Source of the DNA: Gracilaria domingensis
Taxonomy: Eukaryota; Rhodophyta; Florideophyceae; Gracilariales; Gracilariaceae
Direction of reading: 5' to 3'
DNA: 64,000 nucleotides
Assembly: GCA_022539475.1 (NCBI GenBank)
Contig: VCMS01000120.1
Span: forward strand, 162,916 to 226,915
This document shows positions 1 to 64,000 of the stretch, in pieces. Numbering within the stretch: position 1 is the first letter of the stretch; the number at the start of each line of letters is the position of its first letter. Both the position numbers and the translations under genes were made by a program. A model generated the notes under the pieces. The model was given only the letters and a program-made list of their open reading frames with translations, was not told the origin of the DNA and made no database searches.

Positions 1-217
1 CTCAATTGCCTGTGAGGATGATTGGCAATATAACTCTGCTTCATAATTGCCAATGACGGACTTACTGGCCCCTGAATCTATGCAAGCGCCCAAAAAGCGA
101 CTTGGTTGTGCTCGTTGGGAGTTCGCTGCATAATGTGTTTCCCATAGCTGCTGTTGGAGAAGGAGGGTATCTCCGTCGTTGCTATGTCGGGGGTTGCTGA
201 TGTTAATTGTATGTATT
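1..217 (-). CDS. Retroelement pol, N-terminal protease part (truncated by window edge)
   Basis: Reading the minus strand from about 217 down to 1 gives an open frame containing the motif IDSGASKSVIG, the D-S/T-G-A active site of a retroviral-type aspartic protease. It follows the gag gene on the same strand, which is the usual gag then pol order. The frame has no stop from about 217 to the window edge; just upstream there is an in-frame TAA, so the link to gag may use a frameshift, a separate start or a lost frame. Reverse transcriptase and integrase would lie left of the window. The superfamily (Ty1/copia or Ty3/gypsy) cannot be decided from this piece. Confidence 0.6.
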
Positions 218-428
218 TACGATACAGGATTGGTATCGTTGAGATCTATCCCGTTGGTTGTGATATCAGGTGGTTTGTGGTCTGTGTGAACCAAATACAA
301 GGGCGGTGGGTTCCGTTTCGAGTCGCGTTCGGGCGGTTCGTGGTCAAGTGAGCGCTGTTCCCGAGATTTTGGTGCTGTGCTCGCATAACGCCTGGTGCTG
401 GAGACTAGTCGGCGATTCAGGTCTCCGC

Positions 429-2471
429 TTAAAAATGCGGGACGTCGTCATTGTTTACGACATCGTTCGCGTAGTCGTCGGCGAATTCTGCTAAGAACCC
501 GGTATGATGAATATGTCCTTCTTGCGGGATGTCATTATCTTCCTCATCATAGCCTTCGTGGCTCGCGAACTGATCATGAGCGTTATCACTCTCGCAAAGG
601 AGTGTCGCCGCTAATTGGTCGTTGAGCTCGAGGGTATCGTCGTCGTTCGCAATGTCTTCTTGTGCAAGCGCGGCTTGGAGGATGGACATGACGGAGTCAT
701 GGTTTGTTCCGTCGCCTTCTCCGGTTGGGTTGGTATCGTTAGCGGCTGCGAATAGTGTGCCGTAGATACGCTTCCCCCTTTTTCTGAATGGGCAATTGCG
801 TTTCATGTGCCCCGGCTTCTGGCAATAGAAACATTTTCCAGAAGAACGGCGGAAGTTCGAGCGGTTCAACGTATTCCTGTTCTGTGGACCGCGACGGAAG
901 TTGGAACTCCCATTTGGTCTGCCATAGCGTTCGTTCGTATAGTTGACTGAGGCAATAGGCTTCTGTATTCCACCATAGGGGCCTCGATCGTTCCCCAATT
1001 TCATCTGCTTCTGGCAATAGCGCTGAGCGCAGTCTGCGAGAGCGATGTAGAGGTCGTGATAGGTAGGGTAAACTGAATTGGGCCTGTAGAGTTCGATCGC
1101 GCACCATTCCATATTCTCCATGGAGGCAATGAGGAGGTCGCGCTTGTATTCGTCCATCTGCAATCCGTGAGGAATGCTATGGAACTTTGGCTCAATCTCA
1201 TCCGTTAGCGCACAATACGCTTCATTGATGGTTCTGTTACCCTCGAGGTAATCCTTTAGGTGCAGATTCCTGAGGAATGATAAGACCCGTTGTTGTTGAG
1301 CGGTGTTGTGGAATTTGGACGCCATCATTTGCTGGAAGACTGTGTAGTCTGTAGCAACAGCTTTCACATTCTGGTCAAAGAACGTCAGAGCATTGTCTTT
1401 GAGCATGTGCGGAAGTAAGTAGAGCGCTTCGTTGTCGCTCAACATGTACGTTTTCAACACAATTTGCTCGTAGCTGTTGATCGCGGTTTTCCAGGATTCC
1501 TTAACTGGTCCCCCATACTTCTTGCCATCTTTGAAGGCATAGCCCACCTGGGAGGATGCCTTTTGAAAGAGCTCTATACGTTTGATAGAGCTGTGGTCCT
1601 GCTCTCCGTAGGCCAGGTTGGCGAGATTCCTCATATCCTGAGAGACTTCGGTGTAGCTCTTTGTATGCGCAGTATCGATAGATAGACGCTGTCCTTGCGC
1701 AGGCGTGTCGTCAAATCTGATACGTTGCGGTCGCTGAAAGTGATCAGGAGTTTTCTCGGGCAATGTAGCGCGATTGTTTGCTGCATCGCTCTGGCGCGAA
1801 GTTGTCGGGTGCTCTGTTCGCTTCTTCAGGGTCTTGTTAGAGCGCAAGAATTCTTTGAAGCTATCCATCAGCTTCTCCATCTCACCATCGTCCGTGTCAA
1901 CGTCATCGTGAGGCGCTGTCGTAGCAATTTCTCCATTGTCCGGTGGGTCTGGTGTTCCTTCCGTCTCGTCGGCGTAGAGGTGGGGCTGTCGTTGAACTAC
2001 ATGGCTGACGACTGTGTCAAAATTCTTGTTATCGTCATCCTCACCGTCCCATATCAAGTAGGCGACGCGCGCGGTTGGGTGGCGGTACTTATGAGCAGGG
2101 ATGTCGACGTTGAGATATTTGAGTTTGTTGATCAACGCATTAATGCATGTGCGGTTCTGCATTACGGTCGGTGCGCAGAGTAGAAGCGGGTCCAATTTGG
2201 TCCTTAAGCGCTCCAAGAACGTTTCGCCATCACGGTTATCACGAAGCATACGCGAGATAACAGATTTATACTTCTGTTCGTGCGCGCTACGCAATGTGGC
2301 TCGCGGGAGAAAGGCGGATAGGGAGCCTCGATTCGCATTGTTGGGAGAATGCGGAAAGGGTTCGATGCGGTCGCTGGGATCTCCGGGTTGATTCGCGGGG
2401 GTGTGTGGAACGTCGGTGTCCGGTGAGTTGTCCGGGGACAGATTGGACGGGTCGTCGTTTGGAGAATTCAT
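429..2471 (-). CDS. Retroelement Gag with CCHC zinc knuckle
   Basis: An intact 680-codon ORF. The N-terminal third is rich in Pro, Asp and Asn. The centre (roughly residues 300-520) is a hydrophilic helical capsid-like region. Near residue 545 there is a zinc knuckle CFYCQKPGHMKRNC (C-x2-C-x4-H-x4-C), followed by an acidic tail. This is the architecture of an LTR-retrotransposon Gag that coats the RNA genome. The protease of the same element follows downstream on the minus strand at the window edge. No partner LTR is visible because the element leaves the window. It is a different family from the gags at 13559 and 41735. The ATG at 2471 sits at the start of the open frame. Confidence 0.85.
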   Translation of the reverse strand: MNSPNDDPSNLSPDNSPDTDVPHTPANQPGDPSDRIEPFPHSPNNANRGSLSAFLPRATLRSAHEQKYKSVISRMLRDNRDGETFLERLRTKLDPLLLCAPTVMQNRTCINALINKLKYLNVDIPAHKYRHPTARVAYLIWDGEDDDNKNFDTVVSHVVQRQPHLYADETEGTPDPPDNGEIATTAPHDDVDTDDGEMEKLMDSFKEFLRSNKTLKKRTEHPTTSRQSDAANNRATLPEKTPDHFQRPQRIRFDDTPAQGQRLSIDTAHTKSYTEVSQDMRNLANLAYGEQDHSSIKRIELFQKASSQVGYAFKDGKKYGGPVKESWKTAINSYEQIVLKTYMLSDNEALYLLPHMLKDNALTFFDQNVKAVATDYTVFQQMMASKFHNTAQQQRVLSFLRNLHLKDYLEGNRTINEAYCALTDEIEPKFHSIPHGLQMDEYKRDLLIASMENMEWCAIELYRPNSVYPTYHDLYIALADCAQRYCQKQMKLGNDRGPYGGIQKPIASVNYTNERYGRPNGSSNFRRGPQNRNTLNRSNFRRSSGKCFYCQKPGHMKRNCPFRKRGKRIYGTLFAAANDTNPTGEGDGTNHDSVMSILQAALAQEDIANDDDTLELNDQLAATLLCESDNAHDQFASHEGYDEEDNDIPQEGHIHHTGFLAEFADDYANDVVNNDDVPHF

Positions 2472-3173
2472 AATGAATAATTGCTACTTCCAAAAGAGGA
2501 TCATTCGAATGATGGTCTCCTAGTGGAATGCTGGCTGCTAGCTCGCAGAGAGGTAAGACGCGTGGAAGCGGGGTGAATATGTCAGGTATGTCAGGAATGC
2601 TGGGAGAGCCCCATTTACTGTGAGTGGCGCTAGTCGCCTGTTAAGTAGGGAGCGGAAGCCGAATGCTTCAGGGGAGGTGCCGAATCCCGATATGCATCGG
2701 AGGCAATCGGTCGGATATGACAGTCGGATTGCCAGCTGTAGGGCTGATCATCATCAGGTGACCCCTGGTCAGCAGCCATTTGCACCTACGTGTAGCTACT
2801 AGCTACCATAACATGCTCTGAGATATTACAAGTGTATAACTGTACACGTCTTGTCGTTTTCCTTCCAAGGCATCGTTGACCTTGCGACGTTTGGAAAGTT
2901 CACGTAGCCAAACCAACATCTTCCCGACCCTGCCCCAGCTCTGCTCGTCATGTGGTTCCGTCGTTTCTTATTGCTTCACATCGCCTCATATTGCCTCTTC
3001 CCGTGTCACACGACGTCGCCCCACTTTACCTTGCCTTGATTTGGCTCTTTTGGTTTTGATTTCCCTTTTTATTGCCCACGAAAACCTACGGTACATCCAC
3101 ACACTGCTTTTGAGTCGCGCGTGTTCGTGGACTTGGGTTTGCTTTTGCTCTCTGCTCGTCTTCTTACGAGTTC
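2472..3173. other. Non-coding stretch between retroelement gag and small gene
   Basis: It should hold the leader and 5' LTR of the gag-bearing element at 429-2471 (5' is to the right), but no second LTR copy is in the window to define its ends. The right part, about 2840-3170, is pyrimidine-rich and lies directly upstream of the ORF at 3174, so it may serve as its promoter and 5' UTR. No tRNA-like or structured element was recognised. Confidence 0.3.
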
Positions 3174-3729
3174 ATGGCGGCCAAGATCGTTGCAGAATTC
3201 CAGGAAACTCTCTCAAAAACAGATTTTGATACGCTCACGTCCTTCATTGTATTATACAACTCGTTTGAGCCAGAAGAAGCTGGTCAAACAGTAATTGCCT
3301 TGAAGTATTTTGTAGAGAATCTTGAGGCGCGATACAACAAAAAGTTTGTCGACTATTTCGAGATTCTGTCTCTTATGACGGAGGAAGTGGAACAGCTGCT
3401 GCTCGACAATGAATCAAGGCCAAGGTGAAAGCCAGAATGAAATTCACAGTACAGCTCCAAGTTTAAATCAGAGTGAAAGGTCTCCCGAGTCGGAACGAAG
3501 AAGAAATAAGGGTAAACTATGGCGAGATGCCGAAGATAACCCGTCATGGAGAATGCTAGACGTATCAGCTAGAATGACACACAAAAATGAACTGGCAAAA
3601 GCTGGTCAACTTGTTGATCTCAATCATATGAAGGCGGCTATAGAAAAGGAGGACGCACGACACAAGCAGTATGCAGAGGGGAAGCAATCTACATCTCCAA
3701 TCAAGATGGTTGACAAACGTCCAGAGTAA
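3174..3729 (+). CDS. Small host-type gene, two overlapping frames, unknown function
   Basis: Two ORFs overlap by 20 bases. The first (3174-3428, 84 aa) starts MAAKIVAEFQETLSK and is a short, mostly helical, acidic protein. The second (3409-3729, 106 aa) is charged, with an Arg/Lys-rich middle and a lysine-rich tail. Each looks coding and both are plus strand, so they may be one protein joined by a frameshift or a small unrecognised intron, or two real proteins. I do not recognise either. They are flanked by transposable elements and carry no zinc knuckle or polymerase motif, so a host origin is more likely than a retroelement one. Confidence 0.4.
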
Positions 3730-4525
3730 GCTGTGTTGTTCTTGTATGCATGTAGTAGAATGGTACTTTCGTATTTATGCTTTCTCTATTTCATACTTTG
3801 CATTCTTATTCCCAGACATCTGGGAAACCTTCGTGTAATGAGGAGACAGGTCGTTTGCAAGATGTAACTTGAGGACTCATCAGTCCAAAGAAATGTCCAA
3901 TGGACAAGGCCTCTTCGTTGAACTGACTCTCAGGTACGACTCTATAACGCGGACGTTGATAGTCCTTGTAATAGTTAATTAAAGATGCGATTCTCAGTAC
4001 GAGATTCCTCTCAGTTCCGGACGCCAGTATGCCTAACAACGGCCTCATGGTCAATAAAAATCAGGTGCTTCCTTTTTCACAGCTTGTTGATGAGCCATAC
4101 ACATAGAAGGCTTGTCGAAGTGATCCGGAACTTCTGCATCAATGAAGGACAAATAACCTACTTAGACGTTTGACAGTGTTGAACCACGATGACAGTTTCT
4201 TGAGCAAGCATTAGTTTGGAGTATTTGGACAATACAGATATGCTTCTGTGGATGACTTCGAGCTCCTCGAGCGGCCGGGGGGGCACGTGCAACAACTCGA
4301 GCACCTTATCGTTCCTTGAAAAATGAACCGCACTGGATGGCCACATTAGTTTGGCAAGCGGGCTGATAGTGGTTTGACCTCATCTACACTCTGTTCATGG
4401 CAGTTCCAAGGTCGGAACAACGCGCGGCGTGTGCAAGCGAGCATAAGATTTGAATGCCGGTCGGTTTGCATTGCGTTTCGCAGTCACGTCGAAGATTGAT
4501 CTCTCTGTGCGCCTTTTCACGGCCA
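3730..4525. other. Intergenic region, nothing recognised
   Basis: It lies between the convergent ends of the small plus-strand gene and the minus-strand L1-domain gene. It contains only short ORFs without family resemblance and probably includes the 3' UTRs of both genes. Confidence 0.3.
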
Positions 4526-4955
4526 TTACTTTGCATCAACTTTTGCTTTCTTCACAGTTTGCACATCGTTGTCTGTCATACTCTTCCCAGCCACAACATT
4601 TTCTCCAGGTAGCGACAGATAAATCTGCACAGCGAGAGAGCGACAAGTCTTCAAACTAAGAGATTGAATGCTTTTCCATCCATCTTCACAACGTCGAGCA
4701 ATACCATCAACAGCCATCATAACACTTTCCACAAGTTGCTCTTGACAAAAGTCAAGCCGACCCACCTTCACACTGGTACAAGTGCCCTGTCTCGGACTAA
4801 ACGGCGTACTCTTTAAAATTCTTTGAATTGAAACAACCACATCTTTCCTCATATCCACTGCGAGTGGCATTAGCTTGGCTCGGAGGAAAGCATTGCCAAC
4901 AGGTTCGGCATCATTGGGACAACTCCGTTATCCACCAAAAACACATCGTACATTG
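4526..4955 (-). pseudogene. Ribosomal L1-domain protein (RSL1D1/UTP30-like), 3' part
   Basis: Minus-strand frames here carry the C-terminal half of a ribosomal-L1-fold ribosome-biogenesis protein. YDVFLVDN is followed by MMPNLL, then FLRAKLMPLAV, then WKSIQSLSLKTCRSLAV, in the order seen in RSL1D1/Cic1/Utp30 proteins, which act in nucleolar pre-rRNA processing. Between PNLL and FLRAKL the frame changes, as if one G were lost in a TTGGC run. The gene is cut at 4955 by the copia element. The next upstream codons continue beyond its 3' LTR at 20303, reading REFSTM into YDVFL across the restored target site. Exons 1-2 are at 21351-21810. With the frameshift and two or more insertions it is almost certainly dead. 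Confidence 0.75.
4951..4955. repeat. Target-site duplication CATTG of the copia element (left copy)
   Basis: CATTG at 4951-4955 is repeated exactly at 20298-20302, right after the 3' LTR. The 5 bp length is standard for Ty1/copia integrases. Removing one copy plus the element restores the L1-gene reading frame across the site. Confidence 0.9.
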
Positions 4956-5049
4956 TGTCAATCAGCCTTACAGTAGCTGCCACACTAGATAAGAGCGAGA
5001 TGAGCGAGCTCGCGACAGTAAAGTGGAGGCAGCGCTCTCCCTTCTCACA
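4956..5049 (+). repeat. 5' LTR of copia element (94 bp, internally deleted)
   Basis: It starts TGTCAATCAGCC and ends CTCACA. It matches the 3' LTR at 20162-20297 except for a few substitutions and the lack of 42 bp. That deletion lies between two CAATCAGCC direct repeats, one copy of which remains, so it looks like a slippage or recombination deletion. An LTR this short must hold a compact promoter. Confidence 0.85.
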
Positions 5050-5060
5050 GGTTATGGGCC
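5050..5060 (+). promoter_or_regulatory. Primer binding site matching the anticodon region of initiator tRNA-Met
   Basis: GGTTATGGGCC directly follows the 5' LTR. Its complement, GGCCCATAACC, is the conserved anticodon-loop sequence of eukaryotic initiator tRNA-Met and includes the CAT anticodon. Drosophila copia is known to prime from a half-tRNA cleaved in this loop, so the same mechanism is inferred here. Confidence 0.75.
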
Positions 5061-5115
5061 ACACGCAACGAAACAAAACATAATCACCCACCCCCACAAC
5101 ACATCGTCCACCAAC

Positions 5116-6099
5116 ATGGAGGCCTACAACCGACTCGCCCGTCGCATTCGACGGGAAGAAACAAAGGAATTCAAGCAACTCACAGCAGAACTTTACGCCA
5201 ACGCAGTCACGACAGCCGAAGACCACCACACCCCTCGAGACACTACTCAACACAGCATGCAGAACAATCATACCACACCCGTCCATCCCTCACTCCCCCG
5301 ACTCAACACTCAAAACTACACATATTGGGACTTTTCCATGCGCAACTATGCAAAAAAGCTCCAAGCCACAGCACATCTCACCTCCAACCCGCCAGCACCA
5401 ATAGATCCAGCCGAACTACCCCAGTTCGAAGACAAACAAGCCACCCTAAACGACGCCATATTATGTACAGTCCCGCCCTCCATAATAGGGCAAATCTTCA
5501 ACGCGGATGATGATCCAACCCCATTTGAACTCTACCAAAGAGTTTTAGCGCAAGTCAATCGTCACACAAAAGAAGACAACAAATTCCTGAAGACAGAAGC
5601 GGAGAGTATCACGTTCGATGAAGACACCAAAATCGATGACTATGTGAAAGCACATCGTAACGTCAGAGAACGTATGCTCGCATCCAAATATCCGGATATC
5701 AACGACGAAGAAACCACCGTAGACTTTCTCATCGAAGGACTGCAGACCAACCCCAACTTCACGAACATCATATTCCAGTTCCTATCAAACAAACCCACCA
5801 CCATCGACGAATTCACTCGCCGTTTAAAGGAAATGCACAAGTTTGCCAAACGTATGAACCGCATAGCAGTCTACACGCAACAGCCACACCGATTCACCGG
5901 GAACTACGGGGTACCCGGACCCTCCCGCAGTACATACAATCAACCCTCTCGCAACAGAACCCCATTTCGAGGCAAACCTTGCCAGCACCACACGGAAAAA
6001 GGCATACGTCCACAACACACAGACGCGCAATGTCGCGATCCGAACCACCCGAAAAACCGTCAGCCACAAGCCCACATGGCGCAATGGAACTATCCCTAC
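5116..6099 (+). CDS. Copia Gag (5' part of gag-pol), cut by gypsy element A
   Basis: The first ATG in the frame after the PBS is at 5116 (MEAYNRLARR). The protein is about 328 residues up to the insertion point. A UBN2/Retrotran_gag-like helical domain spans roughly residues 60-260, including YQRVLAQVNRHTKEDN. A zinc-binding motif of the form C-x2-H-x9-H-x4-C, running from CQHH to AQC, lies near residues 288-305 and replaces the usual CCHC knuckle. The frame is interrupted at 6099 by the LTR of element A and resumes at 16852. At the restored junction the frame is off by one, because of a 13-base poly-C tract at 16866-16878. Confidence 0.85.
6095..6099. repeat. Target-site duplication CCTAC of gypsy element A (left copy)
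   Basis: CCTAC precedes the left LTR and is repeated exactly at 16847-16851 after the right LTR. This is a 5 bp duplication within copia gag-pol coding sequence, typical of Ty3/gypsy integration. Confidence 0.95.
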
Positions 6100-7073
6100 T
6101 GTGGGGCAAACTCGGAAGAGTGAAACCCACCAGACTGTCCGAAGGTCCGCTCTCGTGAGAGAGGGCAGACCAGTGACAGAGCCCTCTGTACCACCGTAAC
6201 TCGGTTGTAAGGCCGAAGTGGCAACTGGCTATACCTACAGAGGTGATAGGCCACGTGGTGAGGAAACGATGAGAAACTCCTGAGATGGGGTGGTATCGGC
6301 AACGATGAAACACGACCAACGACAGGTGTAGTCCCGAGAGGGAAAGCAACAGAAAACAACAACCAAACAACACCCACACGCGACGGGTAGGGCCTCCTCG
6401 GCACTGTGCCCGGAGCGGGGCGAGATCCTCCAACGGTAATGCACGGGTTTCCGTAAACACGGCAAAACTCTATACAGAGTCGGATCACTTCGTAATCTAG
6501 TCCTATACCTCCTCGGTACGACCCTCAGGTCCCGACATCAACGACAGATGTTCCTCAAAGGTACCGAGAGGGTAGGACCACCGTAACCAGACGTGGCTAT
6601 ACTCGCGAGAGTGATAACCCACGTAGGCGGCTGGCGCCAGAGCCTCACTCGTGTAGAGTCCACTCAGGAGAGCGCTACTCGACAAAGAGTTCACTTAGAA
6701 GTGCTCGGGTTGACTTTACAAAGGTGCTCGCGACGACGAGGTCGAGCTCACCTAAGTAGGTCTAAACTAACTATGTACACGTGGTGCACACCCGCGGGGG
6801 TCCGTACACGTGGCTAGCCCAGTGTCAGGCACCTCAGGTGCACTACCTATTGTCCCGTAATATGCACACACACGGTGGTGTAGTACACGCGTCCACCTAG
6901 CGGTATTGGCCAGCAATGGCAACCCTGATTACAGGTAACTGTGGGAAAGCCATTCCAAAAGTAACCGCCAAAATTGGGTCCAACTCATAACTCTTCGAGT
7001 GCATCCTCGTATCACTCCCCTGAGTATATGAGACGCATCATCCTGATAACCACGCAAAATGCGTTGCTCTACA
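6100..7073 (-). repeat. 3' LTR of gypsy element A
   Basis: The plus strand starts TGTGGGGCAAAC and ends GCTCTACA. It repeats at 15873-16846 with a constant offset of 9773. The only difference I noticed is G versus T near 6479/16252. The many ORFs on both strands inside it are identical in both LTR copies and are not supported as genes. Confidence 0.95.
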
Positions 7074-7090
7074 TCTCCCCCTCCTTAGAG
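7074..7090 (-). promoter_or_regulatory. Polypurine tract of element A
   Basis: Directly inside the 3' LTR the plus strand is TCTCCCCCTCCTTAGAG, which on the minus (coding) strand is a purine run. This is the expected primer for plus-strand DNA synthesis. Similar pyrimidine-rich runs follow the LTR ends at 30890 and 33861. Confidence 0.7.
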
Positions 7091-7152
7091 CCGAGAACGA
7101 CTTCGAGGCTGAAGTTTTGTGCGAAACGCAAGTACGTAAATACGTCACAATC

Positions 7153-9006
7153 ATGAGCGGTACCAACTCCTCGGTTTCTATACCTCGCAAGCGCGATACA
7201 CACTCAAGCGAACAGAGTATTCAAGTATCCGAACTCGATCACAGTACATCATCTGTCATTCCGATGAACCCGAATCAGTTTCCTCATCACCCGACGGGTC
7301 AGGCGAGCGCGTCGAACTACCCTCAGCCGGGTTCTGCGACGGCTCCACTGCCTCAGTCTCAACCGATGGTCCCGGTGAACGTTCCGTTATGGAATTCAGC
7401 GCAAGCGATGCCGCTGATGGCGAACCAAGCTGGTTGGATATCGAAGGAATCTCTCGCAGTACGCGATCCACTCCGTGATGGGTTTGCGTTCAGCCGTGCA
7501 CCGTGGTTTCATCCAGTAGCTGTTAACGATGACACTCTGCTGGAGTCGTATGCCGAAAACGGCTTCCTACCTGGCGGTCTGCCGTTAGCGGTAGTGCAAT
7601 CCCCAGAATGGAAAGTTCGTATAGCGATCGACCCGATGCTCCTCCGGTACGATACCCGCGAGGGTGAGAATCTGAACACCGCGCGCGCGGAACACGCGAA
7701 GTTGGCGTACAAGAGACTCAGTCGAGTGCACCTCGAGCACCTGGTTCCACCGTCATATGGGTTCGATACTCCGTTCTACCGTACTTTCGGTGAAGTCCGA
7801 TATGGAGACAACTTGGCGACGTTCGACCATGCGCGGTACGCTGGCGATGGCCCGACCACATCGAGGTTGATGTTGTGCTGGAATCGGCCCATACTCCGAG
7901 CGGAGTTCCGTTATCTTCGCAAGAACGCTTCCCAGGGTGGGTTCGTCAACCGCATTCGGTTTGAGCGGAAAGCTCGTTCCCGTCATGGGTATCTGATTCC
8001 GTACCCGAATATCGAGACCGAGAGGTACAGACCGCAGGCCTTTGTTGGACGGTTCCCTCCTCTACCAGATTGGTGGCGTGATGTGGAGGTACCCAAAGGG
8101 TGTTTTGCAGAACTGCCTCCGTGCTTGAGTTACATCGGCTCCCGATTGATCAGCGATCCGCGTTCAGGATGGTGGGGTCTGGTAGCCGGCGAGTGGGCGG
8201 CACGCGTAGCAGCGTTTCTCCTCTGGGAGGCTTACGACAACTACCGTGTTTGGTATATTCCGCCGATGCTTCGCAACATTATCCGCTCGCTGGATTTGCA
8301 CACTCCCTTGGGGTCCGAAGAGAACGTGGATGAGATCCATTACATCTTGGATGTTATCGATGGAGTCGATTGGGAAACGGTGCCCCGTTCGCAGCGTGGG
8401 AAAGGTCCTCGTCGTCACTACGACCGCTCACCCGGTAGGAGACATCCCACCGCAGGAGATTTCGTGTATTACGACCCATGGGAGGGTACGATGACGACTA
8501 GCGCATATGCCGAGTGGGCAGCGAACCAGCCACGGTCGATTCCAGACAGTCACCCCGTTGGGTTCATGTTCAGTGACAACTGGGTCGCCCCAGTAGATCT
8601 GGGTGATCCGAACATGGATACCGGTGGAGAGGCGGCGGGAGCACTCGTCGAGATGGACCAGGAGTTGGTGAACGACCTACCGGCGGCGAATCAGGTGTTG
8701 CACGCCAGCGGCGGGGTACCCCAGGCTCCTGTGGGTTGGAATGTTCCGACTCAAGCGAGTGTTCCGGTGGTGGGTCCGGTCCCTGTAGCGGCTACCGTTC
8801 CTTCGGTCCTTCCGGCCCCGACAGCTCCGGTCGCTCCGGGAGATTCTCCGGCGAACATCGCGATGTTGCGCGCCAGTCTCCAGAACGCTGGAATTATCGT
8901 GCCCGATCATCTCACCACTATGGCAGGGATACTGGCTTACGCCGTTCCGCACCCTTCGCAGGGTCCCTCCGGTAGCGGCGGTGCCGGTCCTTTATCGGGG
9001 GTGTAA
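7153..9006 (+). CDS. Conserved antisense ORF protein of element A (unknown function)
   Basis: A 617-codon intact ORF on the strand opposite to gag-pol, between the 3' end of pol and the 3' LTR. ATG at 7153 is chosen because the protein then starts MSGTN, matching MSGAN of the homologue in element B (34020-35735). The first ~110 residues are Ser/Pro/Gln-rich. A globular core spans roughly residues 110-440, and a Pro/Val/Ala-rich low-complexity tail follows. Shared core motifs with B are PGGLP, YRTFGEV-x-YGD, RPILRA, IRFERK, LPPCL-x-YIGS and RVAAFLL-x-EAYD. There is no nuclease, polymerase, zinc-finger or membrane motif that I recognise. Transcription would have to start from the antisense side of the 3' LTR. 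Conservation in a second diverged family argues for a real protein. Confidence 0.85.
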   Translation: MSGTNSSVSIPRKRDTHSSEQSIQVSELDHSTSSVIPMNPNQFPHHPTGQASASNYPQPGSATAPLPQSQPMVPVNVPLWNSAQAMPLMANQAGWISKESLAVRDPLRDGFAFSRAPWFHPVAVNDDTLLESYAENGFLPGGLPLAVVQSPEWKVRIAIDPMLLRYDTREGENLNTARAEHAKLAYKRLSRVHLEHLVPPSYGFDTPFYRTFGEVRYGDNLATFDHARYAGDGPTTSRLMLCWNRPILRAEFRYLRKNASQGGFVNRIRFERKARSRHGYLIPYPNIETERYRPQAFVGRFPPLPDWWRDVEVPKGCFAELPPCLSYIGSRLISDPRSGWWGLVAGEWAARVAAFLLWEAYDNYRVWYIPPMLRNIIRSLDLHTPLGSEENVDEIHYILDVIDGVDWETVPRSQRGKGPRRHYDRSPGRRHPTAGDFVYYDPWEGTMTTSAYAEWAANQPRSIPDSHPVGFMFSDNWVAPVDLGDPNMDTGGEAAGALVEMDQELVNDLPAANQVLHASGGVPQAPVGWNVPTQASVPVVGPVPVAATVPSVLPAPTAPVAPGDSPANIAMLRASLQNAGIIVPDHLTTMAGILAYAVPHPSQGPSGSGGAGPLSGV

Positions 9007-9185
9007 GATGACCAGCAGGGCTGGAGGACTTGGTCCTTAGTATAAGATAGAAACAGTAAAACCATCTAGTGGTAACTTTCGCTTCACCTCTTTTGCCTGT
9101 TCTCCACGAACTTGATCGATCTTCGATTACTTCTTCACTCACACTGTGTTCAAGTGTACTTCACTTCTTTGGTGCTTCTTCTACT
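9007..9185. other. Spacer between the convergent ends of antisense ORF and pol
   Basis: About 180 bp, TA- and TC-rich, where the convergent aORF and pol transcripts end. Any poly(A) signals for the two genes would have to lie here or overlap. Confidence 0.3.
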
Positions 9186-12100
9186 CTAACCGTTTTTGCG
9201 GGTGGTGACCTCACTCAGTTGTGGTGTTCCCGACGGGGTTACGTTATCCACAGCGGTGTGTACCCCTTGGGTGGGTCGTGTCGTTTCCAGCGCATTGCTC
9301 AACGAACTCGACGGAGTATCACCACGAGGTACAGCGCCTCGGCGCACCACAACGCTATCGGTAGAGACCGCGAGATTGGTGGCGGTACCTTGCGACACAG
9401 TGTGACCGTGCGACGCCGGTGTAACGGGTTCCGTACTTTCCTCCCCCTCCTTAGGCGGTGGCACGGGAGCCACGACGTCCGGTGGGGGGTCAACTCTAGT
9501 TGAGTTTTCCTCTTCGTCTCCCGCAACGGGTTGTGCTACCCGCGTGGGTGATTCTGACTTCGGTAGATCCGATAAGCCGCGATCAGGGCGGAGAGTCGCA
9601 GGGCGCGAAGATACGACCTGTTCGTCCCCTGTAGCTTCACCCAGTTGGGTGTTAACGTGAACGTAGGGTGGTGGGGCCAGCGCGACACGGTCTAACGATA
9701 TCCGTTCGTGGAGATTATTGATATCCAATACTACGGTATCGTCCGTGACGGAAATAACCTTATAGGGTCCTTCCGCGATAGGCGAGAGCTTGTGGCGGCG
9801 TTCCTTCTCCGGATTATAGTATTCTTTGCGGAGAAATACCATATCGTCTGGTTTGACCTTTGGTAATGGGGTCTTAACCTTCGCGTCGAAGTTGCGCTTA
9901 TAAGCGGCCTGCGCCTTATCCATCGCTGTGCGAGCGACCGGTACCATTTTGGTTAACCAATCCTTCCAAGCGTTCCTGTATAACCCAACAGATGGGTACG
10001 TAGAAAGCGTTTCTTGAGCCTCGATTGCAACCGGTGGCGGTACTCTTGACAATACCAACTCAAAAGGTGCTAGCTTCGTTACCCGGTGGACTTGGGTGTT
10101 GTACGCATACGTAATAGCGTCCGTATACAAATCCCAATCCTTAGGATGATCTGCCACATAAGATCTTAATGCATTCAGCATGGTACGGTTAAATCGTTCT
10201 ACTTGACCATTTGTTTGAGGGTGGTAGGTGGTCGTAAATAGATTCTTGACACTCAAGATCCGACAGACGTCCTGGAAAAACTTCGACGTGAACTGTGAAC
10301 CGTTATCTGATAATAGATGAACCGGTGGACCGTACACAAAGACCCAGTGGGTGACAAAAGCTTGTGCAACCACGGTGGCCGTAATCCGTTTCAGCGGGAC
10401 TGTCCGTACCAACTTAGAGAACCGATCGGTGATAACCAGAAGGTATCGATTACCTCTTGCGGTTCTGATCAATTCACCTAAGATATCGATAGCGATAAAC
10501 TCCAAAGGAGACCGTGCTGGGAACAGCGTTAACTTCTTCGAGTACTTACGAAGTTTCACGTTATTCTTAGCGCACTCGGTGCAAGAGCGTCGTACTGCGT
10601 AGCAGTCCAATGCCATTGACGGCCAGTAAAAATCCCTACGCAGGGTCAAGTATAGTTTTCGACCTCCTGGGTGGGCTCCTACCTTCACATAGTGAGTCAT
10701 GACCAACACACGGTTTTGCAGCGAGTATGGGACCACAATTTGGGTATACGCTTCGACTAACCTAACCAGGTACCCCTGATCGTTAACCTGAAAAGGTATA
10801 CGATCTCCTCCATTGAGACGAGCGCGAATTCGCGTACAAAACTCATCCGTTTGCTGTTCTCGGATCATCTCCTCGGGAGTGATGGGTACAAAAGATCCAG
10901 TCAAGGGATCCAACTTCTCAGAAGTGAGCAGGATGTCGTCACAGATGTCATCCGACAAGGATTCGACCCAACCTGCTTGTTCTTCCACCATAAAGCATGG
11001 TATGTCCAGATCGTCAACTGGTGCCGCTTCTGCATCTGTCCCCAAGCGGGAGAGTGCATCTGCCTGCAGATTCAACGTTCCTTTTTTGTACGTAACTGTG
11101 AAATCGAACTCCGATAACCTCAAGCGCCAACGCATCAAGCGTCCTGATGGTTCCGAGATTTCCATGAGCCATCGGAGAGATGAGTGGTCCGTATGTACCG
11201 TAAAATGGTTGCCCATAAGATATGGCCTCAGTGTAGTTAGAGCCCATACAACGGCTAAGCACTCTTTCTCCGAAACTGAGTAGTTACGTTCGTGTACGTT
11301 CAAGGATCGCGACCAGTATCCAATTGGATGTCTCACGCCGTCTTCCGTGACCTGAAACAGGGCGCAACTAACCTGGTGTGCACTGGCGTCAGTGTCTATT
11401 TCGAATGGAAGTCCTAGCTTAGGCAAAGCCAAGATTGGCGGTGACGTTACTGCGTCAATTAATGCCGAAAAGGCAGACGCTTCCGCGTCGCCTAGGGGTT
11501 CCAGTTGAACTGGTTGACCTTTTCTCAAAAGGTGGTTAAGGGGGGTCGCAATATCTGCGAAGTTCGGGACAAAACGCCGATATACATTACAAAGACCCAG
11601 AAAACTGCGGAGTTCCGTTTGTGTCGTAGGGTGTTTCGCTTCCTTCAGCGACTTCACGCGAACTGCGTCAACTGAGAGCTGTCCAGGTCGAATGATATGC
11701 CCTAGGTATTTGACAGAATCTGTGAAGAACTCGCACTTCTTGAGTTTCAGCGTAATGCCCACGTCCCTGAGGACTCTCATGACGTCCCGGACGTGTGTTA
11801 AGTGGTCATCAAGGTTATCGGAGAACACGATGATATCGTCAAGATACACCAAGCAGGTCTTCCACTTGAATCGAGCCAAGAGGATATCGATAGCACGTTG
11901 AAACGTAGCCGGCGCGTTGGTTAATCCGAACGGCATTCGTTTAAACCGGTACAAACCTTGGTGGCACACAAAAGCAGTTTTGTCCTTATCCTTTTCACGG
12001 ATCGGAACTTGCCAGTATCCCCAATTGGCATCCAAGGCGGTGAACACTGTAGCACTCCCAAGCGAGTCAATGTATTCGTCCATCCTGGGTATGGGATAAA

Positions 12101-13567
12101 CGTCTTTGACGGTGACCGAATTTAGACGACGGTAATCAATACAGAATCGCCACGATCCGTCCGCTTTTGGAACTAGCACCACGGGTGAGGCCCAAGCGGA
12201 TTGAGCAGCCTCTATGACGCCAGCGCGTAACATCTTCTCAACCTGAGATTGCTCTTCTTCCCTAGCTTTGGGACCAGCCCGGTATGGGTGTTGGGAAATG
12301 GGGCTAGTACCTGGAAGTAGGTCAATACGGTGTTCCGTGATTCCAATTGTCCCGAGGGATCCATCCCACATGGGTGTGAACTCCCTCAACATTTCTCTTA
12401 GCTTACCTCTATGAGATTCAGGTACATGATTAAAATTCAACTGTTCCAGTTCCTTGACAGGGTCTGTATCTTCCGTTCCTGGTGGCAACGCTTTACCCTC
12501 GGTGGGTGCCAGCGATTCGGTAACTTCGCTCGCCGGGGTAACCGATGCGGTAAACGCGGTTTCCGCTGATCCCTCCCCCTCCTTAGCATCGGTTATACCG
12601 AGAACATCCGCAACGGGTATCTTCGTCGGTACGATAGCAGCAGGGTGTGGGAGAGTGGTACCAAGGATTTGGTTTTTAGCTAACCACTGTCGGGTTGTGC
12701 CAAAGTTGGCGACCAAAACTCTGAATGGTTTTTCGGGTTCCACCGAGATTACTCCGTTCGCCAAAGCGAGTTGCTTCTGATCATACAATGATGGCAATGG
12801 TTGTACCACACGTAGACCAGACTGCTTAGTAGTTATGGTGACCCAAACTTGGGATTGCGCAGGGATTGCGATGGCATGAGCCACATGGAGCTTAGATGAT
12901 ACCGGGTCGACGGTTGGAACTTCCTGTGCAGCAGGGAGCGGGACGCGCTTGCGTGTAGCTCTCTTTAGCGGTTTCCTTACAATCGGTATTTCGGAACCAT
13001 CATCCATGGTAACAACTCGAGCTCGAGGTCGAATCGCTTCAACAAAACGATCACAAAAGTCACAACCGAGTATCACCGGTGCGGCAATGCTTTTGCAAAC
13101 CATGAAATCCACTTTAACCATACAGGTTCCTAATCGTACCATGAGAGGTATGTACCCAAGAGTACGCAACGGGTTATTGTTGGCATCCGCGATATCCAAA
13201 CCTGGACCATGACGAATTTCATCCCGTAGCGCGGGTGGCACCAACTCAAGGTGAATCAGGTTCGGTGCAGCTCCTGTATCCAACACAGACAACTGTCGAA
13301 CCATGAACTGGTTAGACAAGCCAAGATCGGCATAAACTTTGTAGTTTCTCTTGGCCATCACAAGAACTCTTTCCGGAATACGGAGATTACGGGACCGTAT
13401 CCACGGACGACGTAGAACCGAAAGGTGTTCTGAGCTCACGTCAGGTTTAGCCGCTATCCTTGAAAGGATTCTAACAGCTGGGGAGCGAAGCTGTGACGCC
13501 TCGGGCGCCTTTAACTTCGGCTCGGAAGGCGCCCCTCCCGTAGGGGAAACTCCCGAAGTCAGTTTTT
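9186..13567 (-). CDS. Pol polyprotein of element A (protease, RT, RNase H, integrase)
   Basis: Open minus-strand frame from the gag stop to 9186. No ATG lies at its start; the frame is open back into the end of gag, so Pol is probably made by -1 frameshifting at 13562-13568. Counting from codon 13439, protease DTGA is at residue 54, RT has FCIDYRRLNS and YLVYLDD near 530, RNase H has EIDTDAS near 690, and integrase has an HHCC region near 900-935 (ending CTECAKN) with the D-D-E core (AIDILGE, SDNGSQF, NGQVERFNR) near 970-1080. A GPY/F-like C-terminal region follows, then a disordered Ser/Thr/Pro tail. No chromodomain is visible, unlike element B. The enzyme copies element RNA to DNA and inserts it. 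Confidence 0.93.
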
Positions 13568-13570
13568 CTG
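13559..13570 (-). promoter_or_regulatory. Putative -1 ribosomal frameshift site at the gag stop
   Basis: On the minus strand the gag frame ends CAG AAA AAC TGA. The pol frame is -1 relative to gag and becomes open just here (GAA AAA CTG). The heptamer G-AAA-AAC is close to the X-XXY-YYZ rule. The same 12 bases occur at the same gag-pol junction in element B (41735-41746). Confidence 0.65.
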
Positions 13571-15628
13571 AACGGGGCTCACCGAATTCGGTGCGTGAAC
13601 TCCGTTCGGGGGGCCTAACTGAACCCCATGCGTGGGTACTTCGCCTTGAACCTGGTTCGAAGGTGCCTGTGCCGGAACGGAGGGCTGAGCATAGACCGGA
13701 ACCGGTAATCCCAGTTCAGCTCTGGCCTTATCATATTCCTTTCGTGGAACAGATTCCTTTTCCTCGGGCGTGAGGGCGTCGTAATACGCAATAATTTTCG
13801 GCCGGTGCGACGGCGGAAATACGCACTGCGTCGATACGTGACCTGGAAGGTAGCACTGGTAACATATGACCGAGGCCGGTTTGTCGCGAGGGCGATTGTC
13901 CACTCGACGTTGTGGTGCTGTGTCCTTCCACCCTGGACGGTTCAGACGCGACGAATTGTTAGCGTAAGGCAGCGGGGCTGCAGGCACCCGGACACCTTGG
14001 GCATACAATGCGGGGTCTTCTTCCGTGCTCGGAATCGAGGTTGACGGCAGGTCCGTAGATCCGTAAGAATCGGGGTTACTTCCGATGAAGTGGACGTTAT
14101 CAGCATCACCGACAGCGGTTTCACGTCGCAAAACCGACATCGATGGTGACGAACTCTCCGCGAGTAGCGCTTTCGAGCGGCGCTGCCCCGGGTTGCGGGC
14201 TCGATACGTCTTTCCTTCCGCCTGGGCGTAATTAACCAACTCTAGGTACGTCATTCGGCGTTTTTCCTCGCGTCGGCGAGCGACCAACGACCGAATGGTG
14301 GGGTCCAAACCATCAACAAACATGGTACACCGCTCCTGTGCGGAATACACATTACCACATCGGTGAAACGCTTTGTTCAACCGCGTTGAATAAACCGTTT
14401 CAGATTCTCCACTCTTCTGTCTAGTGTCGCGAACAGCAAGAGTAGCGCTGTAAATCGCGTTGGAAGTCGCGTACGACCTGAGAAGGTAGTTCACGGCTTC
14501 CGGCCAACACGTGACTCCTCCTTCCGAGGCTCTCGAGGTTCCTCGAACTGAGTTGTACTGATCTTCCGCAGTCCCTGTTAGGAAGTACGGCAGTGCCACA
14601 TATGCCTGTGCTTCACTCATACCGAGTATATCGGCCTCCTGGACGAACCTGGCAAGGAAATCCAAGACAAGGATAGGATCTGTCCCCGAGAACTTCCTTG
14701 TTTCAAGGGTAACATTCAACCTTCGAATGTAGTCCTTCACCTTACCGGTTCCTCGCGAGGAGCGATTCGAAGTAACATCCTCCAACCGATAATAGCGGTA
14801 CGACAACAGCTTTGTGTAGAGCGGGTCCGTCGGCTTTAACTCTTTGAGTCCCAAGTGGCGCCGTCCTTTCACGCGTGATCTCATCACTGCCTGAGTAGAC
14901 TGCGTCGCTTTCGACCGTGTCGAACGTGACCTATGACGGTTGTCATCACTATCAGATGAATCTGACGAACTGTCTTCAGTCATGCCGCTCGAGTCAGAGC
15001 GCGATGAATCCGAATCATAGTGAACTCGTTTTGGGTGTCGACGTTTCTGCTTCACCGAACGATGGTCTTCATCCGCAGATGGATTTCCTTGAGGAACCTG
15101 TGCGTCCACAGCTTCATCCATACGGATTGTATCCTCCAGCGTTTCCAAGCGCGAACGGATTCGACCGATATCGGTGCGCATTTCCTCGACAAATGCCCGG
15201 TACTCCGTGACGAAGACGTCTGGGGTACCCAGATTTTCCATAATGGAATTCACGTCCCTTCTCAGAAGACGTAAGTTTCCTGAGACATCCCTCACCTGGG
15301 CATTATCAACCTGCGTCCTCAACGAGGTAACATCCTGTAGGAGTTCCACGTGAGCAGCGTGATTAATATCCAAGCGGGATTCCAACCTAGCCAACTCGGC
15401 TACGGTAGCAGCGTTAGGGTTAACCATGGATGGTGTCTCAACGACGGGTTGAGCAGAACCCACGTTTTCCTTAGGTGCTTCCGTAACTGAGCGCGTTCTC
15501 CGGGGGCGGGGTACGACCTCAAGAGGTTGCGCCTCATCTGGGATAGACCGGGACGTCGGTGCAACGGGTGGAACCGCAGCTGACGACCGCGCTGAACCAG
15601 CTCGAGAACCTCGAGGCGGTTGCGGCAT
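13559..15628 (-). CDS. Gag of element A
   Basis: 689 codons from the ATG at 15628; the frame is open 23 codons further but only with a TTG. Layout: a Ser/Pro-rich N terminus with an NLS-like Arg patch, a coiled-coil-like stretch (about residues 80-180), a Ser/Asp-rich linker, a capsid domain (about 280-500, including GGVTCWPEAVNYLLRSY and CTMFVDGLDPTIRSLV), then a zinc knuckle CYQCYLPGHVSTQC (C-x2-C-x4-H-x4-C) near residue 590. It ends VQKN and stops at the putative frameshift site. The capsid domain is clearly homologous to Gag of element B. Confidence 0.92.
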   Translation of the reverse strand: MPQPPRGSRAGSARSSAAVPPVAPTSRSIPDEAQPLEVVPRPRRTRSVTEAPKENVGSAQPVVETPSMVNPNAATVAELARLESRLDINHAAHVELLQDVTSLRTQVDNAQVRDVSGNLRLLRRDVNSIMENLGTPDVFVTEYRAFVEEMRTDIGRIRSRLETLEDTIRMDEAVDAQVPQGNPSADEDHRSVKQKRRHPKRVHYDSDSSRSDSSGMTEDSSSDSSDSDDNRHRSRSTRSKATQSTQAVMRSRVKGRRHLGLKELKPTDPLYTKLLSYRYYRLEDVTSNRSSRGTGKVKDYIRRLNVTLETRKFSGTDPILVLDFLARFVQEADILGMSEAQAYVALPYFLTGTAEDQYNSVRGTSRASEGGVTCWPEAVNYLLRSYATSNAIYSATLAVRDTRQKSGESETVYSTRLNKAFHRCGNVYSAQERCTMFVDGLDPTIRSLVARRREEKRRMTYLELVNYAQAEGKTYRARNPGQRRSKALLAESSSPSMSVLRRETAVGDADNVHFIGSNPDSYGSTDLPSTSIPSTEEDPALYAQGVRVPAAPLPYANNSSRLNRPGWKDTAPQRRVDNRPRDKPASVICYQCYLPGHVSTQCVFPPSHRPKIIAYYDALTPEEKESVPRKEYDKARAELGLPVPVYAQPSVPAQAPSNQVQGEVPTHGVQLGPPNGVHAPNSVSPVQKN

Positions 15629-15851
15629 ACTGGAAACCAGTAGGCAATCTGATCCAGATGATCCAGTTAAACTCGTACACGAGTCCCCAAAGAACAAGAA
15701 AACTCAATAAACCTTCTCGGTAAACCACCACGTCAGCGGTTCACGTTCAAAAGTTGTCAACCTCCAAAACTCTAAAGAGTCCCCTGATCGTTGTCAGAAA
15801 ACGGTGATCCGTCAACAATCAAGTCAATTCCACGACAGTGACCTAAAACGG

Positions 15852-15872
15852 TTCTAGGTCGGGAGACCACTT
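15852..15872 (-). promoter_or_regulatory. Putative primer binding site of element A
   Basis: Just inside the 5' LTR the minus strand reads AAGTGGTCTCCCGACCTAG. It contains TGG, the usual complement of a tRNA CCA end, two or three bases after the LTR. I could not assign the tRNA. Confidence 0.45.
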
Positions 15873-16846
15873 TGTGGGGCAAACTCGGAAGAGTGAAACC
15901 CACCAGACTGTCCGAAGGTCCGCTCTCGTGAGAGAGGGCAGACCAGTGACAGAGCCCTCTGTACCACCGTAACTCGGTTGTAAGGCCGAAGTGGCAACTG
16001 GCTATACCTACAGAGGTGATAGGCCACGTGGTGAGGAAACGATGAGAAACTCCTGAGATGGGGTGGTATCGGCAACGATGAAACACGACCAACGACAGGT
16101 GTAGTCCCGAGAGGGAAAGCAACAGAAAACAACAACCAAACAACACCCACACGCGACGGGTAGGGCCTCCTCGGCACTGTGCCCGGAGCGGGGCGAGATC
16201 CTCCAACGGTAATGCACGGGTTTCCGTAAACACGGCAAAACTCTATACAGATTCGGATCACTTCGTAATCTAGTCCTATACCTCCTCGGTACGACCCTCA
16301 GGTCCCGACATCAACGACAGATGTTCCTCAAAGGTACCGAGAGGGTAGGACCACCGTAACCAGACGTGGCTATACTCGCGAGAGTGATAACCCACGTAGG
16401 CGGCTGGCGCCAGAGCCTCACTCGTGTAGAGTCCACTCAGGAGAGCGCTACTCGACAAAGAGTTCACTTAGAAGTGCTCGGGTTGACTTTACAAAGGTGC
16501 TCGCGACGACGAGGTCGAGCTCACCTAAGTAGGTCTAAACTAACTATGTACACGTGGTGCACACCCGCGGGGGTCCGTACACGTGGCTAGCCCAGTGTCA
16601 GGCACCTCAGGTGCACTACCTATTGTCCCGTAATATGCACACACACGGTGGTGTAGTACACGCGTCCACCTAGCGGTATTGGCCAGCAATGGCAACCCTG
16701 ATTACAGGTAACTGTGGGAAAGCCATTCCAAAAGTAACCGCCAAAATTGGGTCCAACTCATAACTCTTCGAGTGCATCCTCGTATCACTCCCCTGAGTAT
16801 ATGAGACGCATCATCCTGATAACCACGCAAAATGCGTTGCTCTACA
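15873..16846 (-). repeat. 5' LTR of gypsy element A
   Basis: A direct repeat of 6100-7073, same length (974 bp), with one visible difference. It should hold the promoter for the minus-strand gag-pol RNA. It is followed by the second CCTAC target-site copy at 16847-16851. Confidence 0.95.
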
Positions 16847-16851
16847 CCTAC

Positions 16852-17194
16852 AACACCCCTGCCCTCCCCCCCCCCCCCACCCGGCTTTGCACATCAGCAA
16901 CTCCCGCCACCCCCTCCACCAGCCGACGTCACCTCCGAAGCGGACACGGACGTAACGGGTAAGTTTCTCCTCGATAGCGGAGCCACGCCCACACACATCA
17001 TCAACCCAACAGCAAACATGCAGCCTCTAACAACATCTACCTTCACCCGCTCTGCCATAAATCAGCTGAGCAAGTGCACCCACCATGGAACCCTGCACAT
17101 CTTCCCCAGCACGACTAAACGACCAATAGCCACATACTCCGTGGCCAACAAAAACCTCAAGAACAACCTACTTTCAGTGCATGACCTGGCCTGA
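16852..17194 (+). pseudogene. Copia gag-pol continued: protease region
   Basis: The copia frame resumes after the target-site duplication. After a proline-rich stretch containing 13 consecutive C (16866-16878), the protease motif FLLDSGATPTHI appears (D-S-G-A active site). A TGA at 17192-17194 stops the frame where related elements usually have Trp (HDLA-stop-KYGK). This fits a TGG to TGA transition. The poly-C length puts protease one base out of frame with upstream gag. Confidence 0.8.
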
Positions 17195-18142
17195 AAATAC
17201 GGCAAAGTCAGCTTCACGGCAAATCACGGCCACACACTCAACACCAAAACACAGCCACCCCAACTCATGGCCACCGCGAATTGGAATGGCTCACAATACG
17301 TATTGAATGGTCACATAGTCAATCATACCTTCGCTGCAGCAGCACGCACAGTATCACGTAAATCTCATATCAAGTCACGCTCAGTTACAAAACCCACACT
17401 CTCGGTCAAACGCACCCTCGTACAACACAACAAACAAGCTCCACCAGTTACATCCACACCACAGCCCACAAACCAAATCACACACCTCTCCACTCTCCAC
17501 AACCACGCGCCACAACCGAAACGCTCAAACATACATCTCACCACACAAGCCTGCCACATCAAATTGAACCACGCTCATCCAGCCAAACTAGCGCTTACGG
17601 CCAAACATCGGCTACTCCCGACCATGCCAAAATCGCTAGCCTCCAACGCCACGCTCACATGCACCGCTTGCAACAACGCCAAACTTCTTCCCGAACCCCA
17701 CAAGTCAAAACAACACAATTACCCGGTAGGTGCATACATAAGTTCCGATACATGCGGACCAGTCAAACCCACCTCAGCGCATGGCAACAATCACATTCTG
17801 ATTCTAATATGTGCCACCAGCCGCTTTGCTATCGCACACTTTGTACCACAAAGGAAAGACATACCACACTATGTTGATCAAACCCTACACCACATTGCCA
17901 ACACCATGCATCACCCCCTTAAACACTTTCGTACAGACAACGCAAAGGAATACACATCAACACAAATGAAGACGTTGTACGACAAATACCACCTAAAACA
18001 TCATCTCCGCACCCCACATCAGCCGCAAGAAAACTCCATCGCGGAACGGTTTAACCGCACAGTTATGGAATTAGTCAGAGCACTACTGCAAGCAGCCCAA
18101 CTCCCAGACAAGTACTGGGAGGATGCAGCAAGAGACACCATC
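17195..18142 (+). pseudogene. Copia integrase region
   Basis: Same frame after the TGA. It contains the gag-pre-integrase HHCC zinc finger (HIKLNHAHPAK ... CTACNNAK) and the integrase core with D (SSDTCGP), D (FRTDNAKEY) and E (ENSIAERFNRTV). The frame ends at 18157 because a fold-back insertion begins after ACCATC at 18142. The following copia codons resume at 18193 in another frame. Confidence 0.85.
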
Positions 18143-18144
18143 AT

Positions 18145-18239
18145 GGGGAAGTGTTGATACTTTGATGATGCAGGAGGTTATATTTGAAGATGATCTTCAA
18201 ATATAACCTCCTGCATCATCAAAGTATCAACACTTCCCC
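18145..18239. repeat. 95 bp near-perfect palindrome (fold-back insertion in copia pol)
   Basis: Arms 18145-18191 and 18193-18239 are exact reverse complements (47 bp each) around a single G at 18192. The right arm is genuine copia coding sequence (TTCAAATATAAC...). The left arm is an inverted copy inserted between ATC at 18140-18142 and ATC at 18193-18195, a net gain of 53 bp that shifts the frame and introduces a stop. Confidence 0.95.
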
Positions 18240-20187
18240 TTTTCACAAATGGTACGGCGTCACACCAAAGCTCCACCATCTCTTCACCTTCGGAGAGCTA
18301 GGCACTATCCCCAACTACGCCCCAAAAACCAAAATGGAATCACGAGCGGCATCAGTACGTTATATGTACGCAAATTCGCTGACTCATATCACAGTCCAAA
18401 ACGTCGACACCAAACGGTACCAGCAGGTCAGGATACAAGACTTCCACCCCTACCATAAAGCATTGGACCCAACGGCTAGCTTTCACCATTCATACGAAGC
18501 TCGCGCAAGCACCTACCCCACCATCCCCTCCGAGATCAACGTAAACACTCCACCACCCAACACACTTAAACAAGCAAGAATATACCCCGATTCACACCAC
18601 TGGCAGCAAGCCCATGACACAGAACTGGCCAATCTAGACACGCACAACAGTATCAAATGGCTCCCCCAAGGCTTTCAACCTCTCCCAGAGAGCATAATAC
18701 CATTAATGATGCTCTATAGGTACAAACGATCAGCCGAAGGTCACATCACGCAACGCAAAGCAAGATGCAATCTCAGAGGCGACCTCATGAAACCCGGAAT
18801 TCACTATGACCCCCGCCACACCACAACATATACGGCAGATCGCACCACACAGCGCTTGCTCATAGCACTACACGCAGCAGGAAACTTGCCGTTAGAACAT
18901 TTCGACATCAAATCAGCGTATCTGCATGAGCAATATCAATACGACAAACCGGTTTATGTCACACAGATGCCCAAATTCGACGGCACATTCACCCATCCAG
19001 GCAAATACGGCCAGTTGCAAGGAAACCTCTATGGTTCACCACCAGCAGCATACTATTACAATCACGGGCTGAAGAAATATCTCACCACCCTTCACTTTCA
19101 ACCATCGGAGCATGACCCGTGCCTATACACCAAGATCACCGACAGCGGATTTACTCTCATCAGTACAACAATCGACGACTTCTTTGTCCTGGCATCCAAC
19201 AATCAACTCATCGACACATTACACGAACAGCTGCTCCAGAAATACAAAATCAAACGTCTTGGTCCACCAGCACGGTTCCTCAACTGGACAATACGACGTA
19301 CAAAGGAAGGTATACACATCTCGCAGCCCGACACAATAGAAGCACTCCTTGTACAAACGAACATGAACCAATCCAACCCGGCAGCAACACCATACAACAA
19401 CATACAACCACTCGATCAACAACAGGACACACAGAAGTTAACAACAACTCAAGCGCACCACTATCGCACCATACTCGGCGAAGTGCGTTACATTACCGAC
19501 AGCACCAGACCCGATCTCATGCACGCCACCAATCGCCTAGCACAATACATGAACAACCCCCAACAGCACCACTGGAAGTCACTGAAGACATTGTTGCGAT
19601 ATCTGCAAGGCACGCGAACGCACGGGATATTATACAAACAAAGCAAAGAGAAACAACCTCCAATACTTCAAGCCTACAGCGACGCGGACTACGCCAACGC
19701 CAAGAACCGCAAATCCGTAACAGGAAACATACACGTACTCCATCATACCCCGGTCTACTGGGCATCACAGAAACAGAACGTAGTCGCCTTGTCCACCACG
19801 GAAGCCGAATACATAGCGGCTACAAACTGCACTGGACACACAAATTGGCTTCGTCAAATTCTCCGAGCATGTCAAGCAAGACAAAACGCAACCCACCACG
19901 CAATATATAGACAATCAATCGGCTGTCCTCATAGCAACGAACCAAGCACCGACGAAACGCAAAAGGTACATCGACATCCGACACCACTACCTCGCTCACC
20001 ACGTCGCCAACAACGAAATACAAATACATCGCATACCCACGGACATCATGCTGGCCGATATACTCACAAAACCCCTGCAAAAAGAACGCTTCATCAAACT
20101 GCGAGACGCACTGAACATCGTCCCCTGCCCCACTTCAAAATGTACATCACCAACCGGGGACTGTCAATCAGCCACCAACTTATGCTG
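18193..20187 (+). pseudogene. Copia reverse transcriptase and RNase H region
   Basis: In frame from 18193: the end of integrase (FHKWYGVTPKLHHL), then RT with FDIKSAYLHE and the catalytic pair in STTIDDFFVLAS (an I-DD form of the usual YVDD), followed by the copia landmark YLQGTRTHGI and RNase H (AYSDADYANAKNRKSVTG, STTEAEYIA). Near 19900 the frame shifts; the other frame continues YIDNQSAVLIATN to DILTKPLQKERF and ends at about 20187 inside the 3' LTR. The element is therefore not functional. Confidence 0.88.
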
Positions 20188-20297
20188 ATCCACATTTTTC
20201 AGGAGCCAATCAGCCTTACAGTCGCTGCCACACTAGATAAGAGCGAGATGAGCGAGCTCGCGACAGTAAAGTGGATGCAGAGCTCTCCCTTCTCACA
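20162..20297 (+). repeat. 3' LTR of copia element (136 bp, full length)
   Basis: Begins TGTCAATCAGCC and ends CTCACA, followed by the CATTG target-site copy (20298-20302). It keeps the 42 bp missing from the 5' LTR. Confidence 0.88.
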
Positions 20298-20302
20298 CAT
20301 TG

Positions 20303-20324
20303 TACTGAATTCACGCTTCCCTTC
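20303..20324 (-). pseudogene. L1-domain gene, short middle fragment
   Basis: The minus strand reads PEGKREFST, then across the CATTG site MYDVFLVDN at 4955. This matches the family pattern of a basic KR pair followed by YDLFLAD. The fragment is bounded on the right by the inverted repeat starting at 20325. About a dozen family residues expected between this piece and exon 2 were not found. Confidence 0.6.
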
Positions 20325-20539
20325 AGGGTGTTTCCACACCGGGACATGTACACGCAAAACTGGCACACGTGTACCATAAAAATTAAAAACAAGTCAACCT
20401 TGCCTGCAGAAAATTAAAAACAAATCTGACAGAACGAATTTTGAAGTGTCTCTTCAGTGGGGTTGCTCAAGAAGCGACCCCAAAATTGTGGACAAGAGAC
20501 AGCTGCAAATCTGTCCATGTACCGGTGTGGAAACACCCT
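20325..20539. mobile_element. Short inverted-repeat element (MITE-like)
   Basis: AGGGTGTTTCCACACCGG at 20325-20342 is the exact reverse complement of 20522-20539. The 215 bp in between has no ORF of interest. No convincing target-site duplication was seen, so the class is open; the CAGGG start is hAT-like. It lies inside the disrupted L1-domain gene. Confidence 0.5.
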
Positions 20540-21350
20540 CATGCGTTCCGTATCGTTTTCTTATTTTCTCGACGCCTAGAACACGTGTTATCCTTCTCTC
20601 AGGCTTAATTCTGGACAGTTATGGACACTGCAAAAATCCAGTTTTTCAAATAATTTAGACATGAATTTCCATGCCTGTTTCTACCGTCACCATCACTCCT
20701 TTCAATCGTCGGGCATAATTCTGTACACTGCCGAGGGTCTATGTTGGCAGCGCAAACTTTGTTTTGAACGTTAGAGACCCCTGTAGTAGAGCCTGGGCAC
20801 TTTGTATATGTTCCGTCTTGCTATTATTTTGTCTACTATATTTGCATCCCGTAACGTTAATAAGCTATAAAAAGAACAGTAATGAAAATAAATAAATACC
20901 TTGGGTAATAAAAATGGTTCAATAAAACTTTTTTTTTCAGCTACTTTATGAGCTTCTTAAATTTTCATTAACGAGAACACGTGTTTCTTCAAAGTGCTAA
21001 GAGACTTTTTCGTGCAACTTTTGACTGTATTTTCTGCAAATTGTTGCCTGTGTGCTACTTGTACAAAAGATAGCCATCAAATAAGGGTCGATTTACACAA
21101 GAAAAAGTAGAAAATTATTTTAAAACACCGTACTTTTCATTGTAACAAAGATATTTAATATTTTTGCCATGCTATAAGCCAAGTCGAGAGCTAAATCATG
21201 TCGAAACGGAGCGATTTCACAACGAAGTCGTGAAAATTAGCTTCGCCCGGCTTCGCCTAGCGCTAAACATGCGCAGACCAAACTAATGTATGGCAATTAA
21301 ATTTATGACAAAAAGTCCGTGTACAAAATTAAGCCATGTGCAGAATTAGG
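20540..21350. other. AT-rich insertion between L1-gene fragments
   Basis: About 0.8 kb of AT-rich sequence with poor coding potential. TAATTCTGTACACTGCC near 20711 and, on the minus strand, TAATTCTGCACATGGC near 21347 look like imperfect terminal inverted repeats of a pogo/Tc1-like non-autonomous element. No transposase is seen. Confidence 0.3.
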
Positions 21351-21475
21351 CCGACGAGGAGGATACTCCTCCGTTTCCATGTTGTGCTAAATAGTCTTTT
21401 ACAAGGCTTTGTGGATCTTTTACAATCAGACACACTTCTGTTTGTCCTTCTTTCCACAAAGAATGTTTAAGAGCA
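21351..21475 (-). pseudogene. L1-domain gene, exon 2
   Basis: After splicing, the minus strand reads ALKHSLWKEGQ, TEVCLIVKDPQ, LVKDYLAQHGNGGV. EVCLIVKDPQ is the signature strand of the L1 fold in RSL1D1/UTP30 proteins. The exon runs into an insertion at about 21350. Confidence 0.7.
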
Positions 21476-21544
21476 CTTCAGACGCACAAACGATTAGTGG
21501 CTCCAAAAAAACAAAAGCAGAGTTATAAAAATGAATAAACGTAC
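21476..21544 (-). other. 69 bp spliceosomal intron of the L1-domain gene
   Basis: The minus strand has GTACGT at the donor (21544) and CTGAAG at the acceptor (21476), with a T-rich tract inside. Removing it joins RPVP to ALKHSLW in frame and gives the expected L1-family sequence, whereas reading through hits stops at once. Confidence 0.75.
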
Positions 21545-21810
21545 ATTGGCACAGGTCGTAACTTGGGTTTGAAAGGTGGGAACGTAAATGTAAGAACCAG
21601 ATGAAGGAAGCCATCTGGTTGAACCAGCTGCTCCACATGCTCTTCCGCTTCTATTAGCTTTTCGTTGGGCTTCGTTTCAAACGTAATGGCGTTGGCGACG
21701 AAAGCGGATACGGCTGACTTGAGCGTCGCAACATCTATTCGATAGGCATCGGTATGCTGAGGGCGCGCTTTGACAGCGTCAGAACGATTGCGTTGGCGCT
21801 TACGACCCAT
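21545..21810 (-). pseudogene. L1-domain gene, exon 1 (start codon)
   Basis: Starts MGRKRQRNRSDAVKARP, a basic nucleolar-type N terminus, then the first L1-fold helix and LHLVLTFTFPPFKPKLRPVP, matching the pattern leading to the (K)P(I/V)P turn in RSL1D1-like proteins. The ATG at 21810 is the only sensible start. The gene continues through the intron to exon 2 and then, beyond inserted elements, to 20324 and 4955. Confidence 0.75.
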
Positions 21811-22436
21811 CTGAACAGTGGCAATAGAAATAGGTTGATGTTGCTCACGAAAGAGATGGTGGACAAGTGCTTGCGTAGAGGCGTTGGTGGCAGCGTAACA
21901 CGATTTAAATAAATTTTTAGGCCCCGTACAAAAGTTTTGTGGTGCTCTCGTCGCCAGTTATCAACGTGACCCCACGTCCTACACGCTCAATACTATTGAG
22001 CGTGGAAGGCAAATTGAGGAGTGAATATTGAATTGAACACCAATTCGTTGCTTACGCCCGAATCTTAGGAAGCCATCAATGCACGGTCCTTTCAAGTACC
22101 CGCGGCCTGGCATGCTTGCGTTCCAAATTAACGCTCCACGCCATTAGCGGCAGGCCATTAGACCAGCTGCATTAGAGTATATTTGAAGACCTAGACGCCC
22201 GAGATTACTGCTTCCAAGCGCCGTTGGCATGACACTGGCGCAGTGCGCCAGGCGCACTAATCCGCAGCTAACTTTTCTGCCCATGATCTGGGTTTGTTTC
22301 AGAGTTCTCACATCTGGTTCTACCACCTTGATCGCGGACAGAAAAGAACCCAATCCGAGTCAACTTCACCTCACTATAGTGCCTTCCAAATTTACACAGT
22401 GTTACCGCCACAAGGACATGAACATATAAATCAAAC
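21811..22436. other. Region between L1-gene start and hAT transposase
   Basis: It should hold the L1-gene promoter (minus strand) and the left end of the hAT element. A terminal inverted repeat pair for the hAT element could not be identified by eye. Confidence 0.3.
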
Positions 22437-24983
22437 ATGCCAACTCAAAGCGTAAGCGAAGGTTTACAATCGCAATCAACGACATCAAGAAGAGTTGACC
22501 GAAAGCGAAGCTGGTGGCTAACTGAATGCTTTTCACTTCAGCAAGAAACCAATACTTTGCAGCCATCTGAGACTCTGTACACGACCTGCAATAAGTGCGG
22601 TTGGCAAACAAAATCTGCGACAATGAACGCCACGCTGCTGGAAAAAAACCTCCTGCAGTGCACATTTACCTCCCCCGCCACACTGGCAAGGTTATTGAAG
22701 TCTACTACACTGCTGCGCGAGTATCAAAGACTCGGATCCTCATCGGAAGGTTTCGGAGTGCCTCTAACGCCGTCAAAAAGGCGTCGTGATTCGGACCCAG
22801 ACGTTCCTTCTCAACCACAAGCGCTCGTAACACAACTATCCAGATCCAAAACCCAGGTTGCGGCTATTGGCGAAGACGAAAGTGCCTTCGCGCGAAAAAT
22901 TTCTAGACTGAATGATCTATTAACCCGCTTCGTGGTGAACTATATGTTGCCGTTCAGCGTCTTAAGCCGAAAAGAAGATGAGAATGAGCTTATTGAAAAA
23001 GTAGGGCTCCTCGATGAAGGCCTTGTATAACACGTGCCGAATATTGCTCGAATGGCCGGAAAAAACATTCAGGGCTACTACGATACGCAGCTTAGCCTTG
23101 TGAAATCCGCAATTAATTCCTCTTTACGCCAGACATACGGGACGCTCATATTTGATGGCTGGACCGACGCTAGTTCTGAGAATGTTGTGAATGTGCTCCT
23201 GACAATTACTGGCGTTCACCGATCTCGGACAACATACTTTCTGCGGTCCATCTATACAGGATCAACAAGCTGTGACTCGCAATTGTACGCAAATGTGGTG
23301 GATACGGCATTTGAGCAGTTCGGTAATATAACACGAATAACTGGCGTTGTCAGTGACAATACAAGTTCGTGCGTGAATGCTGAAGAGGAACTAGCACGGA
23401 GACACAACCATATCATCGCTAGTCAAGACCAAACCCATGTGGCTAACTTGTTGATGCAGGACGTGGGTGCGTTGCCCTGGGTCAGCGATATACTAAACAC
23501 AGTCACAGAAGTCGTTAACGATCTGCGGAAGCACTCAAAGTTATACTTTCGTTTTAAACAACTCAAAAACGGGTACAATATCAATCTCCGCAACACCGGG
23601 TATCTGACCTGCAGCAGGGAGCACGATGAATACAGCAGAGTACGTCCTCTTCGAAATGCAGTGCTCCGGATGAAAATGGCTTCAACGCGCTTCGCAAGTT
23701 CCGAGGGAATGTTACATTCCTTTCTACGTGGTAATCTTATATATCAGGAACTAGTTGATTGTCCCGACTTTCACAAACAATTGTACGGCAACAGAAATGT
23801 ATCACGCCGCGACATTTTTGAGGCAACAGTCCAAGACAGTTCGGTCTTTGACAAATGCCTTGATATCTACCATGTCTTACGGGTCATGCGCCAGTATCTC
23901 CGTATATTTGATGATGACAGCTCCGTGATCTCTGAAGTATATCCTGCTACGAAACAATTGGAAGTTCAACTTCAAGCTCTGCCTCTAACCCCGTATTTTA
24001 CGGCACAGCGGAAACAGGAAGTGATGAGCACATTTCGCGCAAGACTACACGACGTCTCACGCAAAATACCGCTACTGACTTCGTTACATTTCGTGGCGTA
24101 CTTTCTAGATATTCGAAGTGTGAACACGGAGATTACAGACTATACCTCTCAGATTCTCAAGCAAATACGGGCCTAAATCTCATCCACAGTGTTTCCTTGC
24201 ACACAGAAACTCCCTAGCGCAGGTGGAGTGGATGGTGCAGTTCAGCGTCTCTTCGAGCAGTTTTCAGTTACGCGACTGTCTTCGAAAGCGCGCGCAGATA
24301 ATCCTACTCAACGACATGAGCTTCTGGTGTTTCAAAACATGCCAGTGGTGTACTGGTTGCAGTTTAAGGACAGCATATGGTTGCGAGATTTTGCGCTGCG
24401 CGTGTTGCCTGTGAGCCCCTCTTTGTCAAGTGTGGAGAGAAGCTTCAGTTTGCAGGGAAGGATCAGAACACCGTCGCGGAATGGACTGCATCCTTTTAAG
24501 GTAGAACGAATGATCTTCTCCGCGTTTAATCGTGCGTTGACCTCTCGAAAACGACCGAAAGGGAAAAGAGCTTTGAGGGCGACCTCTGATACACACACAG
24601 AACCCCAGGTGTCTAGAGCGGCTGCTGTTACGCCCACAGAGCCCGAAGTGCAGAACGCAAGTATAGAACATCCCAATGACGTAGGCCCAGATCTTCCCGC
24701 AGTAATACCAAGAACCAGACATGATTTTGTGTCCTACTTTGATGAGGACGTAATAGTAGAGACAGGTGTTGACGACACAAATGATGAAGAGGCCATCATC
24801 GAGGTCATCATGGAAGCTGAGTCTTCTGACATCGACAGTGAAGAGGTTAGAAGTGGACAGCTGCCAGATTCGGGTATCATGCGCCCTCTGTTTTGTAGAG
24901 CAGACCCTCCTCAGGGATACCGTTTCAGTAGTGGCAATCATAACTTACGGAGACGCCCATCGAAGGGGAACTCGAGGTTATGA
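22437..24983 (+). pseudogene. hAT-superfamily transposase with two nonsense codons
   Basis: One continuous reading frame of 848 codons from ATG 22437, broken only by TAA at 23028-23030 and TAA at 24174-24176; each is one C-to-T change from CAA (Gln). The first segment has a short Cys-containing region (CNKCGW). The middle has a DUF659-like core (LIFDGWTDASSENVVNVLLT, the hAT first catalytic Asp, then GVVSDNTSSCVNAE). The end holds the hAT dimerisation region (LPVSPSLSSVERSFSLQGRI ... RNGL). An acidic tail follows. Such enzymes cut and paste DNA with 8 bp target duplications. The ORF is inactive unless the stops are read through. Confidence 0.85.
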
Positions 24984-26028
24984 GTAGCACGATGACGTGG
25001 ATCCGGACCCGGAATGTGTACATGTGTACCACTATTTGGTTGTTTGGATGGAGTGAATCTTTTCATAATTTTTAGAAATACCCTGTGGGTTTTGGTCCGC
25101 CATTGTCAGGACTGCACGGGACGGGAGGTGCACATGAGGTGCTTAGATTAATCTATTATTTAGATATTTTTGATAACCCTCTACAGGGCAGCTAATTCTA
25201 CTACTTAGGTGATGGCTCACCGCCATCACCAACCTAGTAAAGGTAACCCGGTGTGCGGCTCTAACTATTTCGCCTGCGCGACAACTCCAACTCCTCGCGG
25301 AGCGAGTTACCGCAGCACGATCTAGTTATCCCCCGGCTCCAACCAGGAGAGTGCACGCAGTGCATACCATCATTGGTCTTGTTTTTCTTTTGTTTTTCTT
25401 GTGACTCGTGGAGTGCACACATATTTGTTACCGACCGGTACTTTCTCTCCGCCCCAGTACTTGGGTTTGTTTCTGTTCTTTCTTTTGTTTTTACCATTGG
25501 TTTCGTTCATTACCGCTTATTTCTATTTAGTTGTTCCACCTTTGGATGTCTACATTTGGCTACAGATACCGTCCTTGGTCAGCTACGATCTCGACTACTG
25601 TGTCCGCCTTTCCTGGCCTTTTTCCCGTTCGGGCGTTCTTTCTCAACCCTGTGGTATAGCCTGAAGTCCTCGTAGATTTACACCCACACCGGAGAATACG
25701 GGGTGCGCTGTCGCTGTGCGAACCTCGCTTGAGAGCGGGGATTCGAACTGCCTCGGTGGCTTTTTCCTTCCTGGGATTGCTCCACATGTTTCAGTGAGGC
25801 CTGCGCCTCCGCCGATGAGCTTCACTGCCTGCTCCGCAAGATATCGTCACTCAACAGCATCACCATCGTCTTTGGTGGCTTGTTTTGCTCGCTTAGTGAG
25901 CAGCACCTTTATGCGTGCACGCCGCAGAACAAATGGCGAGACACACCTCTTCGTCGTCCGTCTTGACGTCGTCCGTGTCACGGTCGCGTTGTGAAACGCG
26001 CAGCCAGTTACTGCGCCACGCTACTGCC
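24984..26028. other. Non-coding region, mixed repeats
   Basis: It holds the right end of the hAT element and unidentified repeat-like sequence, for example the inverted pair GGTGATGGCTCACCGCCATCACC near 25209-25231. Only shadow ORFs were seen. Confidence 0.3.
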
Positions 26029-27027
26029 ATGTCGCGCTCTCCTTCTCGCCCGACGTCCCGAGCTCAACTGAAGCGCGAGCCGCGAGAGTACGATCTACGC
26101 GTCAAGGTTGTGGCGTGCTTGAGTTAGTTATTCGTGTGTTCAGTTATTCGCTTCTATCGTGCTCAAGCTGGCCAACGCGGGCGGGAAGTACACGCAGAGT
26201 TCGTTGGCGTTGAGTGAGTTCATCAAGCTGATATTGAGCTTGCTGTACGTTTCGAACGACGAGCGAAGCGTGCGCGCTGTGACGCACTGTTTTAGAGAGG
26301 AAAGCAGCTGGACATTGGGGGGGACACATATTCGGGTTGGAGGCGCTTTATTGCTTTAATAACGCGCTCATGTTCTTGTTGTTCATCAGAGCGGATGTGG
26401 GCTCCATCACGTTCATCAAGAGCGGCGCTACGGTGGTGAGCGCGCTGATGCTGTACTTTGTGCGCGGGCTGCGACTGAGCGTTTGCCGCTGGATGGTGAT
26501 CTCGGTGCAAATGCTGGCGTTGGTGGTGGCTCAATTCGACGCGGGCGAAGGGCGAGCTCATCTGGCATCTCACGTTTTGGCCGTGCTGCTTCTGAGTCTG
26601 TTCAATTCATCGGTGGCAAATTTATGGAACGAACATGCGATTAAGCGATTTGAAAAGGCGTCGCTGGGCGTGAAGCCCGTTTACTTGTACTTGATGGGTG
26701 CATTGCAGGCCTGGTGCATTGTTGAATCTGGCAGTGTTTACGAATAGTAGCGTAACAAATCAGCGCATGCTCGCTTTTTTCGAAGGATACAACTCAATGG
26801 CGGTGGCAGTGGCGTGCTCCAACGCGTTCATGGGCGTGGCCATGAACGTGGTGTACAAGTACGCCGACGCTGTGGTGAAGAACATTGCCACCAGCACCAC
26901 CACGGTGCTTCTGGTGATCATCTCGGCTGTATTTTTCGGCGGACGCGTCAACATGATGGTGTTTCTTGGCGGCGGCATCGTGGTGATGGGCACATATCTG
27001 TGCTTTGCCATCGGCGTGAGCGAGTAA
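26029..27027 (+). pseudogene. Nucleotide-sugar transporter (SLC35A-like), frameshifted
   Basis: Three plus-strand frames together give a ten-TM Golgi nucleotide-sugar transporter. YDLRVKVVACL is an N-terminal TM. LANAGGKYTQSSLALSEFIKL is the SEFIKL motif of TM2. LEALYCFNNALMFL is the family xALLYxxNN motif. VTFIKSGA-like ITFIKSGATVVSALML and FFEGYNSM ... YKYADAVVKNIATS correspond to the conserved KYADNILKNFA motif, with the end at GVSE. Frame changes occur near 26130-26160, near the seven-G run at 26317-26323 and near 26745. Such transporters supply UDP- or CMP-sugars for glycan synthesis. The exact substrate cannot be told. Confidence 0.7.
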
Positions 27028-28660
27028 CACCTGAGCGAGCTGCAACAGAAGCGACGCAATGCGTCGTCCGCAAGCGAGGCGCGCTCTTCGTCGACGTCAC
27101 TTTCGCTATGAGCACTCACACTGAGCGCGCTCGCACGCACAGCCGTAAAGCAAGCACGGCAACAAACAAAAAGACATTCGATTAGATTGCGGCGTAGCGT
27201 GTGGAACGAGGTCGTAGCCCTGTTCAGAGGGAGTCTTGAGTCGCTTTGGAGCGAAGATAGTACCCGTAGCTAAGCGATTGCGCTTTGATCCTTTCACTCT
27301 CAAGAAAAAGCGAGTGTGGTAGTGGATGGAGTGGAGAGATGAGTTCGTATCGTGGTAGTGACAGTAGCGGGTTTGGGCGGCTTCGTCGGGGGCGGTTCTT
27401 CGAGCTGCATTACTGCATTCATAGGGAGATGGTTAGTGTAGGCAAGAGACAAAGATGAGATATGGACGCTAGGATGAAGGTAGCTGTTGAGGATGGGCAA
27501 TAATTTGGGGTGAATATGATGGGATGGAGCGCAAGTTTGAAAGACAGTGGGTGTAGAAGGTCTTTACCTCTTATCCGTGGGGGTCAGTTCAGGTCACTAA
27601 CGACGTAAGCTCTAGAATTAATATCACTGCTTCAGTTTTGGGTTGTCGGAGACTGTACTAGACTCACCAGAATTCTGATCGCAAAACTCGTTGACGTTGG
27701 AATCCCACTGGACTTTTTGGATTCTTGGAGTAACTTTGCCTTTCGTTTCGGCAGATCTTATGCAAAAAATGTAAACAGAGTTAGTAGAAGGATAGTAAGG
27801 ACATAAAATGTTAATATGCATACCTGAAATTATGCAGACAACCACTCTTTGCGTGAAAAGATGTGGATAAAGTCCCATTCTTCCATTTGAATTTGTCGTA
27901 AACAACAAAGCCCGGTTGATATAGAGGGTTTTTAGATGGGACGTTTACGTCCGTCGTTGACGAAAGTCGCGTCCGATATGTTCGTGGGGTTTTTGAGCTG
28001 ATTTGTAAATGGGAACCGGATTGTTCATTCATTTTTGAATGATGGTGGTTTGAAGATAAGATGGGTGGATGAAGAAGGATAGTTGGATGTGAAAGATTGG
28101 GATCATGGAGAGGGGTGCAGTGGTTGCAAAGGTGGGTTCACAGTTCGTATTCAGCTGTTTGCAGGTATGAACTTTGTAGGGTACGAGAGTAGTGATTGGT
28201 ATCCAGCTAGTAACATTTGCTTCACAAGCTGTTCGCAAGGAGGCCTGCATGTCGTTTATTCAACTTACAGAACGGCCAAATGCTATTGGTCTTTAGACCA
28301 TCTTCGATGATATAGAATTCACTCTTTACATGCATGTCACAGAAAGAGCGTTTCGCATTTTAGTTTTCTTCAAATATTGGCGGAAAAAGGAAGCAGACGC
28401 TTGTGACAGACAAAGGTTTTCGCGTGAGGGGTGTGACGAGAGGGTCAGGCAATAAATTTATCCGAGTTGTAGAACGCTGCTGACCAGACTGCAATTGGTC
28501 GCTGACACATCGTACGTGTGCGAAAGGACACCAAATGGCTGGGAGAGCCGTACTTTTACGTCTTGCTCTACCGGTACAGGTTAAGTAAAGAGACTATCGA
28601 CCCAGTCGACATACGTTTGCATCTCCTGTTGAACTGGTAGCAGCCTACCGTAGGCCGGAA
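27028..28660. other. Intergenic, nothing firmly recognised
   Basis: Short ORFs only, with no family motif. It probably includes the 3' end of the transporter relic and unidentified repeat debris. Confidence 0.3.
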
Positions 28661-28993
28661 GTGTTCGTTGGAACTCGGAATTTTCTGGTGGCTAACACTT
28701 GGCTTTATAAAGTAGAGCAATACTTCAATCTTATCCAGTTAGCCAATAACAATGTTGTGCTGACGAACGAGAATAGAATGGCTTTTGCGACTACTCTGCT
28801 TACAGACACGGCTGCAATGAGATCATCCAAGAATTGCTTACTCCAGCATTTCAAGAGAATTCAATCAACCCAATCGCACCATTTGGAGCGTCAGGAGGAA
28901 GGGCGTATCGTGAAAGTTCCTAAGTGCAGCGGGTCAGCCGAACCCGCTGCATTCTGGCACTCGCTCTTTTCATCTAAGTTATTCGCATCTTAA
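28661..28993 (+). pseudogene. Retrotransposon gag fragment
   Basis: 110 codons containing WLYKVEQYFNLIQLANN and ATTLLTDTAAM, the start of the Retrotrans_gag domain (pattern W-L-x-x-VEQYF ... LLTDTAA-x-WW) of Ty3/gypsy elements. The rest of gag and pol is absent, so this is a relic. Confidence 0.55.
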
Positions 28994-29158
28994 ATTACTT
29001 CATGCTTCTAACACGCATCTTATCCAAAACCATCACGACTGGCGTCTCAGCTCTTCCCAAGCCGTTGAACCGCGTCTCTGGTCCCCAAACGTCCGTCACC
29101 CATAGATCCCAATCTCTAAATCTGCCTTCTTTCTGCCCTTTTCCTAACAGTCACACAA

Positions 29159-30065
29159 GTGAGTCAAATTGAATTGTGCGTGGCTCTCTCCAAGCCACAA
29201 AAAACGCAACGCCGAATGGCAAGATCCCACAAGTTCAAACGCCCCGCCTTGCACCATCCTCTTTTACAGACGATACAATGGCACATTATTCTATCGTGTG
29301 GTTCCAATGATTACTTCATCACCGCCCTAGCGGTTAACCGGCACATATTTTTCAAAGTCCTGCTTTTTCCTTTTACAAAATTGCGTAGTACAGTTGCGTG
29401 TCCATCACCGTACAAGGCGAGAAATACTAATCGTGAAAGTAAACCGTTTGTGCGAACTGTTGATCTGTTAGACATGGTGTTCTGGTACATCAGAACCAGC
29501 GATGTCGGTTTCATGCTTTGCCCAATCTTCGGCCTGGCTCCATCTTCGCTAAACGACTGGCTCGCATACGGTATTCAGCTTATGCAGATGCTCCTTACTT
29601 CTGACGCCATTTCTGCGGCGAGTATTCATTGTCCTACGTTAGAAGAGATGAGTAAAAGTGCTGAGCGACTTCCACAAGCAAAGCCAGAGACGGCTGCGCT
29701 TCTCAAAGCAGTATTTGAAGTCAGCGATGGGGGCCAATTTTAGTGTCCCAGCTACGAGGACCCGGATATTCAAAACGCATATTATGATGGGCATACTCAG
29801 CTAGTGCAGGTAACGAACCTGTTCGTATTAAACTTTAATGTAGAAATCATTCACTGCGCCATCAATTACCCCCGGTCTTGGCATGACAGTCAAATGGCTG
29901 AGGTTTCTGATTTTTTTGGATGATTCTCGAACCCCTTCTGGCTTTGGCATATTAGGGGATACCGCCTTTTGTAATAACACGCAATCACCAATGGAAAGAT
30001 ATTCAGATGTTGCAAAGCGAGCGAGAAACCTCCGTACAGACAAAAACTTGTCACTGACGTTGTAG
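29159..30065 (+). pseudogene. Harbinger/PIF-like DDE transposase relic
   Basis: The ORF at 29159-29743 reads DLLDMVFWYIRTSDVGF and later VFEVSDGGQF, followed after a TAG by QNAYYDGHTQLVQVTNLFV, INYPRSWHDSQMA and, in another frame, GFGILGDTAF. These match the DDE_Tnp_4 pattern: first Asp in DGG/DGT, QNxYYNG, PGSWHDS with the second Asp, and ADTAFP with the third. A stop at 29741-29743 and a frameshift near 29920 disrupt it. No terminal repeats were found. A second protein (Myb-like), usual for Harbinger elements, is not seen. Confidence 0.6.
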
Positions 30066-30249
30066 ATATGTTACTAAAGTGTGTCTACTCGTCTCGAAGC
30101 CAAACTGCTGAATGGAGCGTGAATGCGTTAAATGTGGTGCAATCCCACCGTGGTGCAATGCCTGCGAGCAGGAAACACCACGAAGATGTTCGGGATCTTC
30201 CTCTACTGAGGGCAACCCAGTGAACAGAGTCTCTCTGGAATCGCACAAC

Positions 30250-30890
30250 TAGCCGGGTGTGAGAACGGGGCCAAACCGTCAAGACGGGGCGTTGAGAGTT
30301 GAGTTGGGAAGACTGACTCACACTTGAGTGCAGCAGCCTCTAAAGAGGGACGAGACCACTGAGTAGGGAAAGGGAAAGAGAGGTAAAAAGAGAGAGGGGT
30401 AAGAGAGGTACGGCGTATCGCCGGGGGTATTCCCTATACAGGGTCGAACGCGACAACAGATGGTTATAACACTCCCAAAGTTGGGTTCTGTGGAGACGCA
30501 GGGTGGATACCCGCACCGTGACAACCGGGAGTCCCTCCGATAAGGAGTTGTGCACCGCCGAAGGTGAGAGTGGCTAGAGCCGAGATCCTTGAAGTAGGAT
30601 CACCCTGGTTTGGGAACTTTACTGGTGCGACGGCGGCGACGGCGTCGCACTAAGTAGTGTCCTCACTAGAATTAATAAATAATATTAACTAAACATCTCA
30701 CTAATTGTGGCAAACGCCCACGTGTAGTGACCAACCTCCGATCAGCTCCACCGTGTCCCACGTGTCCAAACCATCTCGATGGCTACCACTAGTTACTACT
30801 AGTCATATACTGGTATGTACCAGGCCAACCCGTAAACGGGAAATATGACTAATTCCAGCGAAATTCCTCATATCTGAGCATTGCACTACA
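30250..30890 (-). repeat. LTR remnant of a third gypsy family
   Basis: It ends TTGCACTACA at 30890 and is followed by the pyrimidine-rich TCTCCTCCTCCTCAGG (30891-30906), the same layout as LTR end plus PPT in elements A (7073) and B (33861). The left boundary is uncertain because no second copy is in the window. Confidence 0.5.
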
Positions 30891-31430
30891 TCTCCTCCTC
30901 CTCAGGCGGTAAAACAATCTCAACGAGGGCAGGATGGCTCCGAGCCAAGAGGATATAAGTGCAGCGCTCCCCGGTCCTCCTGTAAGTCCTTCTTCTTCTC
31001 CCGTCAACGACGTGCTCCCTGCTTCTGTAGAGCTCAAACCCATCTGTGGGCCATCAACACAAGCCTGTGTGTGCGCCTTGCCGCAAAGCGGCGCTAGACT
31101 CCGTACCGGAGAGAACAACAACTGGTTGGTCCGACCCGAAGCACTCGGTGTACGTTAAGGCCTTCGTCCCGCCTCCCAGGACATTCCTGCTCACAGTCAC
31201 GTCTCACCATGGTGATTTCATTCTCCTCGGAGGTCATTCGTGACGTGTTTTGCCACCTCTCCAAAGTTCCGAACCATCCCGCAAAGCGGTGCGCGAAAAC
31301 CTCCCGACGTACTGCACTCCAACCAACGCGGGCTCCTCGCTTCCTCACATCCACTGACAGCGATACGAGCCCTTGATAAGGTGTTTTACCTCACCTTCAG
31401 GTCCGCCTACCACTCCGTGGGGTGATTGGA
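30891..31430. other. Internal remnant next to the third-family LTR
   Basis: A plus-strand ORF begins MAPSQEDISAALPGPP (30934-31158), placed where elements A and B have their antisense ORF and similarly Pro/Ser-rich at the start. No core motif of the aORF family is visible, so homology is not established. Confidence 0.3.
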
Positions 31431-31690
31431 CAAGTTCCAAGTGATGCACAGGGTCGGGCGGAGGTTTAGTGGATAGTTACCCGATTCGGGTTCTACCCGG
31501 AAACGGTAGTCCTTTTATCTTAGCCGTAGCACTGTGAAACACTGATAAAACCAGTACTAGTATGTAGGAGACTACTTCAGGGAGCTTCATCCACACAATT
31601 CAGTGTAGCTATCAATAACAGATAATCTAAGAATTATCTACTCACGTTAGATCTGACAATTCAAAGTCAAGTCATTACATCATCCCCTCC
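31430..31690 (-). repeat. Probable 3' LTR of second copia element
   Basis: Directly downstream of the minus-strand copia stop codon at about 31695 there is a short purine run (GGAGGGGATGA on the minus strand), then TGTAATGAC, a plausible PPT and LTR start. The other LTR is not in the window, so its end is a guess. Confidence 0.4.
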
Positions 31691-31694
31691 ATTG

Positions 31695-32925
31695 TCAGAT
31701 CTCCTGCAGGCCAAGTGCATTCCGCAACTCCAGAAACCTACCTTGGTGCAATGGTTTTGTGAAAATATCCGCCTTCATCTTTGCTGTTGGGCAGTATACA
31801 GCTGCAACCTCCTTGGCATCTACAGCATCCTTGACAAAGTAAAAGCGAATGTCGACATGCTTAGCCCGCTTCTGTGAGTTAGACCAAGCAATTGCCCCAG
31901 TGTTATCTTCATGAATCAGAGCAGCGTCCCTTTGCTCCATACCAAGTTCCTTCAACAGACTTCGTAACCAGATTACTTCACGGACACAGTCCGAAAGGGC
32001 AATGAACTCAGCCTCAGACGTTGACATCGCTATGCTGCGCTGCTTAGTCGTTTTCCAACACACCAGACAATCACCCAAGTATATCGCAAACCCCGTTATG
32101 GACTTCCGATCGGTTTTGTCTCTTGCCCAGTCACTGTCGCAAAAAGCGGAGAGTTCAAGAGACCTTGATTCAGCTGTGTACGGTAATCCTAGTTGATAAG
32201 AACCACGTAGGTACCTTAGAACGCGCTTCAATGAGACGAAGTCTTCAAAAGTAGGATTCAGTTGCTTTCTGCTCAAGAAGTTCACGGCAAAAGCAATGTC
32301 TGGCCGCGAACGCGAGGACAAGTACAGTAGAGATCCAAGCGCTTCACGAAAAAGCGAATGGGTTGCAACATCTAACTGTGGTGCATCTGCGTCTGCATTG
32401 CCTGACACTTCCGCTGGTGTTGAAACGGGCTTTGCGTCTGCCATGCCAGAGTCCTGGAGTAACTTCTCGATGAACCCAGACTGCCGCAAACACATTCCGC
32501 CACTGATCTTCTTAAACTCAACACCCAAGAACGACTTCACTTCACCCAAGTCGGTCATCTCAAATCTGGACTGCAATTCTCTCTTGGCTCTGGTGACACT
32601 CTCCACAGACTCACCTACGACAGGGATGTCGTCGACATACACCAGCACAAAAGTAACGCCGGAGGTGGTGGCCTTCACAAATATGCATTCTTCGGAACGT
32701 GTTGCAGAGTACCCAAGGTTCTGCAGACAAGACTTCCAAGTCTCTGACCAGATGCGATTGGAGTTCTTCAGCGCGTACAGTGTGCGTTTGAGGAGCAATG
32801 CTTCTCCAGCTTGGAGATCCAAATCAATGCCTTGGGGTGGTAGCATGTACACATTTGACTCCGAGTCCATGCGACCATTGAGAAATGCGGACTTGACGTC
32901 CATCTGGTGCACAGTGTATCCAACC
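31695..32925 (-). pseudogene. Second Ty1/copia element, RT and RNase H part
   Basis: The minus-strand frame starts at the LTR of element B and reads HQMDVKSAFLNG, KNSNRIWSETW, VLVYVDDIPVVG (YVDD catalytic motif), SFLGVEFKK, RPDIAFAVNFLSR, CDSDWARDKTDRKSITG, STSEAEFIALSD and DIFTKPLHQGRF. This is the C-terminal 410 residues of a copia Pol with no internal stop. Upstream RT, integrase and gag are missing; element B is inserted in RT just before HQMDVK. The family differs from the copia at 4956-20297 (YVDD rather than IDD). Confidence 0.88.
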
Positions 32926-32926
32926 G

Positions 32927-33861
32927 TAAGAACGGATATTCCCAACTATCTGGGCTCCAAACAAACGAACCAACTCCAACAATTGTTTGCCAATAAAGCC
33001 AATTCTAGGTGCAATCCCACGAGTGGGAAAACAAGAGCCGCGTCGCGGAAAGCGCACCTACAGGGTGTTCGGAACCTGCTCTCTATAGGGGTAGATGCAG
33101 CACTAGAACCCTTTGATAGGGCCAGCGCGATGCCGGGTGTAAATCCGGGTGGCCCCGATCTGCGGGTGCAGTCAGAGGCGAAGGGGAGGAATCGGCGTAG
33201 GTATCCGGTTGTTCCGGCGAGCCAGAGCGAGTGGAGATATCCAGCCTAACGGTAGGGATTGACAGGGGATCAACAAACGAGCCGCACTGCGGAGCACTGA
33301 CAAGGGGTAAACGGGAATAAGTCTCGAGACCAGTGGGCAAAAACCTGTATATCAGGGCAGAGAAACGAGAGCCGTATGACGGAAATAATAACAATAAAAG
33401 AACAGAAAAGATGCCGTGACGACGGTCTAGAACTCCTCAGTGGTAGAGGTCGGATGACTAGCCCGGAATTGTGGCGGCTTGCCCGATTAGGGACGAAGAC
33501 CGTTCACAAGCGTCAAGAAAGTCAGAGCCAGAAGCCTCCTTGAGGTTTACTTCCCGTACAGTGGCGGCAAGTGCCGCCACCTATATAGGGCACTTGAAAA
33601 TATCAACTAGAAATATCTAACTATCCGGCTCTGCCGGCCAACATCCTACACGTGTGAAACCGTAGCAGGCTTGCCACGGCGCACCCGGCATCGGGCCAAC
33701 TCAGCACACGTGTGCCGAAACACTACCCTTCCTATGCATACCCCAAAATAGGGCCACTACTACAGTAGCCTCTCATAACATGAGGTGTCGAAGCCGGTAA
33801 CGGATCAACAAACTATGAAAGACACCTCGGTGCATTCCCACAAAGGGCGTTTTGCTCTACA
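32927..33861 (-). repeat. 3' LTR of gypsy element B
   Basis: The plus strand starts about TAAGAACGGATATTCCC and ends GCTCTACA, the same last eight bases as the LTR of element A. Its first ~660 bp repeat at 43814-44473 at an offset of 10887 (about 97% identical by eye). Its last ~270 bp match 63058-63331. The exact outer base and the TSD could not be fixed. Confidence 0.85.
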
Positions 33862-34019
33862 TATCGCCCTTCTCAGGCTGAGACACCGACTCCGTCGGTT
33901 CGATACGCCTCGCGGTGGAGGTATATGAGGGAGCCTCCCAAGACGGGTCTGCCGAGAACTGTTCGGAACCACGCACACCGAGTGCAACAAGCTCCCTTGC
34001 TCCTAAGAGTTCAACAGAT

Positions 34020-35735
34020 ATGTCTGGCGCGAACAACTCGAATGCTCCACCTAGCGGCCCTCCGTCTTTGACGGCTCGTATGCAAGTCTCCAATCCGCCA
34101 TTCCGGTCCGTACCCCTGCCGCAGTTGGTGGCTGCTTCTCAGCCGCGTCCTTCCGGACAAGATCACGCTCCAGCTCAAGCTGGCTCCGCGCCCGTATGGG
34201 ACTTGTTAAATGCTGAAGTGCCCGCATCTCTGGGCGGTTGGCCTACAGCAGGCGCCTTACATATCAGGTACCCTCACTGGCATAGCTTCCTGTTTGCTCA
34301 GGCTCCGTGGTTCGACGCCGATGCCGTCTCGGATACTGAGCTCGTTGACTCATTCTTCGTCGACGGTCTACCCCCTGGTGGGCTTCCGGTAGATGTTACG
34401 CGTTCGTGGGATTGGAGAACCCGCGTCGCGGTCAACCCGAGTTGCCTATTCGTAGGTCGGAATGAATCGAGACAATTTGCTCGCAACGAGATGGCCCGCA
34501 TCGGGTATGCCTGACACTTCCGGGCCCCTAACGAGTATCCGGTTCCGGCGCAGTACCAGTATGATGTGGCAAGATACCGAACGTTCGGCGAGGTCGACTA
34601 TGGCGACCATCTAGCCAACGAATTGGACGAGATTGACCGATATTCGTACACTGTTCAGCCTCATCAGGAGTTGATACTGTGAGCACGGCCCATTCTTCGC
34701 GCCGATTCCTGGTATCTCGGCCGTCCAGGACGGTCTCAGTTCCAGGAAGGCATCCGTTTCGAGAGGAAGTGGCGTTCTCGGTTCGAGATATTGGCGCCGT
34801 ACCAATGTACGGAAGTTGAACGAATCGCTGAACACTCCCGTCGTGGGCGCTACTTGCCGCTGCCATCGTTCTGGCCTGCGGTGGAAGTCCCGCGAGGGTG
34901 CCATGTCGAGCTCCCGCCCTGTCTTACGTACATAGGGTCATACTTCCTTACCGATCCGCCTCGCGGCTTGCGGAGCCTCTTAGCCACTAAATGGACCGTC
35001 CGTGTAGCGGCGTTCCTCCTCATGGAGGCATACGATGCGTTCCGTCTCTGGCATATTCCGGACCTCATCCAGCAGTCTATCCGAAACCTGGACCTTTCCG
35101 AAGTACTCGGCTCAGTTCGCAATGCGCGAGAAGCCACTGCATTGGTGGACGTCATTGACCAGATCGACTGGGATGAAGTGCCTGCGAGTCAGGTATCCGG
35201 CTGAGTCCGACGGCAAAACGGTCGCTCTCCAGGGCGTAACGTTAACGCCAGGGACTTCGTCTATTTCGACCCATGGGTTTGGGACGTGATTGGACCCGCA
35301 GAAGCGGCTGAGCGTCGCCAAGGGGACCGATACATCTCCGAAGGGTACCCACGGGGGTTCATCTACGTCGATGACGACGGCCAGGACCCTGCCGAGGGAG
35401 GAAGCCCCGTGGATGACGGAAGCCCAGAGGGCGTGGAGAACGAACCAGAGCCCGAATCGATGGGAGACGACGACGAGGTAGTTGTCGTCGAGCCACCGGC
35501 GCCAGCGGCTCCTGTTTCAACTTCCCCCTGGGCTCAGGTCGAGGCTTCCCCCGGAGACGGCAATACTACGCTGACACCGCGAGCAGCAGTCATCCGCGAC
35601 TTCCTTCGAGGCGTGGGCGTGGCCGTTCTTGATACGGTAACCGACCAGTCGGATCTGCAAGCCATCGCGGCGCAGCACTTCTCCGGTACCCCCGGCGGTG
35701 GTATCCCCCCATGTGATAGGCCATCGGGTGCTTAG
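34020..35735 (+). pseudogene. Antisense ORF protein of element B (three in-frame TGA)
   Basis: One frame from ATG 34020 (MSGANNSN) to 35735, with TGA at 34512-34514, 34680-34682 and 35202-35204. It is homologous to the 617-codon antisense ORF of element A over the core: YRTFGEVDYGDHLA, ARPILRADSW, GIRFERKWRSR, LPPCLTYIGS, VRVAAFLLMEAYD, DVIDQIDWDEVPASQ, ARDFVYFDPW. The TGA before ARPILRA aligns with Trp in A, so it is TGG to TGA. The C-terminal tail is acidic (poly Asp/Glu/Val) instead of A's Pro/Val tail. Function unknown. Orientation and place are the same as in A. Confidence 0.82.
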
Positions 35736-36206
35736 CTTCCCCTTTACGGGGCTCCGGGTGTGGCGTTGTAGTGATTAGTAGACCCCAATGAGGGGCAGAG
35801 CTCTATAGTTAGAGGTAAACTTCAGCCTGATTAGGCTTGGTTCATGAATTTTTCTTCTTGACCTCCCCCTTCTCAGCGGGCAATACCTCATTAGAGGATG
35901 TTGAGAATGACCCACGGGGGAGGGCTAACTTTCCGCTGAAGCGGCTGTAGTGATAAGCTTCTTAGTCTTCCTTCCAGTGTCCTGGCTTCTTCTCCTTCTT
36001 CGAAGGCTTCTTTCTTCTTCTTCTCCACTGCAAGTAGCTTCCGCGTCCCGCGGGTTGTTCGTTCAGCAAAAGCTGTTCGCATCGAGCGGCATGTCGCTGC
36101 TTTATAGTAGCGTCCATATAGGGCGGCTTGTTAGTAGCAACATCGTTGAATCCGCGTGAAGCAGCATATTCCGTCTGAGACGGCATATCTCACCAGTTGT
36201 GGGTGG
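35736..36206. other. Spacer between antisense ORF B and pol B
   Basis: About 470 bp with CT-rich tracts and no ORF of interest. It separates the convergent 3' ends, as the 180 bp spacer does in element A. Confidence 0.3.
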
Positions 36207-39200
36207 TCAACCCACTTGGGCTTTGTCCAGCGTAGCCGGTATCGGTGTCCGTGTGCGACGGTGGTACTGCAAGACCTTAGAGCGAGGCAAATGCTCGATA
36301 GGCTCATGTGTATCCTCAGAAGAGTTGTAGCCGTACCAACGGACTCGATACAGTAGCTCCCCGTCAGGGGCGTAGACGTGACTTACCAGACGGTCGATGA
36401 CATACTCCTCGTCAAGGACCTCCCGCTGGGTGTGCGGCTTGGTCCCTGAGTCCTCTCTTGAGGTGTTGTCGTTACTTCTCGCGTGGTAGGCTTCGTCAAT
36501 TGCTTGCGGCTGCCGTTCTAACCCCAAGACATCCTGTACGCCAGGCGAGGGCCGTTTCGACCATGGTGGTTTCCTGACATTCAGGATTACAGACTTCTGG
36601 TTCTCTTTCCCATGTTGTTGGGCTGTTACCCAGCTTTGGTATTCTCGGATAGCGAGCTTCCGTTGTTCCTGCATGATCTCCCGAAGTGAGGGTGAACGGT
36701 GCGCATTCGGGCGTGCCAGTGGTTGGTACCGTGGCTCGTGCCGAGGCGACGCCTTGCCACGCATTGCTGGCTGTGAGGCCTGCGCCGTTGCTCGGCCGTG
36801 CGTTGCCGATTCAAATTCGGAATTTCCGTTTTCGGCGGCCGCGAGCCTTACAGCGGGCACGTGCCCGGCTCTTGCGTTGTCACCCTCCACTGGAGGCGGA
36901 TCGCCGGCGAAGCCAGACACTTGGCGCGTTATGGGCGTGCGCGTAGCATTGGGCTGCTGCCCACTTACTGTGGTCTGTCGGCTCGCTATAGCGGCGGTTG
37001 CCTCCGTGTTCTCAACGGCTTCATCACTCGATGCTCCGATATAATCCACCGAAATCGGGTCTGCCGTAACAGTACGGTTTCCTTCGACACAATCTTTCTC
37101 CGGACTTCCGGCTTTTCTTGATGCATTAGTGCTTCCGCTGTCCGGCTCCGGTTCCGGCAAGCGTGTACTTTCCGATGTGGCGCGGCTGTTGCGGTGTGTG
37201 TGGTACTCCTTTCCGGCGCGCCGCTCTCACGCTGCGCAACCGGGGCGTGCTCCTGGGCATCCGTCTGTGACGGCGATACTGTAATATCCGCGGGCTGAGC
37301 GACGGCTTCTGAAGCAGCGTCACTGCGGTGTCCTTCCGGGTTTCCGGCTTCGTGTGCCACCGAAGTGGTGTGCTCCTCTTCAGGCTGCCGCGATAACTGC
37401 GCGTTGTTCGCTTCCTTCGGATTCTCCCGCTGTTCACGCGTCCGTGTGCTTTCACCACGACTTGCGTGCGACACGGAGGCCTGCAAAGGAACTTCCGTCG
37501 GCGACGGTGACAACGAAATCGAGCGAATCGAGCGACTTACCTCCTCCTCCCCCTCCTCAGTTGGAGCATCGGGGGCGGTGGTGAGTATCCCTTGAGGGGC
37601 CAGTATCCGCGTGTGGACATGTGCGGCAGTCGAGACTGACGGATTAGTTTCCGGCTTTGCCGGCAAATCAGCAAGTCCGCGGTCCGCGTGCGGCAGAACA
37701 GACAGTTGAGCGCGCGTTTCCGTTTCGACGGCTGTTCCCGCTGTAAGTGTGGTGGGAGCCGACGATGGCGGTTGTGATTCGTGAGAAACAGGCTTTGGCG
37801 CAGGCGTTACGCGATCCCGCGAAAAACGCTCGTGCTTTCCCTCGATGTCGAGAACAACCGTCGTATCGGTAACAGAAATAACCCTGTAGGAGCCGTACGC
37901 GATAGGAGAGAGCTTATGTTTCTTCTTCTTTTCCGGGTTATAGTATTCCTTCCGTAGGAAGGCGTAGTTACCTTCCCTGATCTGAGGGGCATCCTTGCGC
38001 ACCCGTGCGTCAAAATTCCGCTTGTACGCGGCCTGTGCCTTATCAATGTTTTGCCTAACTGTAGGGATGATGTTCTTGAGCCAAGCCTTCCAGGCGTCCC
38101 TGTGTAGACGGGGCGAGGGGAAATTATCCACTGTTGGCTGTGGCTCGATAGCCACCGAAGGTGGAACCCGTGATAGGACAAGCTCGAACGGCGAGATCTG
38201 AGTAGTGCGATGAACCTGAGTATTGTACGCATATGTCACCGCATCGGTGTATTGATCCCATTCCAACGGATGCTCGGCAACGAAGTCCGCAATGCATTGA
38301 GCATTGTGCCATTAAAACGTTCAACCTGACAATTACTCTGGGGATGATATGTTGTCGTGAACCAGTTTTGGATCCGCAAGATGCGGCAGACGTCTTGAAA
38401 GAACTTAGCCGCAAACTGCGGTCCATTATCTGATAACAAGTCAATCGGCGGTCCATAGACAAAAACCCAGTGTGTAACGAAAGCTTGGGCGACCGCACTG
38501 GCGGTAACCTTTTTCAAAGTCACAGTCCGTACCAGCTTAGAATAGCGGTCGGTGATTACCAGTAGAAACCGGTTTCCCCGGCGAGTGCGAATAAACTCGC
38601 CGAGCAAGTCAATTTCCACAAATTCAAGTGGAGCCCTAACAGGGAAGAGTACCAACTTCTTGGAGTACTTCCGCAGTTTCACGCGGTTCTTTGCGCAATC
38701 AGAACATCCACGAACAGTGGCATACGCATCGAACGCCATCGCTGGCCAATAGAAGTCCTTTCTCAAGGTGTAGTACAACTTCCTGCCACCATGGTGGGCT
38801 GAGAGCTTCGCATAGTGCGACAGGTGCAGTACTCGTGACTGAAGTGAGTGCGGAACCACAATCTGTAGCCTGCGCCCGACAGTCCGGATGAGGAATCTTT
38901 GGTCGTTCTCGACGAAAGGCAGTCGTGCTCCGCCGTTCAGACGGCTACGAATCTGCGTACAAAACCGTTCCGTATGCTGCTACCGGATGAGTTCTTCCGG
39001 CTTGATCGGTACGAGAGAACCCGGTTCTGGGCGCGTGTCTGACACGGCTAAAACAGCATCGTAGATGTCCCATCCTTCCGAATCTTCATCGGCATCGCTC
39101 GAGCCGTCTTCCGCGAGGAAGCACGGTATTTCCAGGTCATCGACCGACGCAGCTTCAGCAGCTGCTTCCAAGCGGGACAGTGCATCAGCGTGAGTGTTCA

Positions 39201-41746
39201 GGAGTCCTTTCTTGTAGCGGATTTCAAAGTCGAATTCCGACAAGCGAAGTCTCCACCGCATCAAGCGGCCAGATGGCTCTGCTATAGAGAGTAGCCATCG
39301 TAAGGCCGAATGATAGGTATAAACAATGAAGCGAGTTCCCATAAGGTAGGGCCGCAGTGTCTGTAATTCCCAGACAACTGCCAAGCACTCTTTCTCGGAT
39401 ACCGAGTAATTCCTCTCGTGAACGTTGAGGGTTCTTGACCAATAACCAATTGGCAATCGTTCCCCGTCCTCTGTGGTGTGGAAAAGAGCGCAGCCAACTT
39501 GGTAGTCGCTCGCGTCCGTATCGATTGCATACGGCAAACCAGCCCTAGGTAGGGATAAAACAGGTGGCGATGTCACCGCGTCCACGAGCGACGAGAAAGC
39601 CGCGGATGTGCGGTCGTCGAACGCCTCCAGGCTGACTGGCTGTCCTTTGCGAAGTAGCTCATTCAACGGAGCCGCAATGTCCGCAAAGTTTGGTATGAAG
39701 GGGCGGTAGACATTACACAAGCCGAGAAAAGATCGGAGTTCGGTCTGAGTCCGCGGATACCAAGCCTCTTTGAGGCACTTCAGACGTGTTTCGTCGATAG
39801 ATAGCCGTCCAGGACGGATGAAATGGCCGAGATATCTGACCGTTTCGGTAAAGAACTCGCACTTCTTCAGCTTGAGTGTAATGCCTGCATCTCGTAGGAC
39901 TCGTATCACATCCCGTACGTGGGTCAAGTGCTCGTCCAGGTTGCTGGAGTAAACAATAATGTCGTCCAGGTAAACCAGGCAAGTCTTCCACTTGAAGCGG
40001 GCGAGCAAGATATCCACAGCACGTTGAAATATGGCTGGCGCGTTCGTTAACCCAAAGAGCATCCGATTGAATGGGTATAATCTTTCATGACAAACGGAGG
40101 CTGTCTTGTCACGATCTTCAGCCCTCACGGGAACTTGCCAATAGACCCAATTTGAGTCTAGGGTCGTAAAAACTTTCGCGTCGCCCAATGAATCGATTCA
40201 TTCATCCATTCGTGGGATAGGATACACATCCATGGCTGTAGCCGCGTTTAGCTTGCGGTAATCGATGCAAAATGGCCAAGACCCATCAGCTTTGGGCGCG
40301 AGCACCACCGGCGATTCCCAAGCTGACTGAGCCGGCTCGATAACTCCAGCGCGGAGCATCTTCTCTACTTGAGCCTTCTCCTCCTGCCGAGCTGTTGGTC
40401 CTACCCTGTAAGGATGCTGTGAAATGGGCCGAGTGTTCGGTAGCAAATCAATCCGATGTTCGGTAATACCAATCTTCCCGAGGGAACCGTCCCACATAGG
40501 CGTGAACTCTTTGAGCATATGCCGCAATTTATCGCGGTGAGTCTCTGGGACGTGTTCAAGATCCAGAGACTCCAGTTCCTGTACTGCCTTATCCTTCGTG
40601 TCAGCACCACTCAGGTCCTTATCATTACTGTCCGACGAGGTCGGCATTGCTTCCTTCGACAGGCTGCGGTTATTCGCATCCGACGAAGTCGGCGTAGCAT
40701 CTTCCGACGAACTGTTCAGACCAGGATTCGGTTCGGCATTATTCCGTTCCGCCTCCCCCTCCTCAGGTTCGAGGATACCGAGGACTTCGGCCATAGAAAC
40801 CTGAGTAGTTACTATAGCCGCAGGGTGCGGCAGAAATGATCCAATAACTTGGCTCCTGACCAACCGTTGAGGAAAACGGCTGAAGTTCGCGACCAACACA
40901 TGAAAAGGCTTCTCAGGTTCAACAAAAACAATCCCGTTAGCCAGGGCGAGCTGATGCTTCTTCTGCAACGCAGGCAACGGTTGCAGCGTTTGTACGTCAC
41001 ATTGTGAGATGTTATAGTATCCCAGACCTGCGATTCGGGCGGGATTCAAATAGACCGAGCAACTCGGCGCTTTGTAGACTTCTGTTTATCAGCGGCAGAC
41101 TCCTGCGCAGCAGGCAAGGGCACTTGCTTCTTTAAAGCCCGTCGAAGGGGACGCCGAACGATCGGTACAATGGTTCCATCCTCCATTTCGATGGTTCTTT
41201 CCCGCGGTCGAATTGATTCGACAAAGCGGTCACAGAAGTCACATCCGAGTATGACCGGCGCAGCGAGCTGCTTGCAAACCAAGAAATCGAGCTTCACCAC
41301 GTAATGGCCAAGCCTGACAAGCAGTTATATCACTCCCACTGTAGAGAGTGGCCGATTATTCGCATCCGCAATATCAATATGCGGCGCCGCACGAACGCGA
41401 GACCGAAAGTGCGGCGGAATCATAGACTCAACCAAAAAGTTTGGCCCAGCTCCTGTATCGAGCACGGACAACTGCCGAGCCATATACTGGTCGGAAACAC
41501 CTAGGTCGGCGTAAACTTTGTAGTTACGTTTCGCAATGACCAGGACTCTATCCGGGGACCGGCTGTTCTTAGACGGTACCCACGGGCGACGCAAGACACC
41601 AAGGTGCTCAGAGTCCACGTCTGTGGTGGCCATTTTCCTCGAAAGGATTGTGACCGGGGAGCGAGGCTTCTCAGCCTCAGGCGCGCTAGACCCCGTCGCT
41701 GGGGGCGCCTCTCCATTGCTGGAGGCTCCCATGATCAGTTTTTCTG
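36207..41746 (-). pseudogene. Pol of element B with C-terminal chromodomain, frameshifted
   Basis: Pieces in order on the minus strand: the -1 frame entry SEKLIMGASS, protease VLDTGAGPNF (about 41465), RT with FCIDYRKLN and LVYLDDIIVYS (about 39960), RNase H AIDTDASDYQ, integrase HHCC (CSDCAKN) and D-D-E (EIDLLGEF, SDNGPQF, NCQVERFNG), then a long Ser/Thr/Pro linker and a chromodomain (EYVIDRLVSHVYAPDGELLY, RVRWYGYNSSEDTHEP) near 36270-36410. Breaks: frameshifts near 41310, 41048, 38250 and 37000-37150, a stop at 40195-40197 and a TAG at 38980-38982. The chromodomain would guide integration to marked chromatin. Confidence 0.85.
41735..41746 (-). promoter_or_regulatory. Putative -1 frameshift site of element B
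   Basis: CAG AAA AAC TGA at the gag end, identical to element A (13559-13570). The pol frame (SEKLIMG...) opens in the -1 register exactly here. Confidence 0.6.
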
Positions 41747-43746
41747 AGCTTCGCAGCCAATCTGCGGAGGTTTCGATTCCGCAGGAGCGGCTACAGTTCC
41801 ACCCTTCGATGGCACCGTTTGCTGGTTTCCAGGTTGAGTCTCCGCCTCTGCACGAAGGTACGATTTGTCGGGAACGTGTGCCCGTTCGGGGGGCGTCAAC
41901 GACTCGTATTGAGGCAGGATCTTCGCTATATCCCGTATGGGCATTAAAAGTTCGGAGCGATGTGTCCATGCCTGTAACAGGTGTGGAAAATAAGCTGCCG
42001 GAGAAGATCCGGATTCGGCTGACGGCGCTCCTGTCGTGGAGGATAGGGATCCCCACAACCAGGGCGTTGACTGCGATATCCACCAGCGTGTGGCACGTGC
42101 AAAGCCGGAACGTGTTGTCCGGTGTACAGAGCGGGATCTACGTCAACAGTAGACGACTCCGTCGTTGACGGCAACTCCGTAGTCGGCATTGAACCATCAG
42201 CCTGTAACAGGTGTACAATGTCACTCATACCCCCCTTGAACCGAACCTCGCGATAGAGGCAAAGAAGAGTCCCGGCCTTCTACATGAAGGAGGCGGCGCG
42301 TGGGCGTCTTGACACCAGCGCGTGCGCGAGCTGCATCTCGCTCGGCTTGGGCAAATTGTACGAGTTCCAGATAGGTGATCCGGCGTTTGCTCTCGCGATA
42401 ATTGGCTACCACCCTCCGAATTGATCGGTCCACTCCATCAACAAACATCGTACACCGCTCAGCTGCGGAGAACACGTTGCCACATCTGTGGAAAGCCTTG
42501 TTGAGGCGGGTAGAATAAACGGTTTCCGACTATTCGGCTCCTTGCTTCGTGTCTCGCAGCGCGAGTATAGCACCCTGTATCGCATTGCCTGTCGCGTAAG
42601 AGCACAGGAGATATTGTACCGCTTCCGGCCAGCACGTGACTCCTCCTTCGGAGGCGCGAGACGAACCTCGAACCGAATTGAATTGATCTTCGGCTACGTC
42701 CGTCAAAAAGTACGGCAGCGCAATGTAGGCCTGTGCCTCACTCATCCGAAGTACATCGGCCTCCGCCACGAAGCGTCCAAGAAAATCCAAGACAAGAATT
42801 GGATCTTCCCCAGAGAACTTGTGGGGCTTTAGCGTGAGCTCCATTTGTCGGAGATGATTTCGCACTTTGCCAGTCCCACGTGAGGTCCTCTGTGGCGTCG
42901 TGTCATCAAGCCGATAATAACGGTACGATAGCAGCTTCCGATACAGTAGATTTGTCGGCTTCAGTTCCTTCAATCCAAGGTGTCTCCGTCCTTTCGTACG
43001 GCCTCGTGCGACACCAGAAGTGGCTTCAGTAGCCGCGAATGGGAAGCACGCTGGCGAGAGCGATGGTTCTCGCTGTCCGATGAGTCGGGTGAAGATCCCA
43101 CATTTTGGGCTTCCTCTTCTGAAGAGGACGAAGAAGACGAGTCAGACTCAACCTTGACCTTCTTCCTTGCCGGACGATCCCAAGAACGGCGCGAGTGCTG
43201 AGAACCCTCAGAAACCGGGGCTCCCGGCCCAACAGCATCAGATACGATGATTTGCTCGACCGTCTCCAGACGGATAGCCAGGCGGTCCAGGCGTGCCGAA
43301 GCCTGCTCGTGCAGAGCAGCCGACACCTGTCGGTGTTCCATAATCTGGTTGACATCAGACCTTAAAACACGAACGTCGCTCGAAACATCCCCGACACCGG
43401 CTTCATCGAGCCGTTGCCGGAGTTTCGTAATATCCCGGATGAGGCCCACTTGGGAGTTCTGCAGGATGCAAACATGAGCCTCTAATTCACGGAGGGTGTA
43501 CTCGTCGGACCGCGACGACATAACGTCAACCGCTGCGCCGGAATCAGCGACAGGTGCGGTTTCAGTTGGCCCACCAGTGGGTGGGGTTCCGTTATCAGAA
43601 TGGAGGCCCCGGGAAGCCGGTTTCGAAGCACCATTACCGGGGACCTTGAGGGTGTCCTTCGGCAGCGGGGGCAGGCTTGCCCGCAAGCCGGACGAACCGA
43701 GCACAGAAGCGGCACGTGGCACGCCACTCCTGCGACGGGATGACAT
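41735..43746 (-). pseudogene. Gag of element B, frameshifted
   Basis: ATG at 43746 (MSSRRRSGVPRAAS). The N-terminal part is Ser/Asp-rich with a coiled-coil-like stretch. The capsid domain (GGVTCWPEAVQYLLCSY, CTMFVDGVDRSIRRVV) is homologous to Gag A. The zinc-knuckle region near 42000 is degraded (HTCYRHGH). Frame breaks occur near 42970, 42530 and 42230. The last codons are CAG AAA AAC TGA, the same as in A. Confidence 0.82.
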
Positions 43747-43813
43747 CGTTCACCGACACAGTCGGCCAATTGGCAACCAAAACAACTTCCGAAAACGGAC
43801 AATGAAAGAACCG

Positions 43814-44473
43814 TAAGAACGGATATTCCCAACTATCTGGGCTCCAAACAAACGAACCAACTCCAACAATTGTTGGCCAATAAAGCTAATTCTAGGTGCA
43901 ATCCCACGAGTGGGAAAACAAGAGCCGCGTCGCGGAAAGCGCACCTACAGGGTGTTCGGAACCTGCTCTCTATAGGGGTATATGCAGCAGTAGAACCCTC
44001 TGATAGGGTCAGCGCGATGCCGGGTGTAAATCCGGGTGGCCCCGATCTGAGCGTGCAGTCAGAGGTGAAGGGGAGGAATCGGCGTAGGTATCCGGCTGTT
44101 CCGGCGATCCACAGCGAGTGGAGATATCCAGCCTAACGGTAGGGAGCAACAGGGGATCAGCAAACGAGCCGCACTGCGGAGCACTGACTTGTGATAGACG
44201 GGAATAAGTCCCAAGACTAGTGGGCAAAAACCTGTATAACAGGGCAGAGAAACGAGAGCCGTATGACGGAAATAATAACAAAGAAACAACAAAAGATGTC
44301 GTAACGACGGTTTAGAACTCCTCAGTGGTAGAGGTTGGATGACTAGCCCGGAATTGTGACGGCCTGCCTGATTAGGGACGAAGACCGTTCACAAGAGGCA
44401 AGAAAGTCAGAGCCAGAAGCCTCCTTGAGGTTTACTTCCGGTACAGTGGCGGCAAGTGTCGCCACCTATATAG
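43814..44473 (-). repeat. 5' LTR of element B, first 660 bp
   Basis: It matches 32927-33588 of the 3' LTR and stops abruptly after CTATATAG. The rest of the LTR is not here; a matching remainder begins at about 63058. Confidence 0.88.
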
Positions 44474-45796
44474 CGTCTGTCTCTTACAGATGCTAGGTTT
44501 TGGCGAGGGTCGTCCAGTAAATTTTTTGAAAAAATAGCGAGATCAATTATTTCAAAATTTGGAGATAATTGCTTGGGTCGTCTAGAATTGCTGTGCAGTA
44601 AATACTGGTCGGTTTTCCGCTCCTGCTAGTTCTTTAGTCGAGGGCTATCTGAACGGTATTTCGCAAAGTCTAGGTTCAGTTTCCATTAAGGTGCACATTA
44701 CACGATACCTTCTGCGAAATGATACCCTGCAACGCATGGAATACTGGTGCTAGTACAGATGATGCCCATTATGAAATCATACCGCTTAATTCGTATCTAT
44801 TCTTCTATCGATCGCTTTTGCTAACCACTACCTCGCTATATTACATGTACTATTTCCCCATGATGAAGCGGGTGTAGGCGCAATCTGCGGCAGATGCCGC
44901 AGACTGCACCTCCACCAAAGTGCGGTATCGGTAGAACACATACGCACTCCGAGAGGATGAGGCGCTTCGCGCCTCATCCTCTCCGTTCTTCATGTAGGGA
45001 ACCATGCCCAGATGCATGGTTCCCTACTTAAGAAACCTGCACCTGCAACTCGTGAGCTACGTCCGCATCAAAAGTCATTTACCTTTATGCGCAAGCAGAA
45101 AGTATCCAGAAGTTAGTCAATGCTCCATTGGATACATTTGAAATGCGATGGAATGTACCATTGATAAAGCAAAACAGAAACGTTGCGCTAGAAAAATCGA
45201 GGGACCTAGTAAATCGCAAAAGTAACCCACAGTTCATTTCCTGCCGTTTACATGTCGCAGAGCGCGAAGAGACTTGGTGAGGATTGGTTAGTATAGAACA
45301 AAGATACGTAGAAGGATATGGAAGCACGTACGAAAAGACTGCACGGAATACATCCGTGAGATACGGATGATGCCCGCTTTATGGAGGCGTCCAATAGGCT
45401 GACATGAAGCGTACCTCATTCTCTTCCTCGCCCTATACTTCTTAGCAAGTGCGAGGGCGGAGAAAAGTACGACGGAGCGCCGTTCGTGACCCATGCCATC
45501 CACATCCTCGCGTTCTACTCCGGCGGAGTAGAACGCGAGGATGTAGATGGCACGGATCAAGACGGTAACGGTAGGTCGGACGCCGGAGGCGCGGCGGCGG
45601 CGGTGGAGGGAAGAGATTTATTTTTCTGTGCGAGATTGGACAGGTGTACAGCGTACAACGTTTCGAAACCACAGGTTTATAACCAGTGGTAGATAATACG
45701 AGAAGTACACCCTTGTGGTGAGGTCGACCTGTACCTAAGTTCTATTTTGAACGAAGGCACGTGATTTAAACTCAAAATATATTCTCCGTTCTCAGC
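44474..45796. other. Left flank of the large insert with a hairpin cluster
   Basis: No gene. It has strong hairpins at 44884-44903 (9 bp arms), 44951-44983 (15 bp arms, TTC loop) and 44994-45027 (13 bp arms), and an odd palindrome at 45496-45550 (27 bp arms, one mismatch, one-base centre). Such subterminal hairpins are usual transposase-binding or replication structures in large DNA transposons; that role is inferred. Confidence 0.5.
45496..45550. repeat. 55 bp palindrome with one-base centre
   Basis: 45496-45522 and 45524-45550 are reverse complements except one C/A mismatch, around G at 45523. The form is the same as the 18145-18239 palindrome, but here no coding origin is evident. Confidence 0.85.
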
Positions 45797-48700
45797 ATGA
45801 CGTCGATCTTGACTGTCGCCCGACCTAATTCTCCCTTCGGAGGACCTTCTTTTGCCGTCTTTGTCTTCCTTTCTCCTTCATTTCTTTATCCCATGGTCTA
45901 CTACTGTACACATAAGAAGCGTGGGTGCCCGTTCGTTACTCGCCGAGGAGTGTTATCTCTTGAACAGCATGTCAACCATTGCTCGTTTCGTCTGAAAGCC
46001 GCTCCAGAAGACGACAATAGGCGGCCCATTCGAAGAAGCAAGCGTCTCAAGCTTTCCGCGCCCGCGCCGGCATCTTCCGAAACGGTCACTGCCACTTGTC
46101 GCCTTCCCGAGCCTCCGGTGTCCGAGGACATTGTTGACCCCACTCCGTGCGCCCCTCCCATTACGGACACTTCGCTTTGGGTTTCTCCTTCCCCGGGTCC
46201 CGCGTCATTAGAACGAGAACACGGAAGCAGTTTCCGCCCAGTGCCTTCTGAGGAGGCCCTTGGTGATTTGCATATAGATTATCTCACGGTTTGTCTGGCT
46301 TCAGTAGCTTCCAACCATGGTCATCGTGAAGCAGACGAGCTAATTGGGCTACTTCGGGACCCGCGATTCTCGCAAAAGCGATTCAACGAGACCATAACAA
46401 GTTCCAAGCGCCGTACAGAACTGAAGAACGCCATTTTCGAACGATACGCCTCAAAAGACGGTTTCAATCGAAGAACTGTCTCGCCAGAAGGATGTAAGTT
46501 CAGCGCCACCCTCTACACGAGAGACCCCGTTCAGACACTTGTGAAACAGCTCCAGTTGGCTAACAACAAAAACACATTCTTCCACCCTCTACCTCAGACC
46601 CACTCCACGAAAATATCTCACCCCATGTCCGGCTCTCTCGCAAGAGATGCCACCTCAAAACTTAAGGAAATGGTCATGGGCTCTTTGGAAAGTAGAATAC
46701 TGTGGTACTTCCAAGAAATAAGTTACAGCGAATCTTTCGTAGGTCTTCTGCAGGTATACACCGATAAGTCTTCAACAACTCTAAAACAAATATCGGTTAC
46801 CGCCTATCCTCTTCACCTCATATTTATCAACTTCTCCGACGAGCTACGCCGTAAGTGCATCCGTGATGACCTCACAGTAGTGGCATACTTCCCTACCACA
46901 CTGATCGAGGTTTCCGCATCTGAAGCAGACGCAATGCCATTCGTTTCTAGCAAGTCTCTACGTGAGTCCAGGATACATATCCTTCAAGAATCTCTTCGTC
47001 AAGTCCTGGAGCCCATTCTAAATCTCACGCAGAAAGGTTTTCAGTTCATCGGCGAAGACAAACTAAATCGAGTGTGCCATCCTCTGCTTGCAAGGTACTG
47101 TGCGGATATTCCTGACGCTAAGGAAATTCTGTCCATTCTTCATGGGACCAAAACGGAAAGCCCGTGTCATAGATGCAAAGGCCGTCGCTCATCTTTATGC
47201 AGTCCTATTCCCACCTCATTCATCGGACGTTCTCAAAAGCACACGAAAAGCATCCGAAAGACATACACAGCTATCTTGCAACATGCACAAAAAGACGAGG
47301 CGGAAAGACGTCCACGTCGTGCGAGGGAGAGGAGATCTCAGGCGGATACTCTGATGCATCGGAAAGCCCGTGTCATAGATGAAGGCCGTCGCTCATCTTT
47401 ATGCAGTCCTATTCCCACCTCATTCATCGGACGTTCTCAAAAGCACACGAAAAGCATCCGAAAGACATACACAGCTATCTTGCAACATGCACAAAAAGAC
47501 GAGGCGGAAAGACGTCCACGTCGTGCGAGGGAGAGGAGATCTCAGGCGGATACCAGTTCCTCGAAACTTCTGTAAGCCTTGGAATGATCCCGGGATTGTC
47601 TCCATACAGTCTGTTCTCATTCGAACCGTTACACAACTTGCATCTCGGCATCTCGAAGCTGATTTAAAACGGCCACAATCGAGAGACTGCAGTCAGACAC
47701 CCTGTACACCACAATAGAAACATCTGCATCGCGTTCATTTCGATCGATACGCACCCAACTCCTCAACCATGCAAACGCAATTCTAGCTGCCATAGAACGC
47801 GATTCTTCTGCCAAAGGTTTACCTATCGATTTCTCCACGCAGGAGAAAGGCAAATCTTTGAATGGTATCTTCACGAAAAACGGTCTCCGTGGAATGCTGG
47901 AGGCCAAAAACTACAAAGCACTCGACATGGTCTTCCCCTTCATAGGAGCATTCTTTGACATATGCTGTGGAGAACAGGACGTTGCCCCAATCACAACTGT
48001 TTCCTCTCAGTACTAGGACTTGCTTTCGACCTTATTCAGATACAATCGTGACCCGTATTGGACTGAAAGCTCTCTCCTGTGTCTTAGTTCGGAGATTGAA
48101 GCCTTTAAGCGTTCCGCAACAAAGACTCTGGCGGATTTTCATCCCTCCAGACTGGGAACTCTGAAGTTTCATATTCTCGATCATCTCGTGGACGATATTC
48201 GCCGTCTGGGAAGTATCAAGTACTACGACGCAGGCATATACGAACATGCACACCTGCTATTTAAGAGACACTACAAAAAGACGTCCAGAAGAACAGCAAC
48301 GGCTGTGGAGGAGACTATTCGCTCCATTGAGCACGGACATGTTAGAAAGCAATGGAATGGCAATACTCCTTACCAGCGTAATCCAGGTTTACCAGGAACT
48401 TCCACACAGCTCCCTCGATTTGCAATGAGAGGGCGTTCTTTCACTTCACGAGCTCTTCAACATTGTGTTTCAAGTATTTGCAGTTCAAAAACATTGACTT
48501 CTGTTAGAGAGATGTTCTCAAGTACGGACACAAGGTCGATTCTTGACCAAATTGGTGAACAGGCCCTTCCTCCTTTCCTCAGTCTCGTGAAAGAAACACT
48601 GGATGAGCACTCTATTACAAACTTCCCAGAAAAGACAAGAATAACTCTGGTGAATTCGGCCCTCGTGAAAGGCGATTTCGTTCCGACTCTTAAACACTCC

Positions 48701-49241
48701 GATTCGTCTTCTAAAGCATTTAAGCTGGGACGACCCAAATACCCCATCATCCAACGAGTCTTCTTCTCCAGCATTTGGTCCCAGTAGAAAGCCAAAAAGT
48801 TCCACTGTATTTGTAAGCGGAGAAGATTCAGAGACTTGGGTTGCCCAGGTAGTCGCTCTGAATCGAATATCTCTCCATGATTCTGCACTTACCGCACCAG
48901 AGGTGGCATTCGTCCGGTATTTCGAGGTTTTACCCCCCGCAACAAACATCGACCACATATTAAAATGCATATCTTTACGGTGGGCTACAAACGATGGAAA
49001 GAACCACACTCTTCCGTTCCCTCGTCATTCCAAAGCGGAGACTATCGTAGAGTTAACTCCTTGGTACGGGATGGTTTCGGCTTCTGCACTACAGGGAACT
49101 GTCCATGTTGTTCGATCAAACTACCCTGCTCCACCTTTTTGTCCTCCACTTCAATGGTTTCAACACCGATTCTACATCAATCGATTCTATCATGATTCAG
49201 ATGAAGGACCAACTGAGCACGTTGATCTTGTACAGCCTTAA
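45797..49241 (+). pseudogene. EnSpm/CACTA Plavaka-like transposase, disrupted
   Basis: ATG 45797. The N terminus has a C2HC-type finger (CPFVTRRGVLSLEQHVNHC). Then a long Plavaka/KDZ-type core: HPLLARYCADIPDAKEIL with PCHRCKG, YSLFSFEPLHNLHLGISKLI, KFHILDHLVDDIRRLGS, YDAGIYEHAHLLFKRHYK, and near the end QWFQHRFYINRFY. This order matches fungal and algal Plavaka transposases of the CACTA superfamily (cut-and-paste, DDE). Breaks: a tandem duplication at 47155-47553, frame changes near 47330-47680 and 48780, and TAG at 48014-48016. Before decay the protein would have been roughly 1,100 residues. Confidence 0.65.
47155..47553 (+). repeat. Tandem duplication (about 195 bp x2) inside the transposase gene
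   Basis: 47155-47349 repeats at 47361-47553; the second copy lacks CA in GATGCAAAGG. The near identity of the copies means the duplication is recent compared with the decay of the ORF. It adds a second PCHRCKG-adjacent block and breaks the frame. Confidence 0.93.
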
Positions 49242-49327
49242 ACATTAAGGGCTCCATCTTCTGCACGATCACCTTGTGGTGCCTTTTCTTGTGATCCTGT
49301 GCTACTTCCGAAATCGTTCATGTCCAT
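49242..49327. terminator. Convergent 3' ends of transposase and coiled-coil gene
   Basis: Under 90 bp separates the plus-strand transposase stop and the minus-strand stop at 49328, so poly(A) sites must overlap. No clear AATAAA was noted. Confidence 0.25.
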
Positions 49328-51636
49328 TTACTTGAACTCCATATCCCCTTCCTCGCATTCACCAACAAAACAATCGCTAATAGACCCCAATCTTCGGCTC
49401 ACACTGTCAATAAAAAATTGTTCTTTCACAGTGAGGTAAAGTCTTCCGTTCGACGGCATTCGATAACCAAATGTAGTCTCTCTCATGTCATTACCAAGAA
49501 CCTTAGTCCAACCTTCCGTTGTCGTTCCATAATTATGAAACTCGCTGGAATTGGTCTTCAAGACATGTTGCCTAACATCCCCCAGAACATTCTTTAAACA
49601 CAGAGGTAGCAGTTGGGAAAACTTCTTTGTAAACAGTTTCTGTCTCTGCCCACCTCTTAACACATCCGTACTTAGAAGGCTCACAACCGTCAACACCCAA
49701 GCGTCCAAACGTGCGAGCAACAGTATTGTGCCATCTAAAAAGGTGCCCATATCCTTGTCTTCCACATCATACCCAATAAACTCCTTCAGTACTTTTACCC
49801 CGACACGATTTTGGAAGAACAAGTCTTGATCTTCCGTCGGCATATCCTCGACATTGTCCGCATTGGAGTACTTTAGACGAACAAATAGGGCTTTTCTCCA
49901 CCATGAAGTGTTCGGTACACCATTTTCGTCGAGACGCAGTATGTTCTCCTGCGCTTCCTTCAACTGCATTGTGAGTTCGTCAGCATTCTCTTCTACCAGC
50001 TTTGTTCTTCTCCAAATCAGATCGTACCCCAGGAGCAGAAATAGTTTATCCCTCGTATTTCTGTTCCGAACGCCAACGACGTCACTCATGGTTTGCCGCA
50101 ATCTCTGCCTAAGGCATATATCTGCACAAAGTTCCAGTATACACCTGTCGGTAAGAGATGCTTTTCTAATACCTTCCCAGCTCAACTCCTTCAACTCGCT
50201 TTCAACCATTTTCTTCAGCAAAGCATCTGGCCCCAGCTCTACGGAGGTTGTGAACATGCCAAAACTGCCCAAGAGCTCCACGGGGTTTTTTAGGAACCAT
50301 GTATGAACCACCTTTCTCCGGCTCAATAAGCCCTTCCCACTCTCAGTTACATCTTCCACCTTCTCGGCACGGTTACCCCAATTTCGGGTGAGCGACTCAC
50401 CTTCGAGCCATAGCTCACTTGTTTCTTTCCTTGCCGACGTCAGCATGTTGTGATACACTGCTCGAGCAACCCCTCGAAACTCGTCGCACACCTCAATTTT
50501 ATGCTTCTTTCGACCTGTCTGCCCAGGTTCACCAGCACGTGTACTCCTATCTCCCTCCTGTTTCAGTGCCCCTCTTAGCCCTTCAATGACTAGATCCTTC
50601 TCTTCAAGCCTCTTTTTCAAAGCCGTACTCTGCTCTTGGGCGACCTTCACTAGAATTCCCCGAACCATCAAGTCCTCTTGTAGCGTCTTAACCTTTTCTT
50701 TCAAGCAATTCAGTTCATTGAAAAGATCATGTCTGTTCATAGAGGTTGAATTCACACCAGTGTGGATATCTTCCGGTATTTTCCTAGCCTCTTCGGCGAA
50801 AAGCCCCGGTAATGCCGCAGGATTCGATGTTATTTTGTTATCGGAACTATCCTCATGTGCCATACCCTTAGACACGAGAGGCTGCAGGCGTTCTGTGTCC
50901 ACCCTTGGCACGGCTCCGAGCTCCAACTCCCGTGTCTGTCCTCCTCCATGTCATCGTATATCAGATGAACTGAGCCTCGTACGAGCTGCAACGGCCCCCG
51001 TTCTGGAAAGAGGAGAAGGTCGAGGAGTAACTCGCCTATCAGTCGTCTCTCGATTTCTTATTGTCTTTCTCCCTTGTCCGGACCCATTGCGGGGCATAAT
51101 ACGATTCATAGCGGCCCCAGTTCTAGAAGACAGAGAGGGACGTGACGATCTTAATATATTAGGGTTCTCACGACTTCTCGTCATTTTCCCTTGTTGTCCA
51201 GATCCACTGGGCGGCGTAACCCGCGCCCCAGTAGCTCCGCTCTTCGATATCGGCCGGGGACGTGAAAGTTTTGGTGTCATACGAACCTCTTCAGTTCCAG
51301 TTGTCATGCCCTCCTGTCCTGAGACCCGCTGGGCCGAGTTACCTCATCTTCTTGGGGAGCAGAGACAGATGCAGGATATGCATTATAGGAAGTTGACGGC
51401 ACGACGTCGTTCGCTCATCCACGAATTCTTGACGCAATCCCGGAAGACACTCCGCTGCGAGATGGGCGAGAGAGCACTGTAGAAAGACGCCCACTGACTC
51501 TCTCCTTCGTCGTAGACGACTTCCGTTTAGGAAGTGCGGTGCTTGTAGCATGATTCGTATCATCCGATGCTCTTCTCTTCTTCTGTCCACTCTTGTTCCG
51601 CTGCGTACTATTTCGCTTTCTCGGCGTTATACCCAT
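49328..51636 (-). pseudogene. Basic coiled-coil protein of the large insert, unknown
   Basis: From 51636 the minus strand starts MGITPRKRNSTQRNKSGQKK, strongly basic and NLS-like. After a frame change near 51310-51400 it holds three diverged repeats of about 37 residues around the pattern S(R/K)(S/T)GA...R...P..GSGQ. An in-frame TGA (50951-50953, from CGA) separates this from the 530-residue remainder, which has a coiled coil (LNCLKEKVKTLQEDL, KKRLEEKDLVIEGL) and a globular C-terminal half of unknown type. I recognise no family. By position it could be the DNA-binding accessory (TNPA-like) protein of the transposon, which is inference only. Confidence 0.5.
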
Positions 51637-51884
51637 GTCGTGGAGATAAACGGGGTAATGAACGAAATTGTTGGGGGGGGGGAGGGGGTGGGGGGGGGGG
51701 TGCGTGGTTCAGATATTCCGGGAGACTCCGCAGTTCCTGCTTTTTAGGAATTTGAGGTGCCCAATGGGTCGCAAGTATCGCCGTTACAAATAGATGAAGA
51801 GCTCCATTGTACATGTACAACGCGTATAGCAGCCAGCTGCAACATTCACAAGCATATTTATTTTCTATTCGGTACTGCACTCAT
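51637..51884. other. Intergenic with poly-G tract
   Basis: It contains G runs at about 51671-51700 broken by single A and T, then unremarkable sequence up to the SET-domain stop. The G runs could form a quadruplex or be a sequencing weak spot. Confidence 0.3.
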
Positions 51885-54800
51885 CTATTGCTCCACTGTC
51901 AGAGCCCAGTCCCAGACGTACTGCTCTCCGTAGTTGAAATACAACTCTTCGCCCCTCTCAATATCTCTTACTGCTCTACAACGAAGTAGAGCATAGTTAG
52001 AAAGGTCGGACTTAAACTGTATCACGGACTTCGCTTCCACCATCTGCACATTGGCACTTCGAGTCATGTTCTACCGGGGCTGCGATAAATCGGGATCCCC
52101 GGCATGATATCCGGCGTCGTTAATGTAGCCCCCGATACAAAAAGGCGCCGGGACAATGTAGACTTTGCTCTCCTTTCTATCTTGAGCCTGTCCTGGTCTG
52201 TTCCTCAGGTGCAGAAACTCCGAACCAGTCACAGTGGCCATCATAGAAACAACTTGTACCGCACTGGAGTTGCTCCGAGACAGCCACTTCCATACGTTAA
52301 GTGCCTTTCCTTCCGGTTTGTCAGATCCGTGTATACCAAAGTTCCATAAAAATGGCAGATAGTTTCCCCAGCCAATATCTTATGTTCCATGAACACCCCC
52401 ATACCAGCACGGGGATGTCGAATCTTAGAAGATGCTACATGTAAGCGATAGCGATTGGCTTCAACAGTCAACAGCATATGCATATCCATTAGATTCAGAG
52501 CTCCTCGGTACTTCTCGTCACAAAGATCTACAGTATGCTGCCCACACTTGTCGACAAACTCCCAGCCCCTCCAGTATCTTCCTAGGAACTGAGAAATATG
52601 TGCAGGCATCACTTGGTACTGGGGGTATCCAAATGGAGACTTCCATTCAAGCCCACCTCGATCCTGGTGTGGAACCCGTTCATAAGTCGTTGAAGCAGCA
52701 TCCACCACCTCCTGTTCAACCACGATGTCATTCTTCCCCCGCGAAGAACTTCGGCCATGAGAGTCGTTATATGGTGCTTCGCATGGCTGAAACATGGCCT
52801 ATTCTTCTCGCACCCCAAGAACTTTCTATGCTTTGTCAGCGATAGGCACGCCACACCCGTAGAAAAAGTTCCCGCGAACATGTCAATGACAAGATCACCC
52901 GGTCTTGTGAACCGACATATCAACTCTTTCATCAACTCCCTGGACTTCTGCTCCGGTCTTATGTACTGCCCACTTGGTACTGAATTACCTGGCTCATTTA
53001 CCTTCCATGTCAACCACTCCCCCGCACTCGGTTTCGGCACCCGGTCAATTACATTCCTGTTAGCTGGGAAAGTAGAAGGAATGAAATTGTTCTCCTCAAA
53101 TGGAGTAAGACTGGCTTCCTCCGATGGTCGCAATCCACGCTTCACCCCATGAACGGCGTATTCCGTTACGGGCTGTATCCCAAACTTCCGTGGATTCACG
53201 CCAACATTGCGTCGATCCCGGATGAACACCAGAGGATTCCCATCCACTTTAAACGGAGGCATGAGTTCTGGCTTACCTTCGCTTCCAGCTTCATCTTTCG
53301 TACTCGCCGTTTCCGAGAGTATCCTCTGCCAAACATGAAACTGTGCCATGGCACAGAATCAAATGAAGTGCCCACCTGACCGAAGCGCGGAACTTATTAA
53401 GTCTGCCGTACTCATCATGTCATCCTCACTGAAGACATCATGAGCACTATTCCGTTTGCTCCTCTTCCTTCGAGTGTTAAAGGGAGGGTCTGTTAGGACA
53501 AGCTGGGCCTCACCCCATAAAATCTCACTCTGATTCACAAATGTTTCATATGTTTGCCTCAGGTCCTTCATGTCACAGTTGTACGCTACAAAGTGTGACT
53601 TTCTCATCCCCTTCCACACCTTGTCCATATTCATTCGAAGGAGACTGGATATCCCCTTCACGGGCGGCTCAATACCAGTCTTTTGGATGTTGTACCCGGC
53701 AACCCGAGATTCATGCTCCGCACGATTCACCGGCTTCTCAAAGTCGTCGCTATCGGAGCTCACGAGGTCCATATACTCTCGACGAGGTGGGGGTGGGGCA
53801 GACTTGGTCGAAGAAGGTTCGGCATTACCGGAAGTTTTAGGAGTTTTCGTCAGTTCAATATCGGGTTTCCCGTGAATGCCGACATGGAACCCTGCCGCAT
53901 GACGCATATCCTGTATTGGTTTCCATAGCAACTCCGAAAACTTCTGAAACCGAGCAGGCAACTCACCGGAGTCAGAACCAGATACGGTATCCATCCGTAT
54001 CTCCGAAAACTCTATCCAGTCTGTCATCTGATCAACCCGTAAGCTATAGAGGCTATCGTGGGTGCATATAATTTCGAGGTCTGTCAAAAATTCCTTAGCC
54101 AGTATTCGGAGGTTTGTATCGCATTCATCACTCAAGGTCTCCACCGATCCACTAGTACTGCTCTTTGGGACATCCTGTGTGTTGAATCGAGTACTATGGC
54201 TTGGCGGGGCATAACCAGACTTCCGTGTCTCTAACGCTGTATACTTCAAGGTCTGCATATTCATGTAAATGTATGGTTTCACCATGTGCTGAACGTTCGT
54301 GTATCCAAGATGAGCCGCAAAACAACTTCATGCCCATACGATCTCACTGATAGCGAATCCCAGTCGATCACAGTTGTCTTTGGAGAACGACGTAAAAGTT
54401 GGTATGTACACAGATGGTGCATGGTTCACTTTTCGTTTCTTTTTCGGTTGTTTCTTCTTCATCATTCTGATGTTGTCGTTCTCTCCCATTATGTGGCCGA
54501 GGTATGATAAGTATAGAACGATCTCAAATGGGTTCGCAGCTATTGGTGGGATGAACACTGTCGTCTTCAGAAACTGCTTTCTCCTGGTCATGAAATAACC
54601 AACCAGGCATCGCACCGGTAGGTATATACCCATATCCATAGAGAGAAGGAAATAATCGCGGAGTCTCTGGTCCTCATCCCCGTCCTTCTTGTCAAGAAGC
54701 TTCGTCACAAGATATCGTTGCTCTACAGGTTTGTTATTCATAACACTCTTTCGCAGCTGTTGCAGTGTCAAGTTCTGCAGGTTATTGGAGTTAGTGGCCT

Positions 54801-55020
54801 CCTCAAATATCTTCCTTTCCTCCGGAATATCCTTATAGGTCTCGGCGCAGAACTCTATTAGCCCTCTAAACCCCACGTCCCGCGGCCGATCAGGGCCTCC
54901 ATCGCTGTTTGCCAAAGCATCGCGAAGAACCAAGAAAAGTCTGACATATGCATGGAACGCCGAAGGCGGAGCACTCATGTCGATAGGATGTGTCTCTTCT
55001 CCATCATCGGTGGAATCCAT
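51885..55020 (-). pseudogene. DNA amino-methyltransferase fused to a SET domain
   Basis: From ATG 55020 the same minus-strand frame runs through TGA 54328-54330 and TGA 53359-53361 (both CGA-derived by one change) to about 52750, shifts frame at a G run, then shifts again. Residues 1-230 are of unknown fold. Near residue 510 is LVLTDPPFNT, motif IV of N6-adenine/N4-cytosine methyltransferases. Near 711 is DLVIDMFAGTFSTGVACL, motif I (SAM binding). Order IV then I marks the beta class (CcrM/N4CMT-like). A SET domain follows: AGMGVFMEHKILAGETICHF near 870, GGYINDAG, then SNYALLRCRAVRDI and GEELYFNYGEQYVWD at the C terminus, with TAG at 52071-52073. About 1,045 codons in all. Predicted role: methylate DNA and a protein/histone target. 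Confidence 0.72.
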
Positions 55021-55316
55021 CGCTTCAGCGCAGAGAACGGAGGCGAGCCTTTAAATGGCGACTTACGCTGGGCACCCCCGCTTTCGGCAGCTCCTCCGAG
55101 CGCACTGCCAGTCTCATCCGTGTCCCTGTCCGATCCCTTCTGAGGTCGGTGTCCATGCCGCTTTGAGCGGGTGCGATAGCGTCGCGTATCGGCCACGTCG
55201 CGATTCGGAGCTATTGCAAAGGTCGCGTATGGTGCTAATAGTCGCGGACCAAGTGGGTGTGAAGCGCTAGTTTTCTCTAGTTTGATATATGTGAACGGCG
55301 TGTGCAGCGAAATCAC

Positions 55317-55643
55317 TGCCGGAAGTGCCGGGAGGAGTGTTTTGGGAGGTCTCCGGAGGGTGCCAGAATGTGACCAGAACGTGCCCACCGGCGGGGGGGG
55401 GGGGGGGGGGGGTGGTCGGTCGTGTTAGGGTAGGTATCCTAACACGACCGGACCCCCGCCCGCGGGCACGTTTTGGGCGATTTTTTGAAAAATGTGCGAT
55501 TTTGTGCCAGCGGGCGGGGGGGTCCGGTGGTGTTAGGGTACCTACCCTAACACGACCGACCCCCCCCGCCCGCGGGCACGTTCTGGCCACATTCTGGCAC
55601 CCTCCGGAGACCTCCCAAAACACTTCTCCCGGCACTTCCGGCA
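55317..55643. repeat. 327 bp inverted repeat between divergent genes
   Basis: Arms of about 150 bp, outer ends TGCCGGAAGTGCC and its complement, with few mismatches. Each arm contains its own inner inverted repeat (GTCGTGTTAGGGTAGG and partner), so a cruciform with side stems is possible. A run of about 20 G lies near 55391-55412. It separates the methyltransferase-SET gene (minus, starts 55020) from the ParB-like gene (plus, about 55820). Confidence 0.92.
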
Positions 55644-55821
55644 CCCACCGCGTCACCTCAGTGCACCATCCCGTCTTCTCCATCCCTAAAACGCTCCCTA
55701 ATTCCCACGCGCACCACACCTACCCTCTAGTAAAGATTAGTTTACTGAAAGTTACAAGTTGTTTCATAGCTTACCACTAGACTACGAAAGACTGCTATCG
55801 ATGGCGCTCTTAGGTATTGCT

Positions 55822-58190
55822 GCGCCAGGGGCGGCCGCCGGGCTATCGGCGTTGCATCCAGTATATTACTCCGTGGAGTAAGTAAACGCCACGTTGAAGC
55901 CCTTGTGAAGAGTATGGAGGAGCGGGGGATATTGCATTCGATTGGATCTCCAGTGATGGCCTTACAAGATGCTGCTACGGGAGAGAGGGATACTGAAAAG
56001 GGACGCCTAACGAGGAAGTGCTTCCTTGTAGATGGTTTGCATCGTCTGAAAGCTATACAATATTTGGCAGCGACTGGTGCACCGAAGTGGAAACGATTAG
56101 CCAAGTTTTGGCGTTGCAATCTGCTTATACGAAGAGATGGGAGGCCCATTGGGATGAAGGAATTGTTATGTGTTGCTTCGTACTTCAATGAGTCGAGGAG
56201 TACCATGCGAAGGATGATGTTTGCAGACAAGATACACTCTATAGTTAGTGTGGTCGCCATTCTAATTGAAGATGTTGAGGGGGTGACGCCGGCAGACGTG
56301 GATCCTGCAGAAGTGACAGAAGTGTTGAAGGAGAGCCAACTGATTGGGACTGTGCAAGAGCGTCAGTATCTGAGATATGCCAATGTTGCCCTGCAACTCA
56401 TGTCTCGTGAGGGAATGCTGGCCCATTTCGAGGATATATGTGAGACTGTGAGTGACATAGGTCTCACGCATCTGTCCCATACTCCGCTATATGTTTTGGA
56501 TGCCGAGGAGTTTTCCTTCATTCTTGACTGTCTTCAGATGTTTCTATTGAAGGGCAAGTCGACGAAGACGAAGCAATGGAAAAGCTTTGAGGAGGTTCGA
56601 GGTTTCTTTTATGATAGAGCAGTGTCTCTGTCCCGCGCGGCTCGAGCAGTGAGGAATTAACTGAACGAGGAAGAGTCCATGGTAGTGTTCCTCAAACGCG
56701 AAGTCAGTCTTTCTGCTCCATCGAATGAAGATGACGTTGAAGACCCAGACAACAACGCAGCTGTGTATCAGTTTCTTTTGGGACAAGTTGTGAACTTCAA
56801 CACATTGCCGCGTGTTCGGAGCAGGACGAACTCAATTAGAACTGCCACGACTTCCGTTCAGAATCGATTGCGGACGATGCTCAAGGTAATTCCGCCGCCC
56901 GCACCAGTGAAGCAGTCCGTGACGAAGAGGAGGACTCCGGCTGCTGCTGCTGCAACATCTGCCAGTGAAGAAGGGGAGCCGCGAAGAAGTGCAGGAGAAC
57001 GGGCGCAGGTGAGATATAGGGAAATTGAGCACGGCCGAAGTCGAGGTGCCATAGAAGTTCTGGATAGCTCTGAAGAAGAACAGCGGGCTCCGCCGAGGAA
57101 GAAACAGAGAAAGACTTTCACACAACAGATGAGATCTACTCTAAACAGCATGACGCCGGATGACCTGATGTCTCAACTAAATGAACATGTGCTGAGAGGA
57201 AGGTCGATGAAGGTTCAGTTCGTGGCATTGGAAGAGGGAGGGAATGCAGAGAACGCAGGCAGTTCTGCATTTGTGGATGACGAAGAGCTTCTTGCTGTGA
57301 CAGTTCCACGGGTTGTCACCGTCGAGAAAGATGCTGCGCCAGACGATCAGCAAGAGACAGGTGGGGGGTTATTTGATGACGAGTTACCTACAGCTCTTCC
57401 GGAATCTGAGGAGCACGGACTTCTTCGAGGAGACCCATATGATGGCCCACTGAACCCATCATGGTGCGGGTATGTCAGGTTGAGACCGCAGGAATGGCAA
57501 GGGAAGAACGTAATTGAGCACAAGGACCCCTGGCTCAGAGTCATTCACTTGCCGAAGGGACATAGGTTGGAGCTGCTAAGTGTCTCGAATATCAGAGATG
57601 TACACCATCTTGTGTTTTGGCACGCTACAAGGGCTGAACATCGCCTACGGGTGGAGATATTTGGTATGCAGTATCCTCGTACTCGGCCGACAGGTATGGA
57701 TGATGAAGAGGTGCTGTGGGTTGCTGCGAAGGAGCATGACGAATTTGGGCAAATGTTCTTCGCCCGAATGCAAGCTGAGCTAAGGCAGAATGGATATTGC
57801 GTGCTTGATGGCTTTGCGACGGATAATGGTGTCCCTAAATGGGGGGAGTTGGAAGAAGTTCGGGAGTTCGGAGATGTGTCGGGGAAGTTGGTGGACTTCT
57901 TCGAGAATGAGTATGGAGCGATGCCGGATATACGTAAAGGAGAGGAACAGAAGTCGTTTGTTCAAATCATCAACGATGATGAAGGATGGAAAGACGGTAG
58001 CGATGGACCATTTGAAGGGAGAGTGATGTCGACACGTTAGGGTACGGTGGAGAAGGCGGAGGACAATGAGGAGCTCAGGTGGGTTGTAAGGTCGCGTGCT
58101 TTACTTGATGTTCGAATGGGTACAATCATGAAACTCTCGGCATCCTCTATATCTCGCCCAGTAGCAATTCCGAACCAACGCGTGCATTGA
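55822..58190 (+). pseudogene. ParB-like domain protein, long, with two nonsense codons
   Basis: One frame from about 55822 to 58190 with TAA at 56658-56660 and TAG at 58038-58040; both are one C-to-T step from Gln codons. The N terminus reads ILLRGVSKRHVEALVKSM, GILHSIGSPV, then KCFLVDGLHRLKAIQYL, matching the ParB/Srx fold (basic loop, then D-G-x-H-R-x-x-A). Middle: Ala/Glu-rich linkers and an NLS-like PPRKKQRK. The C-terminal 200 residues, with GYCVLDGFATDNGVP, are unassigned and may be an oxygenase-like fold. The true start is unclear because no in-frame ATG precedes the ParB motif. Phages often pair ParB-like domains with DNA methyltransferases, and the fusion gene lies head to head here. 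Confidence 0.55.
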
Positions 58191-59054
58191 TATACTTCAT
58201 GCATTTGACTGTTTCGGCAGGGATGTTGTCCCCAGCTCTTTTCAGAGTACTATAAATTTCACTAATCACGGCCTAGCCATTTTCGAATATTTCGTTAGCC
58301 AGCTGCTGAGGAGTTACTTCTTGGGCTCTAACTTCTGATTTATACATGTTTTGAAAGCTTTCGAAAGGGCTCGTTTTGCAAATGGGTGTGAGTATACGAA
58401 TGAGAAGGATGTGATGGATGTTCACAAGGTGTTTCGTAGTATAAAAAGAGTCTAAGAACGACCATATACGGGTATTGTAGTACTGTTTTAAAACGTTACT
58501 AGGACGAGAAGCTTTTGCATCGATTTGCAGTAAAGAGAGGATGATTTAGTCATAAATTATATGTACGGGCTCAAGTGGGTAAAGAAAACTATGAATATCT
58601 TCAACATGAGCTTAGAAATCAAGAAAAGTAAGAAAACCTCCATTAGGGGTTGAAACCCATAAAAGGTTTACCTTACATTATACGTGTGCCCGAAGTATTG
58701 CAAAGGCTTAGTTCTTCAGAAATATCACAATTTTGTACTTGTCTCGTTACTAGTATCGTGCACTTTAATGATGTGGGAGGACCCTTTTCCATCTAGCAAA
58801 AACTTAGCCAGGTATTAGTGATAAGGGATGTAGGATTTAAAAGGGCATATTTGAACCACAGAAGGACGAACAATATAAGTAATGTAATAGGAACAGGTCA
58901 TTTCAATAAAGTAAATTTTATGTCTAACTATGTCTAAAGGTTCAGAACACCGAAAAGTCATGTGTTCTAACCTCAAAGCTGGAGGAATGGGAGGGAGATA
59001 ACTTTTCCTTAACAACATTGACGTAGTTTGTATGAAAAGGAGCGGGGTCACCGC
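58191..59054. other. AT-rich intergenic region
   Basis: About 860 bp with no supported ORF. It contains many short A/T runs and the 3' ends of the ParB-like gene and the reductase-like gene. Confidence 0.3.
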
Positions 59055-59873
59055 CTACGATGTCTCTTTCTTGGCGGGAAAAGTCGTAGAAGTACGCGTT
59101 CCTAACTGAAAGTCGGAGAAAGAAGTAGGGAAGCCAACGAGAGTTTTATCATATGCAAGAAGTCGCCCAACGGTCTCTTCCAGGTTGAAAGTAGTACCTG
59201 TCTTAAGCGAAACTATCTTCAACAGCTCTTTCATTATTGTGAGCACAACCTTACTGCACTCCGTAGCGACTACGTCCATAGGAATGAAACCTCTTGAGGC
59301 CCCGACGATGTTGAACGCTGATAGCCACACGAGCTTCTCATAATAGCTTACGAAAGATGTGTGTTCGTCGACAACCCCGCAAGTGAGACCCATACATCTA
59401 AACCTGTCTGCAACGTTGGAGGCCCACTTTCCTGTTGCGACAGTGAGACCATCCGGACTTTGAGGAGTGACACCATCCTGCGGAGCTGCGTTTCTTGAGG
59501 GGACACCAACGTAAAGGACAACTTTTGAACATTTGTCCACACCGAGCTTCGAAAGCAATGGTATGATGTCTCCATTCTGGAAAAAAACGAGATTCTCTCT
59601 GAGCGAATAAGAGCAAGCCTGAATTACGGTCTCCAGGGTGTTCGTTCTTCCACAAACTAGCATCGGTACATCAGAAAGATGAGAGGGAGCAGCCATGCTG
59701 CAGAATTCTTGTGCGGAAATGACCATATCTTGTTCGTTCGCCAGCATGGTACCTATACGCCCCCTTCCAACAATAACGGCCCGAGACCTTTGGGTGGGAG
59801 ATCAGGCCTGAGGGACGTCAGAGTATCTGGGACTCGGAGGCGGAGTCGGAGGCATGTCGGACTGGAAGTTCAT
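59055..59873 (-). pseudogene. Ketopantoate-reductase-like NAD(P)-binding protein
   Basis: From ATG 59873 (MNFQSDMPPTPPPSP) the frame meets TGA at 59802-59804, then continues RAVIVGRGRIGTML, a G-x-G-x-x-G Rossmann motif, VFFQNGD (the family QNG motif), YYEKLVWLSAFNIVGAS (C-terminal domain W-x-K-x-x-x-N-like helix) and FPTSFSDFQLGTRT (S-x-x-x-D-x-x-x-G-R-x-T-like end). This resembles the PanE/ApbA family, which reduces 2-oxo acids with NADPH. Catalytic Lys and Glu positions could not be confirmed. A downstream start could bypass the TGA but would lose part of the Rossmann fold, so a decayed gene is more likely. Confidence 0.55.
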
Positions 59874-60327
59874 TGCAAGTGTTCGATTGTTCTTGTGTGA
59901 CGATAAAAAAGGAAGATGGGGCGGAGAACTGCTGGGGTAAAGAGTGATATTTAAGTACAAACGGTTGGGCAGCGCAGAACGGGAACTTGGTTCACCTTGT
60001 GAAAGTGAGCGAAATGTATAATATGTGATTGTACTGAAAGAATGATAAAGCTTGTATGAGACGAGAAGCCACAAAGTGTGGTGATGTTTTATGAAAAGTA
60101 GGTGGAAGAGTAGAAAGTGTACAATGAATGAAACAGAATTCGAACCTGAGTTGTAAAGTACGAGTTACGGGGAGCTTGAGTACAGGATAAAAGGAGCCAT
60201 TTTGGCTTCATAAATGACGTGAACGGGTTCTATAGCTTCACTCGGATTGCCATAGTACTCTTTATTATTGAGGTATAAAAGAGGTGTGTGTCTGGGAGAG
60301 ACGGGTTTGGGGTTGCTGAAGTTACCG
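59874..60327. promoter_or_regulatory. Divergent spacer between reductase-like and epimerase genes
   Basis: About 450 bp of AT-rich sequence between two divergent starts (59873 minus, 60328 plus). It includes TATAAAAG at about 60274, 55 bp upstream of the epimerase ATG, a plausible TATA box. Confidence 0.4.
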
Positions 60328-61035
60328 ATGTTCAGTATGGATTCTCGTTTATTTATAGCGCCATCAATTTTGGCTTCAGACTTTGCTCGCCTTTCAGGTG
60401 AAGCGAGTGCAATGGAAGAGGCTGGAGCGGACTGGCTGCCTATAGATGTAAGGGATGGTCATTTTGTGGCGAACCTTACTGTTGGACCGCCTGTTGTGAA
60501 AGCGTTGCGGAGGCATACAAAATTGTTTTTGGACTGACATCTGATGGTATCAGATCCTGGGCGATGGGCAAACGACTTTGCATAAGCAGGCCCAGACGGA
60601 GTCACATTTCATATCGAGAGTGTGGCTAAGGGACTAGAAAAGTGCGAGGTACCAACTGAGGAGGAGAACGTGGTGTTGAAGGAATTATGTAACCGAATTA
60701 AAAGGATGGGAATGCAGGTTGGAGTTGCGTTGCGCCCGAATACGTCTATAAAGGTCGTAGAAGCACTTATGAAGGAAGGAGTTGTAGATATGTTATTGTT
60801 GATGACGGTGGAGCCAGGGTTTGGAGGACAGGCGTTTGTGGAGGGTGTTCTTGATAAGGTGCGACATGCAAGGGAGTTGTACCCAAGAATAGGGATACAG
60901 GTGGATGGGGGTATTGGACTGAGTACTGTGAAAGGAGTAGTGATGGCCGGTGCAAACATTTTAGTTGCAGGATCTGCTATCTTTGGCTCGAGTAGGCCAG
61001 CTCATGTCATAGCTGGTTTTCGAAAGGTTGGTTAG
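60328..61035 (+). pseudogene. RPE: Ribulose-phosphate 3-epimerase with two stops
   Basis: ATG 60328 (an alternative is 60337). The frame has the family order: [13 protein letters not shown] (N-terminal Ser/Asp), [20 protein letters not shown] (metal-binding Asp and His; the usual DVMDG is DVRDG), stop TGA at 60536-60538 where LD-C-HLMV is expected, HLMVSDPGRW, stop TAA at about 60581, HIES, then VALRPNTSI, LLLMTVEPGFGGQAF, IQVDGGIGLSTV and AGSAIFGS. It would interconvert ribulose-5-P and xylulose-5-P in the Calvin and pentose-phosphate pathways. It is unbroken apart from the two nonsense codons, so the loss is recent or the copy is non-functional beside a working one elsewhere. Confidence 0.85.
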
Positions 61036-61075
61036 AGATAGTAGCATAAAATTATTGTTTATTACATTGTTACCT

Positions 61076-61450
61076 TTACGTGTTATCACGACTATATTCC
61101 CCGTCTCCATTGGAGATGTATTTCTCTTGTGTCACAGCCGGGAAGGATGTGAGAGAACATAAATATATCCCCAGTGGACGCTGAGAGGGAGGATGAACTA
61201 CTCTACGTGCTATCATTGTTACCCATCCGGTGTCGAGTGGTGACATATTCTTTTTTTGTGACAACCCACACAGGATGTGACAGAAGAAGAAGATGCCCCA
61301 GTCGAGACGGAGGGTGAGCTACTCTAGGTACAATCACTAGTCCCCAGCTTGCCTCCACTGGCGATATCTTCCTGTTTTGCCATAACCACCGAGTGAGGTT
61401 ATGGCGGAAGAGAAAAATATCGCCGGTCGAGGCGAGGTGGGTGGGGACTA
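61076..61450. ncRNA. Three tandem imperfect hairpins (RNA-gene candidates)
   Basis: Three successive units of about 110-120 bp each fold back on themselves with 70-80% pairing: about 61095-61190, 61225-61315 and 61335-61445 (loop near ACCGAGTG, tip stem GCCATAACC with GGTTATGGC). Each is flanked by a CTACTCTA-like link. The units are similar in layout but diverged. They could be miRNA-type precursors or a triplicated MITE. No expression evidence is available. Confidence 0.4.
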
Positions 61451-61672
61451 TGTGAGCGCGAAAGAGGAGACAGAGGGGTGGCGCTAAATAGTGGAAGGTG
61501 CGGAGGTGTACAGTAGATCTTTTGGCGGGAAATGGGATGAGGGAAACAGGGACAATCATGATGCTCGATATAGCCCGTGTGGTTGGACAGTCGGGGTCGA
61601 CAGCACAGTTTAACTCGATTGCACTGTATCGCAGCGGAAACTTCGATCCAACTACTACTTCTTCTTCTGAAG

Positions 61673-62560
61673 ATGTCAAACGGATACGTGAAGGATGAGG
61701 AGCTGTTGGCGCTGTTGGAGGGGAAGGAGGTACCGCCGACGCGGTCACCAAAGCGGGAAGAGGACGTGATTACGGCGGCTGGTCGGATGTCGCAGAAGAA
61801 GGAAGTGGCCGATGAGGAAAGAAGTGTGAGGCGAGGAGAGGGGATGGTGATGAGGTGGAGAAGGGTGTGGAATTGGAGGTGGAGGGGGTCGCAATGGGAG
61901 AAGGGGTACGGTGCATCTCAGTCAGTTCGAGGTTGGAGACCAGATAGAGAGTGGGGGCGGAGAGGGTGACAGGGAGATGCGGTTTGTGGGGGAGATGAAG
62001 GCGAGGGTGGGGATGTTGGGGTTGGTGATGAAGGAGCGACTGGACGATGGAATTGTGGAGATTGTAACGGAAATCAGTGCTGTGGTGCTGAGTGGGGGTG
62101 GTAGTGGTGTTTTGGTTGAGGCGATTTCGAGCCTGCGGAATTCGTTGTCGGTATTGGGAGTGGAGATGACGAATCATGTGTATGGGATAGTGGAGTGTAC
62201 GGGAGGAAGGTTGGAGAGTTGCGGGAGAGAATAGGGTTCTGAACGAGAGGTTGGACGTGCTGGAGAAGGAGGTGAAGGAGCTGGGCAAGAGGCAAAGATT
62301 GGTGGAAGAGGAGACGGTGAAAGAACGTGTGGAGGGAAAGACGGAGAAGGGAAGTGCGGGAAGGGTGGCGGTGCAGAAGGGGTCCCTGTAACACCGAAGA
62401 CAAAGGGTGGTGGGGTTGGGATGGGAAGAGCCGTCTGGAGAAGAGGCGTAAGGAGATGAAGAAGGTGGTGGAGGAGGTGCCGCGGGAGGGAGTCGGAGCT
62501 CCGGTGGTGACTGGGTTTAGGAGTGCTGCGGAGGTAGCGCGGACTGCGAAGGGATTCTGA
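61673..62560 (+). pseudogene. Degenerate charged/coiled-coil ORF
   Basis: From ATG 61673 (MSNGYVKDEELLALLEGKEV) the frame is open to about 61969. Other plus frames downstream keep Glu/Lys/Leu-rich heptad-like sequence (NERLDVLEKEVKELGKRQ near 62240-62300). The G-rich plus strand with very few T makes long ORFs easy by chance. I cannot assign a family; it could be a frameshifted N-terminal part of a retroelement Gag or a host coiled-coil protein. Confidence 0.3.
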
Positions 62561-63057
62561 GCGGACAGGAGGGGAGAAGTATGGGAGGGATGTGAAGCCG
62601 TTTTGGGGCGAGGCGGGTATACGAGAATGGGGAGAGTTGCCCACCTGACTTCTACAGAATGACGTTTGCGGAGACGGAGAGGGAGGTGGCGAACGCGTGA
62701 TGGGCGAGAAATGGGTAAAGAGTGGGGGTGGTGTGGAATGGGAAGAATGATGGGATGATTGAGGTGAGATGAGTTACGATTGGCATTGCAACATGGGAGA
62801 AATGGAAACGCAAACTAGCACGAGCGCAGTTTTGAGAGAGGGTTACGGAAAGACTGGATGGGTGGTGAGGCGAAGTAGAACTCTACAAAAACTCAGAGCC
62901 CAAGAATTAAACTGTGCGAGATGGAATTAAATATTTCCAATTTCTTATTTTTTGAGTGCCATCTCTCCACCCTCGGCGCGCCTAAATAGCCAAAAACTAG
63001 GCTTAGTTTCGAAAAGCAGAACCTAGAGGACTATATTCCACTTTGCAGAACAAGACG
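62561..63057. other. Right flank of the large insert
   Basis: No gene. Near 62990-63020 the minus strand reads CTAGGTTCTGC and GCCTAGTTTTTGGC, which loosely echo GCTAGGTTTTGGC and TCTAGGTTCAG at the left end (44492 and 44668). Possible diverged subterminal repeats. Confidence 0.3.
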
Positions 63058-63331
63058 AGGGACTGGAAAATTATCACTAGAAATATCTAACTATCCGGCC
63101 GCTGCCGGCCAAACTCCTACACGTAGCTGAAACGTGGCAGGCTTGCCACGCGCGCACCCGCATCGGCCAGACTACCAGCAAAGTGGTGCAAAAACTACTC
63201 TTCCTATGCATACCCAAAATAGGGCCACTATACAGTAGCCTCTCATTAACATGAAGTGGTCGAAGCCGGTCCGATCAACAAACTATGAAGAGACACCTCG
63301 GTGCATTCCACAACAGGGCGTTTGCTCTACA
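63058..63331 (-). repeat. Second part of a B-type LTR
   Basis: It starts AGGGACTGG and ends TTTGCTCTACA, matching 33587-33861 of element B but with frequent one-base insertions and deletions. It begins exactly where the LTR part at 43814-44473 stops. Confidence 0.85.
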
Positions 63332-64000
63332 TTAAAGGCCCCCTTTCGGCGGCTGCAAGTCCGGTACTGTCGCCGGAAACGGCGAAGCCGCTTCGATATA
63401 AATCAGGCATCGCCGTACCATCTCATGACGTTCGGACCCGTATTATAAAACACAATCAATCAGGAGTGTCTTGGTTGATACCCAAATGAACGACTTTTTT
63501 CGGGCGCTTGAGGAGTTGGTTGAAAAAGCCGGGATAAATCGCAGAACGAACTTCGCGACGAAGGTTGGCAGCGTTGTTCAGACTTTCTCATTATTCTTGC
63601 TGAATCTAAAGCGTCTTCCCTAACAATTGTTCGTATTGTCACTTGCGGTAAGTGCTCTGATGGAGTTTGGAGCTTGAACTTCTTCAGCAAATTCGCCATC
63701 GTAAGACACAGCCGTCGCTTATGGCTCTAATGACGAACATCTGCTAAATCGCTAGCGACAGACAGGCCGGTGAAAGACATGTTGCTTTTGTTTCCGCTCG
63801 CCGACAATACCCTGTCACATCCTTCCGTTCTGTAGCTCTCGCTGGTGAAAGATTGATATGATCCATCGTGCTCTTCTCCAGCACTCCTGATACTACTTTG
63901 ACCTGTATCGCGGTTTATCTTCTTTCGCCCGCCGGACAGTTGGGGGGCACATTGGCGTCACCAGTGACTTCCTAACATAATGAGGGGATCAAAGTTGTCT
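63332..64000. other. Unassigned right end of window
   Basis: A C/T-rich run (GGCCCCCTTTC) follows the LTR end, similar in position to the PPT of elements A and B. After it I recognise neither an antisense-ORF homologue nor any other gene. It does not match the second copia element, which would be expected if 63331 were the outer edge of element B. Confidence 0.3.

What the first reader, a model, noticed from the sequence alone, without database searches (positions are those of the whole stretch)
51885..55020. Transposon-borne DNA amino-methyltransferase fused to a SET domain
Seen: motif IV DPPF then motif I DMFAGTFSTG in one frame, followed by SET landmarks (GxG, YINDAG, GEELYFNYG) on the same strand, after frame changes. 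Known: the beta-class order IV to I is that of CcrM and of the N4CMT acquired by bdelloid rotifers; SET domains methylate lysines. Inferred: a single protein that could write both DNA and histone marks, perhaps so the element controls its own chromatin. I do not know of a described family with this pairing on a Plavaka-like element.
Basis: partly seen in the sequence, partly recalled or inferred. Interest (0 to 1): 0.9.

Follow-up and report, generated by a model that had tools for sequence, protein, structure and literature searches.

The report
SET-fused DNA methyltransferase in seaweed transposon
A large, many-copy jumping gene, most likely in a red seaweed, encodes a single protein that joins a bacterial-type DNA-methylating enzyme to a SET domain of the kind that methylates histones, so it may be able to mark both DNA and chromatin.

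Summary

The carrier is an 18.6-kb Plavaka-type transposon (44474-63057) with similar inverted ends and a 2-bp AG duplication. The host is most likely the red alga Gracilaria domingensis.

DPPF favours N6-adenine; structure alone does not decide. pN/pS among 7 open copies is 0.26 (methyltransferase) and 0.32 (SET). Activity is untested, and the SET NH motif reads ND in 35 of 40.

Best reading: a transposon-encoded dual writer of DNA and histone marks on element copies; leading rival: SET is only a reader. Ten literature searches showed no such pairing, but key papers were not held.

The parts
44474..63057 (.). whole Plavaka-type element (18.6 kb), flanked by AG at 44472-44473 and 63058-63059; borders inferred from end motifs and homology
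   Evidence: left end motif at 44473-44496, expected by chance 0.03 in the window, 545 genome hits, 0 control hits; right end motif 572 hits, 0 control; flanks read; homology to other copies
44474..44496 (+). left terminus CGTCTGTCTCTTACAGATGCTAG
63030..63057 (-). right terminus; commonest listed genome form begins CGTCTGTGTTCTGCAAAGTGG read inward; the window copy is slightly degenerate
45770..48787 (+). Plavaka transposase remnant (several frames, with a 172-nt internal duplication); over 30 of 83 listed genome copies show a 1100-codon frame
   Evidence: PF18759 E 2.8e-15 on 45770-47575; copies; duplication
49328..51640 (-). gene C: unknown protein (832-codon stop-to-stop frame in L034), in several frames in the window; borders approximate
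   Evidence: no Pfam family up to E 0.5
51885..55020 (-). DNA methyltransferase-SET fusion gene, broken copy (three stops, two single-base deletions)
   Evidence: open copies
53479..53490 (-). motif IV DPPF
52855..52884 (-). motif I DMFAGTFSTG
51925..52440 (-). SET domain (GxG about 52405, YIND, GEELYFNYG); borders approximate
   Evidence: full-length domain in L034; fold
55317..55643 (.). intergenic region between the two divergent genes, with an 84-nt inverted repeat
55770..58126 (+). gene A remnant, divergent from the methyltransferase gene: weakly ParB-like part; 5' part missing here
   Evidence: PHROG ParB-like E 0.0025 on a fuller copy, E 0.057 on the window piece
58127..63057 (.). right-hand cargo region shared with other copies
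   Evidence: HAD hydrolase and ribulose-phosphate epimerase pieces in a homologous copy

Best explanation
A Plavaka-type DNA transposon of a red alga (very probably Gracilaria domingensis) carries, beside its transposase, a gene for one protein of about 1045 residues: a conserved, mostly helical N-terminal region, a beta-class (CcrM-like) DNA amino-methyltransferase, and a C-terminal SET domain. Shown by computation: the fusion exists in single-frame copies, it belongs to a diverse fused family, the copies bear the mark of purifying selection in both domains, and the gene lies inside the element. Inferred: the first domain methylates N6 of adenine in DNA and the SET domain methylates a lysine, most likely on histones. 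Together they would mark newly inserted or replicating element copies, so that the element sets its own chromatin state and stays expressible or is kept in check.
Confidence: 0.5

Rival explanations
1. Only the DNA methyltransferase is catalytic; the SET domain is an inactive reader or dock that brings the enzyme to nucleosomes, as the chromodomain does in rotifer N4CMT.
For: The usual NH motif of SET is ND in 35 of 40 rows; SET scores are modest (32.3 bits in L034). An amino-methyltransferase with a histone-binding fusion is known in rotifers (passages of PMC8885841).
Against: GxG (36 of 40) and the C-terminal Tyr (38 of 40) are kept, and pN/pS in SET (0.32) is near that of the MTase (0.26).
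Confidence: 0.28
2. The protein serves transposition directly: it methylates element ends or newly replicated DNA and so times excision, as Dam methylation does for Tn10 (recalled).
For: The gene often lies at a fixed distance from the transposase gene, and two copies 99.9% alike in protein suggest recent spread, unless they are assembly duplicates.
Against: Elements that have lost the gene or most of it share the same ends and 2-bp duplications (L177, L178), so it is not needed in cis. A SET domain has no obvious part in this.
Confidence: 0.14
3. Captured cargo that merely hitchhikes, like the metabolic gene pieces at the right end.
For: The element does carry an epimerase piece and HAD hydrolase genes.
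Against: The fusion recurs in relatives at 21-40% identity to L034, and element copies show purifying selection.
Confidence: 0.05
4. The methyltransferase acts on RNA or on a non-histone target.
For: Substrate cannot be told from fold alone.
Confidence: 0.03

Closest known systems
CcrM and other beta-class N6-adenine DNA methyltransferases (PF01555)
   Same: motif order IV to I, DPPY/F, fold
   Different: this protein has a region of about 450 residues before the methyltransferase and a SET domain after it
Bdelloid rotifer N4CMT (PMC8885841; abstract and passages seen)
   Different: N4CMT has SPPY and a chromodomain and is described there as captured from bacteria and depositing 4mC at transposons; here DPPF/Y, SET, and carried by a transposon
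TET/JBP-bearing Plavaka and other DNA transposons of fungi (Kojima 2025, PMC12730594; abstract, outline, passages and section 3.2 seen)
   Same: Plavaka-type elements carrying an epigenetic enzyme; 2-bp (or 2-3-bp) target duplications
   Different: that cargo is an oxygenase of methylated bases; here a methyltransferase-SET protein; termini differ (CGTCTG..CAGACG)
SET-bearing HarbingerS and MuDR transposons of oomycetes (cited in PMC12730594, passage seen)
   Same: a DNA transposon encoding a SET histone methyltransferase
   Different: no DNA methyltransferase fusion is mentioned in the passage; other transposase lineages
Plavaka giant repeats of Amoebidium (PMC11244446, passages seen)
   Same: [quoted passage not shown] some hits point to red algae and dinoflagellates
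   Different: cargo named there is tyrosine recombinases; no methyltransferase-SET protein is mentioned in the passages seen; homology not tested here

Membership tests
Beta-class DNA amino-methyltransferase (PF01555) | profile score above the curated cut-off | tested here: met
   55.8 bits against 26.7 in L034; matched by 40 of 40 rows at E<=0.05
Beta-class DNA amino-methyltransferase (PF01555) | motif IV DPPY/F (N6A) or SPPY (N4C) before motif I FxGxx | tested here: met
   DPPY 31, DPPF 6, other 3 of 40; motif I aligned C-terminal of it
Beta-class DNA amino-methyltransferase (PF01555) | DNA methylation activity and target sequence | not testable with these tools
   needs protein or long-read kinetics
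SET-domain proteins (PF00856) | profile score above the curated cut-off and SET fold | tested here: met
   L034 32.2 bits against 22.4; model pLDDT 86, the 50 PDB rows shown are all SET or PR domain entries
SET-domain proteins (PF00856) | SAM-site GxG and catalytic Tyr of the C-terminal YG | tested here: met
   L034 reads GMGVF and GEELYFNYG; GxG in 36 of 40 rows, Tyr in 38 of 40
SET-domain proteins (PF00856) | canonical NH of the NHxxxxN motif (recalled as absent from PR-type SET domains, hence not universal) | tested here: not met
   ND 35, NS 3, NC 1, gap 1 of 40; lowers the claim of catalysis, not of the fold
SET-domain proteins (PF00856) | lysine methylation | not testable with these tools
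   needs protein
Plavaka transposons | Plavaka transposase domain PF18759 | tested here: met
   56.8 bits against 26.3
Plavaka transposons | 2-bp target site duplication | tested here: met
   8 of 10 end pairs picked by eye, and AG/AG in the window
Plavaka transposons, subgroups A and B of Kojima 2025 | termini TGT..ACA or CATCA..TGATG | tested here: not met
   termini are CGTCTG..CAGACG; I file it as Plavaka-type by transposase domain only
TET/JBP-bearing transposons | Tet_JBP domain | tested here: inconclusive
   no PF12851 match, but the control rang nowhere; gene A has an HTD..H stretch with no Pfam family
Bdelloid N4CMT | SPPY motif and chromodomain | tested here: not met
   no SPPY in 40 rows; no chromodomain among Pfam matches listed

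The most novel reading that the evidence does not exclude
A eukaryotic family of single-chain dual writers, spread by giant Plavaka-type transposons, that methylate adenine in DNA and a lysine on histones at the same place, giving the element, and perhaps the host genome, a self-made 6mA-plus-histone mark.
Probability: 0.42. Interest if true: 0.93.

Novelty: new variant of a known kind. Interest (0 to 1): 0.78.

Why it matters
Mobile elements that carry single epigenetic enzymes are known; one protein able in principle to write both DNA and histone marks did not turn up in the papers I could search. It would offer a directly testable case of coupled DNA-amino-methylation and histone marking in a eukaryote, where 6mA has long been disputed (recalled), and would make transposons a source of new chromatin systems in red algae.

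Tried and rejected
Fungal host: assumed at first from the Plavaka match; dropped when gene A relatives at 94% and 89% identity were named Gracilaria domingensis and the 78-Mb size agreed (passage). Introns as the cause of the frame changes: dropped, since open copies read straight through. Host DNA-methylation genes: PF00145 gave 0 matches in an exon-by-exon search whose control rang in 10 of 14 genomes, all ten prokaryotes; but passages of a review report cytosine methylation in Gracilaria dura and Gracilariopsis lemaneiformis (PMC9861306), so I do not claim that the host lacks 5mC. MT-A70 and Tet_JBP: no match, but controls rang nowhere, so no conclusion. Gene A as a 2OG oxygenase: motif only, no family or PDB support.

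Papers: ten searches showed, in their listings, no title or abstract start on a DNA methyltransferase-SET fusion on a transposon; I opened passages of five papers only (PMC12730594, PMC8885841, PMC11244446, PMC10388701, PMC9861306). Two papers that I recall as relevant (Iyer and colleagues 2014, 2016) are not held, so priority is not settled.

Weak points of sampling: the selection test used 7 copies with 1055-codon frames out of 14 loci fetched for long frames. End pairs were 10 picked by eye from truncated lists; two lacked the duplication, one of them the pair around a 19-kb copy with the gene. The protein searches scored only the 7990 and 7984 candidates sharing most words. One of 83 Plavaka places had the gene on the same strand instead. 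The second look with the full model listed only methyltransferase rows, so SET was modelled alone.

Full report
What was checked. The window copy lies on the minus strand from about 55020 to 51885. Its pieces carry DPPF, DMFAGTFSTG, GxG, YINDAG and GEELYFNYG in that order. Piece 52612-53358 matches PF01555 at E 6.3e-12; the last SET piece reaches 21.1 bits, just below its cut-off of 22.4. Aligned to an open copy, the window copy is identical at 3005 of 3163 bases and is broken by three stops and two single-base deletions.

Relatives in the same genome. The methyltransferase piece has at least 152 matches in the genome (capped). I fetched 14 loci chosen for long frames. Seven of 14 carry a 1055-codon uninterrupted frame, and 8 of 14 show all four landmark motifs in one frame; in the other 6 at least one landmark is missing from that frame. 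In L034, PF01555 scores 55.8 bits (residues 515-752) and SET 32.2 bits (882-1041), both above the cut-offs. Nine copies compared are 93.8 to 99.9% identical in protein, pair by pair. Over 7 copies with 1055-codon frames, pN/pS is 0.37 overall, 0.26 in the methyltransferase and 0.32 in SET; the 21 pairs are not independent.

A wide family. Two protein searches gave 20 and 22 proteins, 39 distinct ones; each scored only the candidates sharing most words. Aligned with L034 (40 rows), all 40 match PF01555 and 37 match SET at E 0.05 or better, some below the curated SET cut-off. Motif IV is DPPY in 31, DPPF in 6 and something else in 3 of 40; SET keeps GxG in 36, the C-terminal Tyr in 38 and YG in 34 of 40; the usual NH is ND in 35. 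Identity to L034 is 21 to 40%. Pairwise distances in the methyltransferase and SET parts correlate at r 0.71 (39 rows), with 0 of 2000 permutations as high, as expected of one old fusion. The searches were made with the fused region, which favours finding fused relatives. No relative of the fusion has a named host.

The carrier. A Plavaka transposase remnant lies at 45770-48787 (PF18759, E 2.8e-15); over 30 of 83 listed copies in the genome show a 1100-codon frame. The left end motif has 545 genome matches (up to 2 mismatches) and the right end motif 572 (up to 3), against 0 for the patterns read backwards. The two ends resemble each other (CGTCTGT, then a TGCA core). Of 10 end pairs picked from the lists, 8 show a 2-bp duplication; the window shows AG on both sides. 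The one pair among the 10 known to hold the gene (C50) shows none. The element thus most likely spans 44474-63057. In 32 of 83 listed Plavaka places a methyltransferase or SET match lies within 12 kb on the other strand, 24 of them at about 4.9 or 5.9 kb; in one place it lies on the same strand. SET lies on the same strand within 2.5 kb of 104 of 150 methyltransferase matches. These are lower bounds, because all lists were cut. Two shorter, 10-kb elements with the same ends have lost the gene or most of it (L177, L178).

The host. Gene A of this element, searched in the protein database, gave two proteins, both named Gracilaria domingensis, at 94 and 89% identity. A paper gives 78 Mb for that genome (passage of PMC10388701), and G000 has 77.9 Mb. 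So the host is most likely this red alga; that is inference. No C5-DNA-methylase was found in G000 by an exon-by-exon search with prokaryotic controls, but cytosine methylation has been reported in related seaweeds (passages of PMC9861306), so that question stays open.

How it probably works. Shown: one protein, two conserved catalytic folds, carried by a many-copy transposon. Inferred from family knowledge: DPPF/Y with the CcrM fold suggests N6-adenine methylation of DNA; SET suggests lysine methylation. The most likely role is to mark element copies in both DNA and chromatin. The altered NH motif in SET is the main doubt; a reader-only SET is the leading rival.

Comparison and novelty. TET/JBP enzymes on Plavaka and other transposons (PMC12730594: abstract, outline, passages, section 3.2), SET enzymes on oomycete transposons (cited there), the chromodomain-fused N4CMT of rotifers (PMC8885841: passages) and Plavaka giant repeats in Amoebidium (PMC11244446: passages) each share one side. 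In the listings of ten literature searches I saw no report of a DNA methyltransferase-SET fusion on a transposon; most subscription papers are not held. I rate it a new variant of a known kind, with an architecture that may prove to be new altogether.

Noticed in passing
window 55770-58126 (+); fuller copies in L156 and L040:1152-2476: Divergent partner gene with a weakly ParB-like part (PHROG E 0.0025) and, in C164, a C-terminal stretch with HTD and a later H that looks like a 2OG-oxygenase; no Pfam family. If real, the element would carry both a writer and a possible eraser.
   Followed up: partly
window 58127-63057; L040:2725-6836: Right-hand cargo: HAD hydrolase genes (PF08282) and a ribulose-phosphate 3-epimerase piece (PF00834, E 1.1e-25) in a homologous copy; a frame at 59055-59801 that looks reductase-like by eye, without a Pfam match.
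   Followed up: partly
window 55317-55643: 84-nt inverted repeat with smaller nested ones and GTGTTAGGGTA units between the two divergent genes; several rearranged copies of this block within other loci.
   Followed up: no
window 47178-47553: Perfect 172-nt direct duplication inside the transposase frame, 204 nt start to start.
   Followed up: no
window 38980-43749 (-): Retroelement frames next to the left end of the element; reverse transcriptase and RNase H domains in 38980-40197 (PF00078, PF17917).
   Followed up: no
G000 contigs C6, C12, C157, C382 and others: Further PF01555 matches that are not among the listed copies of this family, several in frames of over 1000 codons: perhaps other methyltransferase families of this genome.
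   Followed up: partly
L177, L178: About 10.3-kb elements with the same ends that lack most or all of the methyltransferase-SET gene: deletion derivatives.
   Followed up: yes
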